The translations under genes were made by a program, and so were the position numbers. From the NCBI GenBank assembly GCA_024763075.1, contig JANTGF010000001.1, positions 1 through 64,000 of the forward strand: a DNA stretch of 64,000 nucleotides, given 5' to 3'. Shown here piece by piece: positions 1 to 64,000 of this stretch (within the stretch, counting starts at the first letter, position 1; every line of letters starts with the position of its first letter). The DNA is from Bacteroidales bacterium. GTDB lineage: Bacteria; Bacteroidota; Bacteroidia; Bacteroidales; VadinHA17. The notes below the pieces were generated by a model. That model made no database searches. It saw nothing but the letters and a program-made list of their open reading frames with translations, and was not told the DNA's origin.

Positions 1-360
1 ATTGACATTATAGTACTTAAGCTTGTTTTGCCTTTTAGTTATTCCTGAATTTATTTACTAACTTTAGGGGAAGTTATGAATGGAATCTTTTTTTTCAGAT
101 TTTTTTTGCTTAGGCAATAATAGTTCTGTTGTAATTGAAATGAGTTATTTGTAATTCTTCGGGTCAACATCACCGGAATATCCAGCACCAAAGCAAGTGA
201 CATTCAAACTTCAGTTCTGGTAAAACCAGTTAATTTTGAAATATATTTATAAAATGGAAATATTTTTTCAAAGTAATGGTATTTCCTTAGTTTTAATTCT
301 TTATCATGTTTGCAATCAAATAAGTTTTTTTGAACCACATCTATTAAAATAGTTGTTATA

Positions 361-981
361 GTGAGAAAAATTTCTGCAATAATTGTTTTGTCATTTGTTT
401 TATTTGTTTGTCTGTTGTCAATCCTTTTCAATTCAAGGGTAAGAAAGGCGACTGATAAGAGTTTTACGGTTTTGAGGACTGAACTCTACGATTGTGAATT
501 TAAAAATAATCGAAATAAGGAGAAGTATATTCAATGTCTCTTTTCGGAGAATATAAATGTATCGGATATATATTTAGTAGGATCTAACTATGATTCGATT
601 TCCCTTAGTAAAGTAATTACTAGTATAAGATTAATCTATAGATTTTATGGTTCGTCATGTGTACAATGTGTTGAAGATGAACTAGATATTATCAAACAAC
701 TTGCTGATAGTATTGGGGCAAATAATATAATTATTATTTCTGATTATGATAATATCAATATGCTAAGTGCAATTATAAACCGAAAAAATATTACATCATC
801 ATATTTTATTTTCAACAAGAAGTTTGAATTGCTTATTGATGATGATGAACGAGCAATTCCATCATTTTTCCTATTGGACACTAATCTTTGTACTAGATTT
901 GTTTTTAAGACAGGTGGTCATCAAAATATATCTGACCCTTACTACAAAAGAATAATCTGGTTCTTCAAAAATGGATATTAA
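361..981 (+). CDS. exported thioredoxin-like protein (membrane-anchored)
   Basis: GTG start; N-terminal hydrophobic segment; FYGSSCVQCVEDELDIIKQLADSIGANNIIIISDYDN resembles a TlpA-like CxxC region; sits in a peptide/6-bladed propeller locus. Confidence 0.6.
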   Translation: MRKISAIIVLSFVLFVCLLSILFNSRVRKATDKSFTVLRTELYDCEFKNNRNKEKYIQCLFSENINVSDIYLVGSNYDSISLSKVITSIRLIYRFYGSSCVQCVEDELDIIKQLADSIGANNIIIISDYDNINMLSAIINRKNITSSYFIFNKKFELLIDDDERAIPSFFLLDTNLCTRFVFKTGGHQNISDPYYKRIIWFFKNGY

Positions 982-1041
982 TATTTTCTAGGCTAATCCT
1001 TTATGCCTTAAATTAAGGGAAGAAATAAAACAAGAGACACT

Positions 1042-1323
1042 ATGAAAAAAGTAAAATTCATTCTCGTATTATCATCCTTGATAATCGTTACTATCTGCAC
1101 CCTTAATGTGCAAAACAGTTTTATTACGGCGAAAAGGGCTGGTTATTCTAGTTTATTTGACATAATAACTTTAAATACCGCTAAGGCCAGTATTCCAGCT
1201 CCCGATTGTAACGGTGAGGACTGTGATGACGCTAATGGTAATAAATATAACACTGGTGGTATCGGTAATAAAATTAGATGTTGTGGTGTTGCTGATGAAG
1301 AACGTGGAAAGCAAGAATCATAG
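1042..1323 (+). CDS. small exported Cys-containing peptide (NVEALA-like), copy 1
   Basis: 93 aa; hydrophobic leader MKKVKFILVLSSLIIVTICTLN, ITLNTAKASIP motif, CNGEDC...CCG cysteines; tandem near-identical copy downstream. Confidence 0.7.
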   Translation: MKKVKFILVLSSLIIVTICTLNVQNSFITAKRAGYSSLFDIITLNTAKASIPAPDCNGEDCDDANGNKYNTGGIGNKIRCCGVADEERGKQES

Positions 1324-1389
1324 TCATAACAGATTGTATAATTTTAATTGGAAAATATATGGCTATCTCCCGATTATTTTATGCTCTAT

Positions 1390-1533
1390 AAAAATGTGTT
1401 TCCCGTATTAGATCCTATCTTCACATAAGATTTGCTTTTAAAGAAGGTGGTCATCAGAATAAAGCTGACCCTAACTACAAAAAATATGATTCTGGTTTTT
1501 CAAAAATTGATAATAATTATTTCCCAGGCTAAT
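1390..1533 (+). pseudogene. decayed 3' remnant of a second thioredoxin-like gene
   Basis: Encodes FPVLDPIFT then, after a frame change, RFAFKEGGHQNKADPNYKKYDSGFSKIDNNYFPG; matches the C-terminus FFLLDTNLCTRFVFKTGGHQNISDPYYKRIIWFFKNGY of the 361..981 gene. Confidence 0.65.
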
Positions 1534-1578
1534 CCTTTATGCCTTAAAATTAAAGGAAGAAATAAAACAAGAAATACT

Positions 1579-1860
1579 ATGAAAAAAGTAAAATTCATTC
1601 TCGTATTATCATCCTTGATAATCGTTACTATCTGCACCCTTAATATTCAAAACAGTTTTATTACGGCGAAAAGGGCTGGTTATTCTAGTTTAATTGACAT
1701 AATAACTTTAAATACCGCTAAGGCTAGTATTCCAACTCCCGATTGCAACGGTGAAGACTGCGATGACGCTAATGATAATAAATATAACACTCTTACTATC
1801 GGTAATAAAATAACATGCTGCGGAGCTGCTTGGATGACTCGTGGAAAGCAAGAATCATAG
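1579..1860 (+). CDS. small exported Cys-containing peptide (NVEALA-like), copy 2
   Basis: 93 aa from ATG at 1579; 82/93 identical to copy 1 by manual alignment, differences concentrated near the C-terminus. Confidence 0.7.
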   Translation: MKKVKFILVLSSLIIVTICTLNIQNSFITAKRAGYSSLIDIITLNTAKASIPTPDCNGEDCDDANDNKYNTLTIGNKITCCGAAWMTRGKQES

Positions 1861-1953
1861 TCATAACAGATTGAAATGATTTAGAACATTTTACAATAAA
1901 TTTCATCCTTTCAATAAGCTAAGGTTAAATCTTATATATTGTTTATACTTATT

Positions 1954-3057
1954 ATGAAGACATCTGTTACTATAATAGTAGTTACATTTATTCTCTTTAG
2001 TTGCTCAACAGGTGAGATAAAGACAAACAAGGTTGTTAAAATTGATATTGAAGATAAAAGTGACATCTTTTTACCAAAAGTTATAATAGAATCTGTAATT
2101 CCTTTAGAAACAAATGATTCCACATTATTAGGTGAAATTGAATCAATAGAATATTTTTCTAATCGATTTTATTTGCTTGATATTTTTTCTAGTAAATCTT
2201 TGATAGAATTCTCCAAGGATGGTAGCTATGTAAACAAAACGTCTTTTGGTAGAGGGCCACACGAAATGATAAACCCTTTCGCTTTTTTTGTGGATGGAGA
2301 CAATGAAACAGTTTTAGTCTGGGATCAGACACTTAATACAATGTTCAAATACGATTTAGAATTAAACAGCTTATCAAAAAATGAATACCACCGTCCCATT
2401 CAAAACTTCGCAATATTAAATAAAAATGAAATACTTGTACAATCTCATTTTTATAAAGATTATATTTATAAATTATATACTAATAACTTTGATAAAATTA
2501 TTGGACAATATATCAAAGATTACCAATATTCTGGAGTTTATGGGCTGCTTAGACCCATAAGTGCTGGTAAACGCATCTTGTTGATTGCACCATTGGATTA
2601 TAATGTTTACCAATTAACCGGCCACGATATACATAGTGAGTATTATTTTGATTTTGGTAAATATAAATTGAAACAGGAAGAATGTGAAAATAGTAGCATT
2701 ACACGGATTTGGAAACTAATCAATTCAGGGCAAAGGGTTTCATCTCTTTACGAAATTGCTGAAAGTGAAAACTTTCTTTTATTTCATGTATATTTTAATC
2801 AAAAAACAATCTTTTATGCTTATTCTTTTATTTCAGGAAAGGCATTACGGTTAAATGATTATTTTGATAATGGCATTCTACCTGTATGTAATATAAGAGG
2901 AACAATTGAGAAGGATATTTTTTATGCATTGGTTGAACCTATTGAGATGATAATGTTTCAAAAAAGGGCAGGTCTGAAATTTTCTGAGGCTGAGATAAGC
3001 ATTAACCAAAATCCGATTTTAATAACCTTCAGTATTTCATCTGAAATATTAAAATAA
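1954..3057 (+). CDS. 6-bladed beta-propeller lipoprotein
   Basis: Lipobox-like FILFSCSTG; IIESVIPLETNDSTLLGEIESIEYFSNRFYLLDIFSSKSLIEFSKDGSYV..GRGPHEMINPFAF is typical of Bacteroidota 6-bladed propeller proteins; ATG 1954 preferred over TTG 1939. Confidence 0.75.
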   Translation: MKTSVTIIVVTFILFSCSTGEIKTNKVVKIDIEDKSDIFLPKVIIESVIPLETNDSTLLGEIESIEYFSNRFYLLDIFSSKSLIEFSKDGSYVNKTSFGRGPHEMINPFAFFVDGDNETVLVWDQTLNTMFKYDLELNSLSKNEYHRPIQNFAILNKNEILVQSHFYKDYIYKLYTNNFDKIIGQYIKDYQYSGVYGLLRPISAGKRILLIAPLDYNVYQLTGHDIHSEYYFDFGKYKLKQEECENSSITRIWKLINSGQRVSSLYEIAESENFLLFHVYFNQKTIFYAYSFISGKALRLNDYFDNGILPVCNIRGTIEKDIFYALVEPIEMIMFQKRAGLKFSEAEISINQNPILITFSISSEILK

Positions 3058-3185
3058 ATGATGCTTTTTGTTTAGTTGAAGGTCAGCTTGATAATTGGAT
3101 ATAAAATTAAACTTTTTATCTATGTAAGCCTTCGTCCATCTGCACTTCATGAAACTGATCTTATCCGGACTACTGTAATAATTAT

Positions 3186-3359
3186 TTAGTGAGCCGTGAT
3201 GTAAATACCTAAGCGGAGATCATCTATCCGCTTCTGAGCGTAAGAAAACTGATCATCGGCCGGAATAGCTGCCTGCCTGCATGAATTTATAAATGCGGGT
3301 GAAAACAGAATCAGGAAACCGGCAAACAGAATCGAAATATTTCTCAAAATGCTTTTCAA
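3186..3359 (-). pseudogene. truncated 5' fragment of an exported protein gene
   Basis: Minus-strand reading gives (L)KSILRNISILFAGFLILFSPAFINSCRQAAIPADDQFSYAQKRIDDLRLGIYITAH*; good signal/lipobox-like N-terminus followed by premature stop. Confidence 0.45.
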
Positions 3360-3402
3360 TGAATGCCTGTCTTATGTGTGAATTATTCCTTTTAGCTATA
3401 GG

Positions 3403-4521
3403 CTAAACTCTCAAAAATATTTTATTTTTATAGAGATAGTACAGAAAATACCATTCAGCAATTAATACCCCGATAATTATTATTACAGGTCCGTAAACTC
3501 CGGCAGGTTTTGATAACCATCCGAGCAGGAATTCAGACATGTGGTTGAAATCAATGATCCTCCTTCCGAGATAAATGGTAATGGAATTTAACCCGATAAC
3601 CCTGAAAAATAAAGTCCAGTTGTTCCAGCCTTTCACGTCAATTACATAATAAAAAAGAGTGATGAGCAGAAAACTTATGCCGGCTGTTAATAAGTTGAAA
3701 GGAACGGTCCAGACTTTTTTAATGATTGGATAAACAGGTGAAAGTATAAGTGCAATAATAACCAGAACTACTCCGGAAATCAGCAACCAGTTCGTTTTCT
3801 TTTGAGGAGTAATTTCCTTATTTCGCAGAATGTATCCGGCAAGTGAACCCAACAGTGTTACAGAGGTAGCTGAAACAATACAGAGCAGCCCTTCAGGGTC
3901 ATAGGTGCCTCCGTAAAGATGACCGGGAAGAAAATGCTGGTCAATCCAGGAATTTATGCTTCCTTCGGCGGTAAGTACACCAGGGCCAAAACCGGCTACC
4001 GGAACCAATAGTTGCAGGATGGCAATTACTGCGAGAATACCAGCCAACCAAATGATACGGGTGCGTACATTTTTAGAATAGATCACAATTAAAGCGGTAA
4101 AAAAATAGGCAAGACCGATTTGTGCCAGTACACTTGCAGCACGCATGTCTGAGAACCCGTCTCTTAATGCTCCGTTGTAAATAAACCCGAAAATAACAAG
4201 TAAAATCATGCGACGGAAAACTTTCCTTGTTAAGATGCTTTTTGAAACTCCACGTTGAAGTTTTCCGGTTATGGCAAAAGGAATGGCAACCCCGGAAATA
4301 AACATAAATAATGGGAAGATAAGATCATAAAAATGAAAGCCAACCCAATGTGAATGATGCATCTGTGCAGCAAATGGTTTAAGCCAATTCCAATTTGTTG
4401 CTTTTGTCAATAATACCAAAAAGGCTTCTCCGCCTATTATCCAAAACATGTCAAATCCCCGTAAAGTATCCAATGATTTTAATCTCTGATCCGGGTTTGT
4501 TCTGATAGATTCTTCTGTCAT
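3403..4521 (-). CDS. multi-TM acyltransferase-like protein (NagX / DUF5009, HGSNAT-like)
   Basis: RLKSLDTLRGFDMFWIIGGE..LIFPLFMFISGVAIPFAI is characteristic of the COG4299/NagX family; many TM segments. Confidence 0.8.
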   Translation of the reverse strand: MTEESIRTNPDQRLKSLDTLRGFDMFWIIGGEAFLVLLTKATNWNWLKPFAAQMHHSHWVGFHFYDLIFPLFMFISGVAIPFAITGKLQRGVSKSILTRKVFRRMILLVIFGFIYNGALRDGFSDMRAASVLAQIGLAYFFTALIVIYSKNVRTRIIWLAGILAVIAILQLLVPVAGFGPGVLTAEGSINSWIDQHFLPGHLYGGTYDPEGLLCIVSATSVTLLGSLAGYILRNKEITPQKKTNWLLISGVVLVIIALILSPVYPIIKKVWTVPFNLLTAGISFLLITLFYYVIDVKGWNNWTLFFRVIGLNSITIYLGRRIIDFNHMSEFLLGWLSKPAGVYGPVIIIIGVLIAEWYFLYYLYKNKIFLRV

Positions 4522-4527
4522 AATAAG

Positions 4528-6897
4528 TTAATTTATTGGTTTGTTAATTTTGAGTAACCATACATCGGTTACTTTTGAATATTTCCTCCAGTTCAGTTGG
4601 GCTTCATCAGGAGCATCAAAGCTGATTTCCAGGTTGCCGTTTTTAATGATTTCTTTCGGAAGTATAAACTCTTTAAAAGTTTCCAGTTCCTTATTATATA
4701 AAACAGGTTTCAATCTGACTCCGTTTGCCCTGAGAAGTGCTTCACCGTATCCTGATACACGTATGAGATAATCGCTTTCTTCATTAAGTCTTTCATATTT
4801 CAGAACCGGGGTAAACTGAAACAATTGAGTAGATAACCTCCTGCGACTGAATCCGTTATCCCACCATGCATAATCAATGGCATCATCGGTGTGGGAAATA
4901 ACGTGTAAACCTTCAGAGGCACTGGAAATATTATCATAATAATTACCCTGCCCCGGATGGCTCCATGTTCTGATTACCTCCAGTCTTTTAAGCTTCTCCT
5001 TTTCGGTTTTCATTTTCCTGACCTTCACAAATTCATCTTCCAGCCACCATCGGTTGTTGAGTGGATAATTTACAAAATCAAGAACACATCCACGCTCATA
5101 CCCTCTGGCCTGATATTTTGGGACACTTGTTTGTAGCCCGATTGATTTGTAAAGTGCATCGCAATATAACTCAATCTTATTCTTTAATTCTGGTTCAACT
5201 GGAAAACTGTCGGCTTTGGTAACTGTTTCAAGGGCTTTTGCCATACTTTTATCAGCCCCCATTTTCTTTGCTTTTTCCAAAATCCGGTTGGCTTCAGTTT
5301 CCAGATTTTGCTCATAAATCAACCTTCTTCTGGTATAAGCGTCATAATATGCCCGCATAAGCAATTGCTGCCATCTCCAGTTTCCGGAAAGCTCAGGATG
5401 AGAAGATTCAAGGCTTTGCCAAAGAGCCAGCGTACCTTCCACTGCCCCATTTTGAATCAGCGGACCAACCCAGTTACGCTCCAGTGCCAGAATACCATCA
5501 GCAGCATTCTGAGCAACATCCCCCCCCAAAAACAATTTACAATAATCAACAACGATGTCTCTTACATCCCTGGACGGATCCCAGCCCACCTGATTCCAGA
5601 CAATTTTATTTACATCGTCATTAATTCCGTCGGAGTAACTTAAAAAACCATTTGTAAAGGGAATGTCTGCCCTTAATATCTTCGCATAGTAATATGGTTG
5701 GGGATTTGTAGGTTCCCGGCCAAGGGTTAAAGCGAAAGCCTGATCCCAGTTCTCAACAGGATACTGGCACCGGACTGTGTGGGTAATGTCTCCGTAAAGA
5801 CGGTGTAAATATTTTTTTGGTAAAACTTTTCTTTCCAGGTTAACAGTGGGGCTACCTGGACCATAGACTACTCCTTTCAACCAGTCAGGGCTGTATTTTA
5901 TCAGGTATCCGATAAAATATTCTATCTTTTCCCGGTCAAAGCCTTGTAATGAAATCCAGACATCTGCTCCCGGATGATATTTTTTTAATAACCTGGAAAG
6001 TTCTCTTAAATGAGGCAAAACATACATAGGATGATTATCTCCCGGATCACCTCCCGGAAAGAAAATGGCATCAAGCCTGGGAATTGATTTATAAAAGTCC
6101 TCATGCTGCTTAAGTTCTTTTTTCCTGACTTTCTCATCACTCAAATCTCCGGTTGCAGGTGTCCAAACCCAGTAGTCCATATCATATTTTTCACAAATCT
6201 CACTTATTTTTATATGCATTTTTTTGTGAGGCATGATCATATGAACACTCTGCGTATCAGATTGGAAGGGAATATCTTCTATACTGTTGGAGCCAAAAAG
6301 TGCCAGCTCACGGATGTATTGATCATATTGCTGAACGGTCCATGCATCCCATGAATTTGCTGTGTTACGGTATCCCAGCTGGTGGCCCCGGATAGGATAG
6401 ACGGGGGAGGATGCAATATCCGTTTTACCGGTCAGGGTAATCTGCTTCTCTGAAAAATTCAGTTTTCTAAGTAGTTGTCCTGTTCCGTACAACAAACCAC
6501 GCTGGTCCGCCCCGATAATCCAGATGGTGGTCCTCCCTTTTCCTTTTTCTGCAAAGACTCTGTATCCTTCGGGAAGATTTTCCGGTGATTTCAATTCTTC
6601 ATTATGGGGTATTTCTACACCCTTGAGAAACTTCTCCTCGGATAAGGCAAATGCAATGGTGGGCGGATTATTCACCCATTTCTCCGTACTTTTCCATTTA
6701 ACGGAGGATCTTTTTTCTACTTCCTCTGTTATTACCTTCAACAAGGTGCTGCTAAAATCGGACTTTATCCCGGGAGAAAACAGGATCTTTGCTCTTGTAA
6801 GATCTATTTCAGGCAAGATTTCATTTTTGCTTTTTTCAGGTGTGCAGGAAACAATCAGGAACGATAAAAATATAAATAGATTAAGCGTAGTTTTCAT
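4528..6897 (-). CDS. exported glycoside hydrolase-like protein (GH20/GH67-type N-terminal domain)
   Basis: Lipoprotein signal FLIVSC; IWIIGADQRGLLYGTGQLLRKL hex-like N-domain; RGHQLGYRNTANSWDAWTVQQYDQYIRELALFGSNSIE catalytic-barrel-like. Confidence 0.6.
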   Translation of the reverse strand: MKTTLNLFIFLSFLIVSCTPEKSKNEILPEIDLTRAKILFSPGIKSDFSSTLLKVITEEVEKRSSVKWKSTEKWVNNPPTIAFALSEEKFLKGVEIPHNEELKSPENLPEGYRVFAEKGKGRTTIWIIGADQRGLLYGTGQLLRKLNFSEKQITLTGKTDIASSPVYPIRGHQLGYRNTANSWDAWTVQQYDQYIRELALFGSNSIEDIPFQSDTQSVHMIMPHKKMHIKISEICEKYDMDYWVWTPATGDLSDEKVRKKELKQHEDFYKSIPRLDAIFFPGGDPGDNHPMYVLPHLRELSRLLKKYHPGADVWISLQGFDREKIEYFIGYLIKYSPDWLKGVVYGPGSPTVNLERKVLPKKYLHRLYGDITHTVRCQYPVENWDQAFALTLGREPTNPQPYYYAKILRADIPFTNGFLSYSDGINDDVNKIVWNQVGWDPSRDVRDIVVDYCKLFLGGDVAQNAADGILALERNWVGPLIQNGAVEGTLALWQSLESSHPELSGNWRWQQLLMRAYYDAYTRRRLIYEQNLETEANRILEKAKKMGADKSMAKALETVTKADSFPVEPELKNKIELYCDALYKSIGLQTSVPKYQARGYERGCVLDFVNYPLNNRWWLEDEFVKVRKMKTEKEKLKRLEVIRTWSHPGQGNYYDNISSASEGLHVISHTDDAIDYAWWDNGFSRRRLSTQLFQFTPVLKYERLNEESDYLIRVSGYGEALLRANGVRLKPVLYNKELETFKEFILPKEIIKNGNLEISFDAPDEAQLNWRKYSKVTDVWLLKINKPIN

Positions 6898-9851
6898 TTT
6901 GAAACTTTTATCGTCCAGTCCTTAAATTCTACCCGGTATTGCTTTTTGTCAGGTGAACCTGCGGCAAGTCCCAGATCAATGGAATCATTCAAACCCGGAA
7001 TTACCGAAGATCGCTTTACGATAAACCAATTTTCACCATCGAGACTGATAGAACCAATAAAATAATTTCCATACCGGGCAAGTTTTAACCAGATTGGAAA
7101 CCTGGTATTTTCAGGAAGATTCTGGCTGCTTGCCTTGTGCATACATCCGTTTCCAAATTCATCGTAGTTAATTCCTGCCCGTCCGGGAGTTCCGAATACC
7201 AGCATAGAGCCTTTACTGCCCGGCTGCGTATCAAAACTATTTGCAATATCATTTCTGGCAAATAGTCCGGCCCGGAACCACTCATGAGTCCGGTTTCCAA
7301 ACTGGTTGATTTTTACCATAGCTACAAAATCGCCTTTTATGTTTTTTACATATACAGATGCATATGAGTCTTCTGCATGAAAGAAGTCAGAACCTCCGGC
7401 CTGAATTTTATATGTGTTTGCTCCCTGGTCATATTCTATGCTGTATGGTTTGGCTTTGGCTGAGCAATACTCAAAGAGCTCTGTATTTTTAAGATCCAGT
7501 ATTTTCCAGTCAGAAACTTTTAGGTTTACCTCTTTACTATTGGGAAACCGAATAGAATAATCTCCGGTTTCCGGAGAAATTTCAAATTTCACCTCTTTTG
7601 TTTCTTTTGGTTGAAGCAGTATTTCTTCTGATTGATAGATTTTGTTATTCAGATATAGATTCATTTTTTCTTTCACCGGAGATGCAGAAAGATTTTTTGC
7701 ATAGGCACTTATGCTTACTTTTTCTCCCTGAAGTATTTTAGAATCTGAGATTTGCAGATCTTCATAAACAACAACAGGTTTACTTCCTTTTACTTCAACT
7801 TCCATGTACGGAGTATCTCCAATGGCGATTTGATGCTTTCCTGTATCATAGATCCTGAAAACAAAGCTGATGCGGCTTTTATTATTATGAATGGAGGGAA
7901 AAGGTTTTTTTTCAAGTATTTTACCATCCACATAAAGCTCAACGGGCAAAATTCCGGATGATCCTTTATTGAAGATTGTTGCACTAACTGTTATCTGGCT
8001 TCCCGTATAGGCAACATTTGTTCCTGAACTACCTGGTATTGAGATTTCAGGATTGGAAAAACTAAATTCCGGTTTTCCTGTGATTATTTTTTCAGGAGCA
8101 TTCTTTGGAGCTTCAATTACAAAATTATTCCTGTAAATATTGTCAATAAGGTTTGCTGCACATAATTTCATCTCTCCCTGTTCAAGATTATAAAATATAT
8201 TATCCTCGGCAATCCAACCCAGGGACATATTATCAAACCAGAACCCGACATTATCATTGAAAAAGCCTGCTCTTACATCATGTATGAGATTTCTGCTAAC
8301 AATTGAATTGAAGGTAATCCCGGCAGTTTTAATAGCTCCTGAATCATCCGCATCTTTTTGTACATCGGCAAGGTGGTTGTATTCAACAGTATAATTGCCA
8401 TCAATTGTTTCTTCAAGATTTGACCATCCGCCAACTGAAATTGCATAGCGTCCGCGGGTTTTTGTTATGTAATTATGTGAAATAGTAGTAAGCAGAGAGT
8501 AAGAGGCATCAATATTTACTCCGCCACAATTTTCTATTTTATTATAAGAGAGAGTGGTTTCCCTTAAAATGTCTCTCCCGTCTTTTGGTTGCTCAGGACC
8601 GGTAATTTTTATGGCAATGTTATCAATGGTTTGAAAAGTATTTTCAAGAATCCTTGTCTGATAGCAACCTTTCTTAATGAAGATTCCGGTTCCGCCAAGT
8701 GATCTTAGTTCTGTTCCAACCAGTTCACAAGCATGAGCATATTCGTAACTTATGCCATTGCCTCCAGGCAGGGCTCCTTCAAAAGACAGTCCGTAAATTC
8801 TGAGATTACGGACCGGTTTTTCCCTTTTTCCGGAAATTAACAGTAAGTTATTAAGTTGAGGTGTAACTGAAACAACATGGGTGGTTTTCAGAAGTTCAGG
8901 AAGGGGTATATAACTCAGTTCTTTTTTAGCTGAATCATAAAACCATTCTCCGGGGCTGTTCATTAAAGATTTTACGTTTTCGACATAATACCGTGGTGGC
9001 ACAATGACTACACCTTCCTGTGGTTTGGCCAGCCAGGCCGTATTTGTCATTTCATCAATTTTTGAGAAAGAATTAACTCCATGATGCCAGCGCAATAGCA
9101 TGAATACCCGGTTTCCGGCCAGGTCTTTCCATTCTTTTAACTCCCCTTTGTTAAAATAGAGTTTATCAGGTGTCTCAGAGATTTTGGGAGGGATGTAATA
9201 TCCCGAATCCGGAACCCGGGCCAGGGTTTGCTTTTGGCCATTTATAACAAGCATCTCCACATTTGGTCCCTCCACATTTGTCTTCCATAATTTTTTTCCC
9301 TTTTTCCAGGATGACAATACCGGGCCACCTGTAATTACCGGTTTTTCACCGGGATATGCGGCATAGGTAACATAATAATCCTTTAACTTATGGTATTCAA
9401 ATGCTCCGGAAGGGAGATTTGTTTCCACCCTTTCCCCTCCATCTTCCGGGGAGAATATAAGAGGTGCCTCCAAAGGATAATACCCTCCACGAATATACAC
9501 CAGGATATCTTTGCCTTTTCCATAAGGGTGTGGAGAACCGATCCACCTTTTTTCCACCGGTTCTTCTTTTGGAAAGAACACCTGTGATTTAAGTTCAAGA
9601 ACAGCTTTTTGCGCTCTTCTGATGGTGGCAAAAGGGCCGTTTGTTCCTTCCTTATTTGGAGCCGGGAGTGTCCCAGACCACTCATCATTACCATTGGTAG
9701 CTACATAAAAATCTGCAATTTTATTTTCATAAGAAAATTCTTGCCATTTTTCTCCCCGCAGTAATTTCCCCTGGGCAAAAGCAGTACTGCCAATAATAAA
9801 TAATGCAATAATTTGAGGTACTACTTTTCCAGATAATGCCCTATACAACAT
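6894..9851 (-). CDS. exported right-handed parallel beta-helix protein (GH141-like) with C-terminal concanavalin-like domain
   Basis: ADFYVATNGNDEWSGTLPAPNKEGTNGPFATIRRAQKAV start motif, beta-helix repeats (NYIT, NLIHDVRAGFFNDN), CARDB-like middle, C-terminal DUF1349-like region. Confidence 0.7.
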   Translation of the reverse strand: MLYRALSGKVVPQIIALFIIGSTAFAQGKLLRGEKWQEFSYENKIADFYVATNGNDEWSGTLPAPNKEGTNGPFATIRRAQKAVLELKSQVFFPKEEPVEKRWIGSPHPYGKGKDILVYIRGGYYPLEAPLIFSPEDGGERVETNLPSGAFEYHKLKDYYVTYAAYPGEKPVITGGPVLSSWKKGKKLWKTNVEGPNVEMLVINGQKQTLARVPDSGYYIPPKISETPDKLYFNKGELKEWKDLAGNRVFMLLRWHHGVNSFSKIDEMTNTAWLAKPQEGVVIVPPRYYVENVKSLMNSPGEWFYDSAKKELSYIPLPELLKTTHVVSVTPQLNNLLLISGKREKPVRNLRIYGLSFEGALPGGNGISYEYAHACELVGTELRSLGGTGIFIKKGCYQTRILENTFQTIDNIAIKITGPEQPKDGRDILRETTLSYNKIENCGGVNIDASYSLLTTISHNYITKTRGRYAISVGGWSNLEETIDGNYTVEYNHLADVQKDADDSGAIKTAGITFNSIVSRNLIHDVRAGFFNDNVGFWFDNMSLGWIAEDNIFYNLEQGEMKLCAANLIDNIYRNNFVIEAPKNAPEKIITGKPEFSFSNPEISIPGSSGTNVAYTGSQITVSATIFNKGSSGILPVELYVDGKILEKKPFPSIHNNKSRISFVFRIYDTGKHQIAIGDTPYMEVEVKGSKPVVVYEDLQISDSKILQGEKVSISAYAKNLSASPVKEKMNLYLNNKIYQSEEILLQPKETKEVKFEISPETGDYSIRFPNSKEVNLKVSDWKILDLKNTELFEYCSAKAKPYSIEYDQGANTYKIQAGGSDFFHAEDSYASVYVKNIKGDFVAMVKINQFGNRTHEWFRAGLFARNDIANSFDTQPGSKGSMLVFGTPGRAGINYDEFGNGCMHKASSQNLPENTRFPIWLKLARYGNYFIGSISLDGENWFIVKRSSVIPGLNDSIDLGLAAGSPDKKQYRVEFKDWTIKVSK

Positions 9852-9918
9852 ATTTATTTGATGAAGATTTATAAAAAGCTGTAAAATTAATTATAGATAT
9901 ACAGCTTAGTTGTCACAC

Positions 9919-10992
9919 TTACTTGCTTACTTTTTTAATATAATTCTGATAGGCTGTATCAATTTCAGTTTTATTCAGGGGGCCTGATTTTATCAATACA
10001 CGATATCTGAAGGTTACCGATTCTCCAGGATTGAGAGTTAAATTCAGTTCTTCCTTTCCTTTGGAGAAAGTTTTTTGCCCCAGAGGGTTCACCGCAAATA
10101 AGCCATAACCCCTTGCATGCCAGTAGGAGGGATGACCCGGGTTGTCCGGTGAATCAAAAATGATAACCGCTTCATCTTTGCCATTAATTTTTCCATAAAG
10201 AGATACCCAGTTTGCTCTTTTGCCCCAGACCTCAAGCCCTTCAACTCCATTGCTGTTCAGATAATTCCCTGTCACTCCCGTATTGTCCGTCTTTGCTACC
10301 TCTGTTTTATTACCATGTGCATCGCTTAAAACGACGGGTTTGTCACTTGGAAGTTCCAGTGCCCTGTTCATACGAATACCCATCATTCCTTCTTTTGTAT
10401 CAAAGAAAACTACAGTATCATTTTGGGCTGTCAGGGTAGTGACTCTATCAATGATCCGGTAATCTTTTCCTGCCATAAAGACAAAGTGCGTTTTCTCTTT
10501 TAGAATGATGTGATCCTTAAAATCCATCCAGTCCATTGAAACCTCAAGAGAACCATTCCCTTTTCCATTATTTATGTTTTCAATTTTGGTGTTTTTGATC
10601 CAGCCCATTCTGTGCCATTGATCCCTGGGGATAGCAGTTGAGTTTCCCCAAAAATCAATATGGTTAACATCTCCATAAGTCAGCCACATTCCAATGTGAT
10701 GAGGATGATCGGTACGTTCAGCCGGCCTTGGTTCCAGTGGGAATCCCCTGGTAATTATAGATCCATCTGCAGCAATAACCGGATACAATACCGGTTTTGT
10801 CAGATCCGGGATTTTCTCTGTATATAAAAACGAAGTAAAGAGGGTATCATCTACTAAAACGTCAACTTTCTGCAAGGCATCATTCCTGACCAGAGTTACA
10901 TCCTTGAGTGAATCAGTTTCCTTTTTTACCGAACAGCCTGTATAAAGTATTCCGGGTAAAAATAATAAATAAACAATTAATTTTTTTTTCAT
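9919..10992 (-). CDS. DUF6807 (PmoA-like) family lipoprotein
   Basis: RPAERTDHPHHIGMWLTYGDVNHIDFWGNS and DSPDNPGHPSYWHARGYGLFAVNPLGQ motifs; lipobox LYTGC. Confidence 0.75.
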   Translation of the reverse strand: MKKKLIVYLLFLPGILYTGCSVKKETDSLKDVTLVRNDALQKVDVLVDDTLFTSFLYTEKIPDLTKPVLYPVIAADGSIITRGFPLEPRPAERTDHPHHIGMWLTYGDVNHIDFWGNSTAIPRDQWHRMGWIKNTKIENINNGKGNGSLEVSMDWMDFKDHIILKEKTHFVFMAGKDYRIIDRVTTLTAQNDTVVFFDTKEGMMGIRMNRALELPSDKPVVLSDAHGNKTEVAKTDNTGVTGNYLNSNGVEGLEVWGKRANWVSLYGKINGKDEAVIIFDSPDNPGHPSYWHARGYGLFAVNPLGQKTFSKGKEELNLTLNPGESVTFRYRVLIKSGPLNKTEIDTAYQNYIKKVSK

Positions 10993-11040
10993 GATTTTTT
11001 CTTCTAAAATAAATTGTTGGTTAACTAAAAAACATTTGTT

Positions 11041-12519
11041 TTAAACCTTGTCAGGTACAATATATCCTTTTCTATATTCACGGGTAAGCATTTTATTTGC
11101 CTCTTTATCATGAATGAATGTTTCTTCATTACTGTTTATTTTCAGCTCTCTTCCAAGACGATAAGAAATGTTTGCTATGAGCGGAAGTGCAGTTGATAAA
11201 TATCCCGTTTCAATATCGCAATTTAAATCTGAACGTTTCCCGCTTCGAATGGCCTGAATAAAATTATTAAAGTGGCCTCCTCCTCCGGAACCCATTAGAT
11301 TTGTCGGATCGTAAGATTCGTCTTTTTCTCCTGAGGTTGGTCCAGGTTCATTTTTTCTGCCAAAGAATGTTTGCCAGTTCCCTCCGGCATCAATTTGCAT
11401 CCAGCCTTCTGTTCCAAGGAATATGGTGCCAATCTTAATCGGAGTAGCTTTGGATTCTGACGAGATCCTCCCGTCACCGGTAATATTTATATCCGGAAGT
11501 AAAACTCCTTCGGGATTTGTATACAAACCTCTGGTACCAAATTCCAGTATCTTTCCGTTGGCATATTCAAATAATGAAGTTTGCGTATTTGGTGTTTCCT
11601 GATCAGATTTATATCCAAAATATCCACCGTAAGAACTGACTTTCACCGGTAATTCATCTTCTCCCAGACCCCACCTGGCAACGTCAAACTGATGAGGTCC
11701 CTGGTTCCCCGTATCTCCATTCCCGTAATCCCAGAACCAGTGCCAGTTGTAATGAAACCGGTTACGGTTGAAGGCACGTTCGGGTGCCGGTCCTAGCCAT
11801 CTGTCATAATGAACGTTCTTTAAATAGGCGCTGGTATATGGTGTTTCATAACGATTTGACTCCAGGTTTAACCTGAATTTCTCACCTTCTTTCATAGGCC
11901 CATCGGGATAACTGCCTATGTTTGCTCTGGGTTTGAAACATAAGCCCCGGGCCATATAAATATCGCCTAATTTACCATCCTTAATAAATTTGATTGCCCT
12001 GTTTGTATTTACGATTGAACGATTTTGAAATCCAACCTGCATAAGAGTATTGTATTTGCGGGAAGCTTCGACCATTTTTCTGCCTTCCCAGACATTATGT
12101 GCGGCTGGTTTTTCCACATATACATGTTTGCCGGCCTGAGCTGCCCATATGGAAGCCAGCGCATGCCAATGATTTGGAGTAGCAACAGAAACTGCATCTA
12201 TATCTTTATCATCAAACACTTTTTTCATATCCCATACAGCTTCTGGCCGGTAACCTGCAATTTGCTCAACCTGCTCCATACGATTCTTGAAAAGATTTTC
12301 ATCAATATCCACAATATATTTTACTCGGACATTTTTCATAGCTGCAAAATTTTTAATATGACTACCTCCTCTGCCACGAATACCAATAACTGCAACATTA
12401 ATGGTGTCGTTAGACCCTAGTATCCTGGCGAAAGATTTAGCACTTGTTGAAAATAAGGTAGTTCCGGCAATCAATCCAAGTGATCCGGTTTTGATGAATT
12501 TTCTTCTGGAATTTTCCAT
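11041..12519 (-). CDS. exported Gfo/Idh/MocA family oxidoreductase
   Basis: Tat-like N-terminus SRRKFIKTGSLGLIAG; INVAVIGIRGRGGSHIKNFA Rossmann; VSVATPNHWHALASIWAAQAGKHVYVEKPAAHN. Confidence 0.92.
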   Translation of the reverse strand: MENSRRKFIKTGSLGLIAGTTLFSTSAKSFARILGSNDTINVAVIGIRGRGGSHIKNFAAMKNVRVKYIVDIDENLFKNRMEQVEQIAGYRPEAVWDMKKVFDDKDIDAVSVATPNHWHALASIWAAQAGKHVYVEKPAAHNVWEGRKMVEASRKYNTLMQVGFQNRSIVNTNRAIKFIKDGKLGDIYMARGLCFKPRANIGSYPDGPMKEGEKFRLNLESNRYETPYTSAYLKNVHYDRWLGPAPERAFNRNRFHYNWHWFWDYGNGDTGNQGPHQFDVARWGLGEDELPVKVSSYGGYFGYKSDQETPNTQTSLFEYANGKILEFGTRGLYTNPEGVLLPDINITGDGRISSESKATPIKIGTIFLGTEGWMQIDAGGNWQTFFGRKNEPGPTSGEKDESYDPTNLMGSGGGGHFNNFIQAIRSGKRSDLNCDIETGYLSTALPLIANISYRLGRELKINSNEETFIHDKEANKMLTREYRKGYIVPDKV

Positions 12520-12552
12520 GATTAAAATTTTTTAAGTGATAAAAATAGATAT

Positions 12553-13347
12553 TTATTTATTTTTCAATCTGCGTATTTTTATATTCCGGAACCAAACTTT
12601 ATCCGAATGATCCTGTAAAACAATATGACCGGCCCGTTTTTTTGGGAAATCGGGATGTTTTGCATATTTGCTTCTTTGAAAAAGAGAATCAAAATAGCTT
12701 GTTCCAAGTTCATACTCAATTACTTTTTCCCCATTAAGCCAGTGTTCTCCATGAGTCCCGTTTAGCAGGATACGGCTGGTATTGTACTCTCCAACTGGTT
12801 TTAATTGTACATTTTTTGCTGGAATCATATCATATAATGAAGCAGAGTATTGACTGGGATGGAGTTTTTCGGGGTAACCCTTATCATCCAGAATTTGGTA
12901 TTCAAATCCCAGTGCAGAGTGAGAACCTCCCTTTGCTGACATCTCTTGCGAAACGTTATACTTAATACCACTATTACCTTCTTTACTTATTTTCCATTCA
13001 AAACTCAGATCAAAATTCCGGAAAGTATCAGTGGTCATAAGATCCCCTCTTTGGACAGCATGTCCGGGGATGTCTTTAATCGAAGCTTTTTGGATAATAC
13101 CATCTCTGATACTCCAGGTTTCAGGTACTTCATTACTGCCAATTCCGCGCCATCCCCTGAAAGTTTTTCCATCAAAAAGGAGTTCCCAACCCTGCTGTTT
13201 CTCAGATTCTGTCAATACATTTATTTGCGACTCATGCTGTTCTTTCTTTTCCTTTTTCTGTGAATTTTCTGTACATCCGAAAAAAGCCAGTGGCAGTAAT
13301 AAAAGAACTAGTCCGGATTTAGTATAAATATTTTTGAGCAGATTCAT
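12553..13347 (-). CDS. DUF1080 (3-keto-disaccharide hydrolase-type) lipoprotein
   Basis: GWELLFDGKTFRGWRG..WSIRDGIIQ..NFDLSFEWKISKEGNSGIKYNV; GHIVLQDHSDKVWFRNIKIRRL; lipobox AFFGC. Confidence 0.9.
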   Translation of the reverse strand: MNLLKNIYTKSGLVLLLLPLAFFGCTENSQKKEKKEQHESQINVLTESEKQQGWELLFDGKTFRGWRGIGSNEVPETWSIRDGIIQKASIKDIPGHAVQRGDLMTTDTFRNFDLSFEWKISKEGNSGIKYNVSQEMSAKGGSHSALGFEYQILDDKGYPEKLHPSQYSASLYDMIPAKNVQLKPVGEYNTSRILLNGTHGEHWLNGEKVIEYELGTSYFDSLFQRSKYAKHPDFPKKRAGHIVLQDHSDKVWFRNIKIRRLKNK

Positions 13348-13374
13348 GGTAAAGAATAATTCTTAAAATTAGGC

Positions 13375-13408
13375 AATTAAAAATTCATGCGTTTGTTAAT
13401 TTTTAATT
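13375..13408. promoter_or_regulatory. AT-only inverted repeat in the widest intergenic gap of the cluster
   Basis: AATTAAAAATT (13375-13385) / AATTTTTAATT (13398-13408), 12-nt loop, upstream of the DUF1080 gene. Confidence 0.3.
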
Positions 13409-13459
13409 TTTATCACAAAAAAATTAACCTGTTTAAAAGATTTTCATCATAAACCAGGC

Positions 13460-16400
13460 TTAATCATTGTTTATGAATAACATAGATGATGGAATGCTTC
13501 TCTTTTGAATGCCCTTACCTGAGATTGAGAATTCCAAAAGGTATCCGCCTCCGGCCTGAAAATAGTGAATTTTTAACAGATGATATCCTTGTGACAGCCA
13601 TATGGAACTTTTTTTCTCAAGGGCTCCATGCAACCCGTCAGCACTAACAATGAGTTTGTGATCAATAAACAACCGGCTGCCGTCATTTGAGTTGAGGTAA
13701 AAAGTGTATTCCCCTGATGATGGAATTTTAATCTTTCCGGATAAAACAAGTGCAAATTTGTCTTTATTAAGATTGAGATTTTCTAAACTGACTTCATAAA
13801 GTTTTCCTTTGGAAACAGGCTGTAATGAATTAAAGTCCGGAAGTTTCGTCCATTCACCTGTGTAATAACTGTAATTTATGCCATTTTTTTCCGGGTCAAT
13901 AATTGTAATTAATCCTGTACTAACCGGGCTTTCTTTCAACCCCTGTTTGAATACCCGGGCTTTAATTACGGCATTTTTGTTTAGGGTAATTACTCCCTTA
14001 TATAAAGTTGAGTTGATCTCAGGTTCTTTCCCGTTAAGTGTATATCTGATGGTTGTATTTTCACGATCTGTTAAGATTATTACTTTGCCTGTATCCGGCA
14101 TAAAAAGTACAGTATCCGAAGGAATAATTCTGGGTGCTGTTAGCATGGATTCTTTCAATAATTCTACAGCTCCGGTTGAAACAAAATGGTAACTGCCTGA
14201 TTTGATGTGATATCGGGCTATCTGGTCATTGAGTTCAATAAATGTAATTCCTTTCCGGTTTTTTTGATTTTTTATACTTGACTGATCTTTTGCAGGAATA
14301 AATACGGCAGCACTCGTATTTGGCGGAATGGTAACATCCAGGATCATATCTTTACCGGTTAATTCCCAGGAAGAACTTATCTTTCCATAAATGGATGTGT
14401 AAACAACTTTGGTACTTTTTAAATTGGCCACAGCCTTAGGCTTAATAATTATGTGTTTGAATCCCGGATACTCAGGATCAGCATTTATACCTCCCTGAGA
14501 GTTGTAAAACCATTCACAAGCACTCCCAAACATCGGATGGCTGTGAGAGGCATCACCTTTCCATGTTTCCCAGATAGTAGTGGCTCCTTTTCCTATCTGA
14601 TATCCAAATCCCGGAAAATCCCATTGACTCATTAAAGTGAATGCCAGATCGGTACGTCCGTATTTTGTAAGTACCTGCAGTAATAATGGAGTTCCCATCA
14701 TTCCGGTATCAAAATGCCCTTGTGTATTTATTTCAATATGATGAACCAGTGTTTGAAACACCTCTTTTTCAAATTTTGCAGGAACCATTCCAAACCCCAG
14801 TGGAAATACATTTGCTCCCTGCCGTCCAATCGAATAAGATTTACTTTCAGGATGATAGTATTTTTTATGGAAAGCTTTTTTAGTTTTTTCAGCAAGATCA
14901 TAGAAGAAATTAGAATCAGAATCTTTATGTAATACTCCCGCAATTTCAGCCATAAGTTTCAGGTTATGGTAATAATAGGCAGTACTTACAAATGAAGGAG
15001 GTATCTCGGTTTTCTCCGGGGGAACCCATTCTCCTAGGTTTTTTTCTGCCAAAATTCCATCCGGCCCGACTTGTTGTTCCAGGTAATTTACCCATTTTTT
15101 CATTCCGGAATAATGTTGTTCCAGAATTTGCATATCTCCGTAATAGAGATACATATACCAGGAGATGATAACATAGGCAGAACCCCAGGGTGTACCTCCT
15201 CCTCCTCCCTGATAAGGAACGGTGTTTGGGACATAACCTGTTTTTCTGTTTTGTCCGTCGGAGATATCATTCAGCCACTTGGTATAAAAGGAAGCCATAT
15301 CAAAATTGTAAATGGCTGCTGGCGCGGCAATCTGGCCGTCTCCCGTATATCCTCTTCTTTCTCGGTGCGGACAATCACTGGGAACTCCTCCGTGCATATT
15401 GCCTGCCTGAGTACGGACGAAATTTTCATTTATTTTGTTAAAAAGGGCATTGGAAGAATGAAATATACCTGTTTGGGGAACATCTGTGTTTACTACAATA
15501 CCATCCAGCGATTCCAGTGTTAGCGGGATTGGAGACTTTACTTCAACGTACCTGAAAGCATGCCAGGTTAACCGTGGTTCCCATATTTCTTTTTCCCCGC
15601 CTTTCAGAATATAGGTGTCAGTTTGTCCATACTGAGGTCCCATTTCTTCAATAAAATTCATTTTTACACTGGTTCCGCGAGGTCCGGAAAGGTTTATTCG
15701 CGCCCATCCTGAAATCATTTGCCCCAGATCGAACCGGTACACATCTTCTTCGGGATGGGTAAGGGATACCGGATGGATAATTTTAATGATACGGTCTGGT
15801 GGTGATAACTGGGCCTGAAGTTTTCCTTCCGGTGGGGTAACAATAATGGCCTGCTTCCAGTCATGATCATCAAACCCGGTAGAATTCCATCCTTTTTCTT
15901 CGAGCCGGGCATCATATATCTCTCCTGTATAAACCCCGTTATGTATAATAGGCCCCGTGGATGTTTTCCAGGAATTGTCACTAACAATAGTCTTTTTCGA
16001 ATCATCCGAAAGTTTAATTTCAAACCGGGAGATAAACCGGGGAGTACCATAATTGTATAACAGGTCTTCCTCCCGGTTATTTTGAAAATACCATCCGTTT
16101 CCAAGGCATACAGCCAGGGTGTTTTCACCTTCTGTCAGATAAGGGGTGATGTCCCAGGCCTCATATAATACTCTGTAGGATGTATGGGTAACTTTTTTTT
16201 CTTCAAAATTCTCCGGAATTCTTGAGGAATAGTTTGTGTGATTCGGTGATAAAACATGATCCCCTATTTTCTTACCGTTTATGTAAAGTTCATAATAGCC
16301 TAATCCGCTGATATAAGCCCGTGCTTTGTTTGGCTCCCCACTAAGGTTTATGCTTTTTCTGAAATAGTAAGCCGGATTCATATCTGATGGTTTTTTCATA

Positions 16401-16858
16401 TCTTCTACAGGAGAGCCTACCCATTTGGCCTGCCAGTCTTTTGACATGAGTCCCATTTCCCATTTTGCAGTTTCACTCCAACCGGAGGGATGGTTGGTAT
16501 TATCCCATACCCGTACTTTCCAGAAAACCTGCATACCTGGTTTTAGTTCTTTTCCTTCATATTTGATATGAACAGACTGACCGGACTGAATTTTCTTTGA
16601 GTTCCAAAGGTCTGAGTTCCCGGATTCAAGAAGTTCAGAGGCTGAAGCAGCTATTATTTGGTATGCAGTTTGGTCCTGTCCGTTTATGTCAGATTTTAAT
16701 TCCCAGCTTAATCGGGGTGTTGGTATATCAATTCCCAGGGGATTGATCAGGTATTCACATTTTAGTTCGCTTACAATGATCTTGTTTTCGTTGCAACCCA
16801 TGATCAGGGTCAGGATAACAAGCATAAGTGGGTATTTATTTTTCATATTGAAGATCAA
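13460..16858 (-). CDS. GH78-type alpha-L-rhamnosidase with C-terminal CHB_HEX_C-like and PA14-like domains
   Basis: LKCEYLINPLGIDIPTPRLSWEL N-terminus; GGVPSDCPHRERRGYTGDGQIAAPAAIYNFD; IGKGATTIWETWKGDASHSHPMFGS; PA14-like FYLNSNDGSRLFIDHKLIV. Confidence 0.92.
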   Translation of the reverse strand: MIFNMKNKYPLMLVILTLIMGCNENKIIVSELKCEYLINPLGIDIPTPRLSWELKSDINGQDQTAYQIIAASASELLESGNSDLWNSKKIQSGQSVHIKYEGKELKPGMQVFWKVRVWDNTNHPSGWSETAKWEMGLMSKDWQAKWVGSPVEDMKKPSDMNPAYYFRKSINLSGEPNKARAYISGLGYYELYINGKKIGDHVLSPNHTNYSSRIPENFEEKKVTHTSYRVLYEAWDITPYLTEGENTLAVCLGNGWYFQNNREEDLLYNYGTPRFISRFEIKLSDDSKKTIVSDNSWKTSTGPIIHNGVYTGEIYDARLEEKGWNSTGFDDHDWKQAIIVTPPEGKLQAQLSPPDRIIKIIHPVSLTHPEEDVYRFDLGQMISGWARINLSGPRGTSVKMNFIEEMGPQYGQTDTYILKGGEKEIWEPRLTWHAFRYVEVKSPIPLTLESLDGIVVNTDVPQTGIFHSSNALFNKINENFVRTQAGNMHGGVPSDCPHRERRGYTGDGQIAAPAAIYNFDMASFYTKWLNDISDGQNRKTGYVPNTVPYQGGGGGTPWGSAYVIISWYMYLYYGDMQILEQHYSGMKKWVNYLEQQVGPDGILAEKNLGEWVPPEKTEIPPSFVSTAYYYHNLKLMAEIAGVLHKDSDSNFFYDLAEKTKKAFHKKYYHPESKSYSIGRQGANVFPLGFGMVPAKFEKEVFQTLVHHIEINTQGHFDTGMMGTPLLLQVLTKYGRTDLAFTLMSQWDFPGFGYQIGKGATTIWETWKGDASHSHPMFGSACEWFYNSQGGINADPEYPGFKHIIIKPKAVANLKSTKVVYTSIYGKISSSWELTGKDMILDVTIPPNTSAAVFIPAKDQSSIKNQKNRKGITFIELNDQIARYHIKSGSYHFVSTGAVELLKESMLTAPRIIPSDTVLFMPDTGKVIILTDRENTTIRYTLNGKEPEINSTLYKGVITLNKNAVIKARVFKQGLKESPVSTGLITIIDPEKNGINYSYYTGEWTKLPDFNSLQPVSKGKLYEVSLENLNLNKDKFALVLSGKIKIPSSGEYTFYLNSNDGSRLFIDHKLIVSADGLHGALEKKSSIWLSQGYHLLKIHYFQAGGGYLLEFSISGKGIQKRSIPSSMLFINND

Positions 16859-19617
16859 TAAGGTAAGCCAAAATAAAAGTACAAGCGGCCACTGTATTGA
16901 CCGGAAGCCTTAAATGCCTGGCTTTGCGGACCCAATTCTGATGCGTCTTTAAATTTGGTTCCGATAGCAGGTATAGCATGTAAAAAGGAAATATCCCCGG
17001 CCGGCCATTTCATGGAAGTATGCCTCGGATCATCCCCATCCGGCTGTTTGTAAACCCGCATAAAAAAATCTTCCTGATCGGTAGCAATTGTGATGGCTCC
17101 ATAAGCAGTATTGAATATTACCCAACTAAAATCAGCATAGTAACCGGGGAACTCAGGATAATTCCATTTTTTCCCGGGCTGAAATTTATTGTATTGGTTT
17201 TCCCAAACACCTATGGTTTGTCCTTTCATACGGTTTTTCCATACACGATAAGGTCCTTTCCCAAGCCACTTCATATCGTAAACACAGTCTTCAGGATAAT
17301 CAAAGCTTACCCCCGGATAATCAACGTTGCCATTATAGGTGTATGTATAGTCAAGCTGAAGCCAGCCACCCGGATGGATGGTCCATTGTAATCTGTCATA
17401 ATCCGGATGCTTTTCAATATGGATTACAAGATCCTGACCTGTTTTGTCAATCTTCAGTTCTACATTATACGGTTCTGCATTATTGTTTTCCGGAACAAAC
17501 AAAGGCCCGTTTTTAAAAGGTATGATCGTGTTTCCCTGCTTTACTTCAGCCAGCATTCCGTTATTACGATCAAAAACAAAACTAAAATTGTCTGTATTTA
17601 CAACAACGGAAGTCTCTTCCTTCTTAGGAACCGGAGATGAACCACTGGTTTTGATAATTTCCTGAACCAGCTCTGCATTGGTTTTCAGTTTCCATGACCA
17701 GGTAAACAGCTCCTTGTCAGATTTGTCAAAAGCAGTTAAGGAAAGGGCATCTGCCTTTATTAATCCATCCGGTGAATCAATATGTATAAAACCCTTTTCC
17801 CGTGGAGGAACATCCGGACCGGAAATTTGCCCTGACTCAAGTAATGTACTTTCTCCGGTCATATCAGAGGGTCCGGGATATGTTTGCAGCTTCCATTCAA
17901 AGCGGCACTGATTCAGGTTGGTGAAATCATATCTGTTCTCAATCATGATCTTTCCATCAAAATCAGCCGGTAGCTGATTATTGGTCTCAACATAAACGGG
18001 GGACCATATTTCTTTAATGGTGTAAAAACTGGCTTCTTTTTCATGGAATGGTCCAAGTATCCCGTCCGGAGCATGGTTTCCGTCCGTATCTATGAAACAA
18101 TCCTTGTCAGTGCGTATAACACCCTCGTCAGCAAAGACCCACAAAAACATTCCTCCGTTCAACGGATTTCCCCATAACAGTTTCCAGTAATCATCAAGTC
18201 CTGCTCCCAAACCTCCGTCGTAAAGGCCATGAAGACTTTCAGTGGACATAAATATATCTGAACCATTGAGTATCTTTTGAGTATTCGCATAACTCTGGTA
18301 ATGTTTTGTATTAATTCCGTTAAACAGTTCCCAGGGATGGAGGACCGTACGATCTTGCGGATCATATTTGTGGAATTCATTGTCCAGCTCCGTATTCCAG
18401 CCTCCTTCATTTCCGTTATCCCAGAACAGAATGGAGGGGTGGTTCACATCTCGTTGCATCATCTCCTTTACAAGTCGTTTGCCGGTATTTGTATCGTAAG
18501 GTGGTTTTTGCCAGCCGGCCAGCTCATCCAGTACATATATACCATACTCATCACATAAATCAAGAAAATAAGTATCCGGAGGATAATGCGACATGCGCAC
18601 GGCATTCATATTCATTTCTTTCAGAAGCATTACATCATCGTAACATTCTTTTCTGCTAAGTGCCCGTCCTGAACCCGGGCGAAAACTGTGACGATCGCAA
18701 CCTTTCAGTACAATGTTCTTATCATTCAAAAAGATCCCTTTTCCCTTTCTTACTTCAATGGTCCGGAAACCAAATCTTTCACGAACAGAATGGATGATCT
18801 GATTTTTTCTGGATAATGAGATGTCAACAAAGCATAATTCAGGCGATTCGGCTGTCCATAATGGCGGCCCTGATACCATGGCACTTAGTCTGACAAGAGT
18901 GTCTCCGGCTTTTACTGAAGCGGATAATTTTTCTCCTAGACTTTTGCCGTTTGGTTGAATGATATATGTTTCAATCCGGGAAGATTTTTTTATGCCACTT
19001 AAATGAATATCAATGCTAAACTGCCCGTTAGCTTTTGCATCAATGGTAGTATGTGCGATAAACTCTTTTGGTACCGCCTTGAGATAAACCGGTCTGTAAA
19101 TTCCACCAAATACCCAGTAATCACTTCTTCTCTCAGCAAAATTCATACTTTCATTTGAGGACATCTTACTAACGGTAACTTCCAGTAAATTATTCTCTTC
19201 CGGTTTCAGGAGGCTGGTTATTTCATAATCAAAGCGGTAAAACCCTCCCTGGTGAACAGGCCCTGCAGATTGGCCGTTAATTTTTACTTCTGTATCGGTC
19301 ATGGCACCTTCAAATACAATGAAAATCCTTTTTCCTTTCCAGGAAGGTGAGGTTTTAAAGGTATGTTTATACATGCCTTTTTCATTCCCTTTGTTCTCAT
19401 CATGGCCATAATTGTATGTACCAAAGCCTTTAAGTTCCCAGTTGGAGGGGACTTCAATCTTCGACCATTCATTGGCTTTCTTTCCACCGGTTACCATAAA
19501 ATCCCATTCCACCGGATTACCACTGTCCCTTCCTGAGAGATATTTAATTTCTGTGCATTGTGAAAAACTTTGAAGGATAAGAGATATAAAAAAGAGTGAT
19601 AAGATCAGTTTTTTCAT
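16855..19617 (-). CDS. GH2 family beta-galactosidase-like protein
   Basis: EVPSNWELKGFGTYNYG; KGCDRHSFRPGSGRALSRKECYDDVMLLKEMNMNAVRMSHYPPDTYFLDLCDEYGIYVLDE; HPSILFWDNGNEGGWN. Confidence 0.88.
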   Translation of the reverse strand: MKKLILSLFFISLILQSFSQCTEIKYLSGRDSGNPVEWDFMVTGGKKANEWSKIEVPSNWELKGFGTYNYGHDENKGNEKGMYKHTFKTSPSWKGKRIFIVFEGAMTDTEVKINGQSAGPVHQGGFYRFDYEITSLLKPEENNLLEVTVSKMSSNESMNFAERRSDYWVFGGIYRPVYLKAVPKEFIAHTTIDAKANGQFSIDIHLSGIKKSSRIETYIIQPNGKSLGEKLSASVKAGDTLVRLSAMVSGPPLWTAESPELCFVDISLSRKNQIIHSVRERFGFRTIEVRKGKGIFLNDKNIVLKGCDRHSFRPGSGRALSRKECYDDVMLLKEMNMNAVRMSHYPPDTYFLDLCDEYGIYVLDELAGWQKPPYDTNTGKRLVKEMMQRDVNHPSILFWDNGNEGGWNTELDNEFHKYDPQDRTVLHPWELFNGINTKHYQSYANTQKILNGSDIFMSTESLHGLYDGGLGAGLDDYWKLLWGNPLNGGMFLWVFADEGVIRTDKDCFIDTDGNHAPDGILGPFHEKEASFYTIKEIWSPVYVETNNQLPADFDGKIMIENRYDFTNLNQCRFEWKLQTYPGPSDMTGESTLLESGQISGPDVPPREKGFIHIDSPDGLIKADALSLTAFDKSDKELFTWSWKLKTNAELVQEIIKTSGSSPVPKKEETSVVVNTDNFSFVFDRNNGMLAEVKQGNTIIPFKNGPLFVPENNNAEPYNVELKIDKTGQDLVIHIEKHPDYDRLQWTIHPGGWLQLDYTYTYNGNVDYPGVSFDYPEDCVYDMKWLGKGPYRVWKNRMKGQTIGVWENQYNKFQPGKKWNYPEFPGYYADFSWVIFNTAYGAITIATDQEDFFMRVYKQPDGDDPRHTSMKWPAGDISFLHAIPAIGTKFKDASELGPQSQAFKASGQYSGRLYFYFGLPY

Positions 19618-19666
19618 TAGTTATACTTTAGTATTAAAATAACGAAGTTATATTTTTTAAAGAATA

Positions 19667-21667
19667 CTATCGTTTAAAATATTTATAATTTGCCGGTTTC
19701 TGTTGCCCGGAAGTTGTCATTGTGGATGTTACATTAAAGCTTGTTCGTTGCCAGTAAAAATATGCCCCGGTTTCAGTACCGACAAGCAAATCGGGAATTC
19801 CATCTTTGTTCCAGTCGCAAACTGCAGGTCCGTTGGTATGGCCCATTAGTATCCTTGAAATGGCCCGGCCCATATATTGCAGCACCATTTTACCATCTTT
19901 CATTCCCCTGTTTTTCATCCAGTCAACCGCTGGTTTTGATGAAAATATCAGATCTTCCAGTCCATCGCCGTCCCAGTCGGCAAAAGCTATTTTAAGTCTT
20001 CCGTTGCTGCTTCCTTTTCTCTGATTCAGAAGAACCGCTTCACCTGATTCATAAATAAAGTTTCTTTGAGCTCCCGTCAGGTACAAATTTCCCTCTGAGT
20101 CTTTAAATCTGAGATAAACAGCCAGATATCCCTCATAATCAAGCATTATCAGATCATTTAAGCCGTCTTTATTAAAGTCCATGATCAAAGGTGAGGTTCT
20201 CCAGGGTGCAAGTAATTCATTTTCTTTGGCTTTACCGGGAACCCAGTCGGGTTTTTGTGGTTTTCCTTTCCAGCGGACTTCTATAGGTTTTGCTTCCGCC
20301 AATGCAGGATGTTCTGGATTTCCGGTGTTTTCAAACCAGAGAACATTCCCGTTATGGTGGTTCACAATGATATCAGGGAGATTGTCTTCGTTCCAGAAAC
20401 CAACATCAATGGTGGTATAGCCCCAGTTTGCTCCCCTGGGCAGAATTCTTATTTCTTTTCCATCGGCTTTTAGAAGTTGAGGAGCTGCCCATTTTGGAAT
20501 ATCCCCACCCAGATTTTTTATAAAACCAATGGATCCCAGACCATTACCACTTATAATGTCATCTTTTCCGTCGTGGTCCCAGTCAAAAACTCTGGGGCAG
20601 GTTAAAGCACCGAAATCCACAAATTTAGCTTCCTGCTGAAAAAATACAGGAGGTAAAAATTCAGGAATTCCGTTTTTCACTTTTCCTGTATTCTTAATAA
20701 ATGAAATCTTACCATCCTCGTCACCGGCAATCAGATCTGTATAACCATCCTTATTCCAGTCAATGGCAGTTGCCTTCACTGCCTCACCATATCTTGAAAC
20801 CATCTTTATTATTTCCCCGTTGCAGGTAAGGTTTTTTCCTTTGGTATATCTGTATTTTGTTGGTGTACCGGTATTTTCAAAATAAATGAAATCAGCAAAG
20901 TCCCCGATTGCTATGAAGTCGATATCGCCATCTTTGTCAAAATCAGCCAGTGATGTTTCCATTCTGAGATGGTTTCCAACAGGCTTACCATTTTCATTAT
21001 TGATTTTAACGGGATTCATATAATCAGGATTCTCGTTTGTTCCTGAGTTTTTGAAGAAGAGCAAATAACTCCCAGATTTACGCGTGGCCAGCCCGCATAA
21101 TAAATCAAATAATCCATCATGGTCGAAGTCGATCATTTTCCATGAATTGTATTTTGTATCTTTGATATGCGTACTGGCGGCTACCGGCATATCATTTTTA
21201 TCCCAAAAAACATTTTGGGGTACATCTTTATAAATTAATAGCTGATCGTTAACCCGGTCCGGGGTTAAAACATGGGTATGACCATTAAGCTTAGATACTT
21301 CAAAGCACATTCCGTCAAAACCCTGCCGAAAACGTTCGGTAGAAACTTTCATTCTATATCTGAAAACGGGCAGGTCAACATTTCCACTGATATTTTCAAA
21401 ATAAAACACACCGGATTCAACATAACTTCCGGATTCTGATATCAGCAGGTCATAATCTCCATCCCCGTCAAAATCCATAGGCATGGGATCAGATTTAAAA
21501 CCTACATCAAGGTCCACCAGTAAACCCGGGTTATTGTATTCGAGTTTTGAAATTCCATATTGATAAGGATTATATGTTGCTTCAGGTTTGTTACTATTGC
21601 ATGAGTTGAAGGACAAAATCATCAATACGGTTGCTATTACATAAGTAATTGATTTTTCAGGTTTCAT
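19667..21667 (-). CDS. FG-GAP/VCBS-repeat lipoprotein, paralog A
   Basis: Repeated Ca-binding-like motifs DFDGDGDYDLL, DFDHDGLFDLL, DFDKDGDIDF, DWDHDGKDDII, DWNKDGIPDLL; lipobox SFNSC. Confidence 0.85.
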   Translation of the reverse strand: MKPEKSITYVIATVLMILSFNSCNSNKPEATYNPYQYGISKLEYNNPGLLVDLDVGFKSDPMPMDFDGDGDYDLLISESGSYVESGVFYFENISGNVDLPVFRYRMKVSTERFRQGFDGMCFEVSKLNGHTHVLTPDRVNDQLLIYKDVPQNVFWDKNDMPVAASTHIKDTKYNSWKMIDFDHDGLFDLLCGLATRKSGSYLLFFKNSGTNENPDYMNPVKINNENGKPVGNHLRMETSLADFDKDGDIDFIAIGDFADFIYFENTGTPTKYRYTKGKNLTCNGEIIKMVSRYGEAVKATAIDWNKDGYTDLIAGDEDGKISFIKNTGKVKNGIPEFLPPVFFQQEAKFVDFGALTCPRVFDWDHDGKDDIISGNGLGSIGFIKNLGGDIPKWAAPQLLKADGKEIRILPRGANWGYTTIDVGFWNEDNLPDIIVNHHNGNVLWFENTGNPEHPALAEAKPIEVRWKGKPQKPDWVPGKAKENELLAPWRTSPLIMDFNKDGLNDLIMLDYEGYLAVYLRFKDSEGNLYLTGAQRNFIYESGEAVLLNQRKGSSNGRLKIAFADWDGDGLEDLIFSSKPAVDWMKNRGMKDGKMVLQYMGRAISRILMGHTNGPAVCDWNKDGIPDLLVGTETGAYFYWQRTSFNVTSTMTTSGQQKPANYKYFKR

Positions 21668-23601
21668 TTTTTAGTTTTTACTGAGTTTTGCATTTCTTCC
21701 CAGGATGCCCGGGGGATATAATAGAAAAATCCATCTTCGGCTCCGGTTAACAGATCGGGAATACCATCTTTGTTCCAGTCAACTGTGGTAGGAGAGGTGG
21801 AGTGGCCACCCAATACAACAGAAGTGAGATTTCCAATATATTTGAATATAAAATGTTCATTATTCCCTGTATTTCTGTACAGTGCCGTATTGATGGTATT
21901 AATAAGTAAGTCATAATCACCGTCATTGTCCCAGTCCACAAAATCAATTTTTCTTCTTCCACTTTTCCCTGCTCTTTTTTCATTGAGTTGCAAGGGATTT
22001 CCTTTTTCATCAAAGAATACCCTTTTCCCCGGTTTAAGAAGGAGGTGGTTGTCTTTTTTTATTCTTTCAAAAAAGCTCAAATATCCCTGGTGGTCGATAA
22101 CAATCAAATCATTCAATCCATCTTTGTTAAGGTCCAGAACAACAGGCCGGGTTCTCCATTGCACTACAAGGTTTCCAGGCTCAGGATCCCACCAGTTCCA
22201 TTCCGGTTTTGGTGGAGTTCCCTGCCAGTCCACTTTAATATTCCCGGGTTCACTCAGTTTTGGCTGGATCCGTGTACCGGTATTTTGCAGCCATTGTATC
22301 TTCCCAATGATGCTGTTAAAAACAATATCTGGCAACCCATCCATATTCCAGTCAGCTACGTAAGGTACGGTATAGCCCCATTTTGCTTCTGCCGGGCCCT
22401 GGATGGACAGATTTTTTCCGGCCATAATTCTAAAAACAGAGTCTCCGGCTTTTAATCTTTTTGGTCCTGCCCATTTTGGATTGCTATTTCCTCCCTGGTT
22501 TTCGATCCATTCAATAAAACCGGCTGTATTTCCGGTAATAATGTCTTCATCTCCATCCCCGTCCCAGTCAAAACTGCAGGGTGTGGACAGGGCACCGCAT
22601 TTTACATATTCTGCTTTTTGTTTAAAATAAACCGGTTCTGCCAGTATGGGTTTGCTTTCAATATCCAGGCCGGTATTCTCAATGAATACAACACGTCCGT
22701 CTTCCTTGCCAACAATAAGGTCGAAATCATTATCATTGTCCCAGTCAAAAACAACCACCTCAGGCATTTCCAGTTCAAGATGTAGTATTTCTCCATTTAC
22801 CTTCAGGAATTTCCCTTTTGCGTAAACAGGCTTTGTTCGTGTTCCGGTATTCTCAAAAAAGGTGATTTTATCCAGAAATTCTCCGCAAATAAGATCCAGG
22901 TCCCCATCATCATCCCAGTCAATAAGATTTGGTGATGGCCAGCCATATAAATCAATTGGTTTATTGTTGGCAAAAATCTGTTGGGTTTTCCCGTATTTTG
23001 GTTTTTGATTCGTTCCGTAATTTTTCACCCAGTAAATTCTTCCATGAAGGGGTCCATTTGTCCAGTTGCCTTTTTCATCGTAAGCATCATCCCATCCATA
23101 TTCTCTCCAGTCACTGGCACCCATATAAAGATCATTTATGCCATCACCATCGTAGTCGGCTATTTTCCATTGATTTGCACGGCCATTATAAAAATCTTGT
23201 TTGTATTTTATTTTCACAGGGTTATTAAAAAGTTGATTTTGAAAATCATAATAAACAATCCCTGGTGCAAGTGCCACAGCCTTTCCATTCAGATAGGAAA
23301 CAGTTAGTTTCTTTTTGCCCTCAGCAATTCGTTTTCCTGGTAAAAAGATGTCATTTCCTTCATTTTCAAAAAAATACAGTCCATTTGAGGGCTTGTCGGT
23401 GGAGGTTGCTAGTAGATCATTATCACCGTCATTATCCCAGTCAACCGGAATAGGGTTTGCCCAGAGGCCTACTCCAAGATCAACAATAAGATTCGGATTA
23501 TTGTATTTTAAACGTACATCTGCAGGCCTTTTCTTATCTTTAATTTTTGTAAAGCATAAAAATGATAGAGCTAAAAACAGTAGAAGGGTTGTAAGCTTCA
23601 T
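21664..23601 (-). CDS. FG-GAP/VCBS-repeat exported protein, paralog B
   Basis: DWDNDGDNDLL, DYDGDGINDLY, DWDDDGDLDLI, DWDNDNDFDLI, DWNKDGIPDLL; co-linear with paralog A, start overlaps stop by 4 bp. Confidence 0.85.
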   Translation of the reverse strand: MKLTTLLLFLALSFLCFTKIKDKKRPADVRLKYNNPNLIVDLGVGLWANPIPVDWDNDGDNDLLATSTDKPSNGLYFFENEGNDIFLPGKRIAEGKKKLTVSYLNGKAVALAPGIVYYDFQNQLFNNPVKIKYKQDFYNGRANQWKIADYDGDGINDLYMGASDWREYGWDDAYDEKGNWTNGPLHGRIYWVKNYGTNQKPKYGKTQQIFANNKPIDLYGWPSPNLIDWDDDGDLDLICGEFLDKITFFENTGTRTKPVYAKGKFLKVNGEILHLELEMPEVVVFDWDNDNDFDLIVGKEDGRVVFIENTGLDIESKPILAEPVYFKQKAEYVKCGALSTPCSFDWDGDGDEDIITGNTAGFIEWIENQGGNSNPKWAGPKRLKAGDSVFRIMAGKNLSIQGPAEAKWGYTVPYVADWNMDGLPDIVFNSIIGKIQWLQNTGTRIQPKLSEPGNIKVDWQGTPPKPEWNWWDPEPGNLVVQWRTRPVVLDLNKDGLNDLIVIDHQGYLSFFERIKKDNHLLLKPGKRVFFDEKGNPLQLNEKRAGKSGRRKIDFVDWDNDGDYDLLINTINTALYRNTGNNEHFIFKYIGNLTSVVLGGHSTSPTTVDWNKDGIPDLLTGAEDGFFYYIPRASWEEMQNSVKTKK

Positions 23602-23638
23602 ATTAGAAATATTTGTTTTTCAATTCATTTTTTTGTCT

Positions 23639-25828
23639 TTATTTAATCAGGCCATGATAACGGGCCATGTAATAGGGCAGAAGATACATGGTGCCTTCAT
23701 TTTCAGAATATCCGCTTCCTTCAGTTGCATCAAGGACAAAACCATCCCTGTCAAGCCTGACATGACATCGTTCGTCAATGGGAAGTGCTTTCCCGTCAAT
23801 ATGCCAGCCTGTTTTTTGCAGGTTTTCCACGGCATATTCAAATGTATTATCCGGCCGCTCAGGATTTACAGGCCTCCAGCCTTCATTTACGACCTGTCCC
23901 GGTGTCGGATCAAAAACGATATCCAGCCTGTGCCGGTTGTCCATTCTGTACCCGATTAAATCAAGGGGTAGTTTTTGTAATGTCTCAAGAATATCCTCTG
24001 TTTTATAATCTGTCTTATATAACTCCCGGGAGGTAAATTCTGCATAGTTACCCGCATTTGTAAAAACCTTTCCCGTATTATATGTTCCTTTATCTACCAA
24101 AGCATTGAATTTAATTGCCTGAGCGGCATAAAGTGTATTCCAGAAAGCACTCTTCTGTTTACTGATATGCAACCATGCATTTTCCAGGCTTTCCCTGTAC
24201 ATCATTATCAGTTCGGGATCATCTTCATAATTCAGCAGGCCATACATACTCATCAGACAAAGATTGTTATCCCAGGGGACAACATCTTCCGGCGGGAAAT
24301 ACATTTTGGACAGCATGGCGTTGATGTGGTAATTGTATTTATCACGCAGCATTTTAGCAGTTTTCTGATATTCAGGGTTTTTTGTAATATGGTAAGCAAC
24401 ATTCAGGAACGAAAGCATCATCATGGAGTTTAATCCTCTTTGATCCCAACCCCAGACTGAATTCAGAAATTCCGGTGAGAAATTTGCCCATCTAGTTGGT
24501 TTTCCGTCGTGATCCTGCAAATACAATCCATGCCTGATTAGATGATCAGTGATATCTCCAACTACTTCCCTGACCTGTTGTTTTTCTTCTTCAGTATCTG
24601 CAACCAAGTCATAATAAATTCCATAGAAAAAATAATGTCCGGCCAATTCATCCGAGCTTGTATCACATTTCCACAGGTATTTTCCATCTTTACTCTTTAC
24701 AAACCGGGGTACAATATCTTTCCAAAAAGGATCTTCCTTTTGTTTCCGGATGTTATATTCATGGCTATACTGTTCATTTACCGGTTCCGGCCAGTCAAGC
24801 GGGATAATAACTCTTGCGGGGAATCCTTTCTCATGCGTAATATCTACCAGCCATTTACAAGCCTCAAAACTTCTTAAGGCGAGTTTCTTTGCATCCGGAC
24901 TTCCGGTTACAGCATAACGAAATGCCTGAGCAGACCCATACATAGCGGTGTACATCCCGTCATTATCTGAGATAGCTGGTTCCCATGAGTTGACATCATA
25001 ACGGATGTTTAATTTATTCTGGGCAATAAAACCCATCCGGTTGTGCCGGGATTCAACCTGAGCTGTAAAAATACCTGCTTTTTCTTCCAGGCTCAAAGGC
25101 TGAAAAGTAATCCGGCTAATCCCTTTGTTTGTAGCAAACCAGGTAGTCCCGTCTTTCCCTGTAAAAATATCGTTTACATGATCATCCGGTAACCATCTTC
25201 GGCTGAAACGATAGTAAAACTTTTCTCCATCTGCTCTGATAGCACCCTTCATCGTTCCAAACCAGACAGAACCATCAGGAGCTTTTGATATGCATGTAAA
25301 ATATTTAAACGGAAGTCCTTCTTTTCCTGTAAACAATTTCCATTGTCCGTCATATAAATAACCCACACCTTCGTTTGAACCAAACCATAGCCTGCCTTTT
25401 GTATCAACCTGCATTACGGAAACATTTGACAATTTCCAACTGTAATTATTGTCGGCAGGAAATATTTCAGTCCATTCATCTTTTATCTTCCCCTTAATAA
25501 ACAATCCGTCTTTTTTCCCTACATAGACTTTATTCCGGTATTCAGTACGGGATAAAACCTCCTCATTTTTTTTCTTTTTAGGTGAATTCAAAGGGTTTTT
25601 AGAAATTAATTTCCACCAATCACTTTCATATTTATAAGTTCCCGTGTTTGAAACAGCAATTATATTTCCTGTTTTATCTGTTTTTACACTAGAAAATGAT
25701 GTTTCCGGAATTCCTCTGTCCGATGTAAAAACAGTGGCAACTTCCTGTAGAAACTTTTCATTGCTGTTGGGTTGGGCAAAAAGAGATGAAGAAAAGAACA
25801 GAAAAGTAAGTGGAGTTATAAGCTTCAT
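23639..25828 (-). CDS. Reg_prop-like beta-propeller fused to a putative alpha/alpha-toroid domain, paralog 1
   Basis: WFGSNEGVGYLYDGQWKLFT..KAPDGSVWFGTMKGAIR propeller repeats; SRRWLPDDHVNDIF; CDTSSDELAGHYFFYGIYYDLVAD; helical C-terminus. Confidence 0.65.
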   Translation of the reverse strand: MKLITPLTFLFFSSSLFAQPNSNEKFLQEVATVFTSDRGIPETSFSSVKTDKTGNIIAVSNTGTYKYESDWWKLISKNPLNSPKKKKNEEVLSRTEYRNKVYVGKKDGLFIKGKIKDEWTEIFPADNNYSWKLSNVSVMQVDTKGRLWFGSNEGVGYLYDGQWKLFTGKEGLPFKYFTCISKAPDGSVWFGTMKGAIRADGEKFYYRFSRRWLPDDHVNDIFTGKDGTTWFATNKGISRITFQPLSLEEKAGIFTAQVESRHNRMGFIAQNKLNIRYDVNSWEPAISDNDGMYTAMYGSAQAFRYAVTGSPDAKKLALRSFEACKWLVDITHEKGFPARVIIPLDWPEPVNEQYSHEYNIRKQKEDPFWKDIVPRFVKSKDGKYLWKCDTSSDELAGHYFFYGIYYDLVADTEEEKQQVREVVGDITDHLIRHGLYLQDHDGKPTRWANFSPEFLNSVWGWDQRGLNSMMMLSFLNVAYHITKNPEYQKTAKMLRDKYNYHINAMLSKMYFPPEDVVPWDNNLCLMSMYGLLNYEDDPELIMMYRESLENAWLHISKQKSAFWNTLYAAQAIKFNALVDKGTYNTGKVFTNAGNYAEFTSRELYKTDYKTEDILETLQKLPLDLIGYRMDNRHRLDIVFDPTPGQVVNEGWRPVNPERPDNTFEYAVENLQKTGWHIDGKALPIDERCHVRLDRDGFVLDATEGSGYSENEGTMYLLPYYMARYHGLIK

Positions 25829-25837
25829 AATTAATTA

Positions 25838-26644
25838 TTATATAGTTACTGTGTCATTTCCGGAAACAGTGAAATTATCATTTAATTCAGATTTAATTGA
25901 GGAGATATCATCTCTGAGTTTTTTACCAAACAAAGTAAGGTCAGAGCTGTGTAAGATAATATTAATGCCTTCTTTAGCCCATCTGACCTGATGGACGGGT
26001 TCCTCAGGAAGATGAATGCCTACTCCTATGTTTCTTTTATTACATTCGTGAATAATTTGTTTTACTCTTTTCACGAAAACCGGATGGGTGTATTCTTCAG
26101 GGTGTCCAATGCTGCAGGAGAGGTCATGTGGGCCAATGATCACACCATCAAGCCCGGAAACTGAAAGTATTTTTTGTAAATGATCAATTGCGGTTTGACT
26201 TTCTATATTAATGAATAAAAGATTATTTTTACATCTGTTAGTGATATAGTTTTCTAATTTTTTATCTAACATTTCATCTCCATTCAGAATATGTTGAAGT
26301 TTTTCCCCCTTTAGTGGGCGGTATTTTACAGCGCCTACCAGATTCTTTACCTGTTCAGAAGATTCCACATAAGGTGCCAGTATTGCAGATGCTCCCCCGT
26401 CCAGAGTTGTACAGGCAAGGTTGGGATCAGGATAAGCTATCCGTACCATTGTAGGAATCCCGGAAGCTGAATAAAATGCACACATATTAGCGATAGTTTC
26501 CCGGCCAAGTGGAATATGTTCTGTATCCAGGAATACAAAATCAAGGTTTGCCTGTCTTGCAACTCCAACCCACAAAGGTGAAGGTGAAATTATGGCAGTT
26601 CCATAGATTCTATGACCTAATTGTAATTTTTCTTTTAAATTCAT
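25838..26644 (-). CDS. HpcH/HpaI family aldolase (2-keto-3-deoxy acid type)
   Basis: DFVFLDTEHIPLGRETI..PTMVRIAYPDPNLACTTLDGGASAILAPYVESSEQ..LDGVIIGPHDLSCSIG. Confidence 0.9.
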   Translation of the reverse strand: MNLKEKLQLGHRIYGTAIISPSPLWVGVARQANLDFVFLDTEHIPLGRETIANMCAFYSASGIPTMVRIAYPDPNLACTTLDGGASAILAPYVESSEQVKNLVGAVKYRPLKGEKLQHILNGDEMLDKKLENYITNRCKNNLLFINIESQTAIDHLQKILSVSGLDGVIIGPHDLSCSIGHPEEYTHPVFVKRVKQIIHECNKRNIGVGIHLPEEPVHQVRWAKEGINIILHSSDLTLFGKKLRDDISSIKSELNDNFTVSGNDTVTI

Positions 26645-26655
26645 CTTCGACTGAT

Positions 26656-28125
26656 TTATTTAAATCTGATGCTATACAGATCTGCATCTTTCATAACAAA
26701 ATGAAGTCGTATAGGCCTGTTATTCAATGATGTCAGATCCGGATTTCCTTTCCATGTCACTAATTTTTCTATTTCGTTCCCAATTAGTTCATTGTTGTTT
26801 TCCAGTTCAAATCCTTTTATTTTTTCTCCGTTTATATCCAACAATTCAACCTTTACAGAACCGGCTGCAGAAGTTGAAAAGTTTAATACCAGTGAATCGC
26901 CAGTAAACTTAAATGGTTTTGTGATCAATTCTCCTCCTTTGTAAGGAGCATGTACCGAAGTAAAACCATCTATACGCAGAGAATAGCGATGCAAATGGGC
27001 TGTCGGTTGGGCATAATCCTGATTCACGTAAACTGACATTTCAACCGGACTTGTTTGCACAACATTCAAAGCCGGGTAATTGGAGCGTGATACCCAGTTC
27101 TGTAAACCAATTCCCGGACGAATAAAACCCTCCATAAATGTACGGTCGTATTTATTTCCACCCCTTGTTGTCATAAAGATTGCATCGGAACAATCCTTGA
27201 AATATTTTGGGTTTACATTGAGCTCGTGAGCCTGTTCTTCTGTTAAAACCTGCCTGTGCGGCATAAATCTCGCCGCTATTGAAACATAGATATGCGGAGC
27301 ACGAAAATAGGGTGATGTCTGGTTTGTGTAAAGATGTTCTCTGGGAGTATCGCCAAAATCCATTTCTACAGGTTTAGTCCAGTGAATGAAATCTTCAGAG
27401 CTTGTTTTGCTTACTGTTCTGTATCTTGTTTCTCCGGTTGTCCAACTTCTGAAATAACAGATATACCGGTTTTCAGTTGTGGACCAGAATGCCAGATTTT
27501 GTGAATCGAACGGGCCCCTCATCGGACCTTTTGTGATAAGCGGCTCTTCCTTCACTTTTTGCCAGTGTATGCCATCCGGGGATTTAAAACCCACCAGTCC
27601 GGTCCTTTCCGTACCGGCAATCGCTTTATAAGCTTCATCTGAAGAAATTCCGGGCTTGTTATCAATAAAAGGGGAGAAGTTATGACTAAAAGGTGCATTA
27701 TCTGCTAAGATCACATTATTCTCAAGGCTGCCATATATTTCAAAAATCTTAAGATCAGGCTTTATCCAGTGAACTCCGTCTTTAGATTCTGCATAACAGG
27801 TTGTCTCAGCCGTACTTCCATCTTTTCCTGCTTTTGGCAGACCTCGGTAATAAAGGCGAAATCTATCCTGATCTTTAAGAATAGTTACATAACCACAGAA
27901 GGGGCCTTCCCAGGGTTTATCAAAATAGAGTACAGGGCCCTGATCCTGGGGTGTATGAAGAATTAACCGGGTATTTCTCAGTTCATCAATCAGAAAACTG
28001 TCAACGAATAATTCCAGGCGGGAGCCAATGTTTGGTATTTCATTTTTGGCTGAAACTACAGGGCCTGTCTGACTGTACAAATGTAAACTACAGAAAAACA
28101 GAATAAGGGTCAGGATTGATCTCAT
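26656..28125 (-). CDS. exported glycosidase-like protein (GH32/43-like 5-bladed propeller fold suspected)
   Basis: RLELFVDSFLIDELRNTRLILHTPQDQGPVLYFDKPWEG; DRFRLYYRG; YAESKDGVHWIKPDL; FKSPDGIHWQKV; signal peptide. Confidence 0.55.
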   Translation of the reverse strand: MRSILTLILFFCSLHLYSQTGPVVSAKNEIPNIGSRLELFVDSFLIDELRNTRLILHTPQDQGPVLYFDKPWEGPFCGYVTILKDQDRFRLYYRGLPKAGKDGSTAETTCYAESKDGVHWIKPDLKIFEIYGSLENNVILADNAPFSHNFSPFIDNKPGISSDEAYKAIAGTERTGLVGFKSPDGIHWQKVKEEPLITKGPMRGPFDSQNLAFWSTTENRYICYFRSWTTGETRYRTVSKTSSEDFIHWTKPVEMDFGDTPREHLYTNQTSPYFRAPHIYVSIAARFMPHRQVLTEEQAHELNVNPKYFKDCSDAIFMTTRGGNKYDRTFMEGFIRPGIGLQNWVSRSNYPALNVVQTSPVEMSVYVNQDYAQPTAHLHRYSLRIDGFTSVHAPYKGGELITKPFKFTGDSLVLNFSTSAAGSVKVELLDINGEKIKGFELENNNELIGNEIEKLVTWKGNPDLTSLNNRPIRLHFVMKDADLYSIRFK

Positions 28126-28145
28126 GGATTTATTTTTTAGTTTGT

Positions 28146-29327
28146 TTATTTCAGTTTATCTTTTTTTACCGGTTCAATATTGTCAACAATCCATCTTCGC
28201 ATTTTTTTGCCTTCTTCTGTTTGTTGCGGAAAAGAAATGAAATCCAAAGGGATATTCAGTTCTTCCTCAATACGAACAGCGATGATGGGCCAGATAACTC
28301 CAATATCACCTACAACAGGAATGCTTTTTTCCAAACGGGCAAAACCCGACATTTCCATCCGGAATGGGATATCCATGACCTTTGTTTTTGGCAGGCCTTT
28401 GTCAATAGCCTCCTGAACTGTACCAGAGTTCTTTTCAAAATCCCAGGCTTTCTTTAGGTTGGGATCGGCATCAATCCGGATCAATGACTTTTCTTCCAGG
28501 CTATAAGTGGGAGTTCCTTCCCATTTTGACCAGATACCATGACCTGTGTGGGTCTCAAAGGGTCCGTCGTGAATTTCCTGGGTAAGTGCAACGGCAGATT
28601 CTATAATTACTTCGGCCTCACCCAACATGTGTGCAATTCTTACGGATCGCTCAGCTATGGAAATAGAATCAGCAATGGCGATTCCGGTCATTCCACCTCC
28701 TACCAGCTGAGGTACCGTAACCAGAACGGGAATATTTTTTGCATAACCGGCACCCAACATTGTTTTTGGATCGGCTCCTGCACCGGCGACCATCTCAAAA
28801 GGAATGTCTTGGTTTTTAGCCAGTTGTTGTATTTCTTTTGCAAGGATCTCCGTTCTTAAACCCATAGGATAGGCCATGTTTCCAGCGGCTTTGGTTATGA
28901 TATTTCCATCCTCGTTCATGACTTTATCCATCAGAGAATCGTCAAGCGTCATTTCTTTTCTGATTTCTTCTTTTAAAGCGGGGTTCATTACAGTTACTTC
29001 AAAAATGTCACCATTTGGAAGAATGTCTTTCGAAAATCCCAGTTTCTTACCATCCACCCTCTTTACCTCATCCAATACTCCGGCCATTTCATGGGCAATT
29101 ACGGCAGAGCTGGTAGTCACCCCGTCAATGATTCCTTTATGGATCAGTTCGGCGATCAGGGTGGTTACCCCCTCATGCAGATTGGGTCCACTGCCTGTCA
29201 CTACTACTATTTTCTTTTTATTCTTCTTTGCATTTATAATCCTTTTGATCGCCTCATCCAGGTGTTTTTTTGTTGAATCAGGTAGGTTTTGATAAAGTTG
29301 TTGAATTATACTTCTGTCTTGATCCAT
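28146..29327 (-). CDS. uncharacterised cytoplasmic protein, possibly deoxyhypusine synthase-like Rossmann fold
   Basis: ATG at 29327 (MDQDRSIIQQLYQN) avoids overlap with the upstream gene; IVVVTGSGPNLHEGVTTLIAELIHKGIIDGVTTSSAVIAHEMAGVLDEV; VTVPQLVGGGMTGIAIADSISIAER. Confidence 0.4.
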   Translation of the reverse strand: MDQDRSIIQQLYQNLPDSTKKHLDEAIKRIINAKKNKKKIVVVTGSGPNLHEGVTTLIAELIHKGIIDGVTTSSAVIAHEMAGVLDEVKRVDGKKLGFSKDILPNGDIFEVTVMNPALKEEIRKEMTLDDSLMDKVMNEDGNIITKAAGNMAYPMGLRTEILAKEIQQLAKNQDIPFEMVAGAGADPKTMLGAGYAKNIPVLVTVPQLVGGGMTGIAIADSISIAERSVRIAHMLGEAEVIIESAVALTQEIHDGPFETHTGHGIWSKWEGTPTYSLEEKSLIRIDADPNLKKAWDFEKNSGTVQEAIDKGLPKTKVMDIPFRMEMSGFARLEKSIPVVGDIGVIWPIIAVRIEEELNIPLDFISFPQQTEEGKKMRRWIVDNIEPVKKDKLK

Positions 29328-29340
29328 TTTTAAATATTTT

Positions 29341-31551
29341 TTATTCAATATAAGCATAATATCTTCCCATCCAATATGCCAGCAGCCAGTAAACCCCATC
29401 GCTTTCCGTATAACCGCCATCTCCCTGGACTGCTTTCCATGGATTGTTATCCCAGCGCATAATTCCCCTTTCATCGGGTGGAACCAGTCTGCTGGTCTGG
29501 ATGTCTTCTAAAATTGGGAACCGGGTTAAATACAAATCTTCCCGTTTGCTATTATCCACACGCCAGCGAATCAGGTCAAGTGGGTTTTCCTGTAATAATT
29601 TGACTGATTTATCATTATTTAGATTTTTTCCCGAGAAAGCATTGTAGGTAAAATAGAAAAAAGGGCTGTCATCCTCTTTTAATTCCTCATACCAGTTATC
29701 CAGACTTTTATGATATAACTTCAGTAGTTCCGGATCATCTTCATAAAGTAATAAAACAGGGTAGGCAAGTGCCAGTAACTCATCGTCAATGTGTGTTCTC
29801 CATGCGGGAAGTGTAACCAATGCATTTACAATGTTATTTTTGTAGTTATATTCATTTAACAATTTATAGTACTCCTTTTGATAGCCTTCATTTCCACTCA
29901 GGTGATAAGCAAGTTTGAGATAAGAAAGGATTTCCACCGAATTGATATTTCTTTCACTTATCCAGTCCGGATTGTTATTTAAATATTCAGGAGCCCAAAC
30001 ACCCCAGGCAGTGTGTTTCCCATCAATATCAACAAATAAATATTTGTGATCAATAATGTAATCTACAATTTTTAATACATGTTCCTTTATTCTTTTTTTT
30101 TCCTTTTTATCGGCAACAAGATCAAAGTACATCAGATAGCCATACATATGGCCTGTGATCTCATCACTGCTGGTTCCTCTTTTCCATTGCCATTTTCCGT
30201 CTTTTGAGATAATCCACATATTTTCAACTCTTGTAGCACGTGGTTCATGGATCCTTTTGTCTGCCCATTCCCTTTCACTTAGAATTTTATTCGGATTGGC
30301 CATTCTGTTCCAGCTAACCGGGATAACCGTTCTGGCAACAAAACCATCTGTTTCGGTAACCGTTTGCAAAAATTTTAGTGCATTGAATGCTTTCTTTGCA
30401 TTTTCTTTTGCTTTTGGGTTTTTCGTTACAGCAAATCGATAGGATTCCATTGCCAGGTACATACTTGTATATTGGCCGTCATTGTCGTCATCCATGGGTT
30501 CCCAGCTTGTTGTATCTCCCGGGGTTTTGAATCTGCATTTTTCAACCAGCCAGGGTTCACGAATATGTCGCCGGGACATAATATCATAATAATAGTTTGC
30601 TTTTTGTTCCAGGGTCATCTCCTTTTTCTTAATGGCGCTCACCCCGCTTGCAGTAGCAATCCATGCATTCCCCTTTTGATCAAAGCTTATATCCCGAACT
30701 TTATCATTAAGTAACCAACGACGGCTATGTCTTAAAGACCAGGTTTTTCCATCATACCTGGTAACTCCCAGGTCTGTTCCAATCCACATGGATCCATCCG
30801 GGGCTTTTTTGACGCAACGTATCCAGATATTTGGCAAACCATCCTGTGGGGTATAGCTTTTTATGCGTTTGTCATTTTTATAAACGGATACCCCTCCAAG
30901 TCCTCCAATCCACAGCTCTCCGTTCTCATCAAAATCCAGTCCGTAAATATCATCACTCAGTAATTCTTTTTCATTCTGGAATAAAGTGACCTTATCCGGA
31001 GTCTGATGATACAAACCTTTTCCCGTTGCCAGATAATAACTATCCTTACCATCACTGATCAGGCTTCGAAGCGAACGGGAGTAAGGCATATCTTCTTTTT
31101 TAAAAGAGAAACCTTCTGACTTCAGGATTCCATCCGGTCCGATTGTAATAATTCTACCATTTATTTCATTTATTACAGCAAGCGGACCGTTTATAGGTTC
31201 AATTTTTTCAAGTTGTACTCCTCTTTCTTTATATATACCGTTCCAGGCAGCTACCCAGACGATTCCTTCCGAATCAAGGAATAAATCATTTATGGGTCCC
31301 TGATTTATGGAATCAAGCCTCCCGGTCCATTTATTTTTTGAGGATTCCAAGGTAAAAACCCCTGCTTTTGTTCCGGCCCAGACTTTTCCTGATCCGTCCA
31401 CCAAAATACAGCGAACATCATTTCTTTCAAACGAAGATCCCAGTCTGTATGCCTGATGGTATTCCTGTATAAAAAGGGTATCTTTAATTCCGGCATAAGC
31501 CTGAGTCATCACTGAAACCGAGAGAAGAAGCAAGAACCTAAAAGACTTCAT
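29341..31551 (-). CDS. Reg_prop-like beta-propeller fused to a putative alpha/alpha-toroid domain, paralog 2
   Basis: GELWIGGLGGVSVYKNDKRIKSYTPQDGLPN; SRRWLLNDKVRDIS; GTSSDEITGHMYGYLMYFDLVAD; NPLDLIRWRVDNSKREDLYL. Confidence 0.65.
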   Translation of the reverse strand: MKSFRFLLLLSVSVMTQAYAGIKDTLFIQEYHQAYRLGSSFERNDVRCILVDGSGKVWAGTKAGVFTLESSKNKWTGRLDSINQGPINDLFLDSEGIVWVAAWNGIYKERGVQLEKIEPINGPLAVINEINGRIITIGPDGILKSEGFSFKKEDMPYSRSLRSLISDGKDSYYLATGKGLYHQTPDKVTLFQNEKELLSDDIYGLDFDENGELWIGGLGGVSVYKNDKRIKSYTPQDGLPNIWIRCVKKAPDGSMWIGTDLGVTRYDGKTWSLRHSRRWLLNDKVRDISFDQKGNAWIATASGVSAIKKKEMTLEQKANYYYDIMSRRHIREPWLVEKCRFKTPGDTTSWEPMDDDNDGQYTSMYLAMESYRFAVTKNPKAKENAKKAFNALKFLQTVTETDGFVARTVIPVSWNRMANPNKILSEREWADKRIHEPRATRVENMWIISKDGKWQWKRGTSSDEITGHMYGYLMYFDLVADKKEKKRIKEHVLKIVDYIIDHKYLFVDIDGKHTAWGVWAPEYLNNNPDWISERNINSVEILSYLKLAYHLSGNEGYQKEYYKLLNEYNYKNNIVNALVTLPAWRTHIDDELLALAYPVLLLYEDDPELLKLYHKSLDNWYEELKEDDSPFFYFTYNAFSGKNLNNDKSVKLLQENPLDLIRWRVDNSKREDLYLTRFPILEDIQTSRLVPPDERGIMRWDNNPWKAVQGDGGYTESDGVYWLLAYWMGRYYAYIE

Positions 31552-31630
31552 AAAAACCTGTTTGACAATTTAAACATAGAGTTCAGAAGGTATTTTTAAA
31601 TATGATTGGTTTTAAATTTAGTAAAAAAGA

Positions 31631-32824
31631 TTAAAACCGGTCCTCTTTTAACCGCCATTTGGTACTCATCAGACTGGTCTTTTCGCCTTTTTTGGCAACC
31701 TGATAATAAACGGTTAATATGGATTCGTCATCCAGTTGCACAGATGCCGGATAACCCAGGTCACCGTTCATGGCCGGACTAATCATTATCTCTTTGTCAA
31801 TTTCCCATGTTTTACCTCTATCTTTACTGATGCAGGCTTTTTCTCCAAAAGGTTCTCTGCGTACACCATATGAATTCAGAATCCATCCGTTTTTCAACTG
31901 AATCAGATGCGGAGGGTAACCCCAAATGTTTGTTTTATGGCTGGTTGTCCATGTTTTGCCTCCATCAGAACTTTCTGATTGCCTAAGATATGACTGGCTG
32001 TGGTCTGAAGGATTGTAACGAAACATCACCAGGAGCTTCCCGCTTTTAAGTTCGACCACATGGGGCTCATGAGCCTTTGCGATATCGTCTTCTTCGCTTA
32101 AGGGGATGGAGGAGATCATTTGCCAGGATTTTCCATCATCTGTGGATTGTTCCACGCCTATAAATTTCTCGCCGTCTTTGAAAGCTGTTCCCACATATAA
32201 CAATCTGTCATCAGAAAGTTCAATGGGGCCGTGTGGAGCAGAAACAAGTTGTTTTACAGGATCTTCCCATGTTTTGCCATTGTCTGTTGACCGTCTAGTC
32301 CAGTTCCCCAACCAGTATTTTTTAGTATTTTCATCCAGTTTTTTGGTAATTTGTTTATAATCCGGATGGTTTTCAAAGTATCTTTCGTTATCAAAGGCCA
32401 GAGAGGTAAACCAGTTTACCAACAGGGTACCATTCCTTGTCTCAAGTATTCCGGCATCACGATCATCCAGAGGGGTATCATTTATTGTTTCAGGCTGACT
32501 CCAGGTTTTGCCATTATCGCTGCTTCGGATAATTTGAGTAACCCCATACGGACAAACGTGAGCTTCACGATCACCGGAGAAAACAACTAAAAGTTCTCCT
32601 GATTTGGTTTTTGTTATACTGGGCCAGCCAATATAACGACCGGGTTGTTTGCAGATCACCTTTGTTTCAATAATTTCTGCATATTTTGAGCTATCCCGGG
32701 AGATTACATCCTGATTTTCCTTGTTACTTTGCTTAGAGTTGCAACTCAACAAAAGCGGACCAATTATAAAAACAAGAAGAATAATTAATCCCTGCTTCTG
32801 AAGTAAGAGAGTTTTTCGTGCCAT
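31631..32824 (-). CDS. BNR-repeat sialidase-like lipoprotein
   Basis: Asp-box motifs SSDNGKTWSQP, STDNGKTWEDP, STDDGKSWQM, SSDGGKTWTTS, SKDRGKTWEI; lipobox LLLSC. Confidence 0.85.
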   Translation of the reverse strand: MARKTLLLQKQGLIILLVFIIGPLLLSCNSKQSNKENQDVISRDSSKYAEIIETKVICKQPGRYIGWPSITKTKSGELLVVFSGDREAHVCPYGVTQIIRSSDNGKTWSQPETINDTPLDDRDAGILETRNGTLLVNWFTSLAFDNERYFENHPDYKQITKKLDENTKKYWLGNWTRRSTDNGKTWEDPVKQLVSAPHGPIELSDDRLLYVGTAFKDGEKFIGVEQSTDDGKSWQMISSIPLSEEDDIAKAHEPHVVELKSGKLLVMFRYNPSDHSQSYLRQSESSDGGKTWTTSHKTNIWGYPPHLIQLKNGWILNSYGVRREPFGEKACISKDRGKTWEIDKEIMISPAMNGDLGYPASVQLDDESILTVYYQVAKKGEKTSLMSTKWRLKEDRF

Positions 32825-32836
32825 TGGTATTTGATT

Positions 32837-34210
32837 TTATTCTTTGATTTTATTCCAGCCAATATCCATAATAAAGATCTGTCGAAAATCGAGTCCTCCT
32901 GCATCCTTCGCTATTTCTCCGTTTGTTTTTTTCGTAGGAATTCTCATTATATATGCCAGCCTGTTACCATCTTTAGAAACGACCAGTTGTTCCCGGATCT
33001 GGTTATCGTCAGAAAGCTGAATGGTTTTACCAAACGGAAGGTCTTCTCCTACATAAGATGTGTAAACATTTCCTCCGCTCAGGTAAAATATCCAGTTGTC
33101 AGAATTATGCCAGCGAACTGCTTCTGCATTTTCTTCAAGACGGGTTACCTGTGTAGCCTCTTTCCCGGAAGCTTTTGCATTTATAATCCAGACCTGGTCA
33201 GTACCCCTTGTATCCTTTGCCAGGAAAGCAATTCTATTCCCATCGAAAGATCCTCTGGCGATTCCGTTTACCTCCATCCCGCTTGTTAATCTTCTGATTG
33301 AAATTCCTTTTGGAGGGAGAGGATAAGTATCCATGGTGCCGGGTATAGCGGTTGTGATATCAATATTCTGAGGAATATCGGCAACAAACAAATCAAAATT
33401 ATAGTCCGTTCCGTTTTCTGCCCGGACTTTTCCAATGAATGCTCTCATGGTACCATCTGCATTTACCCAGGAATCTCCATAAGCCTTTTCAATTTCCCCT
33501 GGTTTTGATTCTCCTTTTTTTGCAGGTTTTAGTATTACGGAAAAATATTGGGTATAACCTTCAGGAGTATTTTCATCCGGTTGCATAAAGCCAATGGTAC
33601 GGTCGATGTTCTGAACAAGAAAATCATCGTAAGTAAATCCTATCCTGTTCCCGTTCCGGGAATATTCATGCCGGTGTGTACCTCCCCGGTGAGCGCCCGG
33701 TGTGGTTTTTTGATGAGTAATATCCCGCATATCCACTTTATTGGATATTTTTTTACCGTCACCATCTACTTCAAGGGCGGTCCGGTTTCTGATATTGTAA
33801 TACCCCCGCTTTTCAACCTCACTGACCATGGGCCCATGGATAAATATTACTTTGTTTTTTGAGGGATGGTAAGATACTGCTGCAACACCCGGAGCAGGAT
33901 TATCACCGGTGATGGATTCCGGTTCCCACAGTATGGTTTCTTTTCCGGTGGCTATTTCAACTTTTTCAATGGATTTTGAGTTTCCCAGATTCTCATTAAA
34001 TACAGTTCCACGGGTATCGTAACAAAGAAATTTGTCATCGGGAGAAAAATTATCATTGTTATCCAGTGCATGTGTTTTGGGAGAGAAAGTAACCTGCTTT
34101 TCGTTCATTGGAATGATTGTTTTGTTGTTTTTTGTTTCCGGATGCTTGCATTTTGTGAACACGCCAACGAAAACAATAAAGGTCAGGAGTATGCTAAAAG
34201 CTCTTTTCAT
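32837..34210 (-). CDS. DUF3748 / TolB-like propeller protein
   Basis: KQVTFSPKTHALDNNDNFSPDDKFLCYDTRGTVFNENLGNSKSIEKVEIATGKET; GGTHRHEYSRNGNRIGFTYDDFLVQ. Confidence 0.75.
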   Translation of the reverse strand: MKRAFSILLTFIVFVGVFTKCKHPETKNNKTIIPMNEKQVTFSPKTHALDNNDNFSPDDKFLCYDTRGTVFNENLGNSKSIEKVEIATGKETILWEPESITGDNPAPGVAAVSYHPSKNKVIFIHGPMVSEVEKRGYYNIRNRTALEVDGDGKKISNKVDMRDITHQKTTPGAHRGGTHRHEYSRNGNRIGFTYDDFLVQNIDRTIGFMQPDENTPEGYTQYFSVILKPAKKGESKPGEIEKAYGDSWVNADGTMRAFIGKVRAENGTDYNFDLFVADIPQNIDITTAIPGTMDTYPLPPKGISIRRLTSGMEVNGIARGSFDGNRIAFLAKDTRGTDQVWIINAKASGKEATQVTRLEENAEAVRWHNSDNWIFYLSGGNVYTSYVGEDLPFGKTIQLSDDNQIREQLVVSKDGNRLAYIMRIPTKKTNGEIAKDAGGLDFRQIFIMDIGWNKIKE

Positions 34211-34272
34211 AATCTATTAAGGTTCGATTTACAAGCAAATTTCAGAAATTTTCTCATTGCAATTTACATTCA

Positions 34273-36465
34273 TTATTTCCCCGGTCCGATGGCGTTAATA
34301 TACCGGCCCAACCAATAAGGCAGAAGATAAATATACGGCGGGTATTCCCTGTTTCCATTGCCGCCACCGTTATTTCTGTATGCACCATTATGTAAATACA
34401 TGGGTTGCTCATCCCTTGGGAGCACTTCTGTGTATTCCTGATTTCTGAAATTTGGTTTAATTCTCGTTAAATCATGCCTTTGACTATTGTCAACCTTCCA
34501 GGAAATGAGATCCATCGGAAACTCTTTGAGCCACCAGATGGAGTTATCCAGATCAAAATTTTTGCCGTCTATCATGGCATAAATAAAATTCCAGAGCGGG
34601 TTTTTCTCAGTACGCTCAACTTCCCAGTGGCTCTTTGCTGCCTCGAAATATTTCTTTTTTAAATCATCTGTAAAAGCATATTTCACCAAAGCCGGGACTG
34701 TAAGGAAGTACATTTCATCGTCGGAATGATTCCATCGGTCGCTAAGAGGTTGCCCCTCAACTTTACCAATAACTGTTGCAGGCCTAATAGTATTCTCCAG
34801 ATAACCGTATTTATCCATTAGTTCGTAAGCTTTCTTTTTGTAGATTTCTTCACCGGTGAAATGATAGGCAGTCTGGAGGAAAGCCAGGATCAAAGTCGAA
34901 TTCAAACGACGATCACCTACGTTTATTGGAAAACTGTTTACATATTCCGGATTCCACCGGCCCCACTGCGTTGGTTTTCCATTCCAGGTAACGAGGTACC
35001 AGTCATGTTCTATAATATGATCCATTTCTATTTTTATCTGATGAACAGCTCTGTCTTTCCATTCCTGATCAGGAACAATTTCAGCAAAAAGTGCATATAC
35101 AAAAAAATGCCCGCAGGATTCATCGCTGCTGGTGGTTGATTTCCACCTCCATCTCTTGTCTTTTGTAAGACGCCATATTTTTTGATCTTCCGGCATATTC
35201 GGGTCATTGTCACTGGACTGGTAGCCATCAATTTCATAAGTTCTTGCAGGAAATCCTTTGATGCCACTTATCTCTGTTAGTCTTTCCATTGCCTCAAAGG
35301 CCTCATAGGCATTTTGAAGTGCATCTTCAGATTTTGTAGCACCATACCGGAATAATTCTCCGGCCAGGTACATGGAAGTCCAGAGTCCGTCATTATCAGT
35401 ATCATGAAGGATTGCAGTAGATAAATCTCCTGGTGTTGACAGACTGGTTTCAGATGAAAAACCAAAACGGATGTGTCTTAATCTTTGAACTTTCTGAAAA
35501 TACTCAGCTTTGTCTTCTAGTGTCATTTCAGTAAAAATAATTTTACTTAAGCCTGTTTCGCTCAATACCAGAACACTGTTATCCGGTCCGGCTGAGATAT
35601 CTGTAACTTTATCATCCACCAGCCACCTTTTGGAGGCATAATAATCATATTTCCCATCTTTTCGCAAAGCAAAAGCACCTCTGGAAGAACCAAACCAGAG
35701 TTTGCCATTAATATCACGAATACAGGAAATATTCGTGCCGGGCAGTTTTTTGTTTAATGGCGAAATAGTTTTGAAGGTTTTTCCATCTAAAAAATAAACT
35801 CCATCAATGGTGCCCACTGCAATCTGATTTTTACCTTTTTGAACAGCCAATGATGTCATATTTTTACCATCATGTTTTTTCACCAGTTTTTTATTTTTCA
35901 GGTCAAATACATAAATGGATTGGCTTGTTAAGATCAGAAAGCGAGAATTTTCTTTATCAAAATGAATTTCAGAAGGGTTAAAATCTGTTAAATTCTTATT
36001 CCAGGTTTTTTTACCATCTTCAAACAATGTCAATCCGTTTTTTTGTCCTATCAGAATGGCAAAATTGTTTCCAATACAGAAAAGAGAGCTGTTTGGCATG
36101 TTGTGTTCAACATAAATTTTTCCGGCCCATGAGTTACTGAAAACAGCTTTATCGGTAAGGTAAAAGAATTGATCCTGATAATCAGCAATGGCTTTAATTT
36201 TCAGGTCGGATAAAAAGGGGTATAATTGATTTTTCACCAGATTTCCGTCCCATGGTTGTAATAACCCTTTTGAGGACAGAACATTTACAATCCCGTTTCT
36301 GTCACTTCTTGTTTGTAATAATTCATCATTCTGCATTTGCCCGATAAGTACAAACTTTTGTGCAAGATCCTGCACGTACGGCTTATCTTCATAAGGTTGT
36401 GAGAGTCCTGCCTGAAAGATAAGTAATCCGATGATGATGATTTTTATTTTGTTTAACTGCTTCAT
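34273..36465 (-). CDS. beta-propeller fused to a putative alpha/alpha-toroid domain, paralog 3
   Basis: LWFGSSRGAFALRKDGKYDYYASKRWLVDDKVTDIS; TTSSDESCGHFFVYALFAEIVPD; FPMDLISWKVDNSQRHDLTRI; co-linear with paralogs 1 and 2. Confidence 0.65.
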   Translation of the reverse strand: MKQLNKIKIIIIGLLIFQAGLSQPYEDKPYVQDLAQKFVLIGQMQNDELLQTRSDRNGIVNVLSSKGLLQPWDGNLVKNQLYPFLSDLKIKAIADYQDQFFYLTDKAVFSNSWAGKIYVEHNMPNSSLFCIGNNFAILIGQKNGLTLFEDGKKTWNKNLTDFNPSEIHFDKENSRFLILTSQSIYVFDLKNKKLVKKHDGKNMTSLAVQKGKNQIAVGTIDGVYFLDGKTFKTISPLNKKLPGTNISCIRDINGKLWFGSSRGAFALRKDGKYDYYASKRWLVDDKVTDISAGPDNSVLVLSETGLSKIIFTEMTLEDKAEYFQKVQRLRHIRFGFSSETSLSTPGDLSTAILHDTDNDGLWTSMYLAGELFRYGATKSEDALQNAYEAFEAMERLTEISGIKGFPARTYEIDGYQSSDNDPNMPEDQKIWRLTKDKRWRWKSTTSSDESCGHFFVYALFAEIVPDQEWKDRAVHQIKIEMDHIIEHDWYLVTWNGKPTQWGRWNPEYVNSFPINVGDRRLNSTLILAFLQTAYHFTGEEIYKKKAYELMDKYGYLENTIRPATVIGKVEGQPLSDRWNHSDDEMYFLTVPALVKYAFTDDLKKKYFEAAKSHWEVERTEKNPLWNFIYAMIDGKNFDLDNSIWWLKEFPMDLISWKVDNSQRHDLTRIKPNFRNQEYTEVLPRDEQPMYLHNGAYRNNGGGNGNREYPPYIYLLPYWLGRYINAIGPGK

Positions 36466-36480
36466 TTCTTTATAAATTTA

Positions 36481-37704
36481 TTATTTGTGGTTGTTTTTTA
36501 TCCAGTCCGATGAGAAAGCAACATGTTTAATAGCCCTGTCTTTGTTTAAATGATAAGAGAATGTTGCATGTATCAGACCATCTTTTGTTTGGATGATTGA
36601 CGGGTATGAAAATGATCCCTGCCCGGGTTCTCTTTCCTCTATTGTGCGTGTCCATTTCCATGTTTTTCCTTCATCATCGGAAAGACTAAGCACCAACCGG
36701 TTTCTGCCGTTTTCAAGATTGTTGTAAATAAGTACCCAATCTCCGTTTTGTAATGCTATGGCCTCCACGCTTGCCCCGGGATTAGGGAGGTTGGTTTTTT
36801 GAGCAGTACTCCAGGTGTAGCCATTGTCTTTTGATGTACTGACCATGATCCGGCCGGGTTCATCACCATTATCCCGCATAAATGCAATCAGTGACCCGTC
36901 CTTCTTCTGAATGACAGCCGGTTGAACATTTCCACGACCCACAAGGGGCAGACCAGGAGTCCAGGTATTGCCATGATCATCAGAAATAGCCATCAGAGAA
37001 AGGTTATAGCCGTCAGAATAAAGAGGGATCAATATTCTTCCATTGGATAAGGTTACCGGATGTATCCGTGTCATCCAGCCGGTCTCTCTTTTTTTAGGAT
37101 CCTTTGCCGCTTCATAAATCATTTTTTCATACGGCGGAGCATACTCCGCCCAGGCAAATCCGGGCATTTTTAATTCTTCAAATCCGGTTTTGATGGATTC
37201 GGCAAACTCATCACCCGGTTTTAGTAAAATAATGTCCTGCCATTTCCATACCGGAGCACCTGCTTTATTAAAATCAGATGAAATTTTATACTTCAGAATG
37301 GAATTTTCCCAGCGATTTGCCTGCACAACAATCCAGAAAAGAACCAGCTGTTTATCTTCATTCACAAACAGAACGGGGTTGCAATCAGGCTGGTTTGGGG
37401 TATCAGCAAGAGTAAAAGGAACACTCCATTCTGACTCTCCTTTTTTTAACCTGGCACCCTTAACAAGTACATCATTGGCAGTTCTCTCTCCTGAACCTTC
37501 AAACCAGCAACTCAGGAGATCTCCGTTTGGGAGTTCTACTATGGAACTGCTGTGAACATGGAGAGACTGAAGTGGAAAAATAAGCTGGAAAGTAAAATCT
37601 TTTCCACGGGTTCGTTCTTTTGATTTTTGGGCTGAAGCGGTTTGAGTGTTTAAGAATAAAGAGAAAATCAGAATAAACAGGAGAGAGGATTTTTTTGTTT
37701 TCAT
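36481..37704 (-). CDS. exported sialidase/BNR-type (COG4692-like) protein
   Basis: LHVHSSSIVELPNGDLLSCWFEGSGERTANDV; ISDDHGNTWTPG; STSKDNGYTWS; LSDDEGKTWKW. Confidence 0.8.
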   Translation of the reverse strand: MKTKKSSLLFILIFSLFLNTQTASAQKSKERTRGKDFTFQLIFPLQSLHVHSSSIVELPNGDLLSCWFEGSGERTANDVLVKGARLKKGESEWSVPFTLADTPNQPDCNPVLFVNEDKQLVLFWIVVQANRWENSILKYKISSDFNKAGAPVWKWQDIILLKPGDEFAESIKTGFEELKMPGFAWAEYAPPYEKMIYEAAKDPKKRETGWMTRIHPVTLSNGRILIPLYSDGYNLSLMAISDDHGNTWTPGLPLVGRGNVQPAVIQKKDGSLIAFMRDNGDEPGRIMVSTSKDNGYTWSTAQKTNLPNPGASVEAIALQNGDWVLIYNNLENGRNRLVLSLSDDEGKTWKWTRTIEEREPGQGSFSYPSIIQTKDGLIHATFSYHLNKDRAIKHVAFSSDWIKNNHK

Positions 37705-37737
37705 TTTAAAGGATTTTAAAATCGACCGGTGATATTC

Positions 37738-38832
37738 CTATTCACTGGGCCATACGCTATTCAGTATTGGCTTTGATTTGATTTTTTCCGGATCAACGAC
37801 TACGTGTTTAATCAATTTCCGGTTCCAGGTATAGGTAATATGTATCAACCCGTCTTTTGACTGAATAACAGCAGGATATGAATATTCGCCATCCGGATTA
37901 CTATCGTTTTCCAGTAGAATGGCAGCTTCCCAGTCCTTGCCATTATCAGAAACAGCCATATTTAAAATATTTCTGTCTCCCCAATGCTCCCCTTTCTTAC
38001 ATGCTACATGGTTGTATATCAATACCTGTCTTCCATCTTTGAGACTCACTGCATCGATCCCCGAATTTGGATTAGGCAGATGAATGGTTTCAAATTCACT
38101 CCAGGTCATTCCCTTATCGGAAGACCAGGAAGAAAAAATGTCCTGGTTTTTACTCCTGCACAACATTTGCACTTTGCCATCCGGGTGTATAAGTATGGTA
38201 GGCTGAATGAGTGAAATATTTTTTCCGTCATTCAAAGCTTTCGTTCGATTCCATGTTTTTCCCATATCTTTGGAGTATTCCATATGTACCCTCCACCCAT
38301 GGTCTTCTGTACTGGACGGGCTAAGCAGAGTGCCATCAGACAGGAGTACCGGTTTATTTTTGATGGGACCAAAAATATTCTCAGGAAGTTTAACGGGGAC
38401 AGACCAGTTCCGTACATCTTCATCAGTTGTTATTACTTCACCCCACCATTTTCTGGGGTTAGTCCCTACTTTATAAAATAGTTCTATTTTGGAACCTGTA
38501 TTAAACAGAACAGGATTCCATGTGGGGTAACGATTCCCTTTTTTTTGTATTCCGTTGGCAACCTCAACCGGAGTGCTCCATTCATTTCCGGAAAAAGTAC
38601 TGATCCAGATTCCTACATCCGGATTTTTTTCATTTGTTCCTCCAAACCAGGACGAAATCAGCCCGTCTTTTGTTTCTTCAATGGTTGATGCATGGCAGCT
38701 CGGGAATGGAACATCTTCTGCCTGATAGATAAATTCAGATTTGGTAATAGCCATAAGACCTTTAAAAGGTTTTTGTGCAAAAATGCCAGTTGGGATAAGC
38801 AAAATGATTGCCAGAAAACTCAGTAATTTCAT
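37738..38832 (-). CDS. exported sialidase/BNR-type (COG4692-like) protein
   Basis: PSCHASTIEETKDGLISSWFGGTNEKNPDVGIWIS; YSKDMGKTWNRT; SDKGMTWSEFETIHLPNPNSGIDAVSLKDGR. Confidence 0.82.
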   Translation of the reverse strand: MKLLSFLAIILLIPTGIFAQKPFKGLMAITKSEFIYQAEDVPFPSCHASTIEETKDGLISSWFGGTNEKNPDVGIWISTFSGNEWSTPVEVANGIQKKGNRYPTWNPVLFNTGSKIELFYKVGTNPRKWWGEVITTDEDVRNWSVPVKLPENIFGPIKNKPVLLSDGTLLSPSSTEDHGWRVHMEYSKDMGKTWNRTKALNDGKNISLIQPTILIHPDGKVQMLCRSKNQDIFSSWSSDKGMTWSEFETIHLPNPNSGIDAVSLKDGRQVLIYNHVACKKGEHWGDRNILNMAVSDNGKDWEAAILLENDSNPDGEYSYPAVIQSKDGLIHITYTWNRKLIKHVVVDPEKIKSKPILNSVWPSE

Positions 38833-38861
38833 AATATTAAAATTAGCTATTGTTAAATTAG

Positions 38862-40358
38862 CTATCCTTTAGCCTGTTTCCCCGAAAAGAATTTCGTCAT
38901 TAAAAAACCAACAAGGAAAATTACCAGCGTACCAATAACGATGGTAAGATTACTATGAAACGGGCTTTTGAAAGCCAGTAGATTTCCTTCTGTAAAATAA
39001 AGCGGAGATAAACTCATCCAGATTATTACAAATACTCCTATAATAACACCAATAGCTGCGTCAATATTCCGTGCTTTTTTAGAAATGAATCCCAGCAGGA
39101 AGAGGCCAAGCATTCCTCCGCTAAAAATTGAGGCAAGAGACCACCAGGCATCCAAAACACTTTCTACTCCTACAAGTGCTAAAGATATTATAATTCCAAG
39201 GGAACCAAATATCATGGAAGAAAGATAAAGAACTTTCATTTCTGATTTTCCGCTTGCGTTCTTGTTAAAATAGCGTTTATAAAAATCCGTAAGAATAATT
39301 GTTGCAGTACTGTTGATACTTGTGGAAATTGTACTCATTCCGGCGGCAAATATCGCAGCAATAAGAAATCCTGTTACCCCTGTTGGCAGGGCATTTACAA
39401 TAAAATACGGAAAAATTTTATCTCCGGCTCCCGGCACTTTAAGCTCAGCTGGTAATAAATCGGGCTGGGCAGTATAATATGAATAGAGTGCCGTACCAAT
39501 ATAAAAGAACAGGATGGAAACAGGAAGATACAACAAGGACCCGAAAAATGTGGATGATTTAGCTTCTTTGTCAGAGCCTGTTGTCATATACCGTTGTACG
39601 AAGTTTTGATCTATACCAAAATTTTGCAGATTAATAAACAAACTGTAAATCAAGATTACCCAAAAGGTTGAATCAACTAAGCTGGTACTAAAACTCCCAA
39701 GGCTAAACTTATTACTGGCCGATGCAATTTCAAAAATCTGAGAAGGCCCTTCCGGCATCGAAAATGTTAAAACAGCAGCACTCACCAGAGCTCCCGTAAT
39801 CAGGATAATTCCCTGAATAGCGTCTGTCCAGATTACTGCCTGAATACCTCCAAGCATAGAATATACTGTAACAGCAATTCCTGTAACAATAATAATTGTT
39901 TTAACATCCCAGCCAAACAGGGCATTGAGGGGCAGGGCCAGTAATAAAAGAATGGCACCTGTGCGCATGAGCTGTGTTAATATATAACAAATTGAGGCAT
40001 AAATCCTTGCCCATGTTCCAAAACGAACTTCAAGATAATTGTATGCGGAGATGCTGCCAAGGCTACGGTACAAAGGAACAAAAAACTTTATAGCAAGAAT
40101 GGATGCAATTGGAATGGAAAAACTAAAAACCAGCGCATTCCAGTTTGAGCTATAGGCCTTTCCGGGTAATGCCAAGAAACTAATACTACTAACAAAAGTG
40201 GCAAATATTGACATGCCAACAACCCATGCCGGTAATTTTCCACCACCGGCAGTAAACTGACTTGAGGTTTTATTCTTGTAATAAAAGCTAGCCCCAAATA
40301 AAACATTTCCAAATGTTATTATGATAAAAATGACAAGGTCTAAAACCGGAAGCTTCAT
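38862..40358 (-). CDS. sodium:solute symporter (SSS family)
   Basis: KTSSQFTAGGGKLPAWVVGMSIFATFVSSISFLALPGKAY; multi-TM; AAGMSTISTSINSTATIILTDFYKR. Confidence 0.92.
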   Translation of the reverse strand: MKLPVLDLVIFIIITFGNVLFGASFYYKNKTSSQFTAGGGKLPAWVVGMSIFATFVSSISFLALPGKAYSSNWNALVFSFSIPIASILAIKFFVPLYRSLGSISAYNYLEVRFGTWARIYASICYILTQLMRTGAILLLLALPLNALFGWDVKTIIIVTGIAVTVYSMLGGIQAVIWTDAIQGIILITGALVSAAVLTFSMPEGPSQIFEIASASNKFSLGSFSTSLVDSTFWVILIYSLFINLQNFGIDQNFVQRYMTTGSDKEAKSSTFFGSLLYLPVSILFFYIGTALYSYYTAQPDLLPAELKVPGAGDKIFPYFIVNALPTGVTGFLIAAIFAAGMSTISTSINSTATIILTDFYKRYFNKNASGKSEMKVLYLSSMIFGSLGIIISLALVGVESVLDAWWSLASIFSGGMLGLFLLGFISKKARNIDAAIGVIIGVFVIIWMSLSPLYFTEGNLLAFKSPFHSNLTIVIGTLVIFLVGFLMTKFFSGKQAKG

Positions 40359-41272
40359 GTTAAATTCTTATGATAGGATCTTAATTCGTTAAGATTTTGT
40401 TTTATCTGTATTCTTTCTGCAGTATTAAATCTGTGGAGCGGAGGAGCCATATAGTCGTTACAAATACCCATAACTGATAACGAACATTTTGTTCCTTTGG
40501 TAATCCTTGAGGTATATTTGCCAACACTGTATATTGTGTTATAGATTTTCAAAACCTGATTTCTCAAATCAGAGATTACTTCAAAATCTTTTGTTAAAGA
40601 AGCTTCATACAGTTTAACAAATAATTCAGGAAAAATATTAGCCCCGCCTGCAACAGCTCCATGTCCTCCATTCATAATTGTTTCCGGAAGGAATAATTCG
40701 GTTCCTGTAATTATTGAAAATTCTGGAGAGTCTTTGAATGCATTAATTAACTCATATAAGTAAAATAAGTCTCCGGAACTGTCTTTAATTCCAAGGGCCC
40801 CCATATTTTTTGCCAGTTTAACCGTTTCGACCGATAAGTGAACTTTAGTATGGCTGGGCATATTGTAGACAAGGAAAGGCAATGCTAGTCTGGGAAGCAA
40901 AGTCTCCAAATAATCCACCATTTCAGCTTGTGAAACCGGAAAATAATAAGGAGGGGCAAGAACTACAGCATCCGCACCAACATTTCTGGAATATTCTGCT
41001 AATTCAATGGATCCTTTCAGGGAGGTATCAGTTATTCCAACAAAGACGGGAACTCTGTTATTCACCTGATCACAGGTTTTTTTGATAACTTCTTTTCGTA
41101 ATTCATAGCTCAGTGAGGGAGCTTCTCCATTGGTCCCAAGTATAAAGAGCCCATGCACTCCTCCAGAGATCAAGTGTTCAATTAAGCTGCTTAAGCCCTG
41201 ATTGTCAAGCTTTTCATAACTCACTAAAGGAGTGATCATCGGAGGGATGATTCCTTTAACAGGTGTTTTCAT
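40355..41272 (-). CDS. DHDPS/NAL-family class I aldolase (DapA/NanA/KDG aldolase-like)
   Basis: KGIIPPMITPL; GVHGLFILGTNGEAPSLSYELRKEV; YNMPSHTKVHLS; GIKDSSGD Schiff-base Lys region. Confidence 0.9.
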   Translation of the reverse strand: MKTPVKGIIPPMITPLVSYEKLDNQGLSSLIEHLISGGVHGLFILGTNGEAPSLSYELRKEVIKKTCDQVNNRVPVFVGITDTSLKGSIELAEYSRNVGADAVVLAPPYYFPVSQAEMVDYLETLLPRLALPFLVYNMPSHTKVHLSVETVKLAKNMGALGIKDSSGDLFYLYELINAFKDSPEFSIITGTELFLPETIMNGGHGAVAGGANIFPELFVKLYEASLTKDFEVISDLRNQVLKIYNTIYSVGKYTSRITKGTKCSLSVMGICNDYMAPPLHRFNTAERIQIKQNLNELRSYHKNLT

Positions 41273-41403
41273 AGAGGTTTATGTTAATGTAACAGGATCA
41301 AGATTCTAAATCATTAACAAATAAAAAACAAAAAATAAAGTAAAACTTCTAATATTTTCTTTAATTTACATTGTTTTTTAACCTGCTTTCAGGAAAAAAT
41401 TAA

Positions 41404-41411
41404 TATATTTG
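41404..41411 (+). promoter_or_regulatory. putative Bacteroidota -7 box upstream of the AraC gene
   Basis: TATATTTG matches TAnnTTTG, 23 bp before ATG 41435. Confidence 0.4.
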
Positions 41412-41434
41412 TTAATTAGGTTAAGATTCTTAAT

Positions 41435-42286
41435 ATGGAGTATATTTTTGAGAAAATACATGTTCCTGAGAAGCATTCTTTTATTACCCGGGAAATTCAA
41501 TTAGCAGAGCGGGAACCCAAGATTCATTCACACAGAAATTTTGAGCTTAATTTTATTGTTTCCGGAGCAGGTCGACGAATTGTTGGGAATAATATTTCCA
41601 GTTTTGAGGACAATGATCTGGTTTTACTAGGGCCGGAAGTACCTCACAGCTGGGAAATCCTGGAAAGTAAGAAAAACACACCTCCTTCCTGTATTACTAC
41701 CCATTTTTTTGAAAATATAATATCTTCCGACTTTTTTAATATTCCTGAGTTAAAGGAGATAGAGACCTTGCTAAAACAGGCTGTGGTAGGGATTTCTTTT
41801 AAAGGGAAGAAAGCAAGAAAAATCAGGAATAATCTTCAGCATCTGTTAACCCTTGAAGGATTACCCAGCTATATAGAGTTGCTTGAGATTTTCAATTTAC
41901 TTCTTGAGGTGGATCAGCGGGAGTTCCTTGCAGATACGGCTACATATTCTATGGATTTTAGCAAGGATCTGAAACAAATAAATCGGATTTATGAATATGT
42001 TTTCCTGAATATTGAAGAAGGAATCAGGCTGGAAAAAGCTGCAGATATTATCCACATGACACCGGGAGCGTTTTGCAGGTATTTTAAGAAAAAGACAAAG
42101 ACGACTTTTATGCAATATGTAAAAAGGGTCAGAATTGGTCTGGCAGCAAAAATGTTGGCTGAAACTGATAAATCCATAACGCAGATTTGCTATGAAAGCG
42201 GATATAATAACCTGGCAAATTTCAATCACTATTTTAAAAGTATAATGAAGAAAACACCTTCTGAATACAGAAAGTTATACAGATAG
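41435..42286 (+). CDS. AraC-family transcriptional regulator (cupin + HTH)
   Basis: HSHRNFELNFIVSGAGRRIVG cupin; IHMTPGAFCRYFKKKTKTTFMQYVKRVRIGLAAKMLAETDKSITQICYESGYNNLANFNHYFKSIMKKTPSEYRK. Confidence 0.95.
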   Translation: MEYIFEKIHVPEKHSFITREIQLAEREPKIHSHRNFELNFIVSGAGRRIVGNNISSFEDNDLVLLGPEVPHSWEILESKKNTPPSCITTHFFENIISSDFFNIPELKEIETLLKQAVVGISFKGKKARKIRNNLQHLLTLEGLPSYIELLEIFNLLLEVDQREFLADTATYSMDFSKDLKQINRIYEYVFLNIEEGIRLEKAADIIHMTPGAFCRYFKKKTKTTFMQYVKRVRIGLAAKMLAETDKSITQICYESGYNNLANFNHYFKSIMKKTPSEYRKLYR

Positions 42287-42332
42287 TATAAGCCCGGATT
42301 ACAAATTTCCTCTTATTTTTCCAAATTTGTGA

Positions 42333-42340
42333 TATCTTTG
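42333..42340 (+). promoter_or_regulatory. putative Bacteroidota -7 box
   Basis: TATCTTTG matches TAnnTTTG upstream of 42398. Confidence 0.4.
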
Positions 42341-42397
42341 AATTCTTAAAGTTATTTCGAATAATTAGTTTTATTAACTCCAAATAGATTAATACCA

Positions 42398-43543
42398 ATG
42401 AGATTTTACCGGGTGTTCAGCATTGCATTTATTGCGTCATTTATTTTGCTTCTTACTTCATGTGAAACAGTTGAACCTGTTCCATCAGCTAAGATAATAG
42501 GTCCTTATTTACAAAAAATGTCAGACGATGAAGTGACCATTAACTGGTCAACTTTTAAAGGAACCACAGCAATTCTGGATGGTGACAGTATCCTCCAGGA
42601 GGTAAGTCAGTATCAGCAACATCAGTCCATTATTACCCGGTTGGAACCAAATACCACTTATACTTATGATGTACTTGGGGATGGAACATCCCGTGGAAAA
42701 GGAACCTTTACAACTTTCCCTGAAGGCAAAGAACCTTTTCATTTTGCAGTTTTAGGGGATACACGGAGCCGTCATGATGTGCATCAGAAAATTGTAAATA
42801 AAATTATTAAGGAAGATCCGCTATTTGTGATAAATACCGGTGATCTTGTTGGCAGGGGTAATAACATGGAAGACTGGGAGCATTTTTTCAGTATAAATGA
42901 TAAGCTGATCAGGAATGTACCTTATTACACGGTTTTAGGAAACCATGAACAGAACTCCCCGAATTACTTTAACTTTTTCTCAATGCCGGGAAATGGAAGT
43001 TATTATTTCTTTTCTGTGGGTGATGCACTATTTGTAATTCTGGACATGGAGGGACCTGATTATAATACGCCTTCATATCTTGAGGGAAATAAAAGAGAGG
43101 AATTCTGGGAGAATATTGGTCGCAAATACTTTGAGACTGAAAAAGAATGGCTCGAAAATGTATTGTCTTTAAACGATGATGCAGGTTATATCTTTGTATT
43201 TTTCCATCCTACTTTTTACAGCATCAAAGCGAGCAGGGTTGAGGAAGCAGAATTGAGGCGAAAGTTTTGGGGTGATATTTTTGAACGTCATCGTGTAAAT
43301 GCAGTGCTGAATGGGCACGACCATTATTATCATCATGCCGAACATGGTGGTACACATTATATTGTTACAGCAGGAGGAGGAGCCCCCTTATACGCTACGG
43401 ATGCAATCCAGCCGGAAACGGTGAAGTATAAAAAAATCGAACATTTTATGCGTGTAGATGTGGGAGCAGAGACGGCAACATTGAAAGCTATTGATATTAA
43501 TGGCAACCTGATTGAAGAAGTTGTTGTGAAAAACAGGAGATAG
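42398..43543 (+). CDS. metallophosphoesterase lipoprotein with N-terminal FN3/PAP-like domain
   Basis: LLLTSCET lipobox; FAVLGDTRSRHD; VINTGDLVGRG; TVLGNHEQN; AVLNGHDHYYHHAEHGGTHYIVTAGGG. Confidence 0.92.
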   Translation: MRFYRVFSIAFIASFILLLTSCETVEPVPSAKIIGPYLQKMSDDEVTINWSTFKGTTAILDGDSILQEVSQYQQHQSIITRLEPNTTYTYDVLGDGTSRGKGTFTTFPEGKEPFHFAVLGDTRSRHDVHQKIVNKIIKEDPLFVINTGDLVGRGNNMEDWEHFFSINDKLIRNVPYYTVLGNHEQNSPNYFNFFSMPGNGSYYFFSVGDALFVILDMEGPDYNTPSYLEGNKREEFWENIGRKYFETEKEWLENVLSLNDDAGYIFVFFHPTFYSIKASRVEEAELRRKFWGDIFERHRVNAVLNGHDHYYHHAEHGGTHYIVTAGGGAPLYATDAIQPETVKYKKIEHFMRVDVGAETATLKAIDINGNLIEEVVVKNRR

Positions 43544-43591
43544 TAAGCATTCCTGTTTAAAGAACTCTCAAATAATAAGTTATTTATAACG

Positions 43592-44416
43592 ATGAAGAAA
43601 AGTTCATTTTTAAGTTTATGCATGATTTTCTTATTGACAAGTACAGGTTGCTCTACAAAACGAACTGTTGAGGTGATTGCCCATAGGGGAGGTTCCCATC
43701 TTGCTCCGGAAAATACACTGGCTGCTTTTCAAAATGCCATTAATCTTGGAGTGGATATGATTGAGATTGATGTGGAACAAACGAGTGATTCCGTTGTGGT
43801 AGTGATGCATGACAGTAAAGTGGACAGAACAACGAATGGAAAAGGAAGTGTGGACAGTCTCAGTTTTAATTATCTCAGAACACTTGATGCAGGTAGTTGG
43901 TTTGACAAGAGTTATGAAAATGAGAAAGTTCCTACCCTTGATGAAGTTCTGGATCTTATTAATGGGAAGGTGAAATTATTAATTGAAATTAAAGAGGGGA
44001 GTGAACGTTACCCGGAGATTGAGCAAAGAACAGTAGATGCTGTTAGAAGTTACAATGCTTATTCCTGGGTTATTGTACAGTCTTTCAATAAAAAGGCAAT
44101 AGACCGTGTTCGCAGGCTTGATAAGGGAATAAAAACTTTTTACTTGTTGGGAAATAATTTTGATAAATATTATACGAAACTTAGAAGTGATAATGATTCG
44201 GAATTGAAAGCAGCTTATGATGGTATAGCTGTTCATTACAGCAAACTAAACTCAGCATCTGTTGATAGTGTAAAACAATTTGGGCTTGAAGTTTATACCT
44301 GGACAGTTGACGAAATTGACGAAATGAAGAGAATGATGAATGCCGGGGTAGATGGAATTATTACTGATTCACCCGATATACTCATCAACCTGCTTGAATC
44401 GGGGAAGGTGAAATGA
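43592..44416 (+). CDS. glycerophosphodiester phosphodiesterase family lipoprotein
   Basis: EVIAHRGGSHLAPENTLAAFQNAINLGVDMIEIDVEQTSDSVVVVMHDSKVDRTTNGKG. Confidence 0.92.
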   Translation: MKKSSFLSLCMIFLLTSTGCSTKRTVEVIAHRGGSHLAPENTLAAFQNAINLGVDMIEIDVEQTSDSVVVVMHDSKVDRTTNGKGSVDSLSFNYLRTLDAGSWFDKSYENEKVPTLDEVLDLINGKVKLLIEIKEGSERYPEIEQRTVDAVRSYNAYSWVIVQSFNKKAIDRVRRLDKGIKTFYLLGNNFDKYYTKLRSDNDSELKAAYDGIAVHYSKLNSASVDSVKQFGLEVYTWTVDEIDEMKRMMNAGVDGIITDSPDILINLLESGKVK

Positions 44417-45240
44417 AAAAAGCTCTGAAAATTCAACTCCTGTTTTTTCTGTTTATTTTTGTGTTAAGTACTTATGCACAAGATTCATATAAAATGCCTT
44501 TCCGGGGTATCTGTGCACACAGAGGAGCCAGGGATACCCACCCTGAAAATACTATTTCTGCATTTACAGAAGCTGTCAGGTTAGGAGTTCAGATGATTGA
44601 GCTGGATGTACGCCTGACGAAAGATGAGCAACTTGTTATTTTGCATGACCCAACCGTCAACAGAACTACCAATGGCCATGGGAATGTTTCAGATCTTTTA
44701 CTGGCAGAAATTAAAAAGCTGGATGCCGGAAGTTGGAAATCTGAAAAATTCAAAGGTGAAAAAATACCTGATTTAAAAGAAGCACTTTCAGTGATACCCG
44801 GAAATATCTGGGTAAATGTTCATCTGAAGGGGGGTAGAAAACTGGGAGAAAAGGTTGCCCTTGTCCTCGCGGAGGAAGGGAAAACTCACCAGGCGTTTCT
44901 TGCCTGTGGGAAGGATGCTGCTGCAGGTGCACATTCCGTTGATCCGGGTATTATGATCTGTAACATGGACCGGCAGGAAAGTACAGAGAAATATGTTCAT
45001 CTGACTTTGGAAAGAAAGGCCGAATTTATTCAGCTCTATAATATTAAAGTTGAACATAAAATAATGGACGCAACGGCAAAGCTTAAATCAAGTGGAATAA
45101 GAATCAACTACTGCTGTACCGATAATCCTGAAGATCTGAAAAAGTTATTTGATTATGGTGTGGATTTTATTCTTGTAAATGAAGTTGCAAAAATGATGAA
45201 AGTGGCTGATTCATTGGGTATTGTGAGGATGATAAAGTAA
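44413..45240 (+). CDS. glycerophosphodiester phosphodiesterase family protein (paralog)
   Basis: ICAHRGARDTHPENTISAFTEAVRLGVQMIELDVRLTKDEQLVILHDPTVNRTTNGHG; start overlaps upstream stop by 4 bp. Confidence 0.9.
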   Translation: MKKALKIQLLFFLFIFVLSTYAQDSYKMPFRGICAHRGARDTHPENTISAFTEAVRLGVQMIELDVRLTKDEQLVILHDPTVNRTTNGHGNVSDLLLAEIKKLDAGSWKSEKFKGEKIPDLKEALSVIPGNIWVNVHLKGGRKLGEKVALVLAEEGKTHQAFLACGKDAAAGAHSVDPGIMICNMDRQESTEKYVHLTLERKAEFIQLYNIKVEHKIMDATAKLKSSGIRINYCCTDNPEDLKKLFDYGVDFILVNEVAKMMKVADSLGIVRMIK

Positions 45241-45259
45241 ATAATCTTAATTTAATAAA

Positions 45260-45972
45260 ATGCAAGTTTTAAAAATCTTTATCAGACAGGAGGCGACCTG
45301 AATGGTGTTACATTTGATGTTCAGGGGGCTTTATGGAATGATGCGAATTCTTATATTCTTGAAACTCCCGGGGGACTGATCATGTTTGATTGTGGCTGTG
45401 GCAATACAATGGATCAGATATTCAGAAACATGAAATACTGGGGGCTCTCACCTGAAGATATACGGTATTGCCTGCTAACCCACCCTCATCTGGACCATAC
45501 CGGTGGAGCACATATTTTAAAGGAACGGGGGGTGGAGCTTTTAGCAATTAAGGAAACAGCCGAGGCAGTAGCATCAGGAGATGAACGCTGCTGCGGTTAT
45601 TTATATCATAAAGAAATGGTTCCGGTTTCTGTGGACCGGATTGTATCTGAGAATGAAATACTCGATTTGTTGGGTGTGAAAATTGAAGTGATGCATTTCC
45701 CGGGTCACAGTATGGGTTGTACTGCATATTCCTTTATGCATGAACAGAAGCATATTGTGGTAAGCGGAGATATTATCGGAACCCTTCTTGCAGGAGATTT
45801 TGGCTGGGATGGTTCAATTGATTTTGATAAAAAAAAGTATATTGAATCCTTACGTCGTTTTGCAAAAGTTGATATGGATATTATGCTTCCCGGCCACGGA
45901 CTGATCTATTTTCATAAACCCCAATGGCGGGTTGAAGAGTCTTTGAACAGTGCTTTAATTGAGTGGAGATAA
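45260..45972 (+). CDS. MBL-fold metallo-hydrolase (5' end frameshifted relative to ATG 45260)
   Basis: LLTHPHLDHTGGAHIL; FPGHSMGCTAYS; VVSGDI; LPGHG. Homology-like N-terminus NLYQTGGDLNGVTFDVQGALWNDANSYILETPGGLIMFDCGCG lies in frame upstream of the listed ATG 45382, but ATG 45260 is in another frame. Confidence 0.8.
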
Positions 45973-46027
45973 GGTTTCGTTTTTTGAATCGTAATTATGA
46001 GGAGTGTCTTTTTTAATGATGGCAAAT

Positions 46028-46786
46028 CTATTTAAGTTTAAAATTTCTTAATTGTTTTGCCATGGAATTTGCAAAAATAAACTCATTTAATTCAGGATTT
46101 TCCGAATGCAGGATCTCTTTATTCACTCCTTCCCAGGATTTCCTGCCGTTGTAGATAAATACCACTTTTTGTCCAATTTCCATCACTGAATTCATGTCAT
46201 GTGTATTGATAATTGTAGTGGTTTTAAATTCTTGCGTAATTTCATGAATCAGATGATCGATTACCGTTGAGGTTTTAGGATCAAGGCCTGAGTTAGGCTC
46301 ATCACAGAATAAATATTCAGGATTTAATACAATAGCTCTGGCAAGAGCTACTCTTTTTTGCATACCACCACTTATCTCGGAAGGAAACGAATGGTTCGAA
46401 TTAATAATGTTTACTCTTTTTAAACAGAAATTTACCCTGTCCAGTTTTTCTTCAAAAGACATATTTGTAAACATGTTAAGAGGGTACATAACATTTTCTT
46501 CCACTGTTTCGGAGTCAAAAAGAGCACCACCCTGAAACATCATACCAATTTTCTGGCGAATGGATTTCTTCTCAGAAAAGCTTAACTGGTTAAAAACCAC
46601 ATCATCGTACATAATTGCACCTTCATCCGGGTTATAAAGACCAATAAGACATTTCAGAAAAACTGTTTTTCCGGAGCCGCTTTGGCCTATTATTAAATTT
46701 GTTTTACCTTCTTCAAAACTTACCGAAATATCTTCAAGGACTTTCTTATCACCAAAATATTTTGAAACATTTCTTGCTTCTATCAT
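46028..46786 (-). CDS. mlaF: ABC transporter ATP-binding protein, MlaF-like
   Basis: Walker A IIGQSGSGKT; SGGMQKRVALARAIVLNPEYLFCDEPNSGLDP; adjacent to MlaE-like permease. Confidence 0.88.
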   Translation of the reverse strand: MIEARNVSKYFGDKKVLEDISVSFEEGKTNLIIGQSGSGKTVFLKCLIGLYNPDEGAIMYDDVVFNQLSFSEKKSIRQKIGMMFQGGALFDSETVEENVMYPLNMFTNMSFEEKLDRVNFCLKRVNIINSNHSFPSEISGGMQKRVALARAIVLNPEYLFCDEPNSGLDPKTSTVIDHLIHEITQEFKTTTIINTHDMNSVMEIGQKVVFIYNGRKSWEGVNKEILHSENPELNEFIFANSMAKQLRNFKLK

Positions 46787-47523
46787 GATAATAGTAATTG
46801 AGTAAGTATTACGTTAAAAAGAAGAATAACAACACTGCTGAAAACTACGGCACGTGTACTTGCTTTTCCAACTTCAATAGACCCTCCTGTAACATAATAT
46901 CCATGGAAAGCAGAGATGGAAGTAATAATAAAAGCAAAGAATACAGTCTTTATCAGGGCATAGGTTACATAGTAAGGAATAAAAGCATACTGAATACCGT
47001 AAATAAACTCACTGGATGAAACAACCCCGGTTGATATTACAGCCAGCCAGCCACCTACAAGGCCAACGATAATACTAATGAGAGTTAAAAGTGGATTGAA
47101 TACAACAGCAGCGACAATTTTCGGAAAAATCAGGTAGCTTGCGGAATTAACCCCCATAATTTCCAGGGCATCAATTTGTTCAGTAACCCGCATGGTGCCT
47201 AATTCAGATGCAATGTTGGATCCAACCTTTCCGGCAAGTATCAATGCGATCATTGTTGATGAGAATTCCAGTATCAGTGAATCGCGGCAACCCAGGCCAA
47301 TCAGGTATTTTGGTAAAAGCGGGTTTTCTGTGTTATATGCAGTTTGAAGTGTGACCATAGCCCCCATGAAAACCGAAATGATAATTACAATTCCAATGGA
47401 GTCAATAACCAGGCTTTGAATTTCTTTCAATAGTTGTTTGTAATATACCCGTTTCTTCTCAGGCTGGGCGAAAACCTTTAACAGAAGCATGAAATATTTA
47501 CCAATTTGGCCTAAGATCCTCAT
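46783..47523 (-). CDS. mlaE: ABC transporter permease, MlaE-like
   Basis: VTLQTAYNTENPLLPKYLIGLGCRDSLILEFSSTMIALILAGKVGSNIASELGTMRVTEQIDALEIMGVNSASYLIFPKIVA; ATG 47523 preferred over TTG 47550. Confidence 0.9.
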   Translation of the reverse strand: MRILGQIGKYFMLLLKVFAQPEKKRVYYKQLLKEIQSLVIDSIGIVIIISVFMGAMVTLQTAYNTENPLLPKYLIGLGCRDSLILEFSSTMIALILAGKVGSNIASELGTMRVTEQIDALEIMGVNSASYLIFPKIVAAVVFNPLLTLISIIVGLVGGWLAVISTGVVSSSEFIYGIQYAFIPYYVTYALIKTVFFAFIITSISAFHGYYVTGGSIEVGKASTRAVVFSSVVILLFNVILTQLLLS

Positions 47524-47547
47524 GTTTTTACATTTAAAAAGTTGACT

Positions 47548-47555
47548 CAAAAGTA
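47548..47555 (-). promoter_or_regulatory. putative Bacteroidota -7 box for mlaEF
   Basis: Reverse complement TACTTTTG matches TAnnTTTG, ~25 bp upstream of ATG 47523. Confidence 0.4.
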
Positions 47556-47693
47556 CTAAATATTTAGTAATCGCTGAATTTTTTAGATCAAAGACTACAA
47601 TTTCTTATTAATAAATGAATGAGATTTGAATTAATTTTAGTATATTCAGAATCTAAAAAATAATTTGACCAACAATTAAAAATTTCCAAACAT

Positions 47694-48785
47694 ATGAATA
47701 AAAATAATTTTTGTGTAATAATGGCAGGAGGGGTCGGAAGCCGGTTCTGGCCTTTAAGCCGCTCATCGACCCCCAAGCAATTCCTTGATATTCTGGGCAC
47801 AGGAAAAACCTTATTGCAACAAACATTTGAAAGGTTTTCCAGAGTTTGTCCCGAAGAAAACATCTATATTGTTTCCAATATTGAGTATGAAAATCTGATA
47901 AGGGAACAATTACCCGGCCTGAAAGATTTTCAGATTATGCTTGAACCAATGAGAAAAAACACGGCTCCCTGTATTGCATACGCTAACTACCGGATCAAAC
48001 AAATCAATGAAGCAGCAAATATTATTGTTGCGCCATCGGATCATTTAATTATGAAAGAAGATGAGTTTGCCGGGATACTTCTTGACGGATTGGAATTTGT
48101 GGAAAATAATGATGCGCTTTTAACTCTTGGAATAAAACCTTCCAGGCCTGAAACCGGATATGGATACATCCAGGTTTTAAGTGATCTTATTGACAAAGGA
48201 AATCCAGCATTGAAAAAGGTAAAGACTTTTACTGAAAAACCGGACATTAATCTTGCCAGAGTTTTTGTAAAAAGTGGTGAGTTTTATTGGAATTCGGGAA
48301 TTTTTATCTGGTCGCTTAAATCCATTCAAAATGCTTTTGACAAGTATTTGTCCAATGTTTCTCTGTTATTCAATGAATTAGAAACAGGATTGTCATCCGA
48401 GGATGAAAGTCAGGCTATATTAACTGCATATTCAGATGCCCGAAATATTTCCATTGATTTTGGAATAATGGAGAAAGCAGATAATGTTTATGTGCTTTGT
48501 GCTGATTTTGGCTGGACTGATCTTGGAACATGGAGTTCTTTATATGAGCATTCTGCTAAGGACAAGGCAAAAAATGCTGCTTTGGGTGAGAATATTATGA
48601 CCTACGATACAAAGGGCTGTCTGGTGAGTGTTAAAAGTGATAAGCTTGTGATTTTACAAGGTTTAAAAGAGTATATTGTTGTAGAGACTGACAATGCATT
48701 GTTAATCTGTAAAATGGAGGAGGAACAGAAAATAAAACAGATTGTAAATGATGTTAAAATCAGAAAAGGAGAAAAATACATTTAA
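47694..48785 (+). CDS. manC: mannose-1-phosphate guanylyltransferase
   Basis: VIMAGGVGSRFWPLSRSSTPKQFLDILGTGKTLLQQTFERF; TFTEKPD; FGWTDLGTWSSLYE. Confidence 0.93.
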   Translation: MNKNNFCVIMAGGVGSRFWPLSRSSTPKQFLDILGTGKTLLQQTFERFSRVCPEENIYIVSNIEYENLIREQLPGLKDFQIMLEPMRKNTAPCIAYANYRIKQINEAANIIVAPSDHLIMKEDEFAGILLDGLEFVENNDALLTLGIKPSRPETGYGYIQVLSDLIDKGNPALKKVKTFTEKPDINLARVFVKSGEFYWNSGIFIWSLKSIQNAFDKYLSNVSLLFNELETGLSSEDESQAILTAYSDARNISIDFGIMEKADNVYVLCADFGWTDLGTWSSLYEHSAKDKAKNAALGENIMTYDTKGCLVSVKSDKLVILQGLKEYIVVETDNALLICKMEEEQKIKQIVNDVKIRKGEKYI

Positions 48786-48810
48786 TCCAGGCTTCTTATT
48801 TTGCTGAAAT

Positions 48811-48846
48811 AAAAAACCCCGCTTTACCAGTAAAGCGGGGTTTTTT
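48811..48846. terminator. bidirectional intrinsic terminator between convergent manC and gldN
   Basis: Perfect inverted repeat AAAAAACCCCGCTTTAC-CA-GTAAAGCGGGGTTTTTT with flanking A and T tracts. Confidence 0.93.
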
Positions 48847-48867
48847 AATATATTTTTGGAAATAATT

Positions 48868-49737
48868 TTAATATTCCCAGAGGTCTTGTTCAAAATCAAA
48901 TATAACTTTTTTAATTCTTTCAGATTCCAGCAATGCATTCCGTCCTATTTCATAATCTTTGATTGAACGGTTATCATAAACATTTGATTCAGCCAGAATG
49001 TAACCGTTAAATCTTCTTTGCAGGAACATGTCATCGTAAGATATTCTTTTTGCATCATTAAACCGGTTAAAAGCTCCAAAGTTTGCAAATGCTCTCCTGA
49101 AAGGATCATATTTTATCCAGAACAGTTTTCTTTTTTCGAGGGCATTTGTTTCATTATTTACAGAAATTCTGATGGGACAAATACCCAGTAGCCTTACCTG
49201 AAGTGATGAAAGTTTGCTGTCAAAGTACCAAACTTCCTGTACGATATATTGCTTAACTTCATCAGATCTCACTTCATTTTCAGAAATTTCCCAGACACCA
49301 TTCCCACTTCCATCCAGGTCGGGAACCCATACAGAATCAACACCGGCTCCAAATTTCTTGTTAATTTCAGCCTGGGTAATCTGAACTGTCATGTCATCTC
49401 CTTCGTCTGCATCGTATGCATAAACATTCTCTCCGGATTTAATGGTATTCAGAATAACATCTATCAGACTGTACCAGTCTCCCTTAGGACGTGTAGGATA
49501 ATAAAGGGGCTGATTTACTTTTTCACGGAGGTCAATAAGCCGCCACACTTTTTTAGCCCACATTACATCTGCTTCACGCAGTGGTGGATAGGGCGCAGGA
49601 GCCCTTTGGCCGATTTGCTTGTTATAGATCCATTCTTCACGTTGCTGGTCATTTTGTATGCTCTGTGCCATAAGGCTTTGAGCCAGACTGCCGGCAAGAA
49701 GAATAACGATGGTTAATACACTAATGATCTTTTTCAT
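48868..49737 (-). CDS. gldN: gliding motility / T9SS protein GldN
   Basis: EADVMWAKKVWRLIDLREKVNQPLYYP; WYFDSKLSSLQVRLLGICPI; position after gldM. Confidence 0.92.
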   Translation of the reverse strand: MKKIISVLTIVILLAGSLAQSLMAQSIQNDQQREEWIYNKQIGQRAPAPYPPLREADVMWAKKVWRLIDLREKVNQPLYYPTRPKGDWYSLIDVILNTIKSGENVYAYDADEGDDMTVQITQAEINKKFGAGVDSVWVPDLDGSGNGVWEISENEVRSDEVKQYIVQEVWYFDSKLSSLQVRLLGICPIRISVNNETNALEKRKLFWIKYDPFRRAFANFGAFNRFNDAKRISYDDMFLQRRFNGYILAESNVYDNRSIKDYEIGRNALLESERIKKVIFDFEQDLWEY

Positions 49738-49760
49738 CTTATTTTACTTTAATCAATGAA

Positions 49761-51398
49761 TTATTGAATTTTGAATACTATTGCACCATCCAGTCGGACT
49801 GTCCTTCCATCAGGACCTTTGGCCTTGATATCCTGGATGATTAACTGGTCATTTGGTCTCAGGCGGCTAAAAAGTTTCTTTTGCTCTGATGTAAACATAT
49901 TACTTTTGGCATCCCTATCGATAATAAAACCTTTATCACTGATTGAAACCCGGAAACTTGTAACTGTCCATCGTATGTCAAAGTCAAAATTTTCAAGATC
50001 TGCAGCAACTCCTCTTTGAGCTTTCAATACATTCAGCTTAATCGCACCACCTTTTTTGCCTGCAACCTTAGCAACCGGGGGAGGAACGGGCTTAACCCTG
50101 AAAGTAACCGGTTTGAAAGTTCTTTTCTGCCCGTTTACTTCAGCTGTAACTGTAATATTTGCATTTTTCCCTGCAATTTTTGGTACTACAATATAGCTCC
50201 CTCTGAATTTTTTGGTTTTTCCTTTTCTGATGGTACCGTTTGTCATGCTTACACTGATCTTACTCTGGTCAACACCCGGAACAGAAACATCAACAGGATT
50301 TTGAACACCGGTGTAAAATACATTCATTGCGGTAGGTGAAACTACAACGTTTGGTGCAACCACGGTATATTTTTGTTCGAAAGGATAAATTTGCTCAGAT
50401 CCGTCAGGTGCTTTTATTTTAATTAAACCCCGGAAAGTTTTTTCTCCCAAAGAGGACGCCTGGGCTGCATAATTTCCCATTCCATCTCTGTCAATAGAAA
50501 GTTTTTGTCCGTCACCGATCATTTCATATGATACAGTACCATCTGCTTTTTTAACTTCTTTGTAATTACCAACTACAATGTCAGGTTTGGCTGTAGTATC
50601 CATTGCGGCAATAAAGACCTTTGCTTTAAACTGGTTTCCCTGCATTACATAATTTTGTCCCATAACCTGAGGAACCAGTTTGTTAACACGTATATCTTTT
50701 GCTCCAATCTGGCTGTAAAAGAAATCAAGTGCTTCTGCTTCAGCATTTCTGACATCATTTTGAAGCTTGGATAAAATAGTAACCACAGCAACCAATGGTA
50801 AAGATTGAAAGTTGTGAATTTCCCAAAGTACTTTTTTCCCGTCAAGTTCAGTTACGTCGCTGGTATTCAGACTATTTTCAACAGAATGAGTGGCATTTGG
50901 ATGTCCTTCGCCAATGGAGGCAAGAATAAATTCCCTGTATTCAACAAGCAGGGCTTTCAGATCAAAGGCTTTACCATTGTTGTTTGCACCTATCATTACC
51001 TCTGAAGGAACATTCATTTCATCAATTTTTTTGATTTTTTCAGTATCCAGTTTTCCATCAGTTATTGCTTCGCTATCCTCTCCTTCAGTTTTCTGAACGA
51101 TCTCTATTTTTAATCCCTGGATATAATTGTATAATTCGTTGGAGCGACTTTCAACTTCTTTCGCTTTTTTTACCCAGGGCTCTGCTTTTTTAGGGTTTGC
51201 AATTGATTTTGCAGCAAAATCAGCATATACCGATTTGTTCTTTTGCATGAAATTCTCAGTGGTCCTAACCAGACCTTCATCGACTCTTTTGAAAGCTTCA
51301 ACGGCTTCTTTTGATACATTCAGTGCTAACAAGGCTGTCAGTACCAAATACATCATGCCAATCATCTTTTGTCTCGGAGTCTCTTTTCCGTGAGCCAT
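49761..51398 (-). CDS. gldM: gliding motility / T9SS protein GldM
   Basis: KETPRQKMIGMMYLVLTALLALNVSKEAVEAF TM anchor; QMGNQFKAKVFIAAMDT-type domains. Confidence 0.95.
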   Translation of the reverse strand: MAHGKETPRQKMIGMMYLVLTALLALNVSKEAVEAFKRVDEGLVRTTENFMQKNKSVYADFAAKSIANPKKAEPWVKKAKEVESRSNELYNYIQGLKIEIVQKTEGEDSEAITDGKLDTEKIKKIDEMNVPSEVMIGANNNGKAFDLKALLVEYREFILASIGEGHPNATHSVENSLNTSDVTELDGKKVLWEIHNFQSLPLVAVVTILSKLQNDVRNAEAEALDFFYSQIGAKDIRVNKLVPQVMGQNYVMQGNQFKAKVFIAAMDTTAKPDIVVGNYKEVKKADGTVSYEMIGDGQKLSIDRDGMGNYAAQASSLGEKTFRGLIKIKAPDGSEQIYPFEQKYTVVAPNVVVSPTAMNVFYTGVQNPVDVSVPGVDQSKISVSMTNGTIRKGKTKKFRGSYIVVPKIAGKNANITVTAEVNGQKRTFKPVTFRVKPVPPPVAKVAGKKGGAIKLNVLKAQRGVAADLENFDFDIRWTVTSFRVSISDKGFIIDRDAKSNMFTSEQKKLFSRLRPNDQLIIQDIKAKGPDGRTVRLDGAIVFKIQ

Positions 51399-51460
51399 AG
51401 TTGTTTATCTTTTTATATGGATGTAATACCTTATTTAAAAATTTCTCTTTAACTCTGAAA

Positions 51461-52363
51461 TTATTTATTCATAACATTCATAGCAGCAAGCATATTGCCA
51501 TAAATAGTATTAAGAGCTGAAAGGTTATCACTTAATTTAGTGACTTCTTCTTTGTAGCGCTTGGTATTATCGGCAGAACTTTGCAGATCTTCCATCATGT
51601 TCTGAAGGCCTTCATAAAGGGCTTCAGTATTTTGCAAGTGGTCGTTTGTTCCTTGTAACTGAAGTTCGTATGCAGCATTCAGTGCAGACAAATTCTTATT
51701 TAATGTTTCAAGATGACCGCCATAAGACTTACTTCCGTCCTCAATATGTGAGAATGATTCGGATAAGTTTTGATAACTTGACCCTGATTCAGTAATTAAA
51801 TTTGCTGTCTTTTCATAGGAGTCGGAAAGTTTATCAACAGAATGTTTTAGGCTTTCAGATGATTCTACATAATTCTCAGTATGAGTGTTTATGGTATTTG
51901 CAGCTTTTTGTACACTATCAACGTAGTTGTTGGTTGCAAAAGATGCATCTGAAATATCATTCATCTTTTCTGCAGTATCCGTAAGTTTATTCAGCCCGTT
52001 TCCTAATTTTCTGAATAAATCAGGTGAAATTTCTGCATTTTCAATCAGATTATCAAACTTTTCAAGAGCTGAGGTATTTCCACCAATTGGACGTTTGTAG
52101 GAATCCAGGTCTTCTTCATCTGATAAGCCGGCCAGTTCAGGATAGACCAGGGTCCAGTCAACTTCTTCATGTCTGGGTTCAAAAGCTGAGAAGAAGAAAA
52201 TAATTGCTTCTGTAAGCAGCCCGATTGTAAGAAATGTTCCGGCAAATTGCCAGTGCTGGATTTTAAAAAGGGCTCCAACAATAACAACAGATGCTCCAAA
52301 GCCATATAATTTGGCCATAAAATTTCTCCATCCACTCGTTTGTACAATTTCAGTAAGATTCAT
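51461..52363 (-). CDS. gldL: gliding motility / T9SS protein GldL
   Basis: MAKLYGFGASVVIVGALFKIQHWQFAGTFLTIGLLTEAIIFFFSAFEP. Confidence 0.95.
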   Translation of the reverse strand: MNLTEIVQTSGWRNFMAKLYGFGASVVIVGALFKIQHWQFAGTFLTIGLLTEAIIFFFSAFEPRHEEVDWTLVYPELAGLSDEEDLDSYKRPIGGNTSALEKFDNLIENAEISPDLFRKLGNGLNKLTDTAEKMNDISDASFATNNYVDSVQKAANTINTHTENYVESSESLKHSVDKLSDSYEKTANLITESGSSYQNLSESFSHIEDGSKSYGGHLETLNKNLSALNAAYELQLQGTNDHLQNTEALYEGLQNMMEDLQSSADNTKRYKEEVTKLSDNLSALNTIYGNMLAAMNVMNK

Positions 52364-52415
52364 AGTTTCAATTATTTAACAGATTTTTATTTCAATTATT
52401 TTTAATGTATTTTTA

Positions 52416-53753
52416 TTATTGCAATCCCATATAAGATCTTACATTTCTAAACCCTATATATGATTTTGCAGAATCCTGGTACTCGTAGGAACGGGTACTG
52501 GTTTGGAGGAAATAAGCAACATCTTTCCATGAACCACCACGGATAACTTTTCTTTTCATGATAGCGGGGTCATCAGGAAGGGCATTGTATTGATAATTCG
52601 GGTTGAAATCGTGTGTAAAAATGTAAGAAGATTCATCATAAGAACTTCCGGTCCATTCGGCTACGTTTCCAGACATATCATACAAACCGAATTCATTTGG
52701 TTCATAGGAGGCAACTTTATTTGAAAATAAAGACCCATCATCTACGTAACGTCCACGCAATGGTTTAAAGTTTGCGAGGAAACAACCCTGATCATTTCTT
52801 GTGTACAGGCCACCCCATGGATACATGGAGAAGTCAAGACCACCTCTTGCGGCATGTTCCCATTCTGCCTCTGAAGGGAGCCTGTACTCCTGTACAAAAG
52901 CTTCTCCCTGCTGAGCCAGGAATGTGTTAAGAAACTGAGTTCTCCAGATACTGAAAGCATTTGCCTGTTTCCAGGTTACTCCAACAACCGGATAGTCGTC
53001 AAAAGAAGGATGCCAGAAGTACATATTTGCCTGTGGCTCATTATAAGAGAAAGTGAAGTCTCTGATCCAAACCAATGTATCAGGATAACAATTTACTTCA
53101 TCATGCATAATAAATGCGCTGCGGTCTTTGATGGGGGATTTCTCACCTTTTAAATTATAGACTTCACCATCATATTGTTTGGTTTCAAAATTATATTTAC
53201 TTGATTCTTTGGCTGCCTGCTTCAGGTCTATCCAGAAATAAGAATACATCAGCTTTCTGGTATCAATTTGCTTTTTCCCAAAATACCTTTCTTCTTCAGG
53301 ATAATACATTTCTTCCAGAATATCGGTAATCTCCGGATTATCACGGGTATCTATCTTTGTTTCCCAGTCAATCCTGGGAGGATCAAAGGGGTCTCCGTTT
53401 TCATCCACTTTAAAAAATCCTTCAATCTGGGCATCACCAAGTTTATATCTGATAATGGAATCTCTGACATAATGTACAAACTGGCGGTACTCATTATTCG
53501 TAATCTCTGTTTCATCCATCCAGAAGGCATCAACTGTTACAGTTTTGCTAATGGAGTTCATGCTCCAGGCAACATCCTGGTCACTCGGTCCCATATTAAA
53601 ACTACCCTGTGGAATAAAAATCATTCCGTAAGGATCCGGCTCATACCATTTTTTTCTTCCCTGAACTCCTACGAGTTCGCCATTGTATGAGTTATTTCCA
53701 CAGCTGGCGGCGAGAAAGGTTATTACTAATCCGAAAATCCAAATCTTTTTCAT
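52416..53753 (-). CDS. gldK: gliding motility / T9SS lipoprotein GldK (FGE-sulfatase fold)
   Basis: Lipobox LAASC; MIFIPQGSFNMGPSDQDV; VTWKQANAFSIWR; RLPSEAEWEHAARGGLDFSMYPWGG; GNVAEWTGSSY. Confidence 0.94.
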   Translation of the reverse strand: MKKIWIFGLVITFLAASCGNNSYNGELVGVQGRKKWYEPDPYGMIFIPQGSFNMGPSDQDVAWSMNSISKTVTVDAFWMDETEITNNEYRQFVHYVRDSIIRYKLGDAQIEGFFKVDENGDPFDPPRIDWETKIDTRDNPEITDILEEMYYPEEERYFGKKQIDTRKLMYSYFWIDLKQAAKESSKYNFETKQYDGEVYNLKGEKSPIKDRSAFIMHDEVNCYPDTLVWIRDFTFSYNEPQANMYFWHPSFDDYPVVGVTWKQANAFSIWRTQFLNTFLAQQGEAFVQEYRLPSEAEWEHAARGGLDFSMYPWGGLYTRNDQGCFLANFKPLRGRYVDDGSLFSNKVASYEPNEFGLYDMSGNVAEWTGSSYDESSYIFTHDFNPNYQYNALPDDPAIMKRKVIRGGSWKDVAYFLQTSTRSYEYQDSAKSYIGFRNVRSYMGLQ

Positions 53754-53799
53754 AAGTCCAAATATTTATTCGTGCAATAAGTGCAAAATTTAAAATAAT

Positions 53800-54744
53800 T
53801 TACAAGAATCTAATACTTTTATATTTCTTCGCTGTACGGTCACTGGCAACACTAAAACAATAACTAATCATAAATTCATGGCTTCCAGAAGTACTCTTTA
53901 TTATGTCTGAAGTTGGGAATTCATAAGCGTACCCAAATCTTACTCCATTAAATATCTGCAAACCTATCAAACCTACAACGGCAGATCCTGCTCTATAAGA
54001 AACGCCGCCCCAGAATTTTTTATTGTACGTGACATTTGTATTAAAGGTTATAGAAGATGTCGATCCGTCTGAAATTAGCTGTACCGAAGGTATAATTTCA
54101 AATAAGGGATTGGGCATTTGGAAAATATAACCAGCAGTTAAATAATAATGTCTTTTTAAAAAAGGAGTTCCCTTTGTATACTTAAGTGTAGCTTCATTCA
54201 GGTGTGTTGTTGAAATCCCAACATAAAGAGCATCTGTTTTATAATACAAACCAAAACCCATGTCAAAAACAAAAACGCTTTCATTATTCTCAGGGATTAA
54301 CGGGTCACCTGATGGTTGTTGATGATAATCATCAGTAGGAATGTACCATTCCGGTTCAAGTTTCTGATTCAGAAACCCAAAACTTGCACCAATTCCTAAT
54401 TTGCCGTTTCCAAGGTCCAGCCGGTAAGCATAAGTTGCTGAAATACTCAGATTATTATTAAACCCGGCCTGGTCACTGATAAGGGTTAATCCTACACCAC
54501 TACTGATACCAAATGGCTTAACCGGAGCATTAGCCTGGAAGACGGTGGATGAGGGAGCTCCTTTAAAGCCCACCCATTGCTGACGATTAAGACCTGTAAT
54601 ACAGATCATATCGTTGCTTCCTGCATACCCTGGATTTATAGACATTTGATTATACATATACTGACTAAATATAGGATCTTGTTGTGTTTTACCGGGCAAT
54701 TCTATTACTAAAAAAAGAATTAAAATTAAGGTTTGTTTTTTCAT
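53800..54744 (-). CDS. PorP/SprF family T9SS outer-membrane protein
   Basis: QDPIFSQYMYNQMSINPGYAGSNDMICITGLNRQQWVGFKGAPSSTVFQANAP. Confidence 0.93.
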   Translation of the reverse strand: MKKQTLILILFLVIELPGKTQQDPIFSQYMYNQMSINPGYAGSNDMICITGLNRQQWVGFKGAPSSTVFQANAPVKPFGISSGVGLTLISDQAGFNNNLSISATYAYRLDLGNGKLGIGASFGFLNQKLEPEWYIPTDDYHQQPSGDPLIPENNESVFVFDMGFGLYYKTDALYVGISTTHLNEATLKYTKGTPFLKRHYYLTAGYIFQMPNPLFEIIPSVQLISDGSTSSITFNTNVTYNKKFWGGVSYRAGSAVVGLIGLQIFNGVRFGYAYEFPTSDIIKSTSGSHEFMISYCFSVASDRTAKKYKSIRFL

Positions 54745-54747
54745 ATC

Positions 54748-54799
54748 GCTTATTTTAGCTCAAATCCAATAATAATCAATGTTCGAACGTAAAATAAGC
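54748..54799. promoter_or_regulatory. inverted repeat upstream of the porP/gldKLMN operon
   Basis: GCTTATTTTA (54748-54757) / TAAAATAAGC (54790-54799), with palindrome GTTCGAAC at 54781-54788 between the arms. Confidence 0.35.
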
Positions 54800-54917
54800 A
54801 AAAATATTGTTGCTTTACAAATTTTAAAATTCATCGGTTACAAAATTCCCGGTAACTTCTTTATACATAAAGTTATCTAAAAAGTTACCAAAATTTATGA
54901 GATTTTTTTGATATGAA

Positions 54918-56069
54918 TCAGTTCACTTTTTGATAGGCCTTCCACCATCTGTCCGGAATTTCCTGATTCCCAGCAAGTAAATAATCCTCATAAGAACATG
55001 CTATGAGGATTTGCTTTTTCTTTACGGAGGGTATTTCAAGCCACCACCTGTTGGTATGTTCGCTTTTATAGAACACAAGATTATGGTCTGCTGAGTCGAG
55101 GTTTACTACGAATTTAGTGAAATTTTCAGATCCATCCGGTTTTTCATATTTTTTTTGTAAAAAGCCACTGATAAAATACCAGATTGATTGAGCAGCCAGA
55201 TGGGTAGTTTGTCCATGTGAATCAAATTGCGGATTTATTTCACTTAAAAGAAAAGTAGTAAGCTGATCACTCATTCCACAATATTTTGACAGCTGACAAA
55301 TTTCTTCTCCATAAAAACCATTCGGAGAAGGTTGATAATTTCCGGGCGCATCAGCCTGCTTTATTGCATTGAAATCAATACTCACGAAATCAGCATCCCT
55401 GATTACGGGTTCGGTCATTTTTAAATTATTTTTTACCTCCCCCAGGCGGTAACTGTCATAATACAGATTTTTTAATAGCTCCAGATCGTTCCTGTCGGTA
55501 AAACAAGCCTGATGTCCAATGTTTGTATAGTTAAACAGAAACCGGGTTTTGTTTTTAAAAATTTCTCTCAGGTAAGCTTCTGAATGGATCTTGCTTTTTG
55601 AAGAATTCAGATCCAGCCTTGCATCTACTGTAACATAGCTGATTACTTTTTTCAGACTTTCATACGCAAGGATAACTCCATATGAGATATCCTGTGAACC
55701 TCCAATTACGACAGGAGTAACTTTATTTGTATATAAATAAGAAAGCGTTTCACGTAAACCAAAATATGTGTCTTCCGGTTTACTCCCCTGTTTCAGGTTT
55801 CCTAAATCAATAATTTTCAGACTTTTATTGAACTTATGGAGTTTGTAGAGGTTTTGTCTGATTTGATCAGGTGCTTTCGAGCAACCTTTATTGAAAGAAT
55901 TTCTTTCCTCCGGAACCCCCAAAATGGCAATTTTGTAGTCACCGATATTCTGAATCGGAAGGTCAGGAGTGTGGATATAAATATTATGGCCGAACTGTAC
56001 ATTCGGTTTTAAATAATTATACTCAGGTTTTTCAATACTTACCGGATCAAAAAAATCATTCAGATTCAT
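54918..56069 (-). CDS. formimidoylglutamase-like / arginase-family protein
   Basis: KIAILGVPEERNSFNKGCSKAPDQIRQNLYKL; VTPVVIGGSQDISYGVILAYE; YVTVDARLDL; DFVSIDFNAIKQADAPG. Confidence 0.82.
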   Translation of the reverse strand: MNLNDFFDPVSIEKPEYNYLKPNVQFGHNIYIHTPDLPIQNIGDYKIAILGVPEERNSFNKGCSKAPDQIRQNLYKLHKFNKSLKIIDLGNLKQGSKPEDTYFGLRETLSYLYTNKVTPVVIGGSQDISYGVILAYESLKKVISYVTVDARLDLNSSKSKIHSEAYLREIFKNKTRFLFNYTNIGHQACFTDRNDLELLKNLYYDSYRLGEVKNNLKMTEPVIRDADFVSIDFNAIKQADAPGNYQPSPNGFYGEEICQLSKYCGMSDQLTTFLLSEINPQFDSHGQTTHLAAQSIWYFISGFLQKKYEKPDGSENFTKFVVNLDSADHNLVFYKSEHTNRWWLEIPSVKKKQILIACSYEDYLLAGNQEIPDRWWKAYQKVN

Positions 56070-56091
56070 TGGCGAAAGAAAGCTTAATTAT

Positions 56092-58416
56092 TTATTTCCT
56101 CTTTTTTGACTTTTTACTTTTATCTCCTGCAGAAATTAGCTCCATACAGTCTTCAATACTCAATGAGGCCGGATTCTTGCTTTTGGGGATTTTATAGTTT
56201 TTCTTTTTATAAGATATATAAGGGCCCCATCTTCCATTTAAAACCTGAAGATCTTTATCTTCTTCAAATTTTTTCAGTACTTTATTTTTATCAGCTTCTC
56301 TCTTTGCAAGGATAATTTCAATCCCACGTTCCTGATTGATGGAGAGAGGGTCATCGGTTTTAACGCTGATTGAATAAAATTTCCCATCATGTCTGATGTA
56401 AGGTCCGAAGCGGCCTATACCAACGATCATATCTTTTTCTTCAAATGAACCGATGGTACGTGGTAGTTTAAACAGATCTAAGGCTTCCTCAAAGCTGATG
56501 GTATCAATTCGCTGATCTTTCTGAAGACCTGCAAACCTGGGTTTGAAATCATCACGGGCTCTTCCCAGCTGGGCAATAGGGCCATAACGCCCAACTTTTA
56601 CGATGACTTCTTCACCGGAAACAGGGTCTTTGCCCAAAACCCTCTCACCGGTTGTTTTTCCCGAAAGTTCGAGAGATTTTTCAACTTTTTGATGAAATTT
56701 CTTATAAAATTTATCAATCATTTCTGTCCAGACCAGGTTCCCATCAGCAATTTCATCAAATTCTTTCTCTACCAGGGCAGTAAAGTTAAAATCCAGAATA
56801 TCTTTAAAATGAACGATGAGGAAATCATTTACAACCATCCCAATATCAGTAGGGAACAGCTTCGCTTTTTCTTTACCGAATTTTTCCTTTTTCTTTATCT
56901 CTGTTAATGAGCCTTCAGTTTTGATCTCAATTACTGTAATCTCTCTTTCTTTCCCGGGCCGGTCCTCTTTTACAACATAACCTCTTTGCTGGATTGTGGA
57001 TATGGTGGGGGCATATGTTGAAGGTCTCCCTATGCCCAATTCTTCCATTTTCTTTACCAGACTGGGTTCTGAATATCGGAAAGGTGGCTGGGTAAATCTC
57101 TCAGTGGCTTTGATGGATGTGTAATTTAGCAGCTGACCTTTACTAAGAGGAGGTAATATAGTTTTTTCCCTGTCTTCAATCCCCTCTTCTTTTGATTCAT
57201 TGTAAACTTTCAGGAACCCGTCAAATTTAATTACCTCACCGGTAGCTTTAAACAAATCGTTGCTGTTTTTGATGGAAATGGTGGCTGTTGTTTTTTCAAG
57301 CTTAGCATTGCTCATTTGGGAAGCAAGGGTTCTTTTCCAAATCAACTCATACAATTTTTTTTCAGCACCTGATCCTGTTACTTCACTTTTATCAATATAA
57401 GTGGGTCTGATTGCTTCGTGTGCCTCCTGTGCACCTTTTGCCTTCGTTTTATACTTCCTGAACTGGTAATACTCATTTCCAAAAGTTTCATTAATAACTT
57501 TTTTAGCAGTGTTAAGCGCTAAAGACGAAAGATTCACAGAATCAGTCCTCATATAGGTGATTTTCCCCGATTCATATAGTTTCTGTGCAACTGCCATGGT
57601 TTGTCCAACAGAAAACCCCAGTTTTCTCCCTGCCTCCTGCTGTAAAGTAGAAGTGGTAAAAGGGGGAGCAGGAGACCTGAATGCAGGCTTAATTACAAGG
57701 TCAGTTATTTTAAATTCTGAGTGCTGGCATAAAGTTAGTAATTCCTTTACCTCTTCGGCTGAAGCAATTTTACGGGCAAGCTCAGCTGTTAGGGAAACTT
57801 TATTGTTCTTATCATCAGTAAACCAGAATTCTGCAGTAAGCCTGTATGAAGAACCTGCTTTGAATGACAGGATTTCTCTTTCTTTTTCCACGATTAGCCT
57901 GACAGCAACAGATTGTACCCTTCCGGCTGAAAGGGAAGGTTTGATCTTTTTCCACAGGACCGGTGAAAGTTCAAATCCCACCAAGCGATCAAGTACTCTC
58001 CTTGCCTGTTGAGCTTTCACCAGGTTATTGTCAATTGATCGTGGTGCTTTGATGGCATTCTGAATGGCGTCTTTTGTAATTTCATGAAATACAATTCGCC
58101 TGGTTTCTTCTTCTTTTAAACCAAGTACCTCGGATAAATGCCAGGCGATTGCTTCTCCTTCGCGGTCTTCATCAGAAGCCAGCCAGATGAGTTTTGCCTG
58201 TTTTTTCAATTTTTTTAATTCAGAAACAATCTTTTTTTTCTCATCGGGAACAATATAAACAGGCTTATATTGGTTGTTAATATCAATACCAAAATCCTTT
58301 TTAGCAAGATCTCTGATGTGTCCGAAACTTGATTTTACCTGGAAATCTTTACCAAGAAATTTCTCTATAGTCTTTGCTTTTGCAGGTGACTCAACGATAA
58401 CGAGATTATCTCTCAT
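56092..58416 (-). CDS. topA: type I DNA topoisomerase
   Basis: LVIVESPAKAKTIEKFLGKDFQVKSSFGHIRDL; ASDEDREGEAIAWHL; GKITYMRTDSVNLS; repeated GRYGP/GRFGPYI C-terminal motifs. Confidence 0.97.
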   Translation of the reverse strand: MRDNLVIVESPAKAKTIEKFLGKDFQVKSSFGHIRDLAKKDFGIDINNQYKPVYIVPDEKKKIVSELKKLKKQAKLIWLASDEDREGEAIAWHLSEVLGLKEEETRRIVFHEITKDAIQNAIKAPRSIDNNLVKAQQARRVLDRLVGFELSPVLWKKIKPSLSAGRVQSVAVRLIVEKEREILSFKAGSSYRLTAEFWFTDDKNNKVSLTAELARKIASAEEVKELLTLCQHSEFKITDLVIKPAFRSPAPPFTTSTLQQEAGRKLGFSVGQTMAVAQKLYESGKITYMRTDSVNLSSLALNTAKKVINETFGNEYYQFRKYKTKAKGAQEAHEAIRPTYIDKSEVTGSGAEKKLYELIWKRTLASQMSNAKLEKTTATISIKNSNDLFKATGEVIKFDGFLKVYNESKEEGIEDREKTILPPLSKGQLLNYTSIKATERFTQPPFRYSEPSLVKKMEELGIGRPSTYAPTISTIQQRGYVVKEDRPGKEREITVIEIKTEGSLTEIKKKEKFGKEKAKLFPTDIGMVVNDFLIVHFKDILDFNFTALVEKEFDEIADGNLVWTEMIDKFYKKFHQKVEKSLELSGKTTGERVLGKDPVSGEEVIVKVGRYGPIAQLGRARDDFKPRFAGLQKDQRIDTISFEEALDLFKLPRTIGSFEEKDMIVGIGRFGPYIRHDGKFYSISVKTDDPLSINQERGIEIILAKREADKNKVLKKFEEDKDLQVLNGRWGPYISYKKKNYKIPKSKNPASLSIEDCMELISAGDKSKKSKKRK

Positions 58417-58506
58417 ATATTAATTTTTAGTAAATTTATTTATTTAAAAACAGCACAAAGAAACGGAATTAGCTCAGTAAGATCAAAATTTATTTTTAAT
58501 AATTGT

Positions 58507-58514
58507 TATTTTTG
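58507..58514 (+). promoter_or_regulatory. putative Bacteroidota -7 box upstream of the PBP1A-like gene
   Basis: TATTTTTG matches TAnnTTTG, 12 bp before ATG 58527. Confidence 0.4.
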
Positions 58515-58526
58515 CGCTAAATTTAT

Positions 58527-60890
58527 ATGGATAAAATGGAAAAAGACAAACCAAATTATAAAAAAGGTATTGTAATCTTTTGGCTGTTATATGTAACCCC
58601 AATTGTATTAATTTCATTACTCTTTATTCTGATTTCAAAAGAAAAACTTGGTCCCATGCCAGGGTTTGAGGAGCTGGAGAATCCGGAAAATAACCTGGCA
58701 GCAGAAGTTTATTCCGAAGATGGGGAAATTTTGGGTAAGTTCTATATTCAAAACAGAGTCTGGGTAGACTATGAAAAGATTTCTCCCTACGTCATTGACG
58801 CATTGATCGCAACTGAAGATATCCGTTTTTATAAACATCCGGGAATTGATTTCAGAGGACTCGCAAGGGTTATGGTTAAAACTGTTTTAATGGGCCAGTC
58901 AAGTTCAGGTGGTGGTAGTACCATAACGCAGCAACTGGCAAAGAACTTGTTTCCCAGAGATACTACACATTACAGATGGGGAGTAGTCAGAAAATTAAAT
59001 CTTGGTTTGGCAAAATTTAAGGAATGGCAAACAGCCGTTAAACTGGAGAGGTCCTACACCAAAGATGAAATAATCACCATGTACCTGAATGTGATTGATT
59101 TTCTATATCAGGCAGTTGGGATAAAGTCTGCTGCTGAAGTTTATTTTAATACCACACCTGATTCTCTGAATATTGAACAGGCTGCAATGCTGGTAGGGAT
59201 GGTGAAAAATCCGGCTGTTTATAATCCGTTACGAAATTATGACAGGATGGTTAATCGCCGGAATACGGTGCTTTCACAAATGACGAAATATGGATACCTG
59301 TCAGAGGAAATAGCAGATTCACTGAAGCTGCTTCCTATTGAACTTGATTATAGTGTTGAGAGTCATAATACCGGTTTGGCAACTTATTTCAGAGAATATT
59401 TGCGGACAACCATGATCAGGGATAAACCCGAAAGGAAATATTTCTTTTCTAAAGAACAGTATGAAGATGCACTGTATGAGTGGGATAATAATCCTTTGTA
59501 CGGATGGTGTAAAAAAAATAAGAAACCTGACGGTTCGAATTATAATTTATACAGAGACGGCATTAAGATTTATACCACAATAAATTCCAAAATGCAGGAA
59601 TATGCAGAAGAAGCAATGCGGGAACACCTGGGATTGGATTTGCAAAAGACATTTAACGCGCATTCAAAATCTTTTAAAAACCCTCCCTATTCTGATGATT
59701 TGGAGAAAAGTGAGATAAATCATCTGTTGGATGTAACCATGAGGAGGACAGAACGTTACCGAAAACTCCGTAACAGTGGGGCCTCAAAGGATTCTATTTA
59801 TGCTGCATTCAATACACCGGTACATATGACTGTTTTCTCCTGGGAAGGAGATATTGATACGCTTATGACTCCAATGGACTCCATAAGGTATTACAAGTAT
59901 TTTGCCAGGTCAGGACTGATGAGCTTTAACCCACACTCAGGTTATGTTAAGGCTTATGTAGGGGGGCCGGATTCCAGGTACTTCAAATTTGATGCTGTAA
60001 TGGCTCAAAAGCGACAGGCGGGAAGTACAATTAAACCGTTTTTATATACACTGGCAATGCAGGATGGTTTTACGCCTTGTTATAAAGTGCCGAATGTACC
60101 ACAGACTTTTAAAGTAAATGATACTACCTGGACTCCTGCCAGTTCAGGGAAAAAGGAATACTGGGGGAAAATGGTTACATTGAAATGGGGGCTTGCCAAT
60201 TCCGAAAATTATGTTTCTGCCTGGCTGATGAAACAGTTTAATCCGCAATCGGTGATAAATGTTATGCGGAAAATGGGAATTCGCAGTCATGTGGATGCGG
60301 TAAATTCTATTTTTCTGGGTACATCAATTTTTACTTTATATGAACTTACAGGTGCCTTTGGAACCTTTGCGAATAAAGGTATTTATACTCAGCCTATTTT
60401 TGTGACTCAGATAAATGATAAGAACGGAGACCCTATCAGTGTTTTCCATCCCCGTTTTGAAGAAGCCCTGAGTGAAAAAAATGCTTATCTGATGATGAAT
60501 CTGCTGGAGGGAGTTGTAAGAGCCGGTACAGGAAGCAGGCTTCGGTATAAGTACCAGTTGATGAATGAAATTGGAGGAAAGACAGGAACAACTCAGAATC
60601 AGTCTGACGGTTGGTTTATGGGAGTTACTCCCAATCTGGTAACCGGTGTCTGGACAGGATGGGAAGACCGAAGTATTCATTTTGCCAGTCTGGGACTTGG
60701 TTCAGGGAGTAATATGGCACTTCCTATTTTTGGTTTATATATGCAAAAAATTTACAATGATGAATCATTTGCATTTATGCGATCAGATATTTTCGAGCCA
60801 CCATTAAATTTTGATATAGAGCTGGATTGCGATAAATACAATCAGGAAACAAAGAATAATTATAATATTGAAGAGGAAACGATTTACTAA
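58527..60890 (+). CDS. penicillin-binding protein 1A-like (transglycosylase/transpeptidase)
   Basis: ATEDIRFYKHPGIDFRGLARV; GGSTITQQLAKNLF; RQAGSTIKPFLYTLAM; GKTGTTQNQSDGWFMG. Confidence 0.96.
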   Translation: MDKMEKDKPNYKKGIVIFWLLYVTPIVLISLLFILISKEKLGPMPGFEELENPENNLAAEVYSEDGEILGKFYIQNRVWVDYEKISPYVIDALIATEDIRFYKHPGIDFRGLARVMVKTVLMGQSSSGGGSTITQQLAKNLFPRDTTHYRWGVVRKLNLGLAKFKEWQTAVKLERSYTKDEIITMYLNVIDFLYQAVGIKSAAEVYFNTTPDSLNIEQAAMLVGMVKNPAVYNPLRNYDRMVNRRNTVLSQMTKYGYLSEEIADSLKLLPIELDYSVESHNTGLATYFREYLRTTMIRDKPERKYFFSKEQYEDALYEWDNNPLYGWCKKNKKPDGSNYNLYRDGIKIYTTINSKMQEYAEEAMREHLGLDLQKTFNAHSKSFKNPPYSDDLEKSEINHLLDVTMRRTERYRKLRNSGASKDSIYAAFNTPVHMTVFSWEGDIDTLMTPMDSIRYYKYFARSGLMSFNPHSGYVKAYVGGPDSRYFKFDAVMAQKRQAGSTIKPFLYTLAMQDGFTPCYKVPNVPQTFKVNDTTWTPASSGKKEYWGKMVTLKWGLANSENYVSAWLMKQFNPQSVINVMRKMGIRSHVDAVNSIFLGTSIFTLYELTGAFGTFANKGIYTQPIFVTQINDKNGDPISVFHPRFEEALSEKNAYLMMNLLEGVVRAGTGSRLRYKYQLMNEIGGKTGTTQNQSDGWFMGVTPNLVTGVWTGWEDRSIHFASLGLGSGSNMALPIFGLYMQKIYNDESFAFMRSDIFEPPLNFDIELDCDKYNQETKNNYNIEEETIY

Positions 60891-60922
60891 TAAACCGGTA
60901 AATGATCCTATACCTTATATTA

Positions 60923-61819
60923 TTATAGGTAAACTTCAGCCAGAAGCGGCATATGATCGGAAGGACAAATACCGTTCCATGAGTCGGTAATTACTCCATG
61001 GCGTAAAATCTGCACCTTATTCTTAATAAATATATAATCGATCTTTTTACCTTCTTTGCAGGCTTCGTCAAAACCTCCACCAAAGGTGGTGTCGGGGCCG
61101 TAAAAAGGTAAACGGGTAATTTCTTTTGCATCAGTTATCTTTAAAGGATCAGATTCTTTCGTTAACAGCTGGTATGGAATGTCTGTGGCAACTGCATTGA
61201 AATCTCCGGTTATGATAACCGGGTAATCTCCGGCAATTTCTTTAACTTTCTGTAAAATCAGCAGGGCACTTTGTTTGCGCGCTTTTTCTCCCCTGTGATC
61301 GAAATGTGTATTGAAAAAAAAGAATTCTTTTTGTGTTTTTTTATCCTTAAACTTCACCCAGGTAACGATTCTGTTTAAAGCAGCATCCCATCCTTTTGAA
61401 GGCTTTTCAGGCGTTTCAGAGAGCCAGAAGGTTCCACTCTCCAATAACTTAAAACGGGTTTTAAGGTAAAAGACAGGTGCAAATTCCCCCCTGTTTTTAC
61501 CATCTTTTCTTCCAACTCCATACCATCCATAACCGGGCAGAAGCATTTGCAGGTCTTCCAGCTGATCAGACAATACTTCCTGTAAACCTGCCAGTTCTAC
61601 CTCATGAAACCGGATCAATGCCCCAACTTTTTCTTTCCGGTTTGGCCAGGCATTGATTCCGTCTCCACTATTGTTATAACGGATATTAAAAGAAAGAGTA
61701 GTAAAAGAAAAGTCAGTATTTTTATTATCACTCAGTGATTCAGGATCCGCTATGAATGAAGAAAGAAAAACGGACACAAGGAAGAGCAATGCCGGGGTTT
61801 TAAGGTTAAAAGAAAACAT
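60923..61819 (-). CDS. endonuclease/exonuclease/phosphatase family protein, exported
   Basis: LSFNIRYNNSGDGINAWPNRKEKVGALIRFHEVELAGLQEV; FFNTHFDHRG; ITGDFNA; CPSDHMPLLAEV; ATG 61819 avoids overlap with radA. Confidence 0.92.
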   Translation of the reverse strand: MFSFNLKTPALLFLVSVFLSSFIADPESLSDNKNTDFSFTTLSFNIRYNNSGDGINAWPNRKEKVGALIRFHEVELAGLQEVLSDQLEDLQMLLPGYGWYGVGRKDGKNRGEFAPVFYLKTRFKLLESGTFWLSETPEKPSKGWDAALNRIVTWVKFKDKKTQKEFFFFNTHFDHRGEKARKQSALLILQKVKEIAGDYPVIITGDFNAVATDIPYQLLTKESDPLKITDAKEITRLPFYGPDTTFGGGFDEACKEGKKIDYIFIKNKVQILRHGVITDSWNGICPSDHMPLLAEVYL

Positions 61820-61829
61820 ACAAAAATAT

Positions 61830-63188
61830 TTAATGAAACAACTGTTTAACAAGATCTTCAATTTTTTCGAGAGCCATCACCTGGATCTTCATGTTTTTTC
61901 TGTTGAGGCCTTTCAGATTATATTTTGAGAGATAAACTTTTTCAAATCCAAGTTTTTCAGCTTCGGTTATTCTTTGTTCAATGCGACTGACCGGTCTGAT
62001 TTCTCCTGACAGTCCTACTTCAGCTGAAAAACATTTCTTCTTATTTACCGGAACATCCAGGCTGGATGATAATATGGAACTGATTACTGCCAGATCAATG
62101 GCCGGATCAGCTACTTTAATTCCTCCGGCAATATTTAGGAAAACATCTTTGGAAGCGAGCTTAAATCCTGCTCTTTTTTCCAATACAGCCAGAAGCATAT
62201 TTAATCTTCGTAAATCAAACCCGGTGGAGGATCTCTGCGGTGTACCATAAACGGCAGAACTTACCAGTGCCTGTGTTTCAATAAGAAAAGGCCGTATCCC
62301 GTCGAGTGTGGATGCAATGGTAACCCCGCTGAGGTTTTCATCAAAATGTGAGATCAGTAACTCCGAAGGATTTGAAATTTCATTTAAGCCTTTATTACTC
62401 ATCTCAAAAAGTCCCAACTCAGAGGTTGAACCAAAACGATTTTTATTAGCCCTGAGGATTCGGTAAAGATAATTCCGGTCTCCTTCGAAATAAAGTACGG
62501 TGTCAACAATATGTTCAAGTACTTTTGGTCCGGCCAGGCTCCCGTCTTTAGTAATGTGGCCGATGAGTATAACCGGCACGCCGGATTCTTTGGCATAGCC
62601 TAGCAACTCACTTGCACTCTCCCTGACCTGGGAGACACTGCCCGGAGAAGATTCAATCTTGTCTGTATGGATAGTTTGTATGGAATCGATGATCACAATA
62701 TCCGGAAGTACAACATGTATCTGGGAGAAGATATTTTCAAGATTGGTTTCACTCAGGATAAAACAATTCTCATTTGCATTGCCTATTCTGTCGGCCCGGA
62801 GCTTTATTTGTTGTTCAGATTCCTCTCCGGAAACATAAAGTATTTTATGCAGGTTTGTTTTTAATGCCAGCTGCAATGCCATGGTGGATTTTCCGATTCC
62901 AGGCTCACCACCCAGGAGGATGAGGGATCCGGGAACCATTCCCCCTCCTAGTATCCGGTCAAGTTCATTGATTCCGGAAACGATTCTTTCAGAATTGGAT
63001 AGGCTGATATCTGATAAAGCTTTTGGGGAAGCTTTTGTTTTAGATATTCTTGCTGAAAACGGTTTTGGTTTCTGAATGATTTCTTCAACATATGTATTCC
63101 ATTCATTGCATACAGGGCATTTGCCTATCCACCTGGGTGAGTTTGCACCACAATTCTGACAAACATAAATACTCTTTGTTTTAGACAT
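61830..63188 (-). CDS. radA: DNA repair protein RadA
   Basis: C4 finger CQNCGANSPRWIGKCPVCNEWNT; GGEPGIGKST; KNRFGSTSELG; SAEVGLSGEIRPV. Confidence 0.97.
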   Translation of the reverse strand: MSKTKSIYVCQNCGANSPRWIGKCPVCNEWNTYVEEIIQKPKPFSARISKTKASPKALSDISLSNSERIVSGINELDRILGGGMVPGSLILLGGEPGIGKSTMALQLALKTNLHKILYVSGEESEQQIKLRADRIGNANENCFILSETNLENIFSQIHVVLPDIVIIDSIQTIHTDKIESSPGSVSQVRESASELLGYAKESGVPVILIGHITKDGSLAGPKVLEHIVDTVLYFEGDRNYLYRILRANKNRFGSTSELGLFEMSNKGLNEISNPSELLISHFDENLSGVTIASTLDGIRPFLIETQALVSSAVYGTPQRSSTGFDLRRLNMLLAVLEKRAGFKLASKDVFLNIAGGIKVADPAIDLAVISSILSSSLDVPVNKKKCFSAEVGLSGEIRPVSRIEQRITEAEKLGFEKVYLSKYNLKGLNRKNMKIQVMALEKIEDLVKQLFH

Positions 63189-63267
63189 TCAATTTATTTA
63201 TTAAGGGATAATAAGAAAAGGTAAAGGTAAACAATTCCCCGGTTAAATCCGTCAGGTTTTAATTGAT

Positions 63268-63393
63268 TTACCGCTGGACCATTACGTTAAAGATCTCTAA
63301 TTTGAGTCTGTCTATTAACTCGGTGCCAGATTCAGAAAGCTCAATATCTCTCCTGAGTTTTCTGGGAAGATAGCTGACTTTATGGACAGACAC
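63268..63393 (-). CDS. candidate 41-aa small ORF between rfaE2 and radA (GTG start)
   Basis: VSVHKVSYLPRKLRRDIELSESGTELIDRLKLEIFNVMVQR; amphipathic, protein-like composition in an otherwise empty ~200-bp gap; no ATG. Confidence 0.25.
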   Translation of the reverse strand: MSVHKVSYLPRKLRRDIELSESGTELIDRLKLEIFNVMVQR

Positions 63394-63396
63394 CAA

Positions 63397-63891
63397 TTAA
63401 CGAAGTCCTTTTACTTTGTCAATTAACGCTGCAGTAGAGTACCCTTTTAAATGTTCAAGGATAACAACTTTCCCGCCATTTGCTGTCACAAACTCAGCAC
63501 CGGGGTCGCCCTCAATAATAAAATCTTCTCCTTTTACCAGAACATCCGGCCGGATCATTTTAATGATATTTTCTGAATTTTTATCATCAAATAAAACCAC
63601 GTGATCTACAAATCTTAAAGAAGCAGTTAAAATTGACCGGGTTCCCTGATCCTGGACCGGGCGACCATCACCTTTGACTTTGCCAATAGACAGGTCAGAA
63701 TTTAAGCCGATAATAAAGACATCTCCCAGGTCTGAGGCTTCAGCAAGGAATTTGATATGGCCCCGGTGAATCAGGTCAAAGCAACCATCCGTAAATACAA
63801 TTCTTTTTTCCTGGAACCTGTAAACGGCCAAAACATTTAGAAGCTCATTTTGTGCTGTTACCTTCCCCTGAATGAAATAATACTGATTCAT
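63397..63891 (-). CDS. rfaE2: D-glycero-beta-D-manno-heptose 1-phosphate adenylyltransferase-like
   Basis: RIVFTDGCFDLIHRGHIKFLAEASDLGDVFIIGLNSDLSIGKVKGDGRPV; LVKGEDF. Confidence 0.92.
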   Translation of the reverse strand: MNQYYFIQGKVTAQNELLNVLAVYRFQEKRIVFTDGCFDLIHRGHIKFLAEASDLGDVFIIGLNSDLSIGKVKGDGRPVQDQGTRSILTASLRFVDHVVLFDDKNSENIIKMIRPDVLVKGEDFIIEGDPGAEFVTANGGKVVILEHLKGYSTAALIDKVKGLR

Positions 63892-64000
63892 TTCTTTTAG
63901 CTTTTATTTTTAGCTGAAAGATACGAATTTTTTTGATTTAACATGATGATAAGTAGAGAAATAGCACCTAAAACAATGATAAAAATAGTTTGCGATTCAT

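Follow-up and report, generated by a model that had tools for sequence, protein, structure and literature searches.

A stretch of 64,000 nucleotides from a Bacteroidales bacterium (the window) encodes three paralogous proteins, P0001, P0002 and P0003, which share a common plan of an N-terminal propeller followed by a C-domain of ~420-485 aa. The best explanation of the whole, which we consider somewhat probable, is that they are exported carbohydrate-active enzymes in which a catalytic toroid carries out Asp-based hydrolysis and the propeller is accessory.

Three paralogous proteins are encoded in one operon

A preliminary description of this DNA had reported three paralogues of ~730 aa, and open reading frames of this kind are indeed present on the minus strand (Table 1); plus-strand translations of the same three intervals contain many stops. 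The kinship of the three proteins is far above chance, since pairwise BLASTP gave E values of 9e-97 for P0001 and P0002 (34% identity), 3e-86 for P0002 and P0003 (34% identity) and 5e-63 for P0001 and P0003 (30% identity). In the tree they fall into three separate deep clades, which rules out a recent tandem duplication. All three have N-termini that look like signal peptides, suggesting that they are exported. The propeller and C-domain are connected by a conserved junction, S(R/K)RWL..D. The junction and C-domain motifs described earlier are present in all three proteins, but two spellings deviate in P0001: its junction is PLSLEEKA rather than MTLEEKA, and its NS motif, GLNS, lies outside the (R/N)(L/I)NS pattern.

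The genes are part of a single operon, as previously proposed, with 14 co-directional genes running from 41272 down to 19667 and gaps of -4 to 79 bases. An apparent overlap of 134 bases is probably explained by an over-extended start in the ORF at 28146-29474. In this sugar-degradation operon the three genes are accompanied by aldolases, a symporter, sialidase-like propellers, GH2 and GH78.

Table 1. Positions in the window of the three proteins, their domains and invariant Asp codons, and the neighbouring genes.
Feature	Position	Strand	Basis
Downstream, same direction: GH78 rhamnosidase, GH2, two FG-GAP proteins	13460..23601	-	
P0001, 729 aa: signal peptide, 5-bladed propeller, toroid; predicted export	23639..25828	-	sequence, AF2
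P0001 toroid C-domain, residues 247-729	23642..25090	-	alignment, AF2
P0001 invariant D520	24269-24271	-	
P0001 invariant D393 (SSDE)	24650-24652	-	
P0001 propeller of five four-stranded blades (residues 25-246)	25091..25756	-	AF2 secondary structure
HpcH/HpaI-type 2-keto-3-deoxy-sugar-acid aldolase	25838..26644	-	best PDB match YfaU
489-aa protein, predicted exported, without family match	26656..28125	-	family searches
Deoxyhypusine-synthase-like protein, start probably over-extended	28146..29474	-	family searches
P0002, 736 aa: signal peptide, propeller, toroid; predicted export	29341..31551	-	sequence, AF2
P0002 toroid C-domain	29344..30624	-	AF2 pLDDT 90.8
P0002 invariant D589	29785-29787	-	
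P0002 invariant D463	30163-30165	-	
P0002 propeller, about residues 30-309	30625..31464	-	Reg_prop repeats and repeat reading
BNR sialidase-like propeller 1	31631..32824	-	family search
DUF3748 protein, recurrent neighbour of the propeller-toroid family	32837..34210	-	
P0003, 730 aa: propeller-like N-domain without Pfam match, toroid; predicted export	34273..36465	-	alignment
P0003 toroid C-domain	34276..35532	-	alignment
BNR_2 sialidase-like propeller 2, recurrent neighbour of the propeller-toroid family	36481..37704	-	
BNR_2 sialidase-like propeller 3	37738..38832	-	family search
SSF sodium:solute symporter	38862..40358	-	family searches
DHDPS/NanA/YagE-superfamily aldolase	40355..41272	-	

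The propeller resembles sensor domains

The three N-domains had all been described as Reg_prop-type propellers. Pfam agrees for P0001 and P0002, whose Reg_prop repeats are above the cut-off (E 4e-12 and E 1e-16, respectively), but P0003 has no Pfam match anywhere in the protein, and its propeller is assigned by alignment and repeat pattern. Five blades are counted in P0001 (AF2 model) and seven in P0002 and P0003 (sequence repeats read by eye). The best full-length Foldseek matches are BT4663 and BT4673, periplasmic domains of hybrid two-component systems (HTCS) which also contain a Reg_prop-type propeller. HTCS carry histidine kinase and regulator domains, whereas here the Pfam family search found no kinase or regulator domain, in line with the earlier claim and against a sensor/kinase reading, and a single propeller, 5-bladed (modelled) or about 7-bladed (sequence), is joined to a toroid C-domain. 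The proposal that the kinase has been replaced by an enzyme domain is best taken as an analogy only, because the AF2 model of P0001 has one five-bladed propeller, unlike the large multi-propeller HTCS sensor. P0002 is also similar to the propeller of PorZ from type IX secretion (NCBIfam E 2e-11). However, its 42.8 bits are far under the curated NF052228 cut-off of 260 bits, and a PorZ/T9SS reading was rejected.

The resemblance to the BT4663 and BT4673 sensor domains and to PorZ, and the several other kinds of propeller encoded in the same operon, would suit a non-catalytic glycan-binding or sensory/scaffold protein in which the propeller senses and the toroid binds. We regard this as quite unlikely: the family search found no kinase or other signalling domain, and the acidic residues that are strictly invariant across phyla, clades and propeller-less members (see below) are more typical of an active site.

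The C-domain is a predicted toroid with at most superfamily-level similarity to GH127

AF2 models of P0001 and P0002 (pLDDT 91, pTM 0.91-0.92) show a propeller and a helical domain in a defined relative placement. When the C-domain was searched alone, the best 50 Foldseek matches were nearly all (alpha/alpha) sugar enzymes (prob about 1), including cellobiose 2-epimerase, GH76, GH9, GH146, GH88 and PL17; the models thus bear out the helical toroid that had been suspected, as an alpha/alpha type. TM values to solved toroids are low (0.26-0.49) and the rmsd is about 8-15 A, and therefore catalytic residues are not transferable from them.

An N-terminal propeller followed by paired helices is also the gross order of proteins of Planctomycetes and Verrucomicrobia that have been proposed to be membrane coat-like (PMC2799638), in which an open alpha-solenoid (SPAH) follows the propeller. 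Propeller-toroid relatives occur in both groups, and the full-length Foldseek search also matched HOPS/CORVET and nuclear-pore chains. However, these chains match at a TM of 0.12-0.17, the C-domain alone matches sugar-enzyme toroids rather than solenoids, and the genes sit among glycan-degradation genes. Moreover, the three published coat-like examples with a stated size have 1,039-1,287 aa and none was found in Kuenenia (PMC2799638), whereas the present family is represented in a MAG labelled Kuenenia. A membrane coat is therefore judged extremely unlikely.

The C-domain had been proposed to represent an undescribed family, and searches of Pfam, NCBIfam and PDB sequences gave no match to it. 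Nor was any phage family matched in the databases searched (Pfam, NCBIfam, PHROGs and PDB sequences), and it is through these four that the family is called unclassified. Using a trimmed query alignment with the propeller columns removed, hhalign scored the C-domain family at 75-83% against GH127, 8% against GH88 and 3% against AGE (a set of four sequences only). The accepted superfamily pairs used as controls gave 86% (GH88-GH127), 74% (AGE-GH88) and 21% (AGE-GH127). By profile, the distance between the C-domain family and GH127 matches that between accepted members of the clan. Assignment to a named toroid family (AGE, GH88 or GH127) was rejected, the hhalign similarity being superfamily-level at most and the Pfam, NCBIfam and PDB-sequence searches negative.

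GH127/GH146 (PF07944) share a toroid catalytic domain and give the best profile-profile score, and a GH127 gene adjoins a close relative in one locus (L015). However, PF07944 remains below the Pfam cut-off (best E 0.03, in 7/79 members). The active centre of GH127 comprises a catalytic Cys with Zn-binding Cys/Glu, whereas none of the Cys positions is invariant or near-invariant among the 79 members. The C-domains have a predicted toroid fold by AF2 and Foldseek and, against GH127, a profile similarity within the 21-86% spanned by the controls, the features of the six-hairpin (alpha/alpha)6 glycosidase superfamily. From sequence and models, they probably constitute an unclassified secreted glycan-active family of this superfamily, and are probably hydrolases acting on uronate-/rhamnose-containing glycans.

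Invariant residues point to a pair of aspartates

Conservation was assessed in an HMM-gathered set of members, 44 with and 14 without a propeller; alignments A2 and A3 are biased for conservation, their loci having been fetched by patterns containing WKx[DGT]TSSDE and DNDG. In C-domain numbering, five residues, R98, S152, D154, W207 and D280, do not vary in any member of either class. SDE/GH and DN..R.D had previously been put forward as the active site. Among the propeller-bearing members, the SSDE Asp and both the Arg and the Asp of DN..R.D are indeed invariant (44/44), but the Glu of SSDE (E155) is found in 39/44 and the His of GH (H159) in 33/44. The His is also missing from most propeller-less relatives, which rules out GH as a family-wide catalytic motif. 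A further Asp (HIDDE/PWDNN), an Arg (ARTV/ARVI/ARTY) and a Trp, all strictly invariant, had been overlooked. Of the positions checked in this set, none carries an invariant His.

In the AF2 secondary structure each of the two invariant Asp sits in the first turn of a core helix, with the Arg and Trp in adjoining connections. Highly conserved polar residues are enriched on one face of the toroid (14/20 versus 222/424 positions), but the difference is not significant (p = 0.08) and no more than suggestive. Because the invariant set contains two Asp and no His, it appears to fit a hydrolase somewhat better than a lyase. Since E155 and H159 are lacking in the propeller-less class, the chemistry may differ between the two classes.

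GH88/GH105 unsaturated uronyl hydrolases use Asp-based chemistry. They share the toroid and the uronate context with the present family, whose two invariant Asp are candidates for a spatial match to the catalytic ones, but differ in the 8% hhalign score and the lack of a PF07470 match. GH76 alpha-1,6-mannanases, with their adjacent catalytic Asp-Asp, occupy Foldseek ranks 4 and 6, and this motif is reminiscent of the DD at 280-281. However, the second Asp (D281) is present in only 32/44 members, no Pfam match was found and the TM is about 0.3.

Toroid lyases use Tyr/Arg/Asn chemistry. A polysaccharide lyase would beta-eliminate a uronate-containing polymer and leave the resulting keto-deoxy sugars to the aldolases, and such aldolases for 2-keto-3-deoxy acids are encoded in the operon, with UxuA beside one relative. 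PL17 Alg17c is among the Foldseek matches, and R361, D363 and Y417, invariant in the propeller-bearing class, would permit elimination. However, these three residues are not alignable in the propeller-less class, where D154 and D280 are kept, no His is invariant across the family and no PL family was matched in the family searches. We consider a lyase unlikely.

AGE-type epimerases rely on His residues. AGE-fold enzymes (cellobiose 2-epimerase, GlcNAc 2-epimerase) share the alpha/alpha toroid, and cellobiose 2-epimerases are the top Foldseek matches, as would be expected of a sugar epimerase or isomerase of this kind acting outside the cytoplasm. This reading is very improbable given a TM of at most 0.49, the lack of an invariant His in the HMM-gathered set and the hhalign score of 3%, from four AGE sequences only.

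Relatives are widespread and lie among glycan-degradation genes

At least 572 relatives were found in species genomes from many phyla, those named for the propeller-toroid family being Bacteroidota, Planctomycetota, Verrucomicrobiota, Acidobacteriota, Hydrogenedentota, Calditrichota and KSB1. Each carrying genome has 1-16 copies, a range which, by analogy, resembles that of expanded degradative enzymes. In loci selected for sampling, without a background control, the neighbours of relatives include SusC/SusD, GH92, GH28, GH106, GH127, UxuA (mannonate dehydratase), SDR, PfkB and YdjC, and a sulfatase is present in six loci. No characterised activity or paper on the family was found in the literature searched.

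Proposed function

The gene content, the family, the fold prediction, the conservation and the neighbours are shown directly, whereas we infer export, catalysis, hydrolysis over elimination, the substrate and the role of the propeller as follows. The C-domain, modelled as an (alpha/alpha)6-type toroid, would be the catalytic unit, and the propeller an accessory platform fixed to it via the S(R/K)RWL..D junction, probably assisting glycan binding or shaping. The most likely chemistry would be hydrolysis of a glycosidic bond by the two invariant Asp (D463 and D589 in P0002; D393 and D520 in P0001), while the invariant Arg and Trp (R407 and W516 in P0002) would bind a sugar that is probably acidic (uronic). 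As members of three old clades, the three paralogues probably cut different linkages of one uronate- and/or rhamnose-containing glycan, the products of which would enter by the SSF symporter and be split by the 2-keto-3-deoxy-sugar-acid aldolases. Tentatively, the proteins may represent a new CAZy-level propeller-toroid family spanning the phyla named above, with its own active site and with paralogous clades that jointly attack one uronate/rhamnose heteroglycan.

Two specific Asp in each protein, together with a short list of glycans as candidates, provide a clear experimental entry. If the proposal is true, the fusion to a toroid would place the Reg_prop-type propeller outside signalling. 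Moreover, annotation would be missing a common family of exported enzymes, present in up to 16 copies per genome, and the glycan-degrading capacity of its carriers, from several phyla known for polysaccharide degradation, would therefore be undercounted.

The paralogues and their operon

The preliminary description of three paralogous propeller fusions in a single operon was borne out. P0001, P0002 and P0003 share 30-34% identity (pairwise BLASTP, E 5e-63 to 9e-97), are all encoded on the minus strand and lie within a run of 14 co-directional, closely packed genes. The run encodes, in order, a DHDPS-type aldolase, an SSF symporter, two BNR_2 propellers, P0003, DUF3748, a third BNR, P0002, a deoxyhypusine-synthase-like protein, an exported protein, an HpaI-type aldolase, P0001 and two FG-GAP proteins. 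GH2, GH78, a DUF1080 protein, an oxidoreductase and DUF6807 lie beyond it in the same direction. The exported protein had no match above cut-off in NCBIfam, none in Pfam and no meaningful PDB match. The deoxyhypusine-synthase-like protein is possibly an unrecognised sugar-acid enzyme; in the Hydrogenedentota genome of L039 it is conserved (53%) next to a family member.

Locations of features in the window and in fetched loci
Feature	Location	Remarks
P0001	23639-25828	propeller + C-domain
P0002	29341-31551	propeller + C-domain
P0003	34273-36465	propeller + C-domain
14-gene run	41272 -> 19667	contains P0003, P0002, P0001
Deoxyhypusine-synthase-like protein	28146-29474	442 aa, without PDB relatives
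Exported protein	26656-28125	489 aa
789-aa protein	4528-6897	no Pfam match
Propeller-less member + FGE-sulfatase	L011:14815-16772	
Propeller-less member + FGE-sulfatase	L246:6956-9037	
Propeller-less member + FGE-sulfatase	L248:6968-8878	
Propeller-less member + FGE-sulfatase	L237	
Propeller-less member + FGE-sulfatase	L242	
Two-ORF member	L225:4858-7265	adjacent ORFs, 416 and 368 aa
Second cluster of L011 genome	L011:3802-9613	

Fold and conserved residues

AlphaFold2 models, built on alignments of sequences from the window and fetched loci only, were confident for the P0002 C-domain (pLDDT 90.8, pTM 0.92) and full-length P0001 (pLDDT 91.1, pTM 0.91). Residues 25-246 of P0001 form strands in five blades, the first strand appearing to close the last blade, and residues 247-729 make up a helical domain, its long helices alternating and interrupted by beta insertions. 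Repeats read by eye give a probable seven blades each for P0002 and P0003. The part preceding the C-domain is either about 220-280 or about 300-360 residues long (some ORF starts being over-extended), consistent with five- and seven-bladed propellers.

In Foldseek searches the C-domain alone matched sugar enzymes, namely cellobiose 2-epimerases, a glucose 2-epimerase and GH76, GH9, GH146, GH88 and PL17 enzymes (best E 4.6e-4, probability about 1, TM 0.26-0.49). Full-length P0001 best matched HTCS sensor propellers (BT4673, BT4663 and BT3049), followed by PorZ and others; no single entry among its best 50 matches aligned to both domains at a useful TM. The suggestion that the C-domain falls outside known families held for the databases searched: a single sequence and a 79-sequence profile alike found nothing above the Pfam cut-off and nothing in NCBIfam or among PDB sequences. 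Of three profiles compared with the family, GH127 was nearest (75-83%), above GH88 (8%) and AGE (3%, an alignment of four sequences only). Control pairs in the same program scored 86% (GH88-GH127), 74% (AGE-GH88) and 21% (AGE-GH127), again with four AGE sequences. From these scores we read the C-domain as a probable distant member of the six-hairpin superfamily, in none of the families tested.

Because the patterns used to fetch loci for the family alignments (A2, A3) contained SSDE and DNDG, conserved residues were recounted in 58 HMM-found members from whole genomes. All 44 propeller-bearing members have S152, D154, R98, W207, D280, R361, D363 and Y417 (numbered within the C-domain; P0002 numbers are 309 higher). 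The 14 propeller-less members retain R98, S152, D154, W207 and D280, plus D201 and N228. Of the SDE/GH positions proposed as active-site residues, D154 thus stood, but E155 (39/44) and H159 (33/44) vary among propeller-bearing members. In both models D154 and D280 occupy the first turn of long helices, and R98 and W207 lie in connecting segments; clustering of conserved polar positions on their side was not significant (p = 0.08).

We predict, with moderate confidence, that the three proteins are exported glycan hydrolases in which two Asp would be catalytic; their exact chemistry is predicted less firmly. Of the proposed 'lyase or hydrolase', a hydrolase is thus favoured as most likely, and cleavage by elimination (a lyase) is the main rival.

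Distribution and paralogue history

The family is real, widespread and unnamed. Pattern matching in one genome per species gave at least 593 matched stretches, of which at least 572 were confirmed relatives. The best 80 relatives, many from MAGs, are spread over records assigned to Calditrichota, Bacteroidota, KSB1, Hydrogenedentota, Planctomycetota, Verrucomicrobia, Acidobacteria, Nitrospiraceae and Actinomycetota, and nearly all have a propeller-sized N-terminal extension. The family is sparse in the window's own phylum (7/296 genomes). Carrying genomes have 1-16 matches, although fragments of one gene may count twice. Seven members are present in the window's genome: three in the window, one in contig C10 and three in contig C11, one of these propeller-less (404 aa).

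P0001, P0002 and P0003 fall in three separate clades of the family tree, each with relatives from other genomes. In L224 (from the genome of Dyadobacter locus L019) a P0002-clade gene, BNR_2, a P0003-clade gene and DUF3748 are consecutive, and the two clades are also paired in L220 and L228. Since the clades are separate and these two recur together, the paralogy is old and the copies have been retained together. P0001 is nearer to Calditrichota copies (L014, L015) than RpoB would predict: it is 67% identical to a Calditrichota copy and 57% to a Prolixibacteraceae copy, whereas RpoB of the window's genome is 61% and 78% identical, respectively. This suggests that the gene was transferred between phyla, or that L014 is a misbinned MAG contig.

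Gene neighbourhoods

Recurrent neighbours of family members are BNR_2, DUF3748, HpaI aldolase, the deoxyhypusine-synthase-like gene and the 789-aa protein, the last found near members in L018, L026, L217, L232, L242 and L254. UxuA mannonate dehydratase, SDR, PfkB kinase, GH92, GH28, YdjC deacetylase and SusC/SusD lie near P0002- and P0003-clade members, GH127 and GH106 rhamnosidase near a close relative of P0001, and a sulfatase family in six loci. What these selected loci alone have in common is the breakdown of glycans and the catabolism of uronates or deoxy-sugars.

An FGE-sulfatase (SUMF1-like) domain stands beside propeller-less members of about 400-440 aa or is joined to them in one protein, which points to a functional pair. 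The two-ORF member in L225 is either a frameshift or a genuine propeller/toroid split. In the second L011 cluster, family members are accompanied by an aldehyde dehydrogenase, an iron alcohol dehydrogenase, a HAD hydrolase, a glutamine-amidotransferase-like protein and a GlpT-like transporter, these companions being named by eye.

No paper on the family was found in the open PMC literature searched for this propeller-toroid architecture. Other propeller and helical-repeat proteins of Planctomycetes and Verrucomicrobia are described as membrane-coat-like (PMC2799638); compared by description only, the examples with a stated size are larger than family members. What is new here is the family and its domain combination, inside a fold class already known and with a predicted activity.
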